Positions 1-64,000 of a stretch of 64,000 nucleotides of DNA are shown here, in pieces (positions within the stretch are counted from its first letter, which is position 1; the number at the start of each line of letters is the position of its first letter). Source of the stretch: Siderastrea siderea (lineage: Eukaryota; Cnidaria; Anthozoa; Scleractinia; Rhizangiidae). The notes under the pieces are model-generated. The model did no database searches and was not told where the DNA came from. It saw only the letters and a program-made list of their open reading frames with translations. The stretch covers positions 11,832,579 to 11,896,578 of the forward strand of contig OZ034971.1 of the NCBI GenBank assembly GCA_964030785.1, written 5' to 3'. A program made the position numbers and the translations under genes.

Positions 1-1803
1 GGTCACCCAAATACAACATTGTTTCCCACCCCGTCTGTTCAATTTAGGAAAAAAAGTGAGAAAACTGCAGTAATTCATTTTCGTAGATACCTTTTCCCAG
101 GTGCTTCTTAGTTTTAATTCCTTTGTAAATATCATTGAGTTTTGTATTTTGTTCCTTGTCAAAACAAAAGACTACAAGCTATATACCGTACATATATTTT
201 TTAAGCTGCATTTTTTTGCAGTCAGGTGTACATATAGATTATATATTATTTTATATTATTATTGTTAGTTATTTGTTGTTTTTTTACGAAAAGGGAAAGG
301 GTACCCCTAGATCTCTCACTTAAAATTTTCTTGCTGTTTTTCATGCCACAAACAATACTCTTAACATTGCATTACTTGCATACATTTACTTTACATTCAC
401 TTTACATACATGGAAAGTGACTGTGTCACACATAAATCATATTTCTTGGTGAAGATATATTGTAGGATCATCATTTTGGATCATCTACTTCCCCTTTTTC
501 TCCCCAAACAACCAATCCACCTCTTAATAGAGAGAGACGGGGGAAGGGTGGGGAGGCAATAGTAAATGAAACATTCTATAAAAATGTGGAAAATCGCACA
601 TTTTGACTCAGTGTTCTTACTGGGATTTTGTCTGGGGAGTCCAAGGGCCCGCTTTGCCGAAAAGTGCGCCCTACAGGAACTTCTTTCTTCGAGTCCCGGT
701 ACTTTAGAACAAAAGAAAGAGGCTGACTTTTGCTCTACTGTGGCGATTCATGAACACACACGCTAAGAACAACACGAGCCCACATTCCAAATGGTCAGTT
801 GGATGATTCCAAGATGGTGATCAAGATTGTACTGAAGGAGCTACACTGTATATATGACACACCTCACATGTGGAAATTATATATCAAGAAAGGTTAAAGG
901 ATTAAAATGATACTTTGATGTACTGTTTTCATTGAGCTGACCTTATTTTCAAGTAAAAAGCTAGAGCATTCAACTGTCTGCTGAAAAATTATTGTTCAAC
1001 TAACTTCTAAAGTCTCTATAGCCCATAGCATCCTTGGCACCATCAAGGGCGCATTTACTTGGCTTTTGATGCACCATTTTACTTTTTTGTGTAGCAATCC
1101 TGCAAGGCCACAGCCTGGTTAGAACACTACTGGACTGAACTAAGTCAAGAAGTACAGAGCTTCAAAGCTATCCACTTCAAAATTAAAATTTGAAGAGAAC
1201 ACCCTGGCAATAAATGCATTCAATGACTGACATCCCATTGTGGATCAGAATTCCATCGATCAGGGTTCCAAAGGGGTTTAAGGCTCCAGGGCTCAGGGCT
1301 AAAAAATGTAGGGTACCAGGGTGCCAAGACAGAAAAATCAGGGCTCTCTAGGGTTCCGTGGCTGTACTCTACGGCTCCATTTAACAAGAATCATTAGTTT
1401 TGTCCGGGCTCCAAGTAGAAAAAGGCTTTGAGCTCCAGGCTCCATGAAAAAGTTCAGCGCTCCAAGGCTTCAAAGACCCTGCTTTGATGCCCTGACTGAT
1501 AATAATTTTGATGTCCTGCCCATATATCGGCCAACATCGGAGGCCCTGTTAGGGGGGTCTGAATAATCCATAATCCTGGGTAAATTTTGGAAATAATCCG
1601 CATCCCAATTTTGTGAATGAATGTGTCCCTAAATTACATTTTATTTTGTATCCCTAAATAAAATTCTAACAAAAAATAATCCACAATCTTAAAATTTAGT
1701 GCCCAATAAACCGTATCCCTTCTCTAAAACCCTCTAATAATCCATAATTCTAAAACCCTAACAGAGCCGCACATTGGCAGACGTAGATAACGCTCGTGCA
1801 AGA
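1..1803. other. Non-coding, with two low-order repeats
   Basis: No exon recognised. 1262-1490 is a degenerate array of GGCTCCAGG-like words. 1550-1765 contains repeated AATAATCCATAATCC motifs at both ends with CCCTAAAT words between, possibly an old MITE. The open frame at 566-766 has no recognisable similarity. Confidence 0.5.
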
Positions 1804-4341
1804 CCACAGGCTTACCATCCTCTGTTCGTGTGGTGGGCTGTGCATTTATAATGGCTGTGCCGGTTTATCAAATTAGCAAAACTAAAGCCAAAATTTAGGA
1901 GTTTTGAAACCAAGGAAAATGAAATAAAAACTCATAAAATTGCTGCCATGGTGTTTTGATTTGTTTCTGTGTTTATTTTGGCGATTTAAGGCTCAAAATA
2001 ACGGTTGGACTCGCTCAAAAGTACAGAAAGAGAAGAAGGCATGCAACTAGGCGACCCGCAAATTACACTACCCAGTCAAACATTTCGCCAAAAAAGTCGT
2101 ATTTGCCTGATTCGCTCACACAAAAAAATCTTAGCCCTCGAAAGAATAGTCTAATTCTAGCAAAGTTTTGGTCAAATTTGAGTTAGATTCGATCGCGGAT
2201 AGACCTTTAGAATCGAGCCCAGACTTTTGACTACGACCATCAATTTGCTTTCTCCCTATGATCTGCAAGAAATCCGAACTCAAAGGAATTCGAAGAATGC
2301 TTTTTTCCGTTAAAATTTGAATTCATGTGCAACAAACTGCCGCCCCTGGCCTCCCTACACGAAAATTTTGGTACGTGACAAAATCTTCTCTGTGGTCACC
2401 CGAGTGGTGAGTTTGACCAACAAAGGAACCCAGTTGAAAGACACGACTTCCCCTGCGCATAGAAGTCGCTGGGCGCAGAAATTCAAAACAAAACAAAATG
2501 AAAGACGCGGACTCAGGCCAGCCAAGAAGAAAAAGACCAAGAAGAAAAACACCGAGAAGAAAAAGACCGAAAAGGGAAATGAAAAATGGTGGCGGTACGT
2601 TGAATTGTTGTTTTTTTTTTCTTGTGTGTGTGTGCCATTTACCATTGCCAGACAACTGCAGCTAGTAAGATCATGCGAAATCGTTTCGTTTTAACTGGCT
2701 TGCATTTTTCTGTTTTCATGACAGGTACTTAACACAGAATTATGAGTTAAAATCTGGAGCAAAAATTTCCTTGGATGAGATTTTGGAAAAAGTGAGCATT
2801 TTCGTTTCACTTTGAAAGGAAAGGAAGTTTGCACCATAGTAATTAAGAGAAGTGTTTGGTAACGGTGTTATCGTTTGCCACCCGAGAATTGGTGGAAAGC
2901 AAGCGACAACTTTTTTCAACCTTGGGACCAAGGACTAATACTGCGAGTAATCAGTGGCATGTAATGAATTGTTGAGAAGTTTAATCCGTTCAATATAGTA
3001 GAAGCTCGAAAATGTATTTTCATCTCACAGAATTCTTTAACCTGACATGTAAGTGCTTGAATTTTTCTGGTAACACCGCCATTTTTCATTTCCCTTTTCG
3101 GTCTTTTTCTTCTTGGCCTTAGGCTGGTCTGAGTCTGCGTCTTCCATTTTGTTTTGTTTTGAAGTTTTGCGCCCAGCGACCCTCAGTCTACACTAGGCTT
3201 GGATAAATTCTGCTCGTAAAATGGCTTATTCTGCCTGCCGGCAGTGCTCGTAAAAATCGCTTATTCTGCTCGAAATTCTGCTCGGACACCCTTATTCTGC
3301 TTGAATTCTGCTCGGTACCCAAAAAAATTTCAGCCATTTGGGCCGGATTTATTTTCGCAAATATAGAACGGAGCCTGGGCGTAACCCCTAAAAACTAATT
3401 AGATATTCATTATGTGTAGCAAAATTGTAACACATCTTACTTTATGTCATTACTATTAGACGAAACACTGAATTTTTCCATTTGTTTTTTATTTAGTTTT
3501 AAATTTTTCTTACATCTGTTATGCATATCATTAGTGCTGCTGATTTTCCCTTATTCTGCTCAAATTCTGTTCGAAAATGCCTTATTATGCCGGTAGAATG
3601 CTCGCCTCAAAAATCTCTTATTATGCTCGAAATTCTGCCGGCAGAATTTATCCACGCCTAGTCTACGTGCAGGGGAAATTTCGTTCAACTGGGTTCCTTT
3701 GTTGGTCAAACTCACCACTTGGGTGACCACAGAGAAGATTTTGTCATGGACCAAATGTTTCGCGTAGGGAGGCCAGGGGCGGCAGTTTGTTGCACATGAA
3801 TTCAAATTTTAACGGAAAAAAGCATTCTTCGAATTCCTTTGAGTTCAGATTCCTTGCAGATCATAGTGAGAAAGCAAATTGACAGTCGTATTCAAAAGTC
3901 CAGGCTCAATTCTAAAGGTCTATCTGCAATCGAATCTAACTCAAATTTGACCAAAACTTTGTTCAAAGACTATTCTTTCGAGGGCTAGATTTTTTTGTGT
4001 GAGCGAATTGGGCAAATACGACTTTTTTGGCGAAATGTTCGACTGGGTAGTGTAATTTGCGGGTCACCTAGTTGCATGCCTTGTTCTCTTTCTCTACTTT
4101 TGAGCGAGTCCGACCGTTATTTTGAAAACATCGCTTTCGCGAGCCTTATTAAATTGCCAAAATAAACACAGAAACACAAATCAAAACACCATGGCAGCAA
4201 TTTTATGAGTTTTTATTTAATTTTCCTCAGTTTTAAAACTCCTAAATTTCGGCTTTAGTTTTGCTAATTTGACAAACCGATGCAGTCATTATAATATAAA
4301 TGCACAGCACACCACACAAACAGAGGATGGTAAGCCTGTGG
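1804..4341. mobile_element. Large foldback (inverted-repeat) element
   Basis: Arm 1 (1804-2598) and arm 2 (3076-4341) are reverse complements at high identity: for example CCACAGGCTTACCATCCTCT at the left end and its complement at the right end. Removing the 471-bp insertion in arm 2 makes both arms 795 bp. The 477-bp centre (2599-3075) has no coding sequence I recognise. Open frames in the arms are mirror images and not genes. Either a foldback transposon or an inverted duplication. Confidence 0.8.
3192..3662. mobile_element. MITE inserted in the foldback arm
   Basis: 471 bp absent from the opposite arm. Ends are ACTAGGCTTGGATAAATTCT and the inverse of ACTAGGCGTGGATAAATTCT. CTAC flanks both sides as a probable 4-bp target duplication. 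Inside, CTTATTCTGCTCGAAATTC words are repeated near both ends. Confidence 0.75.
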
Positions 4342-5030
4342 CAAGACACATGATCAGCGATTCATTCTTCTATTTTAACCCATATTATTGCAGAAGGAAA
4401 GACAAAAATCAAAATTGAATTAATTACTGCAATAACAGTGACAGCCGCCGTTGTTCTATTTGTGAATATACCTTTGTTTGGCGCGGGAAAAATCAATCGA
4501 GGCGTGAAAATTGACGCGGCTTCTAATTAATTAAGCTTAAGCATTGATTATCTCTCACCGACACCGTCGACCTACATTTAAATTCAAGAAATTATTATCT
4601 TTTTTGGAGTGTTTGTTTTAAGAGTAACTCCGTTACCTACTAGTTTTCGCTTCCCCTACTAAAAAGGCTCATTGATAAGCTTGATTAAGCTTAAGATTTA
4701 AGGTGCCTTTGCGACAACGTCGAGCATGCGTCAAATACACAGAGAAGAATTCAGTTTGTCACCAAATCTCTCCGTCCAAGTCTTAAAATTGCCCCCATCG
4801 TCAACTGGAATACTCAAGTAGGACTTCGCTCATCACATATACGAAAAAATCGGCGAAAGAAACTTTAATTTTTGTTCAAGAATACAGAAATCTTTCATGC
4901 ATGCAACCTCGTACAACTGATATCATATGCAGACGAAACTGTCTTGCGATTCACGGTAGTTAAGCTTATCTGTGAAAGCAAATGTTACGATTGTATACTC
5001 CAGTTAAACAAGGAATTTTGTTCTACTTAC

Positions 5031-5106
5031 AATCAAATGCTCTCTCACTGTGATCGCTTCCATCGACGGCTATAACGACAACTCTTTTCTCGTTTGAGCA
5101 CGCCAT
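5031..5106 (-). CDS. Orphan first exon of a third USP gene
   Basis: 76-bp exon MACSNEKRVVVIAVDGSDHS then ERAFD, ending at a GTAAGT donor in the same phase and length as exon 1 of gene B. No matching second, third or fourth USP exon is visible to the left down to position 1, where a large foldback element lies instead. It may splice to exons beyond the window edge or be a leftover of an incomplete duplication. Confidence 0.6.
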
Positions 5107-5885
5107 ATTTTCAGCTTTCACTCGTTCATTGAAAACGAATACTGTGGGATGTTTTCCACGATCAATGGGCGAATCAATGGGCGGACCAGTGACGCGTGAC
5201 AGATGCGTGACAGCTTTCACGTATCTTTCAAGGGTGGTATGTGTAGACTTCGTGGTATGAAAAATACATTAATCCTCAAATAATAATTCCTCATTAAAAA
5301 AAAAGGAATAGAAATTATATTCATTGAGCGCTGTTTCAAATTTTCGGGCGTTAAAAATTTTGGACGGCAACAAATTTTGGACGGTTTTACTTTGCGACAA
5401 ATTTTTGTTCGAAATTTTAACTCGTCCTCCGATATTTTTGGGGAATAATGTATGTATAATATAAAATTGTTTGTTTAAGGGCTTATGCGCTGAGCTTATT
5501 ATATCCACAAGGAAGTTTTTATCAATTATAAGCTTCAACATGTCCAAGGGGTCCACCAAGAGGGCGAGTTATTGCGTTGAGTTAAGGACGGTGCCAAGGG
5601 GAAAAAGCAGATCTTAGCAAGGGTTATTGGAATCTAAAACGACAAATGTGAGTAATCACGCATTTCCCAGAGATAATTAACCAACGATAATTCTAAAAAA
5701 GCTTTAAAATACAAAGAAAGTATGGCAATTTCTTTTCAAATTTAAGCTCAATTATCTCTGAAAAATGCTTGGTTACCCAAAGTTGGATTCTGGTAGCCTT
5801 TGTTAAGATCTTCTTTTTCCACATAGTCATAAACCGCACAAAAATACCTTTGTATTAGCAGGCTCAGCTCCTGGTTCGGAGCAGA

Positions 5886-6270
5886 CCCGAGATTGAATTT
5901 CAAGATTTTCCCGCCAAAAAATTTGAAAATTCAATATTCTGCCTTCATAATCTTTAAATTTCTTGAATTTTCCGGCAAAATGCCGAATTTTCAATATTCT
6001 GCCGGCATAATCTTGAAAATTCATGATTCTGCCGGCATAATCTTTAATTTCAACATTTTGCTATTAAAATATGGAATTTTCAATATTTTGCCGCCATGTA
6101 TTCAAGTTTTCTGCTGGCATAATCTTGAAATTCAACATTTTGCCTGCAAAATATGTAATTTTCAATATTTTGCCAGTATAATCTCGAAAACTCAAGATTC
6201 TGCCGGCATAATTTTGAATTTCAAGATTCTGCCGGCAACTGACGTTGCAAAATCTTGAATTTTCAATATT
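5886..6270. repeat. Minisatellite of CTGCCGGCATAATCTTGAA units
   Basis: About ten imperfect units of roughly 30-36 bp alternating TTCTGCCGGCATAATC with TTGAATTTCAA. AT-rich with a palindromic GCCGGC core. Non-coding; open frames across it are low complexity. Confidence 0.75.
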
Positions 6271-7038
6271 TTTCAACTCACCGGAGTTACTCGCCATTGC
6301 TAACTCACTGCTCAGTAAAACCCCCAAGTCCAAGAAGTACAGCAAAGGCAAGCAAAGACACTCAAATTACCATATATTTTATCAAGGCATACTATACCTG
6401 AAGAAGCGTCAATTTATTCAATTAACACTTGGGGAAAATATGAGGCCAGTTTTGCACGAAACGTGGACTGATACTAGCAAAGCCTGGCAAAGCTTCCTGT
6501 TTTATCCAATTTTTAAATTATTTTGATTCTCAAAACCTTCATGATTCCAGTTCTAGAGGTATGTTTCAATTATGAGCGAAACCATCGCACGTTAGTACTA
6601 ATGTACTTGGGTGTTCAATTCTAATAGTAGAGGCAAGTCTTGATAGGCTCCTCCTAGAGAGGGTTCGAGGTGCATCCGTCTTGTCAAATCACTAAATGAT
6701 ATTGGCAAGTGTTTTTCTTTGGTAACTCAGTGAAATGATACCAGGAACATTGAGCCACACCAGGAGCCCAGGTGCCCCTGGCCACACCCTCAAGCTACCG
6801 AATTTTGGCACCTTTGAGGGGCTCCGTTAGACGAGCACCCCTCACTTCTCTAATACGGATCAGAGCAGTAGAACAATAAACGGGAAAACTGCAGACATTT
6901 CACTCGCCAAAGATGATTTTATTTATAACGGTTAGACAAAAAACAAAGCAACAACAGCATATCTTCAAGCAAATTTCACTGGCACTCTTCATAATGCGTC
7001 TTCTCTTTTTTAGGGGAGAGGGGTGAGGAAGCCTTTGT

Positions 7039-7562
7039 CTACTCCGCCTTCGGCACCACTACCACTGGCATGTGGGCATGGTGAATGACGTAATCACTCA
7101 CACTTCCTAATATGGTGCGACGCACTTTTCCCACACCTCGGCTCCCTATTACAAGGAATGTAACCCCCTCCTTTTGCGCCACTTTACAGATCGTCTCTCC
7201 GGCGGGTCCAGTCTCCACAACAATCTTCGCAGATACCTAAAAGGAGAGAAGTAGAAAATAATTTCAGGTGTTTTTTTTTCATTCCTCGGTGTGTGGATTG
7301 ACTGAAAAGAAGATTATATTTGATTTTGAAGAAATGAACTTACATTTGAAGCCTTGCATTTTTCTGTATATTTTCGCTCTAGTTCTTTAATGGCGTTTTC
7401 ATGTTTGGCAAGTTCACTAGTCCACTCATCCGTCAGAATTATGTCTAAGAGGATAAGATCGAAGATACACATGAGATACAGTTCGTCTTACTTCAGGAAA
7501 CGTCAATGCCCTCCCCCCCACCTTAACCTACCCCCCCCCCCCCCATTACTGGCTTTTGCAAT

Positions 7563-7593
<31 letters not shown>

Positions 7594-10500
7594 TAAACAA
7601 ATAAACAAATAAATGAATAAATAAATAAATAAATGTGAGGTGAGGTGACCCGAATCACCATACACCTTTCATCCCATTGCACCGCCTTCCCGCATCTCCT
7701 TCTCCCACACACCTCCCTCCCCATACAATTCCTGGACAGGAGACTTGTCCTGGAGTAGTATGGAGAGGTTTCTATCCTTGACCTCCCGTCCCACCCTGCA
7801 GAGGATCAAGACATAGGGTAGAGGAAGAACTGCTCTAGATCTCCCCCCCCCCCCCCCGCCCCCTGTACTCTACTTCCGCCGTCAGGCTTCCCTTAACCTT
7901 CCCGCTTTCTCGTCTCACCACACTACACTTTAAAAGTGTAGACTTAAGGTTTTTAAAGCTTCTGGTACTTACGAGGCATAACCGGGGGGTGTATTTCACG
8001 TGAATGGATCACAACCACTTGATCTCCTTCTTGGTAGACATTTTTCACAAACCCTGCATAACAACCGAAACAACATCAGCAAGTGATATGTGGCAGTGAT
8101 ATAACGTTCATGCCAATCCAAAAGAGTGGAAGAGGAGTACAATACTAGCCCTGAGCTGTTTATAATGATTTCGTTTCAGTATAAATAGTTTGATTTGCAG
8201 ACGATTCGGGTGTCGTGGGAGAGCTCGGACTGTTTGACACAGGCTAGAAAAAGGCTAGATCTAAATTAAGACACAGGAGACTTATTGATCAAGAGCTCCT
8301 CTAGTATTTGGCTGTGGAGAGGCAGTAGACGACGAGCAATCCCTTTTTCCTCTCAGGAATGGTCGAGGGTGAAAATTGCCAAACGCCTGCCGCGGCGAAA
8401 CATGACTTGCATGTCGTGAAGTGCGCGTCACGTTTCCATCCGACAGCCCACTTTCGCGCGCGATCGCACGTTCTTCTCGTTGATCTGTGAGTGGAAAGAG
8501 GGGCTACTCGTACTCTAGAGGTGCGGTGTTTTAGTGGCTAGTGTGAAGGACTCTTGATAGCCTGGGAACAGGCTAGGGGAGGGGGGGGGGAAGAAAACTT
8601 CCGCGCTCGGCACGTTGTTGCACCCTACTCTTTATTCGGACACATTGTCACAATTCACCTCTCTTCGGCTCTCCCTTGCCCTCAATGTAGAGTGATCCAA
8701 TTTTTGGTTGTTGCAAGTCATTGTTATCAACATTGGGGAGGCGGACAGGGAAAGTGTTCCAACAAATGTGTCCGAAATTGTAGACTTTCTATCGGAAGAT
8801 GGGAGGGTCGGTGTTCGATGCTCGGGTTCTAAAACGTCTTGTATTGTTTCCTTTAGCTTACACAAGGAACTTCTATTCCACCGATGCGTCCTCTCGCTCC
8901 AATTATGGGTACCGGCAAAGGTAGCCCTGCGATGGTCTAGACTAGTTATTTTATGCTACCGTTTCACATTCGACTACGTAAGGAGCCGCTGACAAATTCC
9001 ATTCTCAAGTCCCCCACTTAACGTTCACTGGACGTTTAGGGGAGGGGGAGGGGGAGGGGGGGGGGTGAGGAGAGTCCGGACTTGCTTGTTAGCGCGGAGC
9101 ATTTGGGGCTAAACGAAATGATCAACTTTAAAAAGATATTTCACTTCATGTTGAGAACAGCACAACGGAGGAAATATAGTACAGCAGAAAAAGAATTGGG
9201 AATAGCCCTTTATAGATTGTGCCAGTAAATTAAGTCAAAGTTGCTCCCAGAAATGGTCAAAAGTTGCTCAAAAGTTTCAAATAATCGACAAAGTTGCCCT
9301 CAGAATTTAAAAAGTTGCTTGTAAAAGTGAACTATTTTATTCTGAATAACATCTTAAAACAACATGCAGAAATTGTTTGATGTGTCATAACGTAAGTTTT
9401 TCTTTCCAGTGCTGCCATTAGTGAAATAACAATATGGCGAATCCAGTTCTTTAAATAACCGCTAGAAATTTGGTGCGTTGTTCGTGGGCGATATTAAATT
9501 AATAACTGCTGACCTGTTTGTGGGCGCACATCAATTCTTACTGAGTTTACACGTCTATAGCATTTCTAGTATCAACCAAAACAACTGCAAAATTTTAGTT
9601 CATTTACGTTTTTATACCTCAGATGACTCATTTGTTGCCCAAAAGTTGCTTTGGGAGGCAAAAGTTGCTCTAAGTTGCTGGTAGCACAAAAAGTTGCTCA
9701 AAACTCTAAAAGTTGCCAAAAAGTTGCCAAGCACAATCTATTTAGGTCTAATTGGGAATCCGTTGAGATTTTCGAGAATTTTTTTCATGTCGGATAAGTA
9801 ATAACAATACAAGTTTGTGAATAGAACTTCGAACTGACTCAAACATATGCCGGCATTCATCCTCCTTGCCATTTGGAATTTACGTCAGTTACATCAACAG
9901 CTTCATCCCCTTGTACACACAGTGACAAGATATTTCCAACAACGAACGAAAGGCGGTTCTTGATGGTATTGAACACAGTAACTTGAACAGAACTTTGTAT
10001 TAAATTGTTAACAATCCAGGGTTAACAATCAAATTGTTTTGACCATCTTCTTGTCTTTATAACCGCAGAGGTGGCATTTCTCTGGTTCTTCCTCACTTGG
10101 AAAGTCGTGAGCATTTGGTACACAGCTGTAATGATACCATGCCTCACAAGCATTGCAGAAGAGGACACAATTTCCTTTGCTCTTTGCCTTGACTTCTGCC
10201 GTATTATGGCCGATTTAGACATAGGATCGTTTTTAATACACAGCTAAATATAGTGGCCTACACGCCTACCAGATTCCTTATCTGTCCTACCGAACAGGAT
10301 GACTGAGTTGTTTTGATGCGTCAACTGAAGGGAGCATATAAAGAAAGGTCTGGTTTTGCTAAAAATGGCAATTCTACTGTACGGAACTATCAATAATTAT
10401 CTTTGTCTTGGATTGGCTAAGATCAAAATGGGTTCAATTTGAACGTTTTCAAGCTTTTAGCTTGTGGTGGCCCAATTGTGTCTCCTATAAAATCCGTGAA

Positions 10501-11595
10501 AATCTTTTTAGGATTCGTTCTTTCTTTAAAAATCCACCTGATATTGCCCCTTGTAAGTATAGAAGCAATTCACGTTTGAAGAAGGTAATTAGATATAAAT
10601 TTAGCACACTTTTGTCGAAAGAAAGTAAAGTCCATGATATTGTCCGTAAAGATGCCTGTTTTTCGCTCCCATATCATGTCCGATTAGACACAGTTGATTG
10701 AGAATTCGTGAAGTAGTGTTAGGGGAATTCCGCCGGACTGCGAGCAAAAAAAGGCTAAAAAGATATTCCAGGGGAACAGAGGAATTGTCGGTCTTCTAAA
10801 TACTTTGAGATGACGTTGATCGTTTCACACATCGGTCTCGCCAACAGCATTTACTCGACTACCATAAAGATGGGGGGGGGGGGGGGGGCTTACTGTAAGT
10901 GTCCGTAGGGAAAGTTAGAACAGTGAAAATTCTAAGGGCGGAGGGGGAAGTCTGATCTTTACGTCCAGGGACGTAAAGCGGGGAACTTTTGAATACGTCG
11001 ACGGCCACTGGCCAAGTGTTGACCGACTGACGTAGATGATTAAGTAAAATTTGCAAGTTGGAGAACCGAGCATTTGGTATAAATCCTGTATTGTCCTAAC
11101 CGATTACAATTAATAATTATACAGCTGCTATTCGTACGAGACCCGCACGCCTACTTGCATGTATTTGCCCTAGCGTTTTCAATAACATGTTCTCCTATTC
11201 TTGAATGCAATTCCGTATCACGTAAATGATTATTGGTTTGAATGACCTCTGGGCTTACATGTTATATTGGAAAAGAATGTCAGCTCTCTGAGTGAAGTTA
11301 TCAACGTAGATCTAATTGCCAAGGCTCAGGCGAAACTAATTGCATTGCCTGTTCCATACAATTGGCAATAAAAAAGTCTACTAAAACTGAAAGTTAGCAA
11401 AGTGACAGACAGTCGACTGTTCGAATCGGATCCATTCGAAAAACTGGTATCGACCCTAACTGTAGAAATCGTGCGTACATTGTAGATTTCAAGCAACAAA
11501 GGCGAACCAAAGCGTATTAGTTTATACTCACAATCAAATGCTTGTTCGCTGTAGGCGCTCTGGTCCACAGCAACTGCTACAGTCCTTTGAGACAT
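7039..11595 (-). CDS. Universal stress protein (UspA family), gene A, four exons
   Basis: Exons 11595-11532, 8053-7973, 7444-7344 and 7236-7039 give 147 residues, the usual single-domain USP length. The start is MSQRTVAVAVDQSAYSEQAFD; the next exon gives WFVKNVYQEGDQVVVIHSRE; the last carries the nucleotide-binding signature GSRG...RRTILGSVSDYVIHHA and ends VVVVPKAE. The G-x2-G-x9-G(S/T) pattern predicts ATP binding. All introns are GT-AG, in phases 1, 1 and 0. In animals these proteins are cytosolic and of uncertain role; cnidarians carry many. The long first intron (8054-11531) is full of repeats. Confidence 0.92.
7503..7640. repeat. Poly-C tract and AAAT microsatellite
   Basis: A run of C (7532-7543) followed by about 18 AAAT/AAAC tetranucleotides, within intron 2 of USP gene A. 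A second poly-C tract lies at 7843-7857. Confidence 0.85.
9213..9740. mobile_element. MITE with AAAGTTGC subrepeats
   Basis: Ends TAGATTGTGC and its inverse GCACAATCTA, with TTTA duplicated on both sides (9209-9212, 9741-9744). AAAGTTGC(T/C) words occur about 13 times, clustered near both ends. 528 bp, non-coding, in intron 1 of USP gene A. Confidence 0.75.
10029..10205 (-). pseudogene. PHD-type zinc-finger fragment
   Basis: One reading frame gives NCVLFCNACEAWYHYSCVPN and, 15 residues on, CHLCG, then runs into a stop. The C-x2-C-x4-H-x2-C...C-x2-C spacing is that of a PHD finger second half, with only a weak first cysteine pair. The frame is closed by a stop upstream (TAA near 10210). It lies in intron 1 of USP gene A. 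PHD fingers occur both in chromatin proteins and in ORF1 of some retrotransposons; which applies is unclear. Confidence 0.45.
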
Positions 11596-11942
11596 GTCTT
11601 CCAGCACGTCAAAGATGTTGAACGACGACCAGTTGTTTTATTTTACTGACAGTGATATTTATCGTCTCGTCGATTCAATGCCAAGTCCGGATGGAATGTC
11701 GCTACATCAGTCACGCAATCTTCCAAAGGCTACATAGCTCGATAAAGACGGCTTTTCTTTTGATCTCTTCATTACAAAATGGCATGTGCCTGCTTTAAGC
11801 TGTAAATGTAACGAATTGTAAACGTCTGAATATTTCCCTTATTGCTTATAACCACGAAGTTGGATAATTTATCATTCGTGAAAATTAAACGTCACTTCGC
11901 TGTTTAGTCACGCAATCCTCTGAGGCCTACTCAATAAAGTTT

Positions 11943-12294
11943 TATACGGGGAGGCTCCGCCCGGAGGTTCAAACCCTTACCCTTTAATATACCCATTTTT
12001 ACAAAAATGCTACCCCTCTCATATACCTAGAGCAAACTGAATTGCATCCCTTTCTTATACTTTCCTATTTATAATCGCCATGTTTTCCCCGGGTTTTCAG
12101 TCGTTCTGATTCAGTTGCGTAGTCATTTCTGCCAAAATGTGGCACCCTTTGATATACTTCGCTTTAGCCACCATTTCTTCCACTTTGCAGCTGATTTTGT
12201 AACCCTTTCGTATACTAAAATGGCAATTTTCCCTAAACCTTAATATACTGCGAGCTTAAAAAGGCACCCCTTTCGGGCGGAGCCTCCCCGTATA
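11943..12294. mobile_element. MITE with GC-rich inverted ends
   Basis: TATACGGGGAGGCTCCGCCC at the left and its exact inverse at the right (21-bp perfect ends). The interior has repeated CCTTTAATATAC words. Non-coding, just upstream of USP gene A. Confidence 0.8.
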
Positions 12295-12365
12295 GCGAGT
12301 ACCCCCGGGGGTTTACACTGTAACTTTTAAAAACTGTTTAATGCTACAAAGCAACTGTCAAGTGC

Positions 12366-12367
<2 letters not shown>

Positions 12368-12411
<44 letters not shown>
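12368..12411. repeat. ATT trinucleotide microsatellite
   Basis: About 14 TTA units. A related TTTA array lies at 12817-12857. Confidence 0.95.
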
Positions 12412-13073
12412 AAAGATAAAAAAGAACGGTACTGGGCACATGGGGTAATCGGAAGTTAGCTCCCTGGCATAGTTCAGTGTCTCTTTTTATTTCGTTCATT
12501 TCCTTGTTTCCGATTGGAAATTTTCTGTCTCCTCGTGAAATCTTCAAAACTCTTCGAAAATCCTTTAATTCGAAAGTCCTTAAATGGGCAGGACTTCGAC
12601 TTGTTTGCATTTCTTGGAAGAGGGATGTGTGAGGTGGTTTCGAGGTATTCAGGTTTCAAAATATACGGAAATCCGTCAGTGCATGAATGGTCGCTAGAAA
12701 ACGGAATAAGGGCGGGTTATAGCATGTGTGTCAGTGTCATGAGTAGAGCGATGGGAAGGGACCGAGAATGACACGTCCTTGTGCGAGCAATCACCAGCCG
12801 GTTTTCGATAAGCAAGAATAATTTATTTATTTGTTTATTTATTTATTTATTTATTTTTTCACACAGACGTACAACATCTTCACGACAGTAGTACACAACA
12901 CGAAAAATGTCGTAGGATTTTGAAACATGCTAACGCCACGCCTACAACACGAATCGTGTCGCTCAAAATGTTAAAATGACGAGTTGTTTACGATCTTTCC
13001 TTGACGTTTGACGCGAGCAGCGCGCGCTACAAAAGTCCCATACGGCAGTCGTAAGCAAAAATATCGGCCCTAA

Positions 13074-13338
13074 AGGCCCAGTAATACGGGCAAAATTTTC
13101 TTTCAACTTGTCGCGCAACAATGTTGCGTTGCAAGTTGAGATTGTTTGTTGCGCGTATTACCACCTTCTCGCGCAACAAATTTCCATGTTGCAAAAAGTA
13201 GACGTCGCTTCTACTTTTTGCAGCATGAAAATTTGTTGCGCGCAGAGGTGGTAATACGCGCAACAGGCAATCACAACTTGCAACGCAACATCGTTGCGCG
13301 ACAAGTTGAACGAAAATGTTGCTCGTATTACTGGGGCT
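13074..13338. mobile_element. Palindromic MITE, TAA target duplication
   Basis: Almost the whole element folds on itself: left AGGCCCAGTAATACGGGCAA, right inverse AGCCCCAGTAATACGAGCAA, arms about 120 bp. TAA on both sides (13071-13073, 13339-13341) fits PIF/Harbinger-type insertion. Contains repeated GCGCAACA words. Confidence 0.75.
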
Positions 13339-13398
13339 TAACAATACATAGTGCCTGTTTTGGCAATTTTCATTCAAAATTTAGCATTGTAAAATAAA

Positions 13399-13540
13399 AA
13401 CAATAGAGTCCTTCTATCTCAGGCCCTATGTGAGACAGGCTGCCTCGGAAATTTGATGTTGAAACGTCGTTGTGAACATCTACTGATTTCCTCGGGCAAC
13501 CTATCGCACGATAGTGCCTTCGACAGAAGAACACTATTTT
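13399..13540. mobile_element. Hairpin repeat, copy 1 of a family shared with 53676-53855
   Basis: Inverted ends (AACAATAGAGTCCTTCT and AATAGTGTTCTTCTGTCG) with GGCCCTATGTG and GGCACTATCGTG in the two arms. The element at 53676-53855 is the same in opposite orientation, and some flanking sequence is shared too. Confidence 0.65.
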
Positions 13541-13840
13541 TTAGTTAGGGCATCTTAAAAAGAGGGCTTCGTCAATCCGGCCTCTTGTTTTCACCAACTC
13601 AATCGCAAGTAAAAAAGAGCGGTACAGATAAGATTCACAAGTTTCCCTGTGGGAACGACTAACACCAGTATGTGGACAGGGGAAATAACTATATCCTTGC
13701 TGCTTCACTGATAAATGTTCTTGTGTTTGTGTTTGCGTCGTATTAAAACTCCAGCTTCAAGGACGCTAAAGACATCCAGAAAACTCTTCATTGCTCCTTA
13801 TAATTATCCTCCACAGGGGATGTCTGAGGAACGTTTGTTC

Positions 13841-15425
13841 CTACTCCCTCGGTACCAGGACCACTGGTATGTGAGCATGGTGAATGACGTAATCACTGAC
13901 ACTTCCTAATATGGTACGTCGAACAGTTCCCGCACCCCGGCTACCCATGACAATGAAAGTAGCTCCCTCCTGTTCGGCAACTTTACAGATCTCTTGTCCG
14001 GGGGGTCCGGCCTCCACGACAAACTTTGCATCTAGCTAGGAGTGGAAAATAGCATAGTGAATTGATGATAAGTTACTACTAAGGCTATAGGTACTTCAGA
14101 AACTCGTCAGGATACCTAAGGCTTTTTATGAGAAGGACTAAAATGGCTTTCCAATCCCTTTCCGCCATTTATCATTGTCCCGTTGCGTTGTCCTGCCTTA
14201 TTCCTCACTCGATCACGCTCTGCCATAGTGCGAAGTGTCCGAAAAAACATACCTTCAAGGCTTTACATTTCTTCTTATATTTCTTCTCCAGATCTTTAAT
14301 GATTTTATCATGTTTTTCAACTTCTCGTTTCCATTCCTCTGTGTCGGTCATGTCTGGAAGAAACAACACTTTCCCCGTTACACAGCAAAATATCCTCCAC
14401 TTCTCAACACTACAACATTTTAAGGTAAAACGTGTCATACTTACGAGGCATGGCGGGGGATTGTAGTTCGTGTGAATGTACAAGAACCAGTTGATCTCCT
14501 TCATGGTATACATGTTCCTTAAACCCTTTCGAGAAACATAGAATTTACGTTATTGGTCTTTACATTTCTCGTTGGACTTGAATTATTATTAAACGGGCTA
14601 AGTGGAAGGCAGACGTGACTGACTGACAGTACTGACTGGGTCTAATTGACTGACTGATTTACTAACTGCTTGAAAGACTTGACTGGCTGGCTGACTGACT
14701 GACTGATTGACTGACTGACTAAATGACTGGCTGAGTGACTGACTGACTGGCTGGCTGACTGACTGTCTGACTGGCTGACTGACTGACTCACTGATTGGCT
14801 GACTGATTGACTGAATGACTGGCTGACCATCTGACTAAATGACTGGCTGACTGACCGACTGGCTGACTGACTGGCTGATTGACTGACTGGCTGGCTGACT
14901 TACTGACTGATTGACTGACTGACTGACTGAGTGACTGGCTGGCTGACTGACTGGCTGACTGGTTGACTGATTGACTGACTGACTGACTAACTGGATAGCT
15001 GGCTGGCTGACTGACTGACTGACTGTCTGACTGGCTGAGTAATTGACTGACTGACTGACTGACTGACTGGCTGACTGACTGACTGACTGTCTGACTGGCT
15101 GAGTAATTGACTGACTGACTGACTGACTGACTGTCTGACTGACTGACTGGCTGGCTGGCTGACTGACTGACTGACTGATTGACTAACTAACTGGATAGCT
15201 GGCTGGCTGGCTGACTAACTGATTGACTGACTGGCTGAGTAATTGACTGACTGGCTGAGTGACTGGCTGACTGGCTGAGTGACTGACTGACTGACTGACT
15301 GACTGGCTTGCTGGCTGGCTGGCTGACTGACTGACTGTCTTGACCGTCTGACTGACTGAGTGTCTGACTGACTGACTGACTGACTGACTGACTGACTAAC
15401 TAGAGAGCTGCCTGGCTGACTGACT

Positions 15426-15457
<32 letters not shown>

Positions 15458-17680
15458 GACTGACTGACTGGCTGACTGGCTGACTGACTGGCTGACTGAC
15501 TGACTGACTGACTGACTGACTGACTGACTGACTGACTAACTGGATAGCTGCCTGGCTGACTGACTGACTGACTGACTGACTGACTGGATAGCTGCCTGGC
15601 TGGCTGACTGACTGACTGACTGACTGACTGACTGGCTGGCTGAATGAGTAACTGGCTGGCTGACTGACTGACTGTCTGACTGGTTGACTGATTTAGCTGA
15701 CTGATTGGCTGAGTGACTGACTGACTGACTGACTGACTGACTGGCTGACTGACTGACTGGCTGACTAGCTGACTGGCTGACTGACTGACTGACTGGGTGG
15801 CTGGCTGGCTGGTTGACTGACTGACTGACCGGCAGGCTGGCCAAATGACTACCGGGACGAACTGAGCGCCGGACATAATGATAGACTCGCGGAATAATTA
15901 TTATTCTTTCCTCCATTTTTGTAGCATAATTAGAGATACCTCCAAAGTCGTGAGTTTCTTAAACGCATTCAAGTTAAAAACGTGCGAGACCGAGGCAGTT
16001 AATCCTGTCTTATGTCAGATGTGCTTGCGTTTGCGATGAACGTGCAAGTCGTCACGCATACAGATTTCTTTTGGGCCATGTGTGCAATTTCGTCCTGTAC
16101 TTATAGTGCCGAGGTACAGATAAAAAACATTTTTGAGATTTCAAGGACGTGCGCAACTGTTCTGGCTTCAAAAGGTGAGACGACCTTTCATGAGTTTCAA
16201 AATGGAAATGTCACAGTAACAAAATTCAAATGGAAAAAATCGAGAAAACAAATCGAAAAACAGCACCGGAGGAAAGTGTCTATCTTTCATTTTGGTGGTT
16301 ACAATTGAGGTTTCATTCACAAACTACAAATTGGAACCGCCTTGCACAGCATGATAAATAGCACTACATACCATAAAATCCCGGTTATAAGTCCCCCCGG
16401 TTGTAAGCCCTCCCGGTTATAGGCTCATCTCCCTGTTAACAAAAATATATTCCTATTAAAAGCCCCCCCTCCATTTATCCTTGTTTCTTTGACATAAGTA
16501 CTTTAACAAAATAAAATACAACTTCAAATTGAAAATTAGGAAAGTATAATGCAAATAGAGTGCGGAACAATACGTTTAATCACACTGATGTTCCAAATAG
16601 TATTGAACTCAATTTGTTCCAAATAAATGTATTGAACTAAATTCCCGATTTATTGTGACGCTTCAAAGCCTAAAGACGTAAGTAAATGGAAAACGTATCT
16701 GGATAGCTCTATATGTTAGTCTTGATTTATTTGTTATCCGCTCATTCGGAAACAAATTTTTTATACCGCTTTTAAGTCCCCCGGATATAAACTTCCCCCA
16801 TTTATAAGCCCATCCAAATCCCCTTACGAACTTGTAGAAGCCCAGGGCTTATAACCGGGATTTTACGGTAGACAGGGAAATACTGCTCAGTAGCATTTGA
16901 ATGGATACACTGCACGATTTCATCCACATACTCAAAACGTAGAACCATCTTGCAACGCATAATAAACAGCACCATAGGCAAGTACTTTTCAATGTCTTTC
17001 ATTTGAATTGTCACAATATAAGAATTTTTATTATAAGACGATAAAGGTTAAATCCCAACAAAAGGTGTTGTTTAATTTAGTCGAATGAATAAAGCCGACG
17101 AGTAGCCAACCTTAAAGGACTCTTAAACTTGGCCTACCGGTGACCTGAATCTAATTTGTGCGTTGCATATATTATAAAGCGAAGAGGATAAATACGGGAG
17201 GAAAGTTTAAGTTGAGGTTGAATGATATAATGAAGACTGGAAAGGCTGATTAGTTTTGATTCAGAATGGTCACACTTAATGATTATATCCACAAACTCAA
17301 AATTTAGAACTGACATAAGCCAGAAACTCATAAGGAGTTTCTGCATAAGCTTAAATACATGAACTTATACATGGACTTATGGGCCAGAGTGCAAAATTTA
17401 GGCTTACGTAGCGCTATAAAATATTGTTTAGCTAAAATGTCTGCTCTTTACAATTTTAATTGCAAACTTAAGTTTGCAATTCTTTCATTCAGATGGCCAA
17501 AACGAAGAACAGGCGTGCATGCGATAATACGAATGTAAACGTGCGAGACACAGTGACTTATTTCACATATGATCTCAAGCAGTAGAAAAAACGTTTATAC
17601 TCACAATCAAAAGCCTTTTCGCTGTGATCGCTCGAGTCCACAGCAATTGCCACAATTCTTTGTGATGGACCAGCTGACAT
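13841..17680 (-). CDS. Universal stress protein (UspA family), gene B, four exons
   Basis: Exons 17680-17605, 14525-14445, 14353-14253 and 14035-13841 give 150 residues. It reads MSAGPSQRIVAIAVDSSDHS, then WFKEHVYHEGDQLVLVHSHE, a Lys- and Glu-rich helix (TDTEEWKREVEKHDKIIKDL), and a last exon with GSRGAGTVRRTILGSVSDYV ending VVLVPRE. Exon sizes 2 and 3 (81 and 101 bp) and all phases equal those of gene A, so the pair arose by tandem duplication. Its first intron contains the 1.2 kb ACTG-type array, a MITE and satellite units. Promoter elements were not evident. Confidence 0.92.
14618..15835. repeat. ACTG tetranucleotide array
   Basis: About 1.2 kb of ACTGACTG with interspersed GGCTGGCTG variants, in intron 1 of USP gene B. 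Because the period is 4 the minus-strand frames read endless Ser-Gln-Ser-Val, which is not a protein. Longer-period copies (for example two similar blocks near 15020 and 15080) show secondary duplication. Confidence 0.95.
16369..16870. mobile_element. MITE with TA-CCRTAAAATCCCGG ends
   Basis: Left TACCATAAAATCCCGGTTAT and right inverse TACCGTAAAATCCCGGTTAT, one mismatch in 23. The outer TA suggests Tc1/mariner-type insertion. It interrupts a 106-bp satellite unit that continues on both sides. Confidence 0.75.
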
Positions 17681-18179
17681 TATGAATTTTGCCAGAAATT
17701 GGTCACAGAGACTTTAAGGTGCGATAGAACAGACCGGGTTTAAAAAGTCATTTGGCGGTGACGCAGACATCAGAATCCACTTCAGAGCTTATCAGGTCGT
17801 GTCAAATGACTGACACGCTTGAATATCTTCTGTCTGTCTACACGCAACAACCTCCCTCCCAAAAGCGCAGAATTACAAATTCGCCTTTCAGAAGAGAAGG
17901 AAAAACAATGAAGATAGCAAATGACCAAACAGACAAAGAAACACAAAAAGTGGGTCCAAAAAAGTATCAAACGACCAGTTTTTTAAGTGTTTTAATTAAG
18001 TACCATCAACATCTGTTCAACTCTTTCACACCCAAACGCGCGAAGAACTAGAACAAGTACAAAATTTCTGTTTACAAACTACCGACAAACAATGAAACTG
18101 AAATGAAAGGAAACAAATTCATTTATTTGTTCTTATCACGCAATTTTAATGTTTTTTTTAACAGTGTTGCATCATTGAA

Positions 18180-18480
18180 AGCTATGTCAGCCATAACACT
18201 GCAGGAAAGTACTGCTCAACAGCTTTCATTTGAACGGTCGCAGCAAACGATTACATCCACAGTCTCAAAAGAAGGAACTACCTCGTACAGCATAATAAAT
18301 AGCACCAGCGGAAAGTGATGCTCAGTGGCTTTCATTTGAATGGTCACACTTTAGGATTTCATCCACAGACTCAAGTGTGGTAACCACCTTATACGGCGTG
18401 ATTAACAGCACTACTTTGTGTACAGGAAAGTACTGCTCAGTAGCTTTCATTTGATTTTCGTTCTTTATAGGTTTTTATCC
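18180..18480 (-). repeat. 106-bp satellite, reverse-oriented copies
   Basis: Three degenerate units with GCTCAGTAGCTTTCATTTGA and TTTCATCCACAGACTC. Single partial units also occur at 16320-16368, 16871-17010 and 17255-17320. Lies upstream of USP gene B. Confidence 0.8.
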
Positions 18481-19400
18481 ACAGACTTAAATATTAGACT
18501 AAACTGTCAAAACAAGATGTTTGAAAATGATCTCAATACCAACAAAAATAATTATTTCCTTTCAGTAGGTCAGCTTATCCTCTTTTGCAATGTTTTTAAA
18601 TGTTCTAAGTACCAAGAAAATGTGTCAGCTTACAGTTTCGTATTTTTTAAATGTTATGATTAGCGCTTAAAACTTCATGCAGAAGATTTAGCAGAAGACC
18701 CGTTTTTCTTTGTCCTTTTCAAAAGTCTCTGTTTGCATTTACCCGAAAAGAAGCAAACATCTTTCTCACTGATCATCCACCAATCTCATTCCCAGATTCC
18801 GCGTTTCCATTCGAAACGGCCGTGTCGCAGGCTAGGAGCAGGGAACGCGGACTCTGGGAACGACATTGCCCCAGATACTCTCTCATCGATACTAGGATCA
18901 CGCACAAAATATCGCAAGTAGTATCAGATATTCGGGCTCCTGATACCGTTCGATACTGTCACTTGGAATTCTTTGCTCCCATGAAGCGTATGCTTAAAAC
19001 ACTCGACTAAGTTCTTGCACCAAATCGATTTTTACCAGTGCCCTACACTATCGATATCGAAAAATGCCAAATATCGGTACAAAGTATCGCACTTGTCTCG
19101 ACCCGAGGAATCAGGTCACCCATCGCCTCAGCCCATTTCCCTTTCGTAGACGGTCGTTGCCATGTTTGACGGTCGATGCCATCATTGGTAACCAAGCCTT
19201 TAGTCATGGGAGATGTAATATATGCTCTGGATTAACCTACAGTAAGGTAACAAATACATATTTAAATAGTCTTAGAAAGAACAAAGTTTAAGCCCAAGTT
19301 GAATTTACGTTAAAAGTTTCCGAAAGGGCTAGGGCCACCCATCCTAGATGTATCAGTTATAAAAGACATTTATTTGTAATATATATCTTAATTTTTTCGG

Positions 19401-19480
19401 AATTGTGGCGGATTGGCGTGGTAGTGTAGTAGTAAGGGAGAGAGATTTGCAAACGAAAGGACCGGGTTCGATTCTGGGTT
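19401..19480 (+). repeat. tRNA-like sequence, probably SINE head
   Basis: TGGCGTGGTAGTGTAGTAG resembles a pol III A box and GGGTTCGATTC a B box about 40 bp later, but no full cloverleaf with paired acceptor ends is evident. Confidence 0.45.
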
Positions 19481-19729
19481 GTGAATGTCTCTCTTTTTGG
19501 TAGAAAAACTTTCAATAACAATTCAAAAATTTTCTTAGTGTCTTAAAAATTGCAACGACCGTTTACGAAACGAAAATTTGCATCGTCTCATCCTAACAAT
19601 CTGTCCACAACACGAAGGAAAATACGGAACGCGACGGTGGATAGGAAGGTACAGGGCGGATAAATGTACATCTTCAAGAACCTAGAAATAGGCTCATGAC
19701 ATTTTGTTACCCTGGAAGAGCTGGGGAAG

Positions 19730-19960
19730 GGGGGGGGGGGGAGGGGAGGGGGCGGAGGGAGGAGGGGGAAAGACAGAAACCCTGTCTCGCCCCCTCCTTC
19801 TTGACCTTTCAATCCCGCTTCCCGACCCGTTTTTGTTGGCCCCCGCCTCTTTGCATTTTTTGATCGCAAAATATGAAGCAATCTTGTGTATTTTTTCCTT
19901 TTTCTCCCCGTTCCGTCCCCGTTTTCCCGCTTCCCGTTCCCCTCCCTTCTGAGGTGGCTC
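19730..19960. repeat. Purine/pyrimidine-rich strand-asymmetric tract
   Basis: A G-rich run (19730-19775) followed by a C- and T-rich stretch with repeated CCCGCTTCCCG words. Overlapping open frames on both strands are low complexity. Confidence 0.6.
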
Positions 19961-22163
19961 CAACCCAGGAGCTTCGCGCTATTGTGATGTATGAGGATGC
20001 AGAATAAATAAATAAAGAGTTAAACGAATAAATAAGGCATAAATGTCTGAACAAATAGATAAACAAATATGTAAATGATACCTAAATGAGTAAATCGTAA
20101 GTGAATGAATCAGTAGTACAGAATGGCACCTTTTAATATAAAAAAAAAAAACGTTTGCTTGTTTTATTTCATTTAATTAACCATTTACAATTCAGTAGTG
20201 CTAATAAAACAACTTAGAATACTTACAATTCTGTCTTCACTCTACATATCTCCAATTTGCCAAAACGCCAAGTAATTATTCCAAAGGGATATAAAATGCG
20301 GTAATAAACTCTGGAACTTTATTTGTTGGAAAAGATGTCTCGACAAGAAAGTTAATTGTTGCTTTTCCTTTTATATATTAGATTTTAAAAAAATCGCGGG
20401 TGTACATAGTGTACTCTGATCGGTTACGTCGTATTTTTTACAAACTACATACAATAATTTAAATCTGTAGTCCATGATTTCTCAAAGATCAACAATTTAC
20501 GATAACTAAATTAAGGCAACATTCTTTTGTTCTGTTTGCAAAGGCCATATTTGATTTGTTTTAACTTAGTAAATTTTATATTCTTTACAAACGTAACAAG
20601 TTGTGATTTTCTTAATCCGGTTGCTTCAAACATTTGATTATTTTAGATAAAATTCGAAAAAGTGTCCACTGTGGTAGTATTCTACAGTCAGCTGTACCTG
20701 TTAAGTCCGTGAATGAAATCCTAAAGTGCTATTGAGCAGTACTTCCCTGTGGAACCGTTCATTATGCTGTACAAAGTGCTTCTAACTTTTGAGTCTGTGG
20801 AAGAAATCCTTAAGTGTGACCATTCAAATGAAAGCTACTGAGCAGTACTTTCCTGTGGTGCTGTTTATTATGCTGTACAAGGTGGTTCTAACTTTTGAGT
20901 CCGTGGGTGAAATCCTAAAGTGTGACCATTCAAATGAAAGCTACTGAGCAGTACTTTCCTGTGGTGCTGTTTATTATGCTGTACAAGGTGGTTCTAACTT
21001 TTGATTCTGTGGATGAAATCCTAACGTGTGACCATTCAAATGAAAGCTACTGAGCAGTCCTTTCTTGTGGTGCTGTTTATTATGCTGTATAAAGTGATTC
21101 TAACTTTTGATTCTGTGGATGAAATCTTAAAGTGTGACCATTCAAAGGAAAGCTACTGAGCAGTACTTTCCTGTGGTGCTGTTTATTATGCTGTATAAAG
21201 TGATTCTAACTTTTGATTTTGTGGATGAAATCCTGAGAGTGAGCAAAACTTTTTTGCAGCCCGTTTTGACAAGGCTGTTCATTCTTTTGAGTCTTTAGAT
21301 AAATTCCTCATAGAGTGTGACCACCCAAATGAAAGCTATTGTGAAGTAACTAACTGTGGTGCCACTTGTTTTCACTTACTGCTGCTACATGAAATTTTGG
21401 TCTTCATTTTCACTATGGATTTTGAGCACTTCTGGTTTATGATACTAAATTTGCTGCTGCTGATGTTGTTACTGCCGTCAATGCAGTTCATCGTCGACGA
21501 CAGCGCACTGAAAACATCTGCTGTCTTGTAACGATCAACTTTATATTCTGTGTTCAAAAAATATCAAGTGAGGTTTTTCACGCGTATGGTTTGTAAAGCT
21601 GAGGCGAACACTTCACGTGAATAATTCTTTATCGCTGGCCAACAGCTAATCACTAACATTATTCAGCAAGTCTCCCAGGCAATTGGTTGCTTACATTCTG
21701 TGATCCTGTAAAAGAAGGAAAAAGTGTCGTTTACTAAAGCCCTCTTGCAGTTAGCAAATTTGCGGTTTTATAGGCGGATCCTTGTTTCTGTCGGCAGTCT
21801 TTGATCTAAGCATTATCGTAAAGTATCGAAAACTTTATAGTTAGCTTGGCAAATGAAAACACAAAAAATTGAAAGATACTGGCACAGTTAGTAAAACTAG
21901 CAAATATGAGAGGAGAATATTGAAAATTGAAGGAGATATTTGAAAAAGGACTGGCTGAGTGGCAAGAGTCGCCACTCAGTCATACAAACGTCTGTAAATG
22001 TTGTAAATTTTGAAAGCATCATTTGAAACCGGTTCCATCATTTTTCTTTCAAACTTCGCATGTTCACTAAATGTTATATGCTCTTTCTAGTTCTAATCTT
22101 CGTTTGTTTATCGGATGACTTTCAATTTTCAAGATGTAAACAGTGACATCAGCAAGGATCCCC
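19961..22163. other. Intergenic region downstream of STK11IP
   Basis: Contains AAAT-type simple sequence (20004-20110), the satellite at 20700-21330, and otherwise AT-rich DNA without a recognisable gene. A terminal STK11IP exon could be hidden here if the 22205 donor is used. Confidence 0.5.
20700..21330 (+). repeat. 106-bp satellite, forward-oriented array
   Basis: The word CATTCAAA starts at 20821, 20927, 21033 and 21139: an exact period of 106 bp over four units, with diverged units on each side. Because 106 is not a multiple of 3 the array cannot encode a continuous repeat protein. Confidence 0.9.
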
Positions 22164-23804
22164 CTAATATTGAGCCAACAAAAAAAGGACAATGATTTCA
22201 ACGTCATTTCTCCTTAGCCTCACCGTGATTGACGGATAAAGATTCTTCTGTAACTCTACACCAAACTGCTTCTCCCATGGCTCTTTAATAACTTTTACAA
22301 GGGAGGAGAGGGTGGGGACTGTCTCTGTCTTTAGTATCCATTGACTCTCGGCACATTCAGCTGGCGCATCCTGAAAACAGACCGAGAATGACGTCAGGGA
22401 TGAAATTCTCAAGAAATTCTCAAGACGACTTTCCTTAGATGATCGAAGCATATTTTAAAAAGCCAAAATGGAAAAGAAGCTTAAATGTAGCCAGTCTGAA
22501 GCGCGGAAACACGCAGCTGGTGCCAAGCGCGGGAAAAATGTAACGTCCGCCAGGCGCGGGGAAATATGGAACCTGTCCCAAGTAAGTGAAAAACATGCAA
22601 CCGGTGCCAAGCGCGGGAAAACATGCAACCGATGACAAGCACGGGAGGGAGGAAAAGAAAAAAGGCGTGATGAAACCGTTTGACAGTCAATCATAAAAAA
22701 CCCCTACAATATGTCCGACGAGCGGTGACGTCTCACCTCGTCTGTTATGCTGATACCCATAAAACACGGATCATCTTCGTAGAAGTCCTACAACAAAAAT
22801 AACATAATTCTAAGTTAACGCAGTAAAATGTTACGCAAACAAAGGGGATAAAAATTAGAGGAAATCTCTGTATACATACCAAGCTAGTGACGTCCGTGAT
22901 TTTGTGTTTTGCTAGGCACAGGAACGCAGGTCCCTTGGGAGCCAGGGGCATCGGTGTGTATCGAGGGACGGGCCACTGGGGATTCTGTTTGACCACGGCA
23001 ATGTGAGACCGCGATACAACCACACTGGCCGCTTCCAAACTCGAATCTGAAGAAAAACATGAAACATACGAAAAACATGGTTAAGTGTTTACAATGTCTG
23101 CAAATTCAGGGCTTGGAGCTTTTTTAAGAGCACGGGGCTTGAAAGCATGCTGCTCAGGCTTTACGCGGGACTCGTGGTCTCACCTCTCCGCTGACTATTA
23201 ACCAGGTAAGAACTTAGGTACGAACATACTAGTTTGTGCTCAAAACATTGTCTCGGTTCAGATGATCGCGTCATTAGGCAGTGATGTTAAACCGCCACTC
23301 TTGTCTACTACATCTTCTCACAAAAATCTGTGAGGTGCAAAGGACTCCACATCGCACTTTCAAAGGAACAGAGGCTGACCTTTCCATATTTCACGATTAG
23401 GGTGGGTGGGTGAACTAACTGTAAAATTGGTATTCACATCACGTGGGACGCAAATCCTGTTTGCTTCTCGCGTCAATGCGAATCACGACCAGTGTCAAAG
23501 TCAATAACAAAACTGAACTAAACCTTCATATTCATTCGCCTGACAATTTTTTCAAGTTTGTGTTTTGCTAATTGCTGTACACTACAACAATCCGTAACAG
23601 CCCGCAGTGTATAATGTTAAACCGCTGGCAAAATGATCAAAGGATGGGAAAAACGCCTTGGGATTTCAATATAAAACAGACTGGAGGTCACTTACGAGGT
23701 TTTGATGTATCTGTGCAGCGATGGACCATGATAAACAGGACGATACTAGTATCCATATCTGGTATGCTTTCCCCTGCAAAGGCTGCTTCTTTTGCCAAGT
23801 CGTT
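22164..23804 (-). CDS. STK11IP: STK11IP C-terminal conserved region and stop
   Basis: Exons 23804-23696, 23046-22880, 22787-22737 and 22370-22164, window residues 1160-1337. Contains SIVLFIMVHRCTDTSKP, HSSLEAASVVVSRSHIAVVK, FLCLAKHKITDVTSLDFYED and finally LSSLVKVIKEPWEKQFGVEL. Human counterparts are LVSLLLTPSTLFLL, LSSVLLYRSAPEDLRLLFYD and LTALLAWIREPWEELFSIGL, so this is the true C-terminus. Read straight on, the last exon ends at a stop at 22164-22166. A possible donor (ACG then GTGAGG, near 22205) could instead splice to a short terminal exon further left; I see no clear candidate. The human protein ends about 13 residues past the shared EPWE block, the present one about 37. Confidence 0.85.
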
Positions 23805-25017
23805 CTGTATTAAGGAAACAAAATAGCCGTTTGGACTTGTACTTGTAGAGTTAGAGAGTGGTTTCCAGTTGAAAGTCGTAAAACTGAAACGAAAGTTATC
23901 ATTTTGGCAAATCTCAACAGATGCAAACAACAAAGTGAACCAATGGCAGAACTCAAAGCCAGAAAGTGTAACAGGCAGCAATCGCAGGAAAACGGGTGCG
24001 AAAAAAATGGCGCAAATTAGTAAATTGGTGCGACGGGAGTTAACAAAATCGAACCAAACCTGAATTAGTTTTTACCATCAGTGTATTCAGGCTTGGCGAG
24101 ACACGATTGTTTTTATGTGAAATTTACTAACTTACTTTGCTTTGTTTACGTTATTAATTCCAGGGTCAACTATTGTTAAGGCAGACACGTGGAGCTGATC
24201 CACGCTACACTTCAGTCCTTTACATCATCCGTCGCTATGACGGAATTTCGAGTATTCCTATGCGCTTTTCAAGAGTGGAAATCAGTTGCTCCAATTCTCA
24301 TTAGAATCGACGACAACACAAACTTTAGTTTTCGTTAGACTGTCATCTTTTGCTTCCTATCACCTCTCGTGCGCTATCAACGAGTTCGAAATTTCGTCAG
24401 TTCTCGGCTGCTCTAGTTCTCGCTTGACACGGGATTAAGACGGACTCCTTGCTAACCCGGCACGCACGGAGTTGTTCTCTGCTGTTCTGTCTAAAACAGA
24501 AACCTCTCTAAGGTGGAAACGTGGAGTTAGCTCTCAGCATGTCCGTTTTCCGTTTCTGAGGTATATTTGTTGCACCGACCATGTAAGTTATCCATTTACC
24601 TCTGTGTTAAATCTGTAGTATTGGTCTCTGTCTTCAAACTGTTGTTCTTTAGACACGTTCTCCAGAGCTCCTGCATCCAATAGACGTTGTCCAATCTCTA
24701 CAGCCTACGAAAACATGAAACAAATCTATCAAAAATCGACAGATAGATCAATAAGCCAGCCAGCCAGTCACTTAGTCAAAACTTCAGTCAGTCAGTCAGT
24801 CAGTCAGTCAGTCAGTGAGTCCGAAACTCGGTTAGTCAGTCAGTCAGTTAGCCAGCTAGTCAGTCAGTCAGTCGGTCGGTCGGTCGGTCGGTCACTGGCG
24901 AGTCACTCCGTTGGTCAGTCGATCGGTCAGTCGATCGGTCCGTCGGTCAGTCAGTCAGTCAGTCAGTCAGTCAGTTGGTCAGTCAGTCCGTTGGTCAGTC
25001 CATTGGCCAGTCAATCA

Positions 25018-25048
<31 letters not shown>

Positions 25049-25701
25049 CGTAACTCGGTCCGTCAGTCAGTCAGTCAGTCGATAACTCGGTTAGTCAGTC
25101 AACAGTTGGCTGTCGGTCAGTCAGTCAGATCATCGGTCAGTTTGTCCACTACTGGTCACCAGTAAACAACAACAGAAAAGAAAGCGAACGAACGAATGAA
25201 CGATGACCAGTAATTGACAAAATCAAACTCTACCTCATCTCTATTTTCGACCTCTCCCACTTGAATCAGCCAATCAACAAACTCTCTGCCCACAAAGCAG
25301 CTTGAATAGCTTCTTAACAGACTCTGCAAACAGAAAAGAACAGCAGGAAATGAGAATGCTCACTTGGATCTAAACGAGCTCAGGGAGTTCCCGGTTTCTG
25401 AAATCTTTACCTCATTTAACAAGCAAACAAACTAGCACATGACTGGAAGAACAAACGAACGAACAAACAAACAAACAATCTTTAAACAAATAGTGACTCA
25501 AACAAACTTAAAAAACAATCTTTGAGTATGCTTAGTGTTGGTCATCACCAACCTTGCGGTCCTTAATTAGAGGAGGATCAGTGAAATTCATGACCTGCTG
25601 ATGGAGCCGCTCACCCTGAAAGAAAAAAATAAATGAACAAATCAATCAATCAATCGATCAATCAATCAATAAATAAATAAATCAAGCAAGCAGTCACTCA
25701 C

Positions 25702-25739
<38 letters not shown>

Positions 25740-25740
25740 C

Positions 25741-25773
<33 letters not shown>

Positions 25774-28700
25774 GCAAGCAAGCAAGCAAGCAAGCAATCA
25801 CTCAATCAAGCAATCAATCAATCGAACACTCAATCAAACAATCAATCAAACAATCACTCAATCAATCAATACTGAAATAAATAAACAAACAAACAAATAA
25901 ACATCAGTCAGGAAACCGGATACATCACAGTTAAGGGGACCAGCAAATGGATGATTTAGTGTTTTGAATAAACTGTAAATACGGAGGATCTCTCGCCTTA
26001 ATTTTGTTAAGGACGTAGAGAACTAATAGGGAGTTTAAGCAACCACGACGACAACGACAACGTGAAAAAACAATAGGCTTTAATGATCAAAACAATGGCT
26101 CTGCACGTGCGTTCTACATTTTAGTACGTTTCTTTGCCTTCCTCTGCAAAACAACAACGTGAAATGGCTAGTTTTAAGGTTTAGATAGAACGGGAACACA
26201 CGACGGTGAATTTTTATTTCTCTAAGGGCCTCTTCATATGAGCCCGGTTGACCGGGCTGGCCCGGTTTCCGAGATCTCGCCTCACTCCTATTTCCTTTGT
26301 AAAAATTGCGATGTGTTCATATGAGAAGGCGGGCCAGCCCGGTTACCGAGATCTCGGTTTCTACAACCGAGATCTCGGCAACCGGGATTAAAATTTTCCC
26401 ATATGAACACTCCAGCCCGGTTACCGGGATGAAAATGTTTTTGACAAATTAGCTTCGCTTTCGAAACTGGGCGGCCAAAATAGCATAATTTTGCCGTGTG
26501 TGCATTTCCACTTCAAAAGTATTCGAATTAGCTTTATTAGTAAAGTTACAAGAGTCGGCAAAGCTATGATAGTCGCGAACAATACTTGTTAATGTTGCGC
26601 CATTTTGGTTTTGTTTCTTGAATTTCATCCCGGTAACCGGGCTGAAATTTCCCATATGAACAGACGACAAAATTCATCCCGGTAACCGAGCCAGCCCGGT
26701 TACCGGGATCATATGAAGAGGCCCTAACTGAACTTGAGCGCCGTCCCTACGAAATCAGCTCCCAGATAGTTCGGCCACATTAGACAACTCACACGAGTTG
26801 GAATAATTGCGAAGTAGAATAAAAGAAGCGAAATAAACAAATTTAATGACGTTCTCCTTTGCGTTGCCGTCGTCGTTGCTTAAAGTCCCTAATCTTTATG
26901 CAGACACAGCCGCCCAAGGGTGAATATCAATAATTGATGCAAGAATAACTAAAACTGGCTTCTTACCATGCTACCTGGATCTTCCACTTGACTGCCTAAG
27001 ACCTGAGACCTGGGCAAAACACAAGCTTTTTGTTACTGCTTTGATCCACGGACTGACCTGCAGCCAGTATAAAGCGTGCGAAAACTCACGCCGAACACCG
27101 AAAAATTGAAGACGCACACCCTTGTGCTGACTTTTAAAACTAAACAACAACACTCACGAGCGTGGAACAAACAAACAAAAAACACTGAGCTACTAACACT
27201 CCCGCTCAGCTACAGTGACAAATGGTGCTAAGCGCGAGAGAACTTTAAATCAATGTGACTCACATACGATTACAGGGATTTTCGAAACCTCTGTCTTAGG
27301 TGGAGATTTTTGAAAACAGTGATTTATTGTTTGTTTGTGGAGGGCAAAAGTGGAGATAATGTGATACAGTTTGACCCACCGTCCACACGCAAACGATCGA
27401 AAACCACGAAAGCGATTATGTCACAACATTGGACAAATCACTACAAAGTAGCCTTTTTTATCGCTTTAGTGGTTTGCGTGTGAACGGTAAAAACGGATGA
27501 AAACGTCTACGTAAGATGGAAAACGAAAAAACTGGAAAAGCTGGAAAACGTTTCAAAACTAAAAAAGACAGGCAAGTCCCCCCCCTCCCCCCCCCAAAAA
27601 AAATGACGCGCTCTGCAAATATAACTCGCCTGATGTGCTCCAACGTTTGAGGATGAGGAGGACAGATGACAGCAGGTTTGCTGCCGGCCTTAAGTTTTGC
27701 TTGTTGCACAGCATCTGCAGAGCAAAAACATGTACGGAGAGTGAGAAAGCCATAACTGGAGGTGCTTCAATAAATTTATGATTGACCTAATTACAAAACC
27801 TTACTATCGAAATTTACAGCTGTACTGCCCAATCATAAAAACACAAATAACGCAGAGCATAACTAAGTGACTGGTGCCAAGGGCGGGAAAACATAAAACT
27901 GGTGCCAAGCGCGGCAAAACTTAAAACCGGTGCCAAGCGCGGGAAATCATGCACTCGGTACCAGGGCGGGAAAAGGTTGGGCGATGAAACGAGCAGTCCG
28001 CTCTTCAAGCGATGTGTGATGCGGAGAAAGACTGGCACGAGCGCTCTTTCCGCGCTTCCGGTGCGTTTGGTAGCCGGCAAAATTTACCTTTCAACAAACC
28101 GGAAATCTCATTTTCTTTCTTTATTTTTCAGCCAGCCGTGCACTATGATGAAAACGTTTTTTCACAGTCCTGGCTCACAGCTAAAAATGTTTATGTCTGC
28201 GTGCATATTAGTCATTATTTTTTTCTCAGCGCGTGAGCGGGCAAGATGAACCAAATCCTGCAATCTGATTGGTTCCGGGAGCGGGCGGAATTTTCCGATC
28301 TTGACCGCGGTCAACGGAACGTCAATAACAAAATATTTGTAATGGGTTTTTAAAACCTTTAAAATCTTTAAAACGTTCTCCGAAACTTAGAATTCTGAAA
28401 TTTTTTGTACATTGTCGTTAAAAACTTTCTTTCCAAAATTTCTTGTTAAAATACCGAAGGTTGTACAATGTAAATCGCCTCTTCCCTTTCGACAAACATT
28501 TGAGTAAATCGAGCAGGAGTTAGCTACATGTATCGAAATTTGGGAAAATAAAGGGGTTTCTTTTAGTTATATTGCTTCCTGTGATTTCTGAGTTTTAACA
28601 GCGTAAAAAAGCGTATTTTGCTGCTCTGGTGTCACAAACGGCTTCGTTTCATGGTTCATTTTACGCGCGCTTGCAAAACGTTGCTTTCCGAAAACAACAA

Positions 28701-31700
28701 GACACGTTTAACTTTTGAAAAACAACAAGAAAAAAATAAAAATATTATTTGCCGGCCTTGGTCGGTCCGTATTGAGAAAAACTGTGCCCTCGGTCTTGAG
28801 CACGGCCCTCGGCCTGCGGCCTCGGGCCGTACTCAAGACCTCTGGCACAGTTTTTCTCAATACGGACCTCCCGGCCGGCAAATAATATATATATCTTCTT
28901 CACAGTAAGTTGGCGAAAAATGAGTTCAATTTGAGGGTGCCGAATGCTTGCTCTTGCTGCAAAACATGACATGGTTGTCTTTTATCGTCTCTTTTACAAA
29001 AGCTCCAAATTACTCCACCCTAAATCTTGCATATTTTAAAGGTCGACAAATTTTACATAACATAATAAAAAATTAGCTGGAGATATTTGGAGATAGTGGC
29101 GTTTTGCAACTTTAAACTTTGCCTCCTTGCAACGCGCCATGGCGATGATTCGTCGCAACGTCGTCAACTGTATGTAAACAAATTAAAAGTGAAATTAAGT
29201 TTAAAGATTTCTCCTCCCTTTATCTCACAGAAACATAGCAAAGAAACCGTTTAAATTGAGGAGCAATTCTATTTGTAGTTCCTAAAGAAACAGACAAGCA
29301 TAGGAGAGGTTTAGGGGAAAAAGAAGAAAAAGCGCGGTGTTGATGTTGATGTTGATTTAATTAATTAACCAGGGTGTCCTGATTAACCTTGCACGAGCTG
29401 CACGCATTATAAATACGCGTCATGCCACGCGTCATCCAAACGCCATTTTCCATCTTTTTACTTTACTCTGCTTGTTTTGAGACAGTCTTTCGGCAGTTTT
29501 TTAGCATCGATCAAGGCGGATAAGACAAAGAAAAGATAAATCAAAGTCGGCGTTTTTCGGGAACTTCATAGATTACCAAGATTATGGAGGAAACCCAAGG
29601 AAGCAACCTAGATCTAGCACCGAATTTGATCCCAGTCCACTGCATCACACCTTTTTGCTCGGACCCGCTCGTTTCATCGCCCAACATTTTCCCGCCCTGC
29701 TCGGTACCAAGCGCGGAAAAACATGCAACCGGTGCCAAGTGCGGGAAACTATGTAACCGGTGCCAAGCGCGCGAAACTATGAAACCGGTGCCAAGCGCGG
29801 GAAACATGTATTGTACCTCACACCGAGCACGGGAAATGCGCGTACAAGTCAAAGCCAAGTTTGGTGTGCTCTTGAATCCCGATTGGCTGAAAAATTCAAA
29901 AGGAAAAGAAGGAAGAATACTTACCTATAAATAAGTTGAGGAATTTTTCACAACGGTCTCTGTCGCGAACAAGAAACTCATAACATCCTCCGGGACTTGA
30001 GAATTCAAGACGAAAACTCTACCAAAAAGAATGAATAACCATAAACAAGACAACGTTCAAACGCCTAGCAGAGGAAGACACTAAAATCATCTGCACATAC
30101 CAGCAAACCTGCAATTTGATTGTATGTCAAATTTTACCGAAAAAACGAACAATAAAACCACCTTATAGCTAATTTAACTTTTAGGACCTCCACAGACTAG
30201 ACATTAGGTTGTCGACAACTATTTGTTATCGACAACTAATTCTGTCCGGTGCAAGCATTCCACACATCAGAGTGTTAGTTGTCGATAACTAAGTCAGGCC
30301 AGCGAGAGCTTGGGATCCAACGTTCACTACACACGCTCATAACGCAGTACGTTTCCAAAATGGCGTGCGCAGTTACGATAGTTGTCGACTACTAAACCAA
30401 TCATTCCCACACACGGGAAAAACGATCAAAAACGTAGTTGTCGACAGATAAGCAGTTTCTCTTTTCGAAAAGGGAAACTGTCTAGTTGTCGACAACAAAA
30501 AATGTAGCGTTTAGTTGTCGACAACTCATCTCATGCACAACGTTTTTTAGTTGTCTATAACATTTACTTGTCCATAACAAATAGTTCTCAACAACTAGAT
30601 GTCTAGTCTGTGGAAGCCCTTAGTTAAATTGAGCGCATGTTTGCACCAAAGCATTAACACGGAATCCATTAGGAAATTGAGTAATTTAAATTTTCAGTGG
30701 ACAAAAACCTTGTACCAGAATAATTTAAAGCATATCGCACTCTTTTTTACATTTTTTGAGAGCTATGGATGTCATTTGTTATCTGTAATAACCCCAAAGA
30801 CAATTTCTTATGGGAGCCTGAGAAAATAAATTTCAAATTTCACAAAATGAAATCTTACGCATAAAAATTTACCTATTTTACCCGTGTTTACAGAATTCCT
30901 GTGAAATTTGAATTTGAATTTCGCGGGCTCCCATAAGAAATTGTCTTTGGTGTTATTACAGATAACTAATTACGTCTATAGCTCTTAAAAAGTGTAAAAA
31001 AGAACGCGATAAACTTTAAATTAAAATTCTGGTACAAGGTTTTTGTCCACTGATTACTCAATTTCCTAATGGATTCCGTCTTAATTTATAAACAGGCACA
31101 GGTTACCCACACAACCGGTGCTTGGGTTTATCACCACTTACCCCTGGACGGGAAGCTTGTCTATCACAAGGTTATCCCCCCACCCTCCCCCCCCAGTAGT
31201 TTTTAGGTTTTCCTAACAGTTCACTGGCATTTACATATATGGGTGGAGAGAGACAATGTGGAGTGAAGTTTCTTGTCTAAAGAAACAACACAACTTCATG
31301 CAGAGACCACCCACGAAACAATGACCCTCCACTCTTCCGATTTCCAAAGTCCAACGAGCCTACCGCCAGCGTATCGCTCATCCACAATCCTAAAATTCTG
31401 GCAAAAGTTTAATACAGAAAATTTCCAGAAAATGACTTCCTCTATTACGGAAACCAACCAGTGATCCCAAAGGCGTATGCTATAAAAGGGAATGGCCGTA
31501 GTTATGACAACACATACACAAAATGGTCTAAATAAAAAAAAGGAAGTGAAATCCTCACCTGTCCACCAAGACCAGAGTCAATAAACTGTAAATCATCCAA
31601 AGCATGAGACACAAGCGGGGTCAGACACTCATCTGGGGTACCACTGCAAACACAAACACAGACATATTTGAGCTCCAGCGCGTTATTTTCTTGGCCTAAC

Positions 31701-34700
31701 ATCGATTAAGTTAGAATTCTGAAACTAAAGACCCAATTTTTGGGAAAGGCCATTTCCGAATTTCCTTTAGCCTTTTTTTCAAAGCGAGGCTGGGTGCTCA
31801 TCCTTTCATATAAACATTTATTTTCATTTGCATGTAAATGAAAAGTCATTTTCATATGAAAGGATGAGCACCAGGCCTCGGTTTGAAAACGAGGGCAAAG
31901 TGGCCCATTGACATAGTCTACGAGCTGAGCTCCCCAAACACATTTCCACGCGGCAAGGGCTACCATCGCGCACATTCGCAAATACCTCTCGCTTGACTAT
32001 CACTGAGTAGAAGGAAGGACTACAAGTACTCTAGAATTAACAGGCCCAAGAGGCTGCAACTTTCAGATGGCAACTAAAAGGTGAGATTATCTAAAGACAA
32101 GAAACATCAAACAAGGTAAAAACGACCGCGAAATCCTTAAACGTCGATTTAATCCTCTAAAGGTTACCTTGCCGATTATCATCGGTATGCAGAAAGGAAT
32201 TTAAGTCAAATACTTAACAAGAAAGTTTCGTACTACCGTGGTCAAAACTAAAACCACGTATGGATAAGAAAACACATTGTTTTTGTTGGTTCGGAGTTTT
32301 TGTTACTGTATTTTCGTTTGGACCATTGCTTTCGGTGGGAACGTTAATTTCGGGGTGGGGGGGAGGGGGGAGGATGTTATAGTTGGAAGTTGGTCACTTT
32401 CAGTAATTATTACCGTCGTTTACATCTAAATCCGCGGCTGAACGTTCCAACATCGTTCTACGTTCTTGGATGAACGTTGGTGTGATGATAAGTGACGTTT
32501 AGTCGCGCGTACAAGATTGTTGTACAACAAATGCTGTACGACATTGTTGGAACGTTTAGCCGCGGTTCAATTGTGGCCCCGCCACGAAATTACATGACCT
32601 AATTTGGTATCAAACATGGTATGCTTTATCACCAAACACTTCAAATGGCGAACTTTCGAACCCGCATCTATCGACCAAAAACGAGCCTCTTTTGAGGAAG
32701 GGAAAAGAATTAAATTAACAGTTTACCTCAAACGTTGTATCAAACAACCAACATCGTGTAACAGCCCACCAATCTGGCGTTTGCTACCCAATTAGATCAT
32801 GTGTTTTTCGTCACGTGGTCACTATTAGTGGGAAACGACAGTAGAAACGTCCTTTAAGTTACTTTTTACGCTATTATGTGACTGTACCTTCCTTTGAGAG
32901 AAAATCTGCAGAGATAGAACATGACATTGGAGATAATCATGAGAGACGGAGTTTCCTCTGTGCTGCCATAAACAACGACTGGAGCCTATAAAAAAATAAT
33001 AAATAAATAAAAAGCAACAACAATTTAGGGAGAAATTGGGTGAGTAATTTTAATTTACAAGCATGAATACTGAATTGTACAACATGAAGTTCAGTTACCA
33101 ATAAGCCACAACGAAATGAACATAAAGTTTATGTGAACAGTTTTTGGACTCAAAATGTGAGCGATATTTTCAATCAGTTCCAAAATAGTGGAAAGGCCAG
33201 AGCTTGAAATAATTTCCCGGCTGGCGCCGGTCAAGTTGTCCGGTCAAACTTATTTTTGCTCGGACACAACCCATTTTTGGCCGGACAAATATCCATTACG
33301 TCATATCTCTATAAAATCCCCCCTCCCCCCGCATAATGTTTACATATCAAGCAAGTACATTTTCTACGCCTTTATTGTACATGCAGCCTCGAACTCAATG
33401 CTGGAACGCACGGTACAGCCGCAAAGTTCGGCAGAATCAATATTACATTTGTGCATACAACTATCGCTTCAGTTCTTTGTCTTCTATACGGTTAAATTTT
33501 AATACCTACTTAAGTCGTGAAGTTGATGGAATATGTGAACTTTCTGTTTAAATGGTTTGTTTCCCTTGAAAATCACCTCTCAGGGATGTTTCGTCAATCT
33601 CGGAATTTAGACCTAGAGTGATTCACACAAAATGTCGACAAGTCGACAAATAAATGTAAACTTGCTTTCTTTTTATTGGACCGGACCTTTGTACCGACAC
33701 TGAGAGGCACTGTTAATTCACACCGCTACACACGCTTTCTCCGGAACACCCGCTAATTTGCGGTGACAGCTTGATGAATGACAAAGCGAAAATTTGCAAC
33801 CACCGGAAATTTTACAACCACTATTATGAATCATTTGTTAAAAGTTTTTGGTCTGGTAGTATCTCGTTCTGTCTTTCTCCTTTTCATTCACGAACGCCAA
33901 TAATGTTGAAGCTTTAAAAATTTAAAATTTTCTTTACAAGGGTAAACGACCGGACAAATTGTCCGGCCATCCAAGGATTTGACCGGACAAAACCTATTTT
34001 TGACCGGACATTGTCCGTTGACCGGCCGTTATTTCAAGCCCTGAAAGGCAGCAAAAAGAACACATAAATTAAAAAGTACTTATGAGTAATTGACGGAAGA
34101 GCAAAGTTGGTGACTAAATACAGACAAGTGGCTGTATTGTCAGGCTATGCATTCTGCCTAAAAACATTTAAGTTTTGACATGTTGTCCATTTCCCAAGTA
34201 GAGGACCATTGGGTAAGAAAATGTCATCAACGACAATTTGTCGAGGGGACCCGAAAAGGGCCGAATTCAATCGCTAAACGCCAATAAGAAAATTCCAAGA
34301 AGACACCAAACAAAAGTGGCATTGCGTTTAAAAATTCAAAACACAACAATAGCCAAAGTTGATATGAAGCAATACTAGTGATTACTCCAAAAGATTGTCC
34401 TGTCCTAATTTAGAAAAAACAGTCCCTCACCTTCAGCAAACAGCGGAACTCCTCATGGTTGCCCCACCGAAACAGCGACACCTCAAAATACAGCTTGAGC
34501 TTGTGATCACAACTTGAAAATTCATCCGCTGACAAGCGAAAGCTCAAAGCTACATTTTGTTGCATCAAAGTTGGAGTTGATGCCCGTGAACTTGAGCTGG
34601 AGGAGCTTCGTGAGTCCACGGAGCTTGTGCTCGGGCTGTTTCCGGAAAGCCGACCACTCAACCTGTTCATCAGGTTGCTGAAAAACATCTTTGGAGTTGG

Positions 34701-37700
34701 AGATCTGGACAAACCAGTCGTCACCACTGGTTGTTGTGAAGCATTCTCAGAGGATTTGGGCGTGTCAGTATTTGCATTGTGAGATATTTTCCTTTGTGTT
34801 GAAGAATAGCTCTGGTCAGAACGTTTTACTGCCGAGCCCACTTGTGGAGAGTCTTTTGATGCATTACTTCCGGAAACAGGAAGTGATTGACTCAAAAGCT
34901 CAGATGCCTTGTTATGATCATGCAACTTCCGGTCGGTATCACGCAACTTTCGCCCAGCGTCACGCAACTTTGGATCAGTATGACGCAACTCCCGAACAGT
35001 GTCACGCAGTTTTAGGTCAGGCGGAGTTGATGCAAAGCCATTAAAAACATCTTCCGCCGATTTTCTTCTGTTTGGAGACAAACCTGTTGAATTATTCACC
35101 TGTTTATCTGATTGTGCTTCTGGTGATTTGCCAAGTGTCGACTCTTTTAGCGAATTGCTAAGTGCACTTGTTCTTACTTGAGTTGCCTGAATGGTCCTTT
35201 TTGTTAACGTATACTTTTCATTTTTGCTGGCTACTTTATAGTTTCCAGAATTCTTGATCATGAATTTCTTCTGGTTGTTTTCAGTCTGAGAGACTGTTTT
35301 CTGGTCATTTTCTCTAGAAACATTGTCTGATGCATTTGAACACAAGTCCGGAACATTAGAAGGCTGATCCAGGGCTTCTTTTGTTTTAGGAATCACATCT
35401 GGACTCTCCTCTGTTCCAGGTACATTTCTCGCTTGCCTACACAATGTAAATTATTTGAACGTCAATAACACAAATCTTTTGTACTTTGATGAAGTGTTAA
35501 AAACTAGGAAACATTTTGTGCAACTCTTCTGTCTAGTGTAACACGACATACACATAGCCAACAAAAGAAAACCCTTGTCTATTTTCTGTTGTCGGAATTG
35601 TCAGGCCCGGCCAGGGGTTTTGGGTATTCGGGCATCCGGAGTCCTTTTTACTCAGGTATACGGTATTTTGTTGTCACAATACGGGTATAAATTAGTTCGT
35701 TTTTCCTGAATTTTAGGTATTTGGTATATAGACATGAATTTGTATAATTATATATATGTATGTTTTCAGTTTCTACTGCTAGTTCTCATGAGTTCCGAAA
35801 CAAAACAGTCAGGAATAGTTTTCATAGCTGTTTGATCACTTCACCAGCCCTCACCAGAGGTCAATGAGAGGTCAAGGGGCTCTATATCTCCCCCAGGGCT
35901 CTTGCGCGCCCATTTCGCATCATGTGACGAGCGAATCACACGAATAATCATGAACATGGCTGCCGGCGGTCACGCTGGTGAGCGCCTTGTCCCAGTTTCA
36001 TGTTTTATTTATCATTGCCAACAGGCGAAACCATGCGAGAAGTGGTCGACGTACATCAAAATCGAGTTACAAAATAGATGACATGACAATCAAATGGTTG
36101 TTCAGAACACCCAGCCAAGACACAACAGATTTCATTAACTTAATACACAATGTTTTCCTTGTCTCAATGGACGTCACATGTCTTTACACCAATATTCCAC
36201 AAGAAAAAAAAAACTGAAAACACTGCAACCTCGTTCCCAGGGTTTCTCTTCTTCACGTCCCCTGGAGCTTCAGGGGACGGGAACAAGAGAGACCCTGGGA
36301 ACGAGGTTGAAAACACTGCCTGTCACAAAATGGTTTCTACAGCAACATCAAATTTTATGAACAATGAGAAAACAAATTGTAACCACAAAATTTTTCGGAA
36401 CAGTCACAAAGTTTGGTGGCTTTTGTTTGTATATGGCAAGCGTTCAAAGTCAGCGCCCCACAGCCCCATATAGGGATAACAAATGTTTCTGAAATTTAAT
36501 TTGCCAGGTGCTTGGCTTCAAGATATCCAGTTTGTTTGTGAAACCCTGGTGATCCACAGAAGTTCTTCTTCAGGCTTAAGCTTTTCTAGCGATCTTATAA
36601 TCCACATTCAATAAGGAAATAGGAAATGAAATGAATATTTTCCAAGTAAATAATTTGGGGTTTTTACTATTTTCTCATAACCGAAGTGGTGGATCTTAAA
36701 AACTTTTTTCATCATCTTAAAACAACTTTTTTCAGCATTTTTAATAAGGAGCTTTAAATTCAAAAATGGCTGTGGTCTTAAATTAGCCTAATCATTTGAT
36801 GACAACCAAGTGTCGGCAGTGTCGGAAACGAGACAAAGTTCCAACCAAATCAACTTTTAATTCTCCACAAATCTTCGCTTCACATGTGAGCTAACCGGAC
36901 CCAGCCCAAACACTGAAAAAAACCCTTTTAGAAGAAAACTCATATTGACATGAAATGATTGACCTTAGGTAATTGCTCCGACAGAAAACCAATCAAACTC
37001 TGATCACTGATCACTTTGAATTCATGACTGTCCTTATCTTAGAGCAACACGCGCTAATATACTTGTCCTTTACATTATTATTAACTTGAACCTAATACAA
37101 ACCGCTGAAAATATACCTTGAATAATAAACGAGTAAATGTAAACAAACAATTCCAACTAAGTCCGGGGCTTCTCCCCCCCCCCCCCCCCCCCGCGCGCCG
37201 CTTAGAAAGAAGGAGCCAAATCATTTGCATGCATCTGTTGCTCTTCAACGCAAGTTTATACGAGCAAACTGCAGAATAATAGTTTTCGCCTGGTCTCGTG
37301 AAATCGAGGCATTTACTGTAAACCTTCAGGGTATTTCTTTTCCTTTCATTTGTCCTTTGAAACAAACTGTTATTACTAGAACACGATTTACACTTCATTC
37401 AAAGATCAAAAGTCAGTATTTCCTAATTAAAGTTACTGTTTCGCTACTGTGCAGTTGTCAAATTTTATCAGTAACAATTTTATTACCTTGATCCGCAACT
37501 GACGCAAATGATGTTCGAACACATGCCTTTAAACTTTGGAAAGTGTACAAAATTTCTCACAAGCCTGTTTTAGGAGATACCTACAAGACATTATTTTATT
37601 CAAACATATCTTCCAATACCCTTTTACCTGTTTTGAAACAAACTTGGCACTTAACAGACCTGAATTAAAAAGAGAATTGCAAAGTTCGTAGGCGGTTAAG

Positions 37701-40700
37701 ACTCAGTGCAGAATGAAAATTTTAGGTACACCAAATGACGGTTCAGTGTAGTTGTGATAGAATGAAGCACGCCCAGTTTCTGACGTCTGGATCAACACTT
37801 TTTATTCATTTGTATTATCATTAGCAACATTTCTTGTTGAAACTGGCTAAAAGTTTCTATTTTATTTTTCTTTATTTTCCCACATTACACTACTTCCTTA
37901 AACCTTAAGTTTGCGGCCATCTTAAACTTGTATTTTCAACGTAAAGCAAAGTTACAACGACACAATGGTCTATTTCACTCGTTTTCATGAACATTGGCTG
38001 GTTCCTGTGGAACTCTTGCAGCATCAACGTCGTTGCTTCCTGTCGAGCCCTTGCAGCAAAAGATTTGTTTGAATCGCTTTCGATAACTGGAACTTTGGAA
38101 AGCATACAACAATGGATTAAAAAACGAATTGGCATTAAGAAGAAATCGAACCGTTCTATGAGCAAAGTACAACACTTCAAGGTTGTCAGCTACGCTAGTT
38201 TTGTCTATAGCAGTCAAGTAGATAAAGAATAACGAAAACGGCAGAGTACATACAATAAACAGCATTGTAAGCGATACTAAGAGCTTAAAAACCTGTTTCT
38301 TTGAGCGCTGATCGCTCAGGGCTTTACTGCTTGGACCACTCGTTGGTGTAGGACAAATTGTGTTTGTGCTGAACAGTTCACGAAATGTTTTAAAGTAACA
38401 AAAGCAAACTAGCATGCAAGGAATTATTCCAAAGAAGACGCATTTATAAATTATAAAGCCCTTATGACGGAAATATTCATCAAGACTCCATGGGCGTTTA
38501 CATGGGTAAATTGATCGACGGTCAGGCTCTATCGTATTTGTCATAAAGTCAGGAATGCAGGATAATACAGCGAATACCCACAAAAATGCAACCACATGAG
38601 GAACTCTTCGTTTCGCTAATATTATTTCAGTGTTGAAGGGCTTCACCAGAGCGAGATATCGCTCTACGGCAAGAGTGCAGACTGTTAAGGCACCAACGTT
38701 TATTGTAATTGGGACCAGTGCATTTCCCGCAAAGAATTTGCAAAGAAAATCTCCCAGCGTTTTGTCAAGACGCATTTTGTTCAGGGAGAAGTCATACATT
38801 CCCGGGCAAAGCAACAGAGTCGTTAGATCTGCAACAGCCAAATTCATCAAGAGATAGTTGGTCGTCGTGTGCCTGGAAGGTGTTTTTCGCACGATGGCGA
38901 CTATCATGCAGTTGGCTGGAACACCGATGATGACGATAAATGAATACACCACGGCGAATGCTATATCTTGACCAGAAATATGACTGTTGTTGTAACCTGA
39001 CGAGTTGTTTGATGCCATGGTAAAACATATTAAACTGCGGAACTGAGAATCACAACTATTTATGTTTTTTACTTCGGGTGGAGTTGACGTGCGTGGGTTT
39101 GCTTAGCATTATTGTGACTAACAACGTCGAGCTAAATACATGTAATTTATGCTTTTAGTCACAAGCAGTTACTATTAAAACGTTCACAATGATGGAAAGT
39201 TCATCTTCGGTAGCAATTAGTCCAAAAAAAATACAGATATTAGGAGAACGAAATCCACTAAGTTTCCATCTGTTCAGTATGTTGTTTTCCTTCAATATCA
39301 ACTCTGCATTTATTTCTCCCGCCTTTCCGTTCATTTCGTATATTGTCAGGCAAGTTCTACAGAAGTTCTGTCAAAGACTTTTTCTGCTTTGGGTAAAATT
39401 AAAAGGTTGGTTTTAGACTTTATAAAGTCTTTGGAAAGTTACAACTTGCGCAGTTAACTGACAGTTGTAATGAGTTGAAGGGTCTTCCTGTTTACCTTGG
39501 TACGCTGTTTCGAGAAGATCACTTTACACTGGTCATACTAGCCATACATAATATGGGATTCTTCCAAAATTAAAAAAAAAAATTCTTAACGTTTTATGGC
39601 ATGTTGTTGTTTATCGTATATTATAACAATGTTGTTCTGATATTATTTCAGAGATACTCAAGAAAGATATAGATGTAACATTTTCAAACACTATCATTTG
39701 GTCCTACACTTTTCTAAGGTTCTCGTTATACCGAGAAATTCCTGTTATTTGGGTTTGTACTAAGTGCTTTACTACATGAAAAATGTACATGAAGAAGACA
39801 AAAACTACAGTAGAATATATTTGCGCTTATTGAGTCGACCATTTTATACTTTTGTATAATTATGTTTCTTCGTGTCTGTGGACAGATGGTTCAATTTATT
39901 CCAAATGGCAACTTTCATCACGCATTTCTTAAGTCATTCGCATTCGGATCTAAGTAGCTTTGTAAGAAAATAAAACTAACAATGGTCATCTACGTTCATG
40001 AAGAGTGGAAACGAGTTCTACTTTTTGTACCCTTTCAACCGCCAACGAACTCTATTTCTTTTTCTTCACTGTTATACAAAGCACGCCCATCTTTCTGACG
40101 TCTGGATCAACACTTTTTATTCATTTGTATTATCATTGGCAACATTTCTTGTTGAAACTGTCCAAAAGTTTCTTTATTTTATTTTTTCTTTCATTTCCCT
40201 TATTAAACTACTTCCTTAAACCTTGCGTTTGCGGCCATTTTAAACTTATATTTTCAACGTAAAGCTAAGTTACAACGACACAATTACACGGGCCCGCTGT
40301 ATTTGGCCTCAGCTGTTGCGGTGTCCTTGCCTACCCCCTTCTTTAGTTTAGTTACGTTGAATGTTTTGTTTTCTTTGGCGAAGCTAATAAAATAAAATAA
40401 AAATAAAATAAAATATTTCACTCGTTTTCATGAACGTTGGCTAGTTCCTGTCCAACTCTTGCACAATGAACGTCGTCGAACGTCTTTATAAAGTATTTGG
40501 AAAGTTACAACTTGCGCAGTTAACTGACCAATGAAATGGGTTGAAAAGTCTTCCTGTTTAACTTGGTACGCTGTTTCGAGAAGATCACTTTACACCGGTC
40601 ATACTAGCAATACATAATATGGGATTCTTCCAAAATTTAAAAAAAAAAAATCTTAACGTTTTATGGCATGTTGTTGTTTATCGTTTATTATAACAATGTT

Positions 40701-43700
40701 GTTCTGATATTATTTCAGAGATACTCAAGAAAGATATAAATGTAAAATTTTCAAACACTATTATTTGGTCCTACACTTTTCTAAGGTTCTCGTTTCACGA
40801 GAAATTCCTGTTATTTGGGTTTGTACTAAGTGCTCTACTACATGAAAAATGTACATGAAGACAAAAACTACAGTAGAATATATTTGTCGCTTAGTGAGTC
40901 GACCATTTTATACTATTGTCTAATTATGTTTCTTCGTGTCTGTAGACAGATGGTTCAGTTTATTCCAAATGGCAACTTTCATCACGCATTTCTTAAGTCA
41001 TTCGCATTCGGATCTAAGTAGCTTTATAAGAAAATAAAAATAACAATGGTCATCTACGTTCATGAAGAGTGGAAACGAGTTCTACTTTTTGTACCCTTTC
41101 AACCGCCAACGAACTCTATTTCTTTTTCTTCACTGTTATACAAAGCACGCCCATCTTTCTGACGTCTGGATCAACGCTTTTTATTCATTTGTATTATCAT
41201 TAGCAACATTTCTTGTTGAAACTGTCTAAAAGTTTCTTTATTTTATTTTTTCTTTCATTTCCCTTATTAAACTACTTCCTTAAACCTTGAGTTTGCGGCC
41301 ATTTTAAACTTATATTTTCAACGTAAAGCTAAGTTACAACGACACAATGGTCTATTTCACTCGTTTTCATGAACTTTGGCTAGTTCCTGTCGAACTCTTG
41401 CACAATGAACGTCGTTGGTTCCTGTCGAACTCTTGCAGCAAAAGATTCCTTTTAATCGCTTTCAATAATTGGAACTTTGGAAAGCATACATCAATGGATT
41501 AAAAAACGAATTGGCATAGAGAAGAAATCGAACCGTTCTATGAGCAACGTACAACACTTCAAGGTTGTCAGCTACGCTAGTTTCGTCTATAGCAGTTAAG
41601 TAGATAAAGAATAACGAAAACGGCAGAGTACATACAATAAACAGCAGTGTAAGCGATACTAAGAGCTTAAAAACCTGTTTCTTTGAGCGCTGATCGCTCA
41701 GGGCTTCACTCCTTGGACCACTCGTTGGTGTAGGACAACTTGTGTTAGTGCTGAACAGTTCACGAAAGGTTTTAAAGTAACAAAAAGAAACCAGCATGCA
41801 AGGAATTATTCCAAAGAAGACGCATTTATAAATTATAAAGCCCTTATGATAGAAATATTCTTCAAGACTCCATGGGCGTTTACATGGGTAAATTGATCGA
41901 ACGTCAGGTTCTATCGTATTTGTCATAAAGTCAGGAATGCAGGATAATACAGCAAATACCCACAAAAATGCAACTACATGAGTAATTCTTCGTTTCGCTA
42001 ATGTTATTTCAGTGTTGAAGGGCTTCACCAGAGCGAGATATCGCTCTACGGCAAGAGTGCAGACTGTTAAGGCACCAACGTTTATTGTAAATGGGACCAG
42101 TGCATTTCCCACAAAGAATTTGCAAAGAAAATCTCCTAGCGTTTTGTCAAGACGCATTTTGTTCAGGGAGAAGTCATACATTCCCGGGCAAAGCAACAGA
42201 GTCGTTAGATCTGCAACAGCCAAATTCATCAAGAGATAGTTGGTCGTCGTGTGCCTGGAAGGCGTTTTTCGCACAATGGTGATTATCATGCAGTTGGCTG
42301 GAACACCGATGATGACGATAAATGAATACATCACGGCGAATGCTATATCTTGACCAGAAAGATGACTGTTGTTGTAACCTGACGAGTTGTTTGATGCCAT
42401 GGTAAAACATACTAGACTTCGGAACTGACAATCACAACTGTTTATGTTGTTTACTTTGGGTGGAGTTGACGTGTGTGGGTTTGCTTACCAGTATTGTGAC
42501 TAACAACGTCGAGCTAAATACATGTAATTTATGCTTTTAGTCACAAGCAGTTACTATTAAAACGTTCACAATGATGGAAAGTTGATCTTCGGTAGCAATT
42601 AGTCCAAAAAAAAAACAGATATTAGGAGAACGAAATCCACTAAGTTTCCATCTGTTCAGTATGTTGTTTTCCTTCAATATCAACTCTGCATTTATTTCTC
42701 CCGCCTTTCCGTTCATTTTGTATATTGTCAGGCAAGTTTTACAGAAGTTCTGTCAAAGACTTTTTCTGCTTTGGGTAAAATTAAAAGGTTGGTTTTAGAC
42801 TTTATAAAGTCTTTGGAAAGTTACAACTTGCGCAGTTAACTGACAGTTGTAATGGGTTGAAAAGTCTTCCTGTTTACCTTGGTACGCTGTTTCGAGAAAA
42901 TCACTTTACACTGGTCATACTAGCCATACATAATATGGGATTCTTCCAAAATTTAAAAAAAAAATCTTAACGTTTTATGGCATGTTGTTGTTTATCGTAT
43001 ATTATAACAATGTTGTTCTGATATTATTTCAGTGATACTCAAGAAAGATATAAATGTAAACTTTTCAAACACTATTATTTGGTCCTACACTTTTCTAAGG
43101 TTCTCGTTTCACGAGAAATTCCTGTTATTTGGGTTTGTACTAAGTACTCTACTACATGAAAAATGTACATGAAGACAAAAGCTACAGTAGAATATATTTG
43201 TCGCTTAGTGAGTCGACCATTTTATACTATTGTCTAATTATGTTTCTTCGTGTCTGTAGACAGATGGTTCAATTTATTCCAAATGGCAACTTTCATCACG
43301 CATTTCTTAAGTCATTCGCATTCGGATCTAAGTAGCTTTATAAGAAAATAAAAATAACAATGGTCATCTACGTTCATGAAGAGTGGAAACGAGTTCTACT
43401 TTTTGTACCCTTTCAACCGCCAACGAACTCTATTTCTTTTTCTTCACTGTTATACAAAGCACGCCCATCTTTCTGACGTCTGGATCAACACTTTTTATTC
43501 ATTTGTATTATCATTAGCAACATTTCTTGTTGAAACTGTCTAAAAGTTTCTTTATTTTATATTTTCTTTCATTTCCCTTATTAAACTACTTCCTTAAACC
43601 TTACGTTTGCGGCCATTTTAAACTTATATTTTCAACGTAAAGCTAAGTTACAACGACACAATGGTCTATTTCACTCGTTTTCATGAACTTTGGCTAGTTC

Positions 43701-46700
43701 CTGTCGAACTCTTGCACAATGAACGTCGTTGGTTCCTGTCGAACTCTTGCAGCAAAAGATGCCTTTTAATCGCTTTCAATAATTGGAACTTTGGAAAGCA
43801 TACATCAATGGATTAAAAAACGAATTGGCATAGAGAAGAAATCGAACCGTTCTATGAGCAACGTACAACACTTCAAGGTTGTCAGCTACGCTAGTTTTGT
43901 CTATAGCAGTTAAGTAGATAAAGAATAACGAAAACGGCAGAGTACATACAATAAACAGCAGTGTAAGCGATACTAAGAGCTTAAAAACCTGTTTCTTTGA
44001 GCGCTGATCGCTCAGGGCTTCACTCCTTGGACCACTCGTTGGTGTACGACAACTTGTGTTAGTGCTGAACAGTTCACGAAAAGTTTTAAAGTAACAAAAA
44101 GAAACCAGCATGCAAGGAATTATTCCAAAGAAGACGCATTTATAAATTATAAAGCCCTTATGATAGAAATATTCTTCAAGACTCCATGGGCGTTTACATG
44201 GGTAAATTGATCGAACGTCAGGTTCTATCGTATTTGTCATAAAGTCAGGAATGCAGGATAATACAGCAAATACCCACAAAAATGCAACTACATGAGTAAT
44301 TCTTCGTTTCGCTAATGTTATTTCAGTGTTGAAGGGCTTCACCAGAGCGAGATATCGCTCTACGGCAAGAGTGCAGACTGTTAAGGCACCAACGTTTATT
44401 GTAAATGGGACCAGTGCATTTCCCACAAAGAATTTGCAAAGAAAATCTCCCAGCGTTTTGTCAAGACGCATTTTGTTCAGGGAGAAGTCATACATTCCCG
44501 GGCAAAGCAACAGAGTCGTTAGATCTGCAACAGCCAAATTCATCAAGAGATAGTTGGTCGTCGTGTGCCTGGAAGGTGTTTTTCCCACAATGGTGATTAT
44601 CATGCAGTAGGCTGGAACACCGATGATGACGATAAATGAATACATCACGGCGAATGCTATATCTTGACCAGAAAGATGACTGTTGTTGTAACCTGACGAG
44701 TTATTTGATGCCATGGTAAAACACACTAGACTTCGGAACTGACAATCACAACTGTTTATGTTGTTTACTTTGGGTGGAGTTGACGTGTGTGGGTTTGCTT
44801 ATCATTATTGTGACTAACAACGTCGAGCTAAATACATGTAATTTATGCTTTTAGTCACAAGCAGTTACTATTAAAACGTTCACAATGATGGAAAGTTGAT
44901 CTTCGGTAGCAATTAGTCCAAAAAAAAATACAGATATTAGGAGAACGAAATCCACTAAGTTTCCATCTGTTCAGTATGTTGTTTTCCTTCAATATCAACT
45001 CTGCATTTATTTCTCCCGCCTTTCCGTTCATTTTGTATATTGTCAGGCAAGTTTTACAGAAGTTCTGTCAAAGACTTTTTCTGCTTTGGGTAAAATTAAA
45101 AGGTTGGTTTTAGACTTTATAAAGTCTTTGGAAAGTTACAACTTGCGCAGTTAACTGACAGTTGTAATGGGTTGAAAAGTCTTCCTGTTTACCTTGGTAC
45201 GCTGTTTCGAGAAAATCACTTTACACTGGTCATACTAGCCATACATAATATGGGATTCTTCCAAAATTAAAAAAAAAAATATTAACGTTTTATGGCATGT
45301 TGTTGTTTATCGCATATTATAACAATGTTGTTCTGATATTATTTCAGTGATACTCAAGAAAGATATAAATGTAAAATTTTCAAACACTATTATTTGGTCC
45401 TACACTTTTCTAAGGTTCTCGTTTCACGAGAAATTCCTGTTATTTGGGTTTGTACTAAGTGCTTTACTACATGAAAAATGTACATGAAGACAAAAACTAC
45501 AGTAGAATATATTTGTCGCTTAGTGGGTCGACCATTTTATACTATTGTCTAATTATGTTTCTTCGTGTCTGTAGACAGATGGTTCAATTTATTCCAAATG
45601 GCAACTTTCATCACGCATTTCTTAAGTCATTCGCATTCGGATCTAAGTAGCTTTATAAGAAAATAAAAATAACAATGGTCATCTACGTTCATGAAGAGTG
45701 GAAACGAGTTCTACTTTTTGTACCCTTTCAACCGCCAACGAACTCTGTTTCTTTTTCTTCACTGTTATACAAAGCACGCCCATCTTTCTGACGTCTGGAT
45801 CAACGCTTTTTATTCATTTGTATTATCATTAGCAACATTTCTTGCTGAAACTGTCTAAAAGTTTCTTTATTTTATTTTTTCTTTCATTTCCCTTATTAAA
45901 CCACTTCCTTAAACCTTGAGTTTGCGGCCATTTTAAACTTATATTTTCAACGTAAAGCTAAGTTACAACGACACAATGGTCTATTTCACTCGTTTTCATG
46001 AACGTTGGCTAGTTCCTGTCGAACTCTTGCACAATGAACGTCGTTGGTTCTTGTCGAACTCTTGCAGCAAAAGATTCCTTTTAATCGCTTTCGATAATTG
46101 GAACTTTGGAAAGCATACAACAGTGGATTAAAAAACGAATTGGCATAGAGAAGAAATCGAACCGTTCTATGAGCAACGTACAACACTTCAAGGTTGTCAG
46201 CTACGCTAGTTTCGTCTATAGCAGTTAAGTAGATAAAGAATAACGAAAACGGCAGAGTACATACAATAAACAGCAGTGTAAGCGATACTAAGAGCTTAAA
46301 AACCTGTTTCTTTGAGCGCTGATCGCTCAGGGCTTCACTCCTTGGACCACTCGTTGGTGTAGGACAAATTGTGTTAGTGCTGAACAGTTCACGAAAGGTT
46401 TTAAAGTAACAAAAGGAAACCAACATGCAAGGAATTATTGCAAAGAACACGCATTTATAAATTATAAAGCCCTTATGATAGAAATATTCTTCAAGACTCC
46501 ATGGGCGTTTACATGGGTAAATTGATCGACGTTCAGGTTCTATCGTATTTGTCATAAAGTCAGGAATGGAGGATAATACAGCGAATACCCACAGAAATGC
46601 AACCACATGAGGAACTCTTCGTTTCGCTAATATTATTTCAGTGTTGAAGGGCTTCACCAGAGCGAGATATCGCTCTACGGCAAGAGTGCAGACTGTTAAG

Positions 46701-49700
46701 GCACCAACGTTTATTGTAAATGGGACCAGTGCATTTCCCACAAAGAATTTGCAAAGAAAATCTCCCAGCGTTTTGTCAAGACGCATTTTGTTCAGGGAGA
46801 AGTCATACATTCCCGGGCAAAGCAACAGAGTCGTTAGATCTGCAACAGCCAAATTCATCAAGAGATAGTTGGTCGTCGTGTGCCTGGAAGATGTTTTTCG
46901 TACAATGGTGATTATCATGCAGTTGGCTGGAACACCGATGATGACGATAAATGAATACATTACGGCGAATGCTATATCTTGACCAGAAAGATGACTATTG
47001 TTGTAAACTGACGAATTGTTTGATGCCATGGTAAAACATATTAAACTGCGGAACTGAGAATCACAACTATTTATGTTTTTTACTTCGGGTGGAGTTGACG
47101 TGTGTGGGTTTGCTTAGCATTATTGTGACAACGTCGAGCTAAATAATTCATGCTTTTAGTTGCAAACAGTTAGTATTAAAACGTTCAGAATGATGGAAAG
47201 TTGATCTTCGGTGGCAGTTAGTCCACTAAGTTTTCACCTGTTCAGTATCTTGCTTTCCTTCAATATCAACTCTGTACTTATTTATCCCACCTTTTCGTTC
47301 ATTTTGTGTATTGTCATGCAAGTTTTACAGAAGTTCTCTCAAAGATTTTTTCTGCTTTGGATAAAATTAAAAGGTTGGTTTTAAACTTTTTAAAGTCATT
47401 GGAAAGTTGCAGCTTGCACAATTAACTGACAGTTTTAATGGCTCGAAACGTCTTCCTGTTTAACTTAATACGCTGTTCCGAGGTAATCACTTTACATCGG
47501 CCATACTAGCCATATATAATATGAGATTCTTCCAAAAGAAAAAACATCTTTTCTTAACGCTTTATGGCATGTTGTTGTTTATCGATTAACAATGTTGTTC
47601 TGATATTATTTCAGTGATACTGAAGTTCAAAGATATGAACGTAACATTTTCACAGTATTATTTGGTCCTACACTTTTCCATGGTTCTCGTTATGTAACAG
47701 AAATTTCTGTTATGTGGGTGGGTACTAACTGCTTTACTACATGAAAACTGTACGTGAAAAAGGCAAAAACTACAGTAGAATATATCTGTCGCTTAGTGAG
47801 AAGACTGTTTCATACTGTCTAATTATGTTTCTTCGTCTCTGTAGACAGATGGTTCAATTTATTCCAAATGGCAACTGTTCATCACGCATTTCTTAAGTCA
47901 TTCGCATTAGTATCTAAGTAGCTTTAAAAGAAAATAAAAATAACAATGGTCATTTACGTTCATGAAGAGTGGAAACGAGTTCTACTTTTTGTATCCTTTC
48001 AACTTCCAGTGAAGTCTATTTCTATTTCTTCACTGTTATACAGTGGGCGTCAGGAGTCATGGTGGGCGTTTTGCAACGATTGACAATCGCAAAAACTAGG
48101 AAAACAGCGAGTGTCATTTCTACAATCATTACTGATGAAATTTGTAACCTCCCTAACACCGTTCGGTCAAAAACGACACAAATATATCTTAATCTACTAA
48201 CGTGATATTTAGGCTTCGTGAGATTTTGAAGCACATTTAGTAAACAGGACGCTTTAGTCATCAATGCGACATGTCTGATTTTAAAATTTGCACGAAAACC
48301 CGGAACTTCTTAATAATACTTCTTATCATACCTGGTGAGAACACTTCTCTTCACTACTTACCGATAAGACAAGCAATGGTACAACTAAAAGCAGAGTAAA
48401 AATCAAAACAAAACAAAAAAACAAAAACAAAACAAAAACATACCCTTTGTCGTCTGTGAGCAAAACATTGCTTTGAGAATAATCCGTATTGCCTGTCTGC
48501 ACTGGTTCTTGTGTTGCAAGGTCATCAGCCGCTTCAAAATATGACGACGAAGAGGAAGATGATGACATTTTAACAAGAGCTGTGACAGACATATCACCAT
48601 TTAGTGTCTTGATAGAGCTTGAATTCAGCTTAGCGGCCCCCACATGCTCCCTCATGTAGTCTTCTATGCTGCGAAGAGGTAGAACTGGTTTTTCCTGTCC
48701 TGGTGACGACACTAGCACTGTCATGGAGCTGCCACAGTCGGGACAGAGAAGATCATCTGAGTTTGCCGGCCTTGTAAACTCAGCGGAGCACTTCAAGCAC
48801 TGAAGTAATGCAAACAAAGCAAAGAGAGTTATCATCTGGTTGACTGCCTTCAGTCAGAAAATGTTGTTCTAACTTTTGAATCTGTGGATGAAATCCGAAA
48901 GTGTGACCATTCAAATGAAAGCTACTGCGCAGTACTTTCCTGTGGTGCTGTTGATTGTGCTGAACAAGAAGGTTCCAACTTTTGAGTCCATAAAAAATTC
49001 TTACGTTTAATCAAATAAATGAAAGCTACTGGTGCAATAATTTCTCTCACGCTGTTCGTTTTTCGATTTTTCAATTTGAATTTCATTCCTGAAAATTGTC
49101 ATGATTCCATTTTGCAACCTCTCATTTTATTGTACAAGGTGGTTGTAAGTTTTGAGTATGTGGATAAAATCCTAAAGAGTGACCACTTAAAGGAACTATG
49201 TCACGGTATTTTCATTCACTTTTCTCATCTGACAAAACTATTTTCTCATTTAAGGAAACCTCACAATAATAGTTTCCTTAGGTAGAGAATGGATTACGAA
49301 TGACAAACTTGAAAAAACTTGCCCATGTTTTCAAGATGTGTTATCCGTGACGTAGCTCCTTTAAAGGAAACGTATTGAGTAGTTATGTACTGTCCTGATG
49401 AATTGTTACAGTGTACATTGTATGCTGTACAAGGTAGTTTTCACTTGAATCTGTGGTTGATTTACAAAACTGTGACCATTTATAAATAAAACCTGTTTAG
49501 CAGTGCTTTCCTTTGGTACTGTTACATTACATTACATTGAATGCTTCTGAGGGGTACTTTATTGCAGCTCTCTTTATCACGCTGTGCTTTCGTAGTGCTT
49601 TCGTAGTGCTTTCGAAGTGCAAAAATAAAGTTACCAAAAATACTCACAGCATGGTAACCCTTTGAATACAGTTCAGAAGAAGTTATCAATACTTAAGCTC

Positions 49701-52700
49701 CCAAGGTGACCCCGCGAGAGAAAATTGACTTTGAAGTTATCCATATTTTATTTAAAATAGACGCTTCATGTCAGTTCAAAACAACATGGCACCCGTTTTT
49801 AGCATATTTTTACGAGGTTTGACATACTTGAATACTTGAGAATTTTACCGCCCGGTTACTTGAAGAAGTGAATCAAAGTGAGATTTTTCAAATAGTATTC
49901 AAAATGTTACCGTGCTATGAGCAGTATTTTATTAATTAATTTTTGCAGTTATTGCTCGAACGTTGAGCGGAATCCGCCTTGCAGTACTCTCCCGTGATGA
50001 TGTCTGTTTTTTCCCATTTTATTTCTACCAAGACGAAAAGTGGAAATACGATAAAAAAATTTGTACACACGATTTTGTATCTTGACCTCAGATAAACACT
50101 AATCCCCACCTGGAGACGATCCGCAGCAGGTTGTTTGATTTGTTTATTTTCAGTTACATATGGCTTCAGAGTCTCTGCAAATTGCTGCAGTAATAAAAAC
50201 AAAATCAGCCAATACTGTGCTTTTCTGGTTGACCCTTTAAGCCCTCACAGTGACGGTAATGAAATTTCTCTTTACATCATTACTACTTGTTTAAACATTC
50301 AAGTAATGAGAATAAAGAAGTTGATCACCAAGGGTAAGACGTCTTGATATCTAGACAAATTCTCCTCGATAGTTCCATAAGAAATGTACGGAGAACAGTA
50401 AGGAGAATATGCAATTTCATATCAGGGCTTAAAGGGTCATTGATATAGACAGCAATACAAACACATGCATGTGTTTACTTTGGTCAGTAATAATTCATCA
50501 CCATCTGTACTTATATGCGCTAAGAGACCTCCAGTAAGGGTTCACAATTAATCAAATACAGGTGAATTTTAAAAGAAAGGAAGACAAACCTTGGCTTTTG
50601 GATTCCAGATCGAACTGGCATTTAGAAACATCAAGGCTCTTGTGGAGCGAGGAAAAACAGAACATGCAGACACTAATGATGCATCAATAAGCGCTAACCC
50701 GATGGCGCCTCAGGTTTATATCTTGAACCCGTGCCGCAGTAGACTGCGAGTAGTCTCTAATTTTGGCGATAGCGATCGTGGGGTGGGCGAAATACGCACA
50801 CGCGCACGCGAAATTTCGAGGGCGACGCGGAGCTCCCCTCATTTTTGGCGCCCCACTCGCGTCGCGTCTCCTCGAATTTCGCGCGCGCCCCACGATCGCT
50901 ATCGCCACAATTAGAGACTACTCGCAGTCTAGAGCGGCAAAAGTGCGAAGCAAGCACTGTTACTGCGGTGTCAATCCTGCCTCCGTAAAGGCCATTAAAA
51001 TCCTGTCAAACAAACTCTCACCATAGCATCCTCGTGGCTTTCCATGACATAATCGCGGCTTTGTCGCTCTGGATTGTAGTAATCAAACTTGAGATGAATG
51101 ACTGTATGATCATCTCCAGTCTTGTCCACAAACACTTCCTGTAAACAGCTTGTTTCCAACTGGGAAATCACCTGAAAACAGCAACACAAAATAACCAGAA
51201 ATAAATTTGCTACGCCCGCAGCTAGTAAAGAATTCTTTGAAAGACTTAAAAAGACTAAGAAATCCTAAACTTTAAGCCCAGGTCAAACGAAAACGACATT
51301 TGCCGATTGTTGACCAGAAGTTCAAACTGTTGTCCTCTTTTTATCTCAGAATTCAAAGCACTCTGGGCGATTCTGGCACGCTTTCCACTAAGAGTTTGAA
51401 ACTGCTCAAGATATCTAAAGGTATGTACGTATAAACTCCGGCTCTCATTTGACCTCGAAAACACATGCACTCTTACACATTCTCAAAGAAACTGAACTCT
51501 TGTCGGGTCTGTCTATTTCATGAGTTCGAGTTCGAGTTTCGAGTCCGAGTTTCGAGTTAAAATATCGAGTTACTACACTTGGTCAGCGATGATGCAACAT
51601 AACAACACGTGCTTTGGTCTCCAATCTAAAATGGCGGAAAGCCGCGGAAAAAATTATCTTCACTTGGATGGTCTTGCTTCTAACAAGGCCAATATTTGTG
51701 AGCGGTCCTTTTATTTAGGTCAGCGAGATCGGCGAAAAAGAACATGGAAATCTTCCATTTGTTCCTCGGTGAGTTGTTCCTGAATAATAAACAAATTTCC
51801 TTTAATGCTTTCAGCGGCTACTGCGCAGGGTTTCACTGCTTTATTTCTGTCTTTTGTTACCAAGGACTTACGCGGATGTAGTGAAAGTCAAGCCGCAGAT
51901 AGTGGTTTTAAGCGATTCAGATGAAGACAATCATGAAGGCGGTGATGCGCCATGTCGCCCAGTACAGCACGACATGTTCAGAGTACACAGTACAGCAAAT
52001 GATGCCACAGTTGGGAGCGTGAAGCAACTAAGTATTGCCCCCCCCCCCCCCCCCTCCCGGTCTCGAAGGCCCCGAAAGCTTTCGGCCTTGAAAAGCCATT
52101 CATAAAAATATGAACCACTCATTGTAAAAACTGTTATTCCAGCTTGTATTTAAGATAAGGAATACTTAACTTATGACAAAGTTTCATGCTTAGAAACTTC
52201 TTTGTTTACACAGATACAGTGTGAATTATCGTGCTCGAAATCGACCTGAAAAGTTTCGGAACTTTTGAGAAACACATGCCTGGTCGGAGAGAGACAATGT
52301 AGAGTAAAGTTTCTTATCTCCAGAAACAGCACAATGACAGGGACCAGGTTTCGAACCACCAACCTTCAGATCTGAATTCCAACGTGCTAACTACTACCAC
52401 TACACCACTAGCCCCTCCCCCCCCCCCCCCAACACTTGAACAAGTACTTAGGGCAAACGGTCAGGGAAACCTTATAGAAGGTTGGGGGTAACCCTGTGAT
52501 CAACTAGCGTTCCATCCACGGGAGAGTAGCCACTTCATACTGTGCTATCAAAGATGAGTGAAACCTTGACAAGTACGTTTACTCACCTTTCCAGTGAAGT
52601 TCTTCTCCACAACAAAGTCATCCTTGACTGTCACAAACAACGGCACTGCTGTTCCGTCATCATCCTCGGGTGTGGCCAACAGAGTTACCAGAAAATGCTG

Positions 52701-55700
52701 AGCCTCAGAAAAATCTGTTCGGAAAAACACGTTAAGTATTCAACAGACATTTATTAGTTGAGTGGGAGCACTGTGGTTCAGCTTTCGTTGGTTCAAGTCC
52801 TGCAGTGCATTTCTCGAAAAGCCGTTTGGTAAAAATATGGACCTCTCATTCTACAAATGTTTAATGGACATCAGAAATGTTTAACTTACAGCACAGTGTG
52901 AGTTCAGAATAGTGCCCAAAATCGGCCCAAAAAGTTTCGGGGCTTTCAAAAAAAGCACACCTGTGTTTTCATCCTTATGCTGTGTTTTAGCAAAGAAACA
53001 ATGCTTGACATTCGTCTGCTTTAAGCAGACGAATATTATTGCCGGGCTGCCTGTTGCGAGACTGGTTGAATCAATACTCTCCGTTTTTTCTTTTGTTTGC
53101 ATATTAACTTGCCCAAGCCATCTGGTTTTCGCTCAGCCAACATAGCACTCGACGCAGTTCTGGTTTCACAGGACATCCAGTGTTAGCACTCTCCGTAAAC
53201 TTCCAGTTTTCCCCTATGTAATTAATGTTATGCCAGATCTGTATGTTTCAAAGGCATGCTACTTCAGTTGTGGGATCTTTTTTGTGGCCTAAATTGAATA
53301 CGTGCGTGATGGCCCAATTGAAACGCTTTCTTGTACACATTACCGCTGAGCCGTCAAATAAACCTCATAAAATGCTGGGGCTAAATTACACTCCAAAGGG
53401 CAACCATCCCATGCAGTTGGGTGTTCTGAGTAATGCTTACTGCACATGTATGCTAACAGTCCAGAGTTGAGTTCTGGTCTGATTGAGAAAGAAAATTACA
53501 ACTGACATTTGCTTTTTACTGTCAGCTTACCCTCATCTGAAATTATGCTGATACTACTTGTACGACTGGTAATTTCCGTCTTATCTTCTGTGAAACTTGG
53601 TACAGACTCTGTGCGAACAACACTTGGTGCTGTGAAGTAACACATGCATGTATTAGATATATTAAACCTCTAATTAAACAATAGAGTTCTTCTGTCAAAG
53701 GCACTATCGTGTGACAGGTTGCCCGAGGAGATTTGATGTTCACAGCAAATATCAGCTCGTGAACGTCGTTCGAGGGCTTATATGAAGTATGAACATCGAA
53801 TTTCCGAGGGAACCTACCACACATAGGGCCTGAGACAGAAGGATTCTACTGTTTTATTGTACAACGCTAAATTTTGAGCGAAAATTGACAAGACGGGCAC
53901 TAAGCGCTGATAGGTGCCCGCTGAGAAGACACTATCGCGTCACGTGATCGATTTCGACCAATGGGAGCATGCCAAAGTTTAGTGATGTACTATAATCCTC
54001 AACAGTTTATACTCCCCCAAACCCAAAGAATTAACTGACCTTGATCCAATCCAGATTCAGCAGAAACAGACGGATTAACATCAACTTCATCTGGTACCAC
54101 TTGAGAAATGGACGGTAACCAACCTAGCAAGAAAATTACATGTAAAGCAGTAAATCAAAGGAAACCATCTCCTTTATGACTGAGTCTCAACAGTTGGTTT
54201 TCTCAGTCCATCAAAAAGTCATCATTTGGCCAACCCATTAGCTTTAAAATCTTCCTTACGGAAAACCTGAGTACATGTAAATTGGTGTTCCTTGGAACAT
54301 ATGCTGGGAAAGTCAACATACCGATTACCGAAAACATGTCAAATATCTAAGAAAATTGAACACTAGTGAATGACAGAGTTCAGTAAATAGTATCTTCATT
54401 ATTTTATGCGCGAAAAGAGAGGACGGGAAGTGGGAGATCCCTAGGTTGTAGGAAGCAGTAGCAATAGAAAAAAATCTCAACAATCTCGTGTCACGTTTTG
54501 CAATTGAAAACGCGCAAAGAGACGGGAGTCAATGAAAAAGGGGTGGCAAGTGGGAAAAAGGTGTGGGAAGTAGGAAAAAAGGGGTATGGGGAGCGGGTCC
54601 GGGAAAAAGCGGTATGAGAGGCGGAAATGCGGACTTTCCTCGCCATAAATTAGTGCTTGACACACGGTAAATTCGAAATTGCATCTTTATATAGTTTTCT
54701 TGAGTGGCAGACATCGACAAAACAGGTAAGGTAACGCAATTCGAACACCTTTTCGTTCTCAACCTTTTCAAAAACATTATTGCGTGATTAGCGCGCACAC
54801 AAAAACACCACTACAAAAACAAACTGTTGAAACAAATGAAAAAAAAATGCTTTAATCCTCGTCTTACCTTGTTAGCTTTTCGACAGTTGAATATCGCTTT
54901 CCTTTACCTTTTAAACTACAATGTTGTTTACAGTTCTGGGCGCTCTTTGAAGAGAAAATTTGACTTTTGTGTTTTTTAAAAACGAGAGGAGCCTAACAAA
55001 AACGGCGCGAAATTTTCAACCAATCACTGGCTCGCTTTAAAGACGTCAATACTTAGTTATAGTGACGTCTCAAAAGCAATCGAAAGAAACTGAGAATCGT
55101 GATACTCACTTAAATATACTCTCTGATGACTGTAGTATGTACCTTTTTCCACGCATAAACAATACCGACACTTAGTCTACTAGCTGCACTGATTCATACA
55201 CGGTACCTTCTCCACCCAACTGCCTTAGCTTCTTAAGTTGTTCCACATCATCAGCGTGTTCCAGTAACTGTTCTGTTGGTGCTGAGTAAATACAAACCAT
55301 GTTAGAATGATAATCAGTTCTGCATTTCACTTAGTAAGTCAGCAACTCAAAATATGCGACAGTGTGTCAATAATTATTGATCCTTGGTCTTTAGGTTACC
55401 TGATGACTGTGTGCTTGACGATTTAAAATGCACTGTACACCGTACTTGTATTGTTTTAATTCTGATACACTCACTTGTAATGCGCTTGTCTCCAACCTCA
55501 GCGTGTCAATTTCACTCGCACTCTCAGAATATTTGCGTGTACTTTTTTTACACGCATGTTCTGTGCGTGTAAAATTGCGTGCAATGTGGCTTCCTTACAC
55601 GCATGAAATGCACATGTAATGCTGCAATACCCGTGGTCGGTACTGTACAATAACAGGGGTCCAGGGGCCCGTTTCTCGAAAGGCCCGATAACTTTTCGGG

Positions 55701-58700
55701 CCCGAAAACTATTTTAGGTGCACAATATTCTCAAATAGTTATACAGTTGTTATTGATTTTGAAAGCTAAATTTTAATCTTATAGTCAAAATACTCAGCGC
55801 GTTCCCCTCATTATTTAGGAATGTTTTTCATTACTCGCGAACGGATTGCATTATTGGAATCAAAATTCCATTTTCAAATTGAAGATTGAAATCTTCCAAC
55901 GGTAGACTCATTCGAAATAACGAATGTTGATTGGGTTGTTACTTCCATAAACCAGAAGTTCACACGCGAAATACAAAGCCGTTGGCGGCTGTTGGTTTCA
56001 ATCGGTTCGACATGACAGGGAATTATTCTCAATTTTCAGGAACATTTCTTGTACATTTACAGCAGACTTGTTTTTAAGAAATTATTCTTCACGGTTTTAT
56101 AGCAACAGGCTGCTTCTTCACTTTTAAAAGTATTTGCGATTAATATTTTGTTGAGCGAACACAAATGAAGTCAAATAGGTCAAGCCGCCAACAGTCTGCT
56201 ACTTGCACGCGAACATTCGCCTCGTGTCAACAACAAACCAATCAGCATTCCTTATTTGGAACAAGGCTTCCGTTGTAACGTTACAATATTCAATTTGAAA
56301 GTGGAATTTTGATTCCAATAACGCAATCCGTTCCCGATCAATGAAAGTCATTCCCCAATAATAAACAGAACGCGCTGAGTATTTTGACTATAATAATCTC
56401 GTGAAGCATATGGCTAACTTTGCCCCAATAATTACCATCAGCTGACAAATAAATGATCTCGAAAAAAATACTTAACGGGCCCAAAAAGTTATTGGGACTT
56501 TCGAATCGCACCCCTCGAGAAACGGGCCCCCCAGGGGTCCGTTTCTCGAAAGTCCCGGGTAACTTTTCGGGCCCGTAGCCGATATTTTAAAATCAAAATT
56601 TATAGAATGGTGATTTAGCTTTTAGCCCGCAAACCAGCTCGACTTGTTTCGCCAAGATACACTTTAGGGCTTAGCTTTAAAAACCTACAAAATTTTGAAT
56701 CTTTACGGTAAACCTCGTGGTCATAAAATGGTTTTCCGGGCCCGAAAAGTTACCGGGATTTTCGAGAAACGGGGTCCCAGGCCTCGAAATCCATCCATGC
56801 AGGGGGATAAACAGAAGGATAAAATCAGGTGAATTATTTGACTAGAATTACAGCCACCCCGTTTTCACATTTAAGATGATAAGAAAAGCAGATGTTAGCA
56901 AGTACAGATGAAAACGCTGCCTTACTTGCACATGACGTAGTTGTCAGCTGGTCTTCTGAGGGAGTCGCTTCACTCTCTTCATCAAAATCAATCTCTCTTG
57001 CCACCAGTTGTTTGCCCTTCTTACCTTTTCGCTACAAAAACAGTTTTACAGTGTCATTACTTTAGCTTGTACATAGTAAGACTGCTTTTATAGCAGAGCT
57101 CCAAATTTCAAGTGAATGGGTTGGCACAAGTGACGTACAAGTGAAAGTTAAGGCTGGTTTCCATGTGATCGCTACCATCATTGCGATCGCAAAGAAAAAC
57201 ATTCAGCGATTGTTGCGATCACGTGGAAACCACTTTTTAGCGATCATAGCGATCATAGCAATCACAGCAATTTCATGGAAACCAGCCTATATGGAAACTG
57301 CTTAGCGATCAAAGTCGCAATGACCGTTCAACATTTTTGGTAGCGATCGTAGTGATCATATGGAAACCAGCCTTTACAATAAAAATATTTAAAAATAAAA
57401 TACTCCAAAGTTATCAGATTTCACGTGGGACAATAGAATTTTCCTTTTAGGTTGAATGATCCAGTTGTACTTTATATTCCTTGTATGATTGTGGTGCAAA
57501 TAATGTGATTTTGATGTACGACACTGAAACTCGAGAATAAGAAAAGGGATTTCCTAGCAAGAACCAAAAGTTTTAGGAAAAAATATATCCTAAGTGTCTT
57601 TTCAGATGTAACATTTGCATCAGCCAAAGGCTGGAAGTGTTCTGACTAGGACATTCTTTCTTGGGCACAAAAAGGCAACGTTTTTTCAGGGAAAAGACCA
57701 AAGTTACTTAGGACGTTCTTGTCGCAGCCCTTCAATTGAAGTTTATGTGAACACAGAATAAAAGAATATACTAAGGAACTTGGACAAATTTCATATACTG
57801 ATGACAGACACAATTTGTTTATTGACTGATTGTGACCTTATGTTTTCTTGGCTTCCTGGGTGTTACATCTGATTCTTCTTGAGACTCTGAAGACTCCATT
57901 AAATCTTCTGCTACTTGTCTGACTGCTCTGACGCGGGGGTGAGGTACAGATGTTTCAGGAATGTATGCTAACATGGACACTGGATGCACATTTCTTCCAA
58001 GAAGCTACAGGAGAAAACAGCAGCATCAGCACTGTAACTGTCAAACCTCCCTGAGTGTTAAAGTCTATTAAGCAGCAAGTTAACTAAGATACCCAAACTT
58101 TCCCTGTGGGTCAAAGCACAAATCATGGTTTTTCTTTCTAGCTGTAACTTACAATTTGCTCTTCTGCATCCAGAGGTTTACCATCAATTTGTATCTGTCA
58201 AAAAAGAGACCACAGAATACAGTCAGACCTCGATTTCCCACAGTTTTTGATTACCTGGACTTTTCTCAGTGGTCCTGCACTCTTCCTTAACATTTATAGG
58301 TCACAGTTCAAACAACTTTGAGTGGAAACATATTAATTCTGAAACATATTTTTAAAATTTCATCAAGTTTAACAAACTAAGAAAATAATACAGTGACTGT
58401 ATTACTTTCTTTCCGTTGATGGAGGCTCACATATAGATACTGGGACTTCCATTAGCACAGAATTTGGCTATTTCTAAATTTTCTTTTTTTTCTTACACTG
58501 TTAATGTTACTAACTTGTAGTAAATGTTACTAACTTGTTTCAGATTTTCAAATTAATTATTGGTAATGAGAATCCATATGAAACATGCTGGGTTCCATTT
58601 GATAAAATATCACTTAATGGTTAGTCATGGAAGACTTTTACTAACAATGGGGGGGGGGCACTCCCTCATTTGGCCTAAATGGGTATGTGCTGCCCAGCAG

Positions 58701-61700
58701 GGTATGGTTTTCAGGGTCTTGGGTCTTAAACAGGGTATACAATTTCACTATTTAGCATCTTGAACAGAACGTCTTTCTGGACCAGAAGCCTTGAACAGGG
58801 CATAAACGTTTGCGGTGCATGCTCTACATGTGGCACCAACAATTTTTTTAAAATCTAATTCTTTGATGTCATTTATAAAAAATACTTTCTGAAATAATTT
58901 TTTCTGTTTATGAAAAAAGGTCTCTTGTCCTAAACAGGGTAGCGAAATGAATGGATTTGGTCTTAAACAGGGTCAGGGTTTGAAGGCCTTGGAGGTACAC
59001 CCCCACCCAAACTCCCCTTAAGTGCCCCCACCCCCCCCCCCCTTACCAGTCAACTATAAATAACTATATTCTTAACCATGGAATTCCATTGACTTACAGG
59101 TTCCACACGTGGCACAGGATACAAACAAGCAATTGTGGCACGACGGTAGTAAGGACAAAAAACAACAGGATTCCCTTCAAGGTTTAACTGTTAGGGAAAC
59201 AAAATCATTTTTTTTTCAAGGCATTGTTATGGAGAAACATAAAATTTCCTGGTGCAAAAATGGTAATTTCTACAGCCAAAACCTGCCTTACAACTGTTAA
59301 TGCAACCACCATTTCTTGGCATGACGGTTAGCCTATGCAATGTGCACCTCCTACTTGTTGTGATGGAGGTGTGGGGGGGGTGCTAGGTGATGCAGCTCTC
59401 TGGGGGGTGGTCTGATGGCAAGCTATACCAATGTTTAATGAAGATGGTAAGTTAAGCATTTCCTGTATTCACAACTTCTTACGAAGGGAGGGGTCCAAAC
59501 TCTTTAACTTTCTCTCCCCAATTATCACCTGGATGTTGCAAAGGTAGAGCAAAAAATTATGTCTGTATGGGTTAGGACAAATATTGGATTAGGTTTAGCC
59601 ACAGTGTAACATTGAATTGGCATCTTAGCAAAATGTGTGGCCCAAGAAAATATCCATACCCCTTCCATCCCCACCCCTCTGGAAATTCCACTTTTAATTA
59701 GCTTCACATTTTCATGTTAAGACTGACCTTTGAGAGTCCCTCCCCCTTGAAATTACCTATGACCTTACGTGGGGGAGGTCTGGGCATTTTCTGCAACCAC
59801 ACAATATGTGATCTCTTGGTAAAAACGCACACCAGTGGATATCCGTTGCCTGCCATTCATCAGCCATTCAAGAACAGGAGAAGACCGTTTGAATGGCTGC
59901 TACCATCTGTTGCAAAAATCTTCAGCCGTTCAAATGGCTCAATACAAATATTCAGCCATTAAAGTTCCTACATTGTGCTTTTTTTTAGTTATTTCACCCA
60001 TGCTTGGATGTGTTTCATTCTGGGACTTTCCATTCAACAATAATTTACAAAATGTCACTTACCGATATCAGGTCATGTAAATAAGCCAGAGGGGTTAATT
60101 CTGATAAACAAGCTATACAGTTGAAGGACAGATCAAGGATACGTAATCTGTTGAAAACCTGAATACCTAAATGTGACAATCAAAATACTATGATTAGAAG
60201 AGAACATTGATGATGGTTAACAAATTTCTGGACAAACAGCAGACCTGTGAAGAGGGTAACTGCCAGTCAGATTTTGTTACAGTTAACCATATCCATACAA
60301 ACACTGTCATAGCTAACACAGAATGTAGACTTGAGTGCTGGTATAACAATGTAAGCTTGTTGCCATTAAAACCAGCAAATTAACTGCACCTTTTACCAGA
60401 AAATGTTCAAAAACTTAATTTCAATCGGCAGTGTGGTCTATTTGCTCAAACATGCTGTTTTCACATGTGTTCCTTTATCGTAATTGTTTAGAAAAATCTT
60501 GAAGAGATAGAACTACTCGACGAGGCAACTGTACTTTTGCGCATATTTATTTGTAGCAAACAAACTCACAAGAAATAAACATGTCCTATTCTACGAGTTT
60601 TCACACGTGTTAAATAATGAATCATTCCACATGCATTCACAAGGAAAATGATTACGTTCTAGAATGTTCCATATTCACACTATAACAATGCGAGTTCATT
60701 AACAATCGAGAAAGAAAAGACAGTCTCATATTACAACACATACAGAGAGGGTGTATTAATTTTCTTCCAACAAAAACTTTCAATCTCACAATTTCTAGGC
60801 ACAAATTCTTTGTTTTTTGTCTTTGTTTGAATGTGCTTTCTTTTGTTGTTGTTGAAAGCCTGGTTACTAAACTTCAAAGGTTCGTAGCCATAACATGCTT
60901 GTTGACATTTTAAATTTCACTGAAAGTTGACATCTCTGTGATCAGCAAAGGAACGCCAGTAATATAAGTACTCTACAGCTAGCGAGATATCATGCATGTT
61001 TAATATTCTAAACTTACACACAGAACATACAATTTTACAATGAGCTGAATCGACCACTTTAGAAGAGCAGGAGACTGAAAACAGGTTGTTGAAATCAATT
61101 GATTGATGGAAACTACATGATTGTTTGCTATCTTGTGAAGTACCTCTAAAAAGCTACTCCTGTCAAGCTTGGAACTAACCCAGTGAACGGCTCTTATCAC
61201 AATTAGCAGAATTTATAAGTATGCTTAGGGGGGCCAAGTTTTTTTAATGAGGCATTAGAATGCATAAAAAATTATTTAGAAAACTCACAGTTCAATGACT
61301 TTTCATCCAAAACCCCTCAAATTTGCCACATCTGCCAAATCTCATATGCTCTTCGATGGAATGCTTCTTTAATTTGTGACTTACTGATTTTATTTGCAAT
61401 GTTATTTTTTAATTGGTCCCTGCCTGTACATGTACTTGTTTTTAACCTTTTAAGCCCCAAAAGTGATCAGTATCAAATTTCTCCTTGTAATAATAATGCT
61501 TAATTAATCAGACAGGTAATGAGAATTGAAGACATGATCAACAAAGATGAATTCTTTCCAAGTTCTAACAACTTCCCCCCACTACTGATATAATAATTCT
61601 ATTGGGATAAGAAAGGAGAATTTGTAGTTTGATATTGGGAATGAGAGGCACATGACCAACACAATGAGAGTTCAAGCGCAGGCAAGCAAAATCATAAATA

Positions 61701-63347
61701 CAATGTTATCCACAAACCTTTCAAATCTTGCAGGTTGTTGTTTCTGAGGATGAGTGTGGTCAGCTGGAATCTGATCACTCCTGCTTGTGCCAACACTGCA
61801 GGGATGCAGTCCATGTGGTTAAACCCCAGGTTAAGATGCTGGACTCCGGACAAATACTGTAACATAGCACATCAGAAAGAAGCTTAAGGCCATTGTGTAC
61901 GCCCTGGGGCAATATTGTGTAGCAAGTTGAGTTGAGTAATTAGTTCAGGATCAGAGATACATGTACGTACAGCTCACCATCACGTTGTTTCTTGCAAGAT
62001 CTCATTATCACATCATAGGATAACTGTAGAAGTTACTCTTAAACAATGGGTATCAAGTATCTCATGAATCATTGGAATGACAAATTTAGAACAAATAACA
62101 CACTCAGAGGAGTGGGATATGGCATTTTCCATACTTCCTGCTGCCTGTAACCATTACACCTGCAATAATTTAATATTACCCTTCTAGTGCTAATAAATTT
62201 AAAAATGAAATCCTATGGGATAGTCCTTTTAAATAGAAAAACTAGAAAATTGGTCTCTTATTCATCAAAGCATGAAAAAAGATTCACCAAAATCTGTCAT
62301 CTCCTAAACGAGAGCAATTGAGTTTCTAGCAAGATCAGAGTTTCATCTGAAATGCAGCTCATCAGATCAGTTGATTTCCTTATGAATAATGGACTCCTGG
62401 CTGCAATACCTGATACTTGGAAATGATTTCAAATCTTGAACAAAAACCTAATTGATGTTGTTGGTAGTAATGACCTTATGTTATATACCCTGGCTAACAT
62501 CACACCCAACCCCTCTGTATAGTCAATGTACATGTACCTATTAAGTAAACCCTTTCAGCCCTAACAGTGACAAATATGAAATTTCTCTTTACATTATCAT
62601 TACTTGTTCAAACATTTCAGTGATGAGAATAAAGGAAGTGATCACCAAGGATAAGCTGTCTTAGACAAATTCTCCTTACTAGTTCCATAAGAAATGTATG
62701 GAGAACAGTAAGGAGAATATGCATTTTTATAACAGGGCTTAAAGGGTTCATAATGACAATAATGCCCACCTGTAAAGAAGGTGAGTCATCACCCTCAGCA
62801 CTGTGAATGTTGTTATGACTCAAGTTTAACACTCTCAATTTTGGCAACAGTTTCTAAACAAGAAATAAACATTTTACTGTTGATAGAAAACAGCAAGTTA
62901 AGTACATTCATTTCATTACATTTATTTCTTATAAGCAGTTTCTTTCAGTTGATGATAAACATTTTGTAACACAAATCAGCGATAAAAATGAAGCTCTCTG
63001 AGGTTATTTTCAAGTTAATTAAAGTGAATAAAAATTAGCACATATATACCTACCATTTCAAAGATGGGAATGTTAAAAAGTGATTATGAAAGTGATAAAA
63101 AATGCTAAAGGTTAAGACAATAAAAAGTGACAAATTAAAATTCAAGTTAAGGACCTACAAAATATATCAAAATACAGTTAAAAGAAAAAGGGAAAAAAAG
63201 GAATTCAAAATATTACTTAACAATGACATAACAAACCAGAGAATCATCCAGTTGCTCAATTCCATTGTAACTAAAATCTACATTTTCCAGGTGCGGCCAA
63301 GCAAATGGAGCATTCAACTGATCTCCACCACAGTAAACAAAGACTTC
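22164..63347 (-). CDS. STK11IP: STK11IP (LKB1-interacting protein 1) orthologue, 28 exons, 5' end outside window
   Basis: Exons in transcription order: 63347-63237, 62853-62770, 61856-61718, 60166-60063, 59187-59098, 58194-58153, 58004-57837, 57031-56926, 55281-55207, 54123-54040, 53629-53531, 52714-52587, 51171-51022, 50184-50110, 48799-48444, 35436-34431, 32985-32888, 31643-31559, 30018-29925, 27714-27630, 27009-26967, 25615-25553, 25323-25234, 24704-24600, 23804-23696, 23046-22880, 22787-22737, 22370-22164. Every junction keeps frame, giving 1337 residues plus stop. Identity rests on remembered human STK11IP landmarks met in the right order: FSYN and LNLSHN repeats, EGNP, QCLKC...CPDCGS, DHKLKLYFEV, GLGGQ and KEPWEKQF. 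In mammals the protein binds LKB1 and acts at lysosomes downstream of mTORC1. Two junctions are uncertain: the donor after 57837 (GTCACA) and the one after 27630 (GC donor). The exons before 63347 are missing from the window. Human STK11IP is about 1090 residues; this one is longer, mostly from the Ser-rich exon and an added DEP domain. Confidence 0.9.
22493..22650 (+). repeat. Minisatellite GGTGCCAAGCGCGGGAAAA
   Basis: Five or six units of about 25-29 bp, in the last STK11IP intron but one. The same unit recurs at 27868-27975 and 29699-29835. Confidence 0.8.
24600..27714 (-). CDS. STK11IP: STK11IP linker and complete DEP domain
   Basis: Exons 27714-27630, 27009-26967, 25615-25553, 25323-25234 and 24704-24600, window residues 1031-1160. 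After a linker (SKPAVICPPHPQTLEHI) comes a textbook DEP domain over three exons joined in phase 0: VMNFTDPPLIKDRK, then SLLRSYSSCFVGREFVDWLI, then EIGQRLLDAGALENVSKEQQ, then FEDRDQYYRF. The IKDRK, CFVGREFVDWL, GQRLLD and YYRF blocks are the family hallmarks. DEP domains attach proteins to membranes or receptors and occur in other lysosomal nutrient-sensing proteins (DEPDC5, GPR155/LYCHOS). Remembered human STK11IP has only about 30 residues here and no DEP. The first donor is CAG then GCGAGT (GC type). An alternative is a weak GT four bases on, paired with a downstream AG at 27004-27003. Confidence 0.85.
24740..25140. repeat. CAGT tetranucleotide array inside the DEP-domain intron
   Basis: About 400 bp of CAGTCAGT with GGTC variants, the same repeat family as 14618-15835 but in the opposite orientation. 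It lies between the two exons that split the DEP domain. Confidence 0.95.
25624..25905. repeat. AATC/AAGC tetranucleotide array
   Basis: About 70 units of AATC with AAGC and AAAC variants. It starts within 10 bases of the acceptor of the STK11IP exon at 25615. Confidence 0.95.
26226..26724. mobile_element. MITE, TAA target duplication (Harbinger-like)
   Basis: Ends GGGCCTCTTCATATGA and inverse, TAA on both sides (26223-26225, 26725-26727). The subterminal regions repeat CCCGGTTACCGGGAT-type palindromes. 499 bp, in a STK11IP intron. Confidence 0.8.
27868..28050. repeat. GGTGCCAAGCGCGGG minisatellite with conserved flank, copy 2
   Basis: Four units, then GGTTGGGCGATGAAACGAGC. The flank is found in inverted form beside the copy at 29620-29835, with the switch of orientation at a GGTACC palindrome. 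Confidence 0.7.
28743..28887. mobile_element. Perfect-hairpin MITE
   Basis: TATTATTTGCCGG at the left and its inverse at the right; the arms are about 70 bp and share GTATTGAGAAAAACTGTGCC. Loop only a few bases. Non-coding. Confidence 0.75.
29620..29835. repeat. GGTGCCAAGCGCGGG minisatellite with conserved flank, copy 3
   Basis: Starts with the inverse of the flank at 27980-28040 (GCTCGTTTCATCGCCCAAC), then GGTACC, then four minisatellite units in forward orientation. In a STK11IP intron, close to exon 30018-29925. Confidence 0.7.
29925..31643 (-). CDS. STK11IP: STK11IP second PH-like domain, end
   Basis: Two exons (31643-31559 and 30018-29925), window residues 972-1031. The first reads CLTPLVSHALDDLQFIDSGL then GGQ; the second SFRLEFSSPGGCYEFLVRDR then DRCEKFLNLFI. 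Human STK11IP has LQDLSGIELGLAGQSLRLEW followed by CVLLPRDARHCRAFLEELL, so strand pattern and closing helix agree. Junction phases are 2, 0 and 1. Confidence 0.88.
30184..30619. mobile_element. MITE with repeated GTTGTCGACAAC motif, TTA duplication
   Basis: Ends GGACCTCCACAGACTAGACA and inverse GGGCTTCCACAGACTAGACA; TTA at 30181-30183 and 30620-30622. The palindrome AGTTGTCGACAACT or a close variant occurs about nine times throughout the 436 bp. Confidence 0.8.
30655..31088. mobile_element. Foldback MITE, about 160-bp arms
   Basis: Left arm words ACGGAATCCATTAGGAAATT and GACAATTTCTTATGGGAGCC reappear inverted at the right. Immediately follows the preceding element. Confidence 0.75.
31100..31345 (-). 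repeat. SINE-like copy, decayed
   Basis: Shares CCCCTGGACGGG, GGGTGGAGAGAGACAATGTG and TTTCTTGTCTAAAGAAACAA with the copies at 52262-52420 and 63469-63678, but the tRNA-like part is decayed. Confidence 0.6.
31785..31880. mobile_element. Short hairpin MITE
   Basis: GTGCTCATCCTTTCATAT and its inverse separated by about 30 bp; arms about 33 bp. Confidence 0.65.
32432..32565. mobile_element. Hairpin MITE with CCGCGGCTGAACGTTCCAAC ends
   Basis: Left CCGCGGCTGAACGTTCCAAC and right inverse CCGCGGCTAAACGTTCCAAC, about 134 bp. TACAACA words inside are also palindromic. Confidence 0.7.
32888..35436 (-). CDS. STK11IP: STK11IP long Ser-rich exon and start of second PH-like domain
   Basis: The 1006-bp exon (35436-34431) and a 98-bp exon (32985-32888), window residues 604-972. 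The large exon is Ser, Asn and Lys rich and contains a short tandem heptad-like repeat of the form KLRDTDR (about five copies near 34905-35025), then a serine-rich run ending in RASTPT. Its last third turns into ordered sequence: LSFRLSADEFSSCDHKLKL, then FEVSLFRWGNHEEFRCLLK. The next exon gives APVVVYGSTEETPSLMIISN. These match human DHRLRLFLDVEVF...EEFQCCLKVPVALAG and mark the second PH-like domain. The Ser-rich part is much longer than in human and has no recognisable homology. Confidence 0.88.
33198..34043. mobile_element. 846-bp element with CAGRGCTTGAAATAA ends
   Basis: Left CAGAGCTTGAAATAATTTCC, right inverse CAGGGCTTGAAATAACGGCC; AAAGGC flanks both sides (33192-33197, 34044-34049). 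Subterminal GTCCGGTCAA and GACCGGACAA words are repeated. The ends look hAT-like, but hAT duplications are 8 bp. No transposase. Confidence 0.75.
36227..36307. mobile_element. 81-bp hairpin with 12-bp flanking duplication
   Basis: AACCTCGTTCCCAGGG and the inverse at the other end form a near-complete hairpin. TGAAAACACTGC is repeated exactly at 36215-36226 and 36308-36319. Confidence 0.8.
37975..39018 (-). CDS. Class A (rhodopsin-type) neuropeptide-like GPCR, copy 1, intact
   Basis: Single-exon receptor of 347 residues with seven hydrophobic segments. Visible hallmarks: N-glycosylation sites in the first 12 residues, TM1 GVPANCM (N1.50), TM2 NLAVADLTTLLLCP, a Cys before TM3 paired with YPCKRPW in loop 2, an ERY motif (LAVERYLALVKPF), TM6 FIVCTLPF, TM7 NPLLYAF and helix 8 with RKRFKQIFCCK as likely palmitoylation site. 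This is a peptide-receptor-like pattern; the ligand cannot be read from sequence. The start ATG sits in a good context (TACCATGG). An out-of-frame ATG lies 10 bases upstream. The gene is the most diverged of the four, and lies inside the large STK11IP intron on the same strand. Confidence 0.92.
   Translation of the reverse strand: MASNNSSGYNNSHISGQDIAFAVVYSFIVIIGVPANCMIVAIVRKTPSRHTTTNYLLMNLAVADLTTLLLCPGMYDFSLNKMRLDKTLGDFLCKFFAGNALVPITINVGALTVCTLAVERYLALVKPFNTEIILAKRRVPHVVAFLWVFAVLSCIPDFMTNTIEPDRRSIYPCKRPWSLDEYFRHKGFIIYKCVFFGIIPCMLVCFCYFKTFRELFSTNTICPTPTSGPSSKALSDQRSKKQVFKLLVSLTMLFIVCTLPFSLFFIYLTAIDKTSVADNLEVLYFAHRTVRFLLNANSFFNPLLYAFQSSSYRKRFKQIFCCKGSTGSNDVDAARVPQEPANVHENE
40285..40416 (+). 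mobile_element. Probable non-LTR retrotransposon 3' tail
   Basis: About 130 bp absent from the other array units, beginning after CGACACAATT and ending in repeated AATAAAATAAA units. A short unique 3' end followed by an A-rich tandem tail fits a 5'-truncated LINE or SINE insertion. It interrupts the 3' flank of the deleted receptor unit. The family was not identified. Confidence 0.5.
40418..40476 (-). pseudogene. GPCR remnant: only the last codons of a fifth copy
   Basis: Reads NDVHCARVGQELANVHENE plus stop on the minus strand, the C-terminal tail of the array receptors, and then breaks directly into the upstream flank shared by the other units (40480 onward). The receptor body has been deleted. 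A short LINE-like 3' tail is inserted beside it. Confidence 0.75.
41462..42400 (-). pseudogene. GPCR copy 2, truncated after NPxxY
   Basis: 312-residue reading frame nearly identical to the intact copies through TM7, ending FQSSNY and then TGA. In copy 4 the same codon is CGA (Arg) and continues RKRLKGIFCCK. The sequence downstream of the stop (41380-41461) still resembles the tail of the intact copies, so a single C-to-T change removed helix 8 and about 35 residues. All transmembrane hallmarks remain (N1.50, ERY, CTLP, NPLMY). It could be a pseudogene or a tail-less receptor; typed as pseudogene with that doubt. Confidence 0.75.
43776..44714 (-). pseudogene. GPCR copy 3, truncated and lacking N1.50
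   Basis: Same nonsense change as copy 2 at the start of helix 8, so the two probably descend from one truncated ancestor or share it by gene conversion. In addition TM1 reads GVPAYCM instead of GVPANCM, replacing the most conserved residue of TM1, and the next loop has GKT instead of RKT. The ATG of MASNN at 44714 is the start; upstream in-frame codons begin with GTG, not ATG. The ERY and NPLMY motifs persist. Loss of N1.50 on top of the tail suggests relaxed constraint. Confidence 0.75.
45986..47029 (-). CDS. Class A neuropeptide-like GPCR, copy 4, intact
   Basis: 347-residue single-exon receptor with all the hallmarks of copy 1, including N1.50, ERY, CTLP, NPLLYAF and an intact helix 8 (YRKRLKGIFCCK) with a tail ending ANVHENE. 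It has C-to-S and similar small changes relative to copy 1 and groups by eye with copies 2 and 3. It is the first unit downstream of the STK11IP cysteine-cluster exon and is the best candidate for the parental sequence of copies 2 and 3. Confidence 0.92.
   Translation of the reverse strand: MASNNSSVYNNSHLSGQDIAFAVMYSFIVIIGVPANCMIITIVRKTSSRHTTTNYLLMNLAVADLTTLLLCPGMYDFSLNKMRLDKTLGDFLCKFFVGNALVPFTINVGALTVCTLAVERYLALVKPFNTEIILAKRRVPHVVAFLWVFAVLSSIPDFMTNTIEPERRSIYPCKRPWSLEEYFYHKGFIIYKCVFFAIIPCMLVSFCYFKTFRELFSTNTICPTPTSGPRSEALSDQRSKKQVFKLLVSLTLLFIVCTLPFSLFFIYLTAIDETSVADNLEVLYVAHRTVRFLLYANSFFNPLLYAFQSSNYRKRLKGIFCCKSSTRTNDVHCARVRQELANVHENE
48444..48799 (-). CDS. STK11IP: STK11IP cysteine-cluster exon
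   Basis: A 356-bp exon, window residues 486-604. It starts with CLKCSAEF and, after about 16 residues, has CPDCGSSMTVLV. This CxxC...CxxC pair looks like a small zinc ribbon and matches human CLRCGHEF...CPNCGSDHVVLL. The human spacer is longer. Further on come a serine run after VTALVKM and acidic, probably disordered sequence. The acceptor lies in a long open frame, so a naive caller would wrongly extend the exon upstream with a hydrophobic MITLFALFALL segment. The donor is AAAGG then GTATGT (phase 2). The next exon lies about 13 kb away, beyond the nested receptor array. Confidence 0.88.
48860..49560 (+). repeat. 106-bp satellite, decayed forward copies
   Basis: One good unit at 48866-48985 (CATTCAAATGAAAGCTACTG) followed by increasingly diverged ones, in the intron between the STK11IP exons 48799 and 50110. 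Confidence 0.75.
50110..52714 (-). CDS. STK11IP: STK11IP first PH-like domain
   Basis: Three exons (52714-52587, 51171-51022, 50184-50110), window residues 367-485. The chain runs ATPEDDDGTAVPLFVTVKDD, then ISQLETSCLQEVF, then HTVIHLKFDYYNPERQSRDY, ending in a helix FAETLKPYVTENK. This is a beta-rich segment closed by an amphipathic helix, as in the human stretch around LRVTSAHLFEVELQ to LLAVLTPV. The PH-like assignment is an inference from that pattern and from family knowledge. Exon joins are phase 0 here. Confidence 0.8.
50232..50437. mobile_element. MITE ACCCTTTAAGCCC, copy 1
   Basis: ACCCTTTAAGCCC and inverse at the ends with AAATTTCTCTTTACAT and AAGGAGAATATGCA inside; about 206 bp. Copies at 61444-61650 and 62548-62748. 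Confidence 0.8.
50741..50930. mobile_element. GC-rich hairpin MITE
   Basis: AGACTGCGAGTAGTCTCTAA and its inverse at the two ends, GGCGATAGCGATCGTGGGG in both arms; about 190 bp. Confidence 0.8.
51631..52105 (+). CDS. Possible two-exon gene of unknown function nested in a STK11IP intron
   Basis: A plausible start (AAAATGGCGGAAAGC) opens MAESRGKNYLHLDGLASNKA and reaches a GTGAGT donor at 51769. A TTTCAG acceptor at 51809-51814 continues in phase 0 into RTYADVVKVKPQIVVLSDSD then EDNHEGGD. The frame ends at 52105 after running through a poly-C tract into apparent repeat DNA, so the 3' end is doubtful. No family recognised. It may be a degraded element ORF. Opposite strand to STK11IP, between its exons 51171-51022 and 52714-52587. 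Confidence 0.25.
52262..52420 (-). repeat. tRNA-derived SINE-like element
   Basis: On the minus strand GGCTAGTGGTGTAGTGGTAG (A-box like) precedes TGGTTCGAAACC (B-box like) and GACAATG-type body shared with 31100-31345 and 63469-63678. A poly-C tract and a second SINE-like fragment (CTGTGATCAACTAGCG) lie at 52416-52525. Confidence 0.65.
53531..58194 (-). CDS. STK11IP: STK11IP linker: basic and acidic low-complexity exons
   Basis: Six short exons (58194-58153, 58004-57837, 57031-56926, 55281-55207, 54123-54040, 53629-53531), window residues 177-367. The first carries IQIDGKPLDAEEQI, matching human FLLDGKVLSLTDFQ. Next come basic stretches (TPRKPRKHK, RKGKKGKQ) followed by acidic and Ser-rich sequence (IDFDEESEATPSE), resembling the basic patch and acidic run after the human LRRs. 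The remaining exons have little order-promoting sequence and are probably a disordered tether. In mammals the mTORC1-linked phosphorylation region lies in a comparable linker; no site can be assigned here. The 57837 donor reads AAG then GTCACA, a weak site, so the edge of that exon could shift. Confidence 0.75.
53676..53855. mobile_element. Hairpin repeat, copy 2 (see 13399-13540)
   Basis: Arms share TTCTTCTGTC, GGCACTATCGTG or GGCCCTATGTG, and GATGTTCA; opposite orientation to copy 1. Confidence 0.65.
55661..56530. mobile_element. Foldback element with CCCGTTTCTCGAAAGG ends
   Basis: Long inverted arms: GGGCCCGTTTCTCGA at the left, inverse at the right, and ATTGGAATCAAAATTCCA internally mirrored near 56310. 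About 870 bp, non-coding. Confidence 0.75.
56533..56778. mobile_element. Short relative of the preceding element
   Basis: CCGTTTCTCGAAAGTCCCGG and inverse near 56770; 246 bp, abutting the larger copy so that the two ends almost touch. Confidence 0.7.
57151..57373. mobile_element. MITE AGGCTGGTTTCCATG, TTA duplication
   Basis: AGGCTGGTTTCCATGTGATC and inverse AGGCTGGTTTCCATATGATC; TTA at 57148-57150 and 57374-57376. Interior repeats GCGATCATAGC and TTGCGATCGC words. Confidence 0.8.
58649..59043. mobile_element. MITE with G-rich GGGGGCACTCCC ends
   Basis: GGGGGGGGCACTCCC at the left and AAGTGCCCCCACCCCCC at the right; the interior repeats CAGGGTA and TCTTAAACAGGGT. In the intron between the STK11IP exons 59187-59098 and 58194-58153. 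Confidence 0.7.
59098..63347 (-). CDS. STK11IP: STK11IP leucine-rich repeat block (five exons)
   Basis: Five exons, window residues 1-176. The LRR cores LENVDFSYNGI, LRVLNLSHNNI, VQHLNLGFNHM, LTTLILRNNNL and LRILDLSFNCI end in a cap-like LNLEGNPVVFCPYYRR. This mirrors the human order (FSYNAL, LNLSHNQV, LDISYNRL, LILRGNEL, LDLAYNLL, YLEGNPLWF). Introns fall mostly between repeats, in phases 0, 0, 1 and 0. LRRs of this type are protein-binding surfaces. The earlier N-terminal repeats should lie to the right of the window. A CGGD motif at the start of the first exon also matches the human protein (ACGGDF). Confidence 0.9.
61444..61650. mobile_element. MITE ACCCTTTAAGCCC, copy 2 (decayed right end)
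   Basis: Left end ACCTTTTAAGCCCC, body CAAATTTCTCCTTG and AAAGGAGAATTTG; right end no longer matches well. Confidence 0.65.
62548..62748. mobile_element. MITE ACCCTTTAAGCCC, copy 3
   Basis: AACCCTTTCAGCCC and GGGCTTAAAGGGTT ends; body nearly the same as copy 1 (TAGTTCCATAAGAAATGTA). Confidence 0.8.
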
Positions 63348-63468
63348 CTGCAAATATAGTGAAGGTAATTTTGTTTTTTGGTATAATTTTATGCCTAAAT
63401 GTTAGTATTTAACCAAAGGATAAGGATGAAGTTTGCATAGCATGAAGCAACTGAGAGTATTGCTACTC

Positions 63469-63678
63469 CCCCCTGGACGGGATACTAGTCCATCACAGGG
63501 ATACCACCGGCAGTATGTCGCGTCGCCGGTACCCATTTGTACACCTGGGTGGAGATCGAGAGACAATGTGGGGCAAAGTATCTTGTCTAAGGAAACAATA
63601 GGATGGCAGGGACTGGGCGTTGAACCGCAGACCTTCAGATCTGAAGTTCAACGCGCTAACTACTACACCATCCTGCCC
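63469..63678 (-). repeat. tRNA-derived SINE, best copy
   Basis: Minus strand: GGCAGGATGGTGTAGTAG (A-box like), GGTTCAACGCC (B-box like), then a body with CACCCAGGTGTACAAATGGG and a CCGTCCAGGGGGG end. Upstream of the first STK11IP exon in the window; the rest of 63360-64000 shows no exon. Confidence 0.7.
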
Positions 63679-64000
63679 CCAGCATTTACACTGTAACCAA
63701 GTGACTGACAATTGAAGGGCCCGGTGGAAAAAGGGCGTAAGTAATGATTTGAGGTTGAAATCGAAATTGCTCCTATTTAGCTGAACATTGGCACACAGGC
63801 TGGTTTTCCTGTAAGGAACATTGTTGTGCAGTTATTTCTTGACCTGAGAGCTTCAATTTGAAGAATTAGCGTATTACTTTTGCTTAAAACTGACACAAAG
63901 AAAACAACAGGACTGCAGATTCTAGGTTGAATTCCTTTGTTTTACTTCAGGCAGAGAACAAAAGAAATCTTTCACGCATCACTTGAGCGAGTTCAGTTCA

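What the first reader, a model, noticed from the sequence alone, without database searches (positions are those of the whole stretch)
24600..25615. A complete DEP domain inside the STK11IP orthologue
Three in-phase exons encode all the DEP hallmarks (IKDRK, CFVGREFVDWL, GQRLLD, YYRF) between the second PH-like domain and the conserved C-terminus. The human protein, as I remember it, has only a short linker there. DEP domains occur in other lysosomal mTORC1-pathway proteins (DEPDC5, GPR155/LYCHOS). So a DEP-bearing STK11IP suggests either an ancestral architecture lost in vertebrates or a lineage-specific gain, and hints at a receptor- or membrane-docking role.
Basis: partly seen in the sequence, partly recalled or inferred. 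Interest (0 to 1): 0.75.

Follow-up and report, generated by a model that had tools for sequence, protein, structure and literature searches.

The report
DEP domain inside coral lysosomal STK11IP
Corals and sea anemones carry an extra docking-type (DEP) domain inside STK11IP, a protein that in mammals controls lysosome acidity and autophagy; the vertebrate and other bilaterian versions examined lack it, so this control point is built differently in these animals.

Summary
On the minus strand the window holds most of a coral STK11IP gene: 29 exons from 63347 to 21691, 1,322 residues in frame, N-terminus beyond the window. Exactly three phase-0 exons (25615-25553, 25323-25234, 24704-24600) encode a complete DEP domain (PF00610, E 2e-21 to 2e-22) between the second PH-like domain and the STK11IP C-terminal PH domain. 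All 8 relatives retrieved with the C-terminus have it (two corals, two anemones, four unnamed), about as conserved as the neighbouring PH domains in the five compared. None of 7 bilaterian orthologues has it; in amphioxus and a mollusc the sequence runs straight across the site. By sequence it is nearest the DEPTOR, P-REX1 and EPAC DEPs, ahead of IML1 and GPR155. Likely role, inferred: an extra membrane- or partner-docking element on a lysosomal scaffold. Gain or loss is unresolved: no sponge, placozoan or medusozoan orthologue was reached. Databases already carry the domain hits; no paper on it was found in six searches. New variant of a known kind.

The parts
25553..25615 (-). DEP exon 1, 63 bases, phase 0-0, GERLHQQVMNFTDPPLIKDRK
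   Evidence: AG/GT borders and frame; first part of the PF00610 match; single-sequence match to P-REX1 chain 379-461 begins at its first residue
25234..25323 (-). DEP exon 2, 90 bases, phase 0-0, SLLRSYSSCFVGREFVDWLIQVGEVENRDE
   Evidence: aligned in all 8 relatives
24600..24704 (-). DEP exon 3, 105 bases, phase 0-0, AVEIGQRLLDAGALENVSKEQQFEDRDQYYRFNTE
26967..27009 (-). 43-base exon SQVLGSQVEDPGSM just upstream of the DEP cassette (phase 2 in, 0 out)
   Evidence: matches HIRSQVFG..VEDP..MGERL of relatives
27630..27714 (-). exon ending the second PH-like domain and starting the linker; GC donor (gcgagt)
29925..30018 (-). exon of the second PH-like domain (PF23142)
31559..31643 (-). exon of the second PH-like domain
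32888..32985 (-). exon of the second PH-like domain
34431..35436 (-). large exon: low-conservation region and start of the second PH-like domain
23696..23804 (-). exon just after the DEP cassette: linker and start of the C-terminal PH domain
22880..23046 (-). exon of the C-terminal PH domain (PF25624)
22737..22787 (-). exon of the C-terminal PH domain
22224..22370 (-). exon of the C-terminal PH domain
21691..21705 (-). last coding exon, DHRM then stop
   Evidence: matches DHKM/EHKM ends of coral relatives
48444..48799 (-). exon with zinc-ribbon-like CLKC...CPDC segment
   Evidence: sequence; Pfam zinc-ribbon matches are below their cut-offs
50110..52714 (-). three exons (52714-52587, 51171-51022, 50184-50110) of the first PH domain (PF25357)
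53531..63347 (-). eleven exons: leucine-rich repeats and charged linker; gene continues beyond the window at its 5' end

Best explanation
This is the coral/anemone form of STK11IP, a scaffold that in mammals sits on lysosomes, is phosphorylated by mTORC1 and restrains the V-ATPase. Shown here: a DEP domain, carried by three phase-0 exons, sits in the linker between its second PH-like domain and its C-terminal PH domain; it is present in every coral or anemone relative retrieved and missing from the bilaterian orthologues sampled. Inferred: the DEP uses its invariant basic hairpin (KDRK...[RK]E) to dock the C-terminal PH-DEP-PH module on acidic phospholipid or a membrane-bound partner of the lysosome, adding a second contact that sets where or when the scaffold is held near mTORC1 and the V-ATPase. 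Inferred and weaker: the block arrived as a symmetric exon cassette related to P-REX/DEPTOR/EPAC-class DEPs.
Against: No binding, localisation or expression data for any anthozoan STK11IP were seen. Outside the hairpin the DEP is net acidic, and a small basic patch is common in DEP domains whatever they bind (recalled). Mammalian STK11IP reaches the lysosome and, by memory, has no DEP, so docking must be possible without it. The match to P-REX1 that starts at the first cassette residue is seen with the single sequence but not with the nine-sequence profile, which starts at position 12. Only corals and anemones represent the non-bilaterian side.
Confidence: 0.5

Rival explanations
1. The DEP is a direct mTOR contact. 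It docks on the FAT/kinase region as the first DEP of DEPTOR does, so that the substrate scaffold carries its own mTOR-binding element in animals said to lack DEPTOR.
For: Best single-domain profile matches include DEPTOR DEP1 (73 bits) and P-REX1 DEP1 (70-77 bits). DEPTOR is called vertebrate-specific, its N-terminal DEP forms the larger part of the DEP-tandem interface, and its hairpin inserts between FAT and kinase domains (PMC8439649, passages and results part 2). P-REX DEPs bind mTOR (PMC11668296, passages). Human STK11IP uses a TOS motif for Raptor (PMC8976005, passages), and a strict TOS pattern is found in 0 of 16 sequences (this one, 8 relatives, 7 bilaterians).
Against: DEPTOR's DEP pair alone showed no inhibition, and only its linker and PDZ were visible in one cryo-EM study (PMC8439657, passages); in DEPTOR the PDZ is the anchor, and STK11IP has no PDZ hit. 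EPAC2, not known to me as an mTOR binder, scores as well as DEPTOR (71-72 bits). The best fold match within DEPTOR is to its second DEP (chain range 127-222), not the first. The frog and other DEP-less bilaterians also lack the strict TOS pattern, so there is no clean swap.
Confidence: 0.15
2. The DEP docks on a membrane receptor or G-protein partner, as the DEPs of Dishevelled (Frizzled) and RGS7 (GPR158 complexes) do.
For: Structures titled Fzd4/DEP complex (8wma) and GPR158 with RGS7-Gbeta5 (7ewr) are among the fold matches.
Against: By profile the STK11IP DEP is far from DVL2 (28 bits) and RGS7 (22 bits). The GPCR genes lying in an intron of this gene are a matter of position and no evidence of interaction.
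Confidence: 0.12
3. History: the DEP was present in the ancestral animal STK11IP and was deleted in the bilaterian lineage (rather than gained in cnidarians or anthozoans).
For: Both stony corals and sea anemones have it; one clean loss would explain the 7 bilaterians; symmetric phase-0 exons can be lost without frameshift.
Against: The same symmetry fits a gain by exon shuffling, and with the single sequence the P-REX1 match starts at the first residue of the cassette (not reproduced with the profile). No orthologue from sponge, placozoan, ctenophore or medusozoan was retrieved in three searches, so the root state is unknown.
Confidence: 0.4
4. Artefact: the DEP exons belong to another gene or are skipped in the mature message.
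For: Two introns next to DEP exons hold long tetranucleotide repeats (24784-25141 and 25640-25870); skipping any of the three exons keeps the frame.
Against: 8 of 8 relatives contain the same DEP at the same place in the same protein, some on transcript-sized contigs; conservation continues across the junctions on both sides.
Confidence: 0.03

Closest known systems
Bilaterian STK11IP (LIP1; LKB1-interacting protein 1)
   Same: LRRs, PH_S11IP, CxxC pairs, PLEKHM2-like PH and C-terminal PH in the same order (the sea urchin protein gives no PF25624 hit and looks shortened at its end)
   Different: No DEP in any of 7 proteins retrieved; direct continuity across the site in amphioxus and Mactra, a DEP-less linker in the others
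DEPTOR
   Same: First DEP: profile match 73.3 bits, among the highest single-domain scores; basic KDR hairpin
   Different: Tandem DEPs, long linker and PDZ; STK11IP has one DEP, no PDZ, and LRR/PH modules instead
P-REX1/P-REX2
   Different: Rac exchanger with a DH domain and further C-terminal domains (full order partly recalled); none of these in the STK11IP part seen
EPAC2 (RAPGEF4)
   Same: DEP 71-72 bits
   Different: cAMP-binding and Rap GEF domains (recalled) absent from STK11IP
GPR155/LYCHOS and DEPDC5/IML1
   Same: DEP in proteins of the lysosomal mTORC1 pathway
   Different: Only 42-43 bits for GPR155, 45 for IML1, 35 for DEPDC5; integral-membrane or GATOR1 proteins of other architecture
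SKIP/PLEKHM2 and nischarin
   Same: Share a C-terminal region; in SKIP a PH domain is embedded in it (PMC3240744, passages), possibly in a comparable place to this DEP
   Different: Inserted domain is a PH, not a DEP; SKIP has a RUN domain

Membership tests
STK11IP | LRRs followed by STK11IP PH domain (PF25357) | tested here: met
   LRR_8 42.6 bits (cut-off 27) and PF25357 53.6 bits (cut-off 27)
STK11IP | STK11IP C-terminal PH domain (PF25624) | tested here: met
   45.5-48.7 bits, cut-off 22
STK11IP | LIP1 N-terminal domain (PF15904) | not testable with these tools
   That part lies beyond base 64000 of the window; all 8 relatives carry PF15904
DEP domain (PF00610) | Score above curated cut-off over the whole profile | tested here: met
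   76.1-79.3 bits, cut-off 32.7, profile 4-72 of 72
DEP domain (PF00610) | DEP fold | tested here: met
DEPTOR | Tandem DEP domains and C-terminal PDZ | tested here: not met
   One DEP stretch, no PDZ
P-REX Rac exchangers | DH catalytic domain before PH-DEP | tested here: not met
   No DH domain in the part in the window nor in the Pfam lists of the 8 full-length relatives
GPR155/LYCHOS | Integral-membrane region | tested here: not met
   Only LRR, PH, zinc-ribbon-like and DEP families found
SKIP/PLEKHM2 | RUN domain and PH embedded in the C-terminal region | tested here: not met
   No RUN domain found; the inserted domain is DEP
mTORC1 substrate by TOS motif | F[DE][IVLM][DE][ILVMF] (pattern recalled; fits the human FEVEL of PMC8976005) | tested here: not met
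   0 of 16 sequences; FVVEK at residue 401 here

The most novel reading that the evidence does not exclude
In corals and anemones the mTORC1 substrate STK11IP carries a DEPTOR/P-REX-class DEP that contacts mTOR (or mTOR's lipid signal, phosphatidic acid) itself. Substrate scaffold and mTOR regulator would then be one polypeptide on the lysosome, a layout that bilaterians lost or never had and that vertebrates approximate with a separate DEPTOR.
Probability: 0.12. Interest if true: 0.75.

Novelty: new variant of a known kind. Interest (0 to 1): 0.42.

Why it matters
STK11IP links mTORC1 to V-ATPase activity and autophagy in mammals (PMC8976005, passages). An extra, conserved domain in the coral and anemone version shows that this lysosomal control point is built differently in different animal lineages, and it gives a ready-made deletion test (remove a three-exon, frame-neutral cassette) in a tractable animal, Nematostella. 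Corals keep their algal symbionts in an organelle related to the late endosome/lysosome (recalled, not tested here), so a changed lysosomal pH regulator could bear on symbiosis; that link is speculation. It may also mark the linker between the two C-terminal PH-like domains as a repeated site of domain insertion (PH in SKIP, DEP here).

Tried and rejected
Gene-model artefact: rejected because 8 of 8 relatives have the same domain at the same place. First exon join (27714-27626 to 25615) rejected: its donor was poor and the relatives have 14 more residues, which a GC-donor exon plus the 27009-26967 exon supply. GPR155/DEPDC5 as nearest relatives: rejected on profile scores, although Foldseek ranks LYCHOS fifth by fold. 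A degenerate DEP in bilaterians: no DEP listed at E up to 10 in the 6 of 7 bilaterian proteins scanned (that tool's filters drop most matches above about 0.1; P0047 was not given to it, and its precomputed Pfam list has no DEP). The frog linker is longer, and aligners lay part of it against the DEP columns, with 8 of 86 residues identical; I take this as noise.

Full report
Observation. The finding was checked by reading the minus strand from 64000 to 17000 and building the gene from open segments bounded by AG and GT. The final model has 29 exons from 63347 to 21691; all have an AG acceptor, and of the 28 donors 27 are GT and one is GC (after 27630). It gives 1,322 residues before the stop; the relatives have some 135 to 155 more residues at the N-terminus, which here lie beyond the window. 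The DEP match covers profile 4-72 of 72 with E 2e-21 to 2e-22.

Anatomy. The three DEP exons are 63, 90 and 105 bases long, each phase 0 at both ends, so the cassette of 258 bases is symmetric: it can be inserted, removed or skipped without a frameshift. With the single sequence the match to P-REX1 starts at the first residue of the cassette, G of GERL against GEKL; with the nine-sequence profile it starts at position 12. Upstream the protein reads ...PHPQTLEHIRSQVLGSQVEDPGSM, downstream NDLAKEAAFAGESIPDMDTSIVLFIM. In amphioxus the same flanks are joined directly...DTHNNIRSQVLKAGEENSPEVDTDITMYLL. In the frog the C-terminal PH model PF25624 matches from profile position 2, in a segment aligned with the coral residues before the DEP, so the DEP sits between the leader and the strands of that domain.

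Distribution. A search with the C-terminal 309 residues returned 8 proteins among 1,873 candidates: Oculina, Stylophora, Actinia, Nematostella and four without an organism name that are 64-73% identical to each other or to the named corals over their length or better. All 8 carry PF00610 with PF25624 and PF25357. Two further searches, with an alignment of these and with a rearranged alignment lacking LRR and DEP, added 7 bilaterian orthologues: Mactra, three Branchiostoma proteins (one labelled floridae with the label cut off, two lanceolatum), Acanthaster, Strongylocentrotus and Mantella. None of the 7 has PF00610 in its precomputed list, and hmmscan with the limit at E 10 listed none in the 6 scanned. 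The word-based search is insensitive: P-REX proteins, which match this DEP well, were not among the 8 hits, so the lack of medusozoan, sponge or placozoan sequences says nothing. Gain and loss are both open.

Is it used? Identity of this coral's DEP to relatives is 87, 86 and 78% against P0001, P0003 and P0006 and 60 and 62% against two anemones; for PH2 the figures are 91, 80, 74, 53 and 51%, for the C-terminal PH 85, 84, 76, 50 and 50%, while the low-conservation region falls to 17-18% against the anemones (five of the eight relatives compared). P0001, P0002, P0004 and P0005 lie on contigs of 4,479-4,947 bases, close to CDS length plus UTR, although the gene here spans over 41 kb; I infer they are transcripts, so the DEP exons are in mature messages in at least those relatives. 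No cDNA of this species was available.

How it probably works. Known for mammals: STK11IP is lysosomal, a substrate of mTORC1 at S404, binds Raptor through a TOS motif and binds V-ATPase through residues 360-770 (PMC8976005, passages). DEP domains of the nearest classes bind membranes or mTOR: DEPTOR's DEP pair binds phosphatidic acid and, with its PDZ as anchor, the mTOR FAT domain, a hairpin of the first DEP inserting beside the kinase domain (PMC8439649, passages and results part 2); alone the pair does not inhibit (PMC8439657, passages); P-REX1 DEP1 has membrane-binding loops and P-REX DEPs bind mTOR (PMC11668296, passages). In the STK11IP DEP the hairpin keeps K18, R20, K21 and [RK]34 in 9 of 9 and R25 in 8 of 9, with net charge +2 to +4 in a stretch of 20 residues on an otherwise acidic domain. 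I therefore favour membrane docking of the PH-DEP-PH module, with an mTOR contact as the bolder alternative. None of this is shown experimentally. A strict TOS pattern is missing from all 16 sequences examined, DEP-bearing or not, so the idea that the DEP replaces the TOS motif has no clean support.

The site as an insertion point. [quoted passage not shown] The coral DEP lies between the two PH-like domains of the STK11IP C-terminus. I read this as one hinge of a shared module that has accepted different domains; no SKIP sequence was aligned here, so the equivalence of the two positions is an inference from the paper's wording.

Novelty. PF00610 hits on coral and anemone STK11IP proteins already exist as computed annotation in the protein collection searched. 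No paper found in six searches describes the architecture. It is a new variant of a known protein, of moderate interest: well supported as anatomy, open in history, and testable by a frame-neutral deletion in Nematostella.

Noticed in passing
35437-48443 (minus strand), ORFs 45986-47113, 43776-44798, 41462-42484, 37975-39102: Four very similar intronless rhodopsin-type receptor genes (PF00001 in the two tested; ORFs) lie in tandem inside one 13-kb intron of STK11IP on the same strand; two copies (41462-42484 and 43776-44798) stop early after ...AFQSSNY, and what looks like a stray 3' fragment of a further copy lies near 40480-40420 (seen by eye).
   Followed up: partly
24784-25141 and 25640-25870: Long tetranucleotide repeats (TCAG)n and (AATC)n lie in the intron between the second and third DEP exons and in the intron before the first; repeat length might affect splicing of the frame-neutral DEP exons.
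   Followed up: no
14788-15958 (minus strand) and 24619-25053 (plus strand): Open frames of Ser-Val-Gln repeats that look like read-outs of tetranucleotide arrays, not likely genes.
   Followed up: no
17680-17600 (minus strand): Short open segment MSAGPSQRIVAIAVDSSDHSEKAFD that looks like the first exon of a universal stress protein gene downstream of STK11IP (recalled resemblance; the only Pfam test carried six letters of mine and gave no hit).
   Followed up: no
junction of exons 57031-56926 and 55281-55207, and relatives: A Ser/Thr-Pro lies 27-28 residues before a conserved WL in 8 of 9 coral/anemone and 3 of 3 amphioxus STK11IP sequences; it could be a counterpart of the mammalian mTORC1 site, but Nematostella, frog, sea star and Mactra lack it at that distance.
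   Followed up: partly
27629-27630: A GC-AG intron (donor gcgagt) precedes a 43-base micro-exon just upstream of the DEP exons, easy to miss in automatic annotation.
   Followed up: yes
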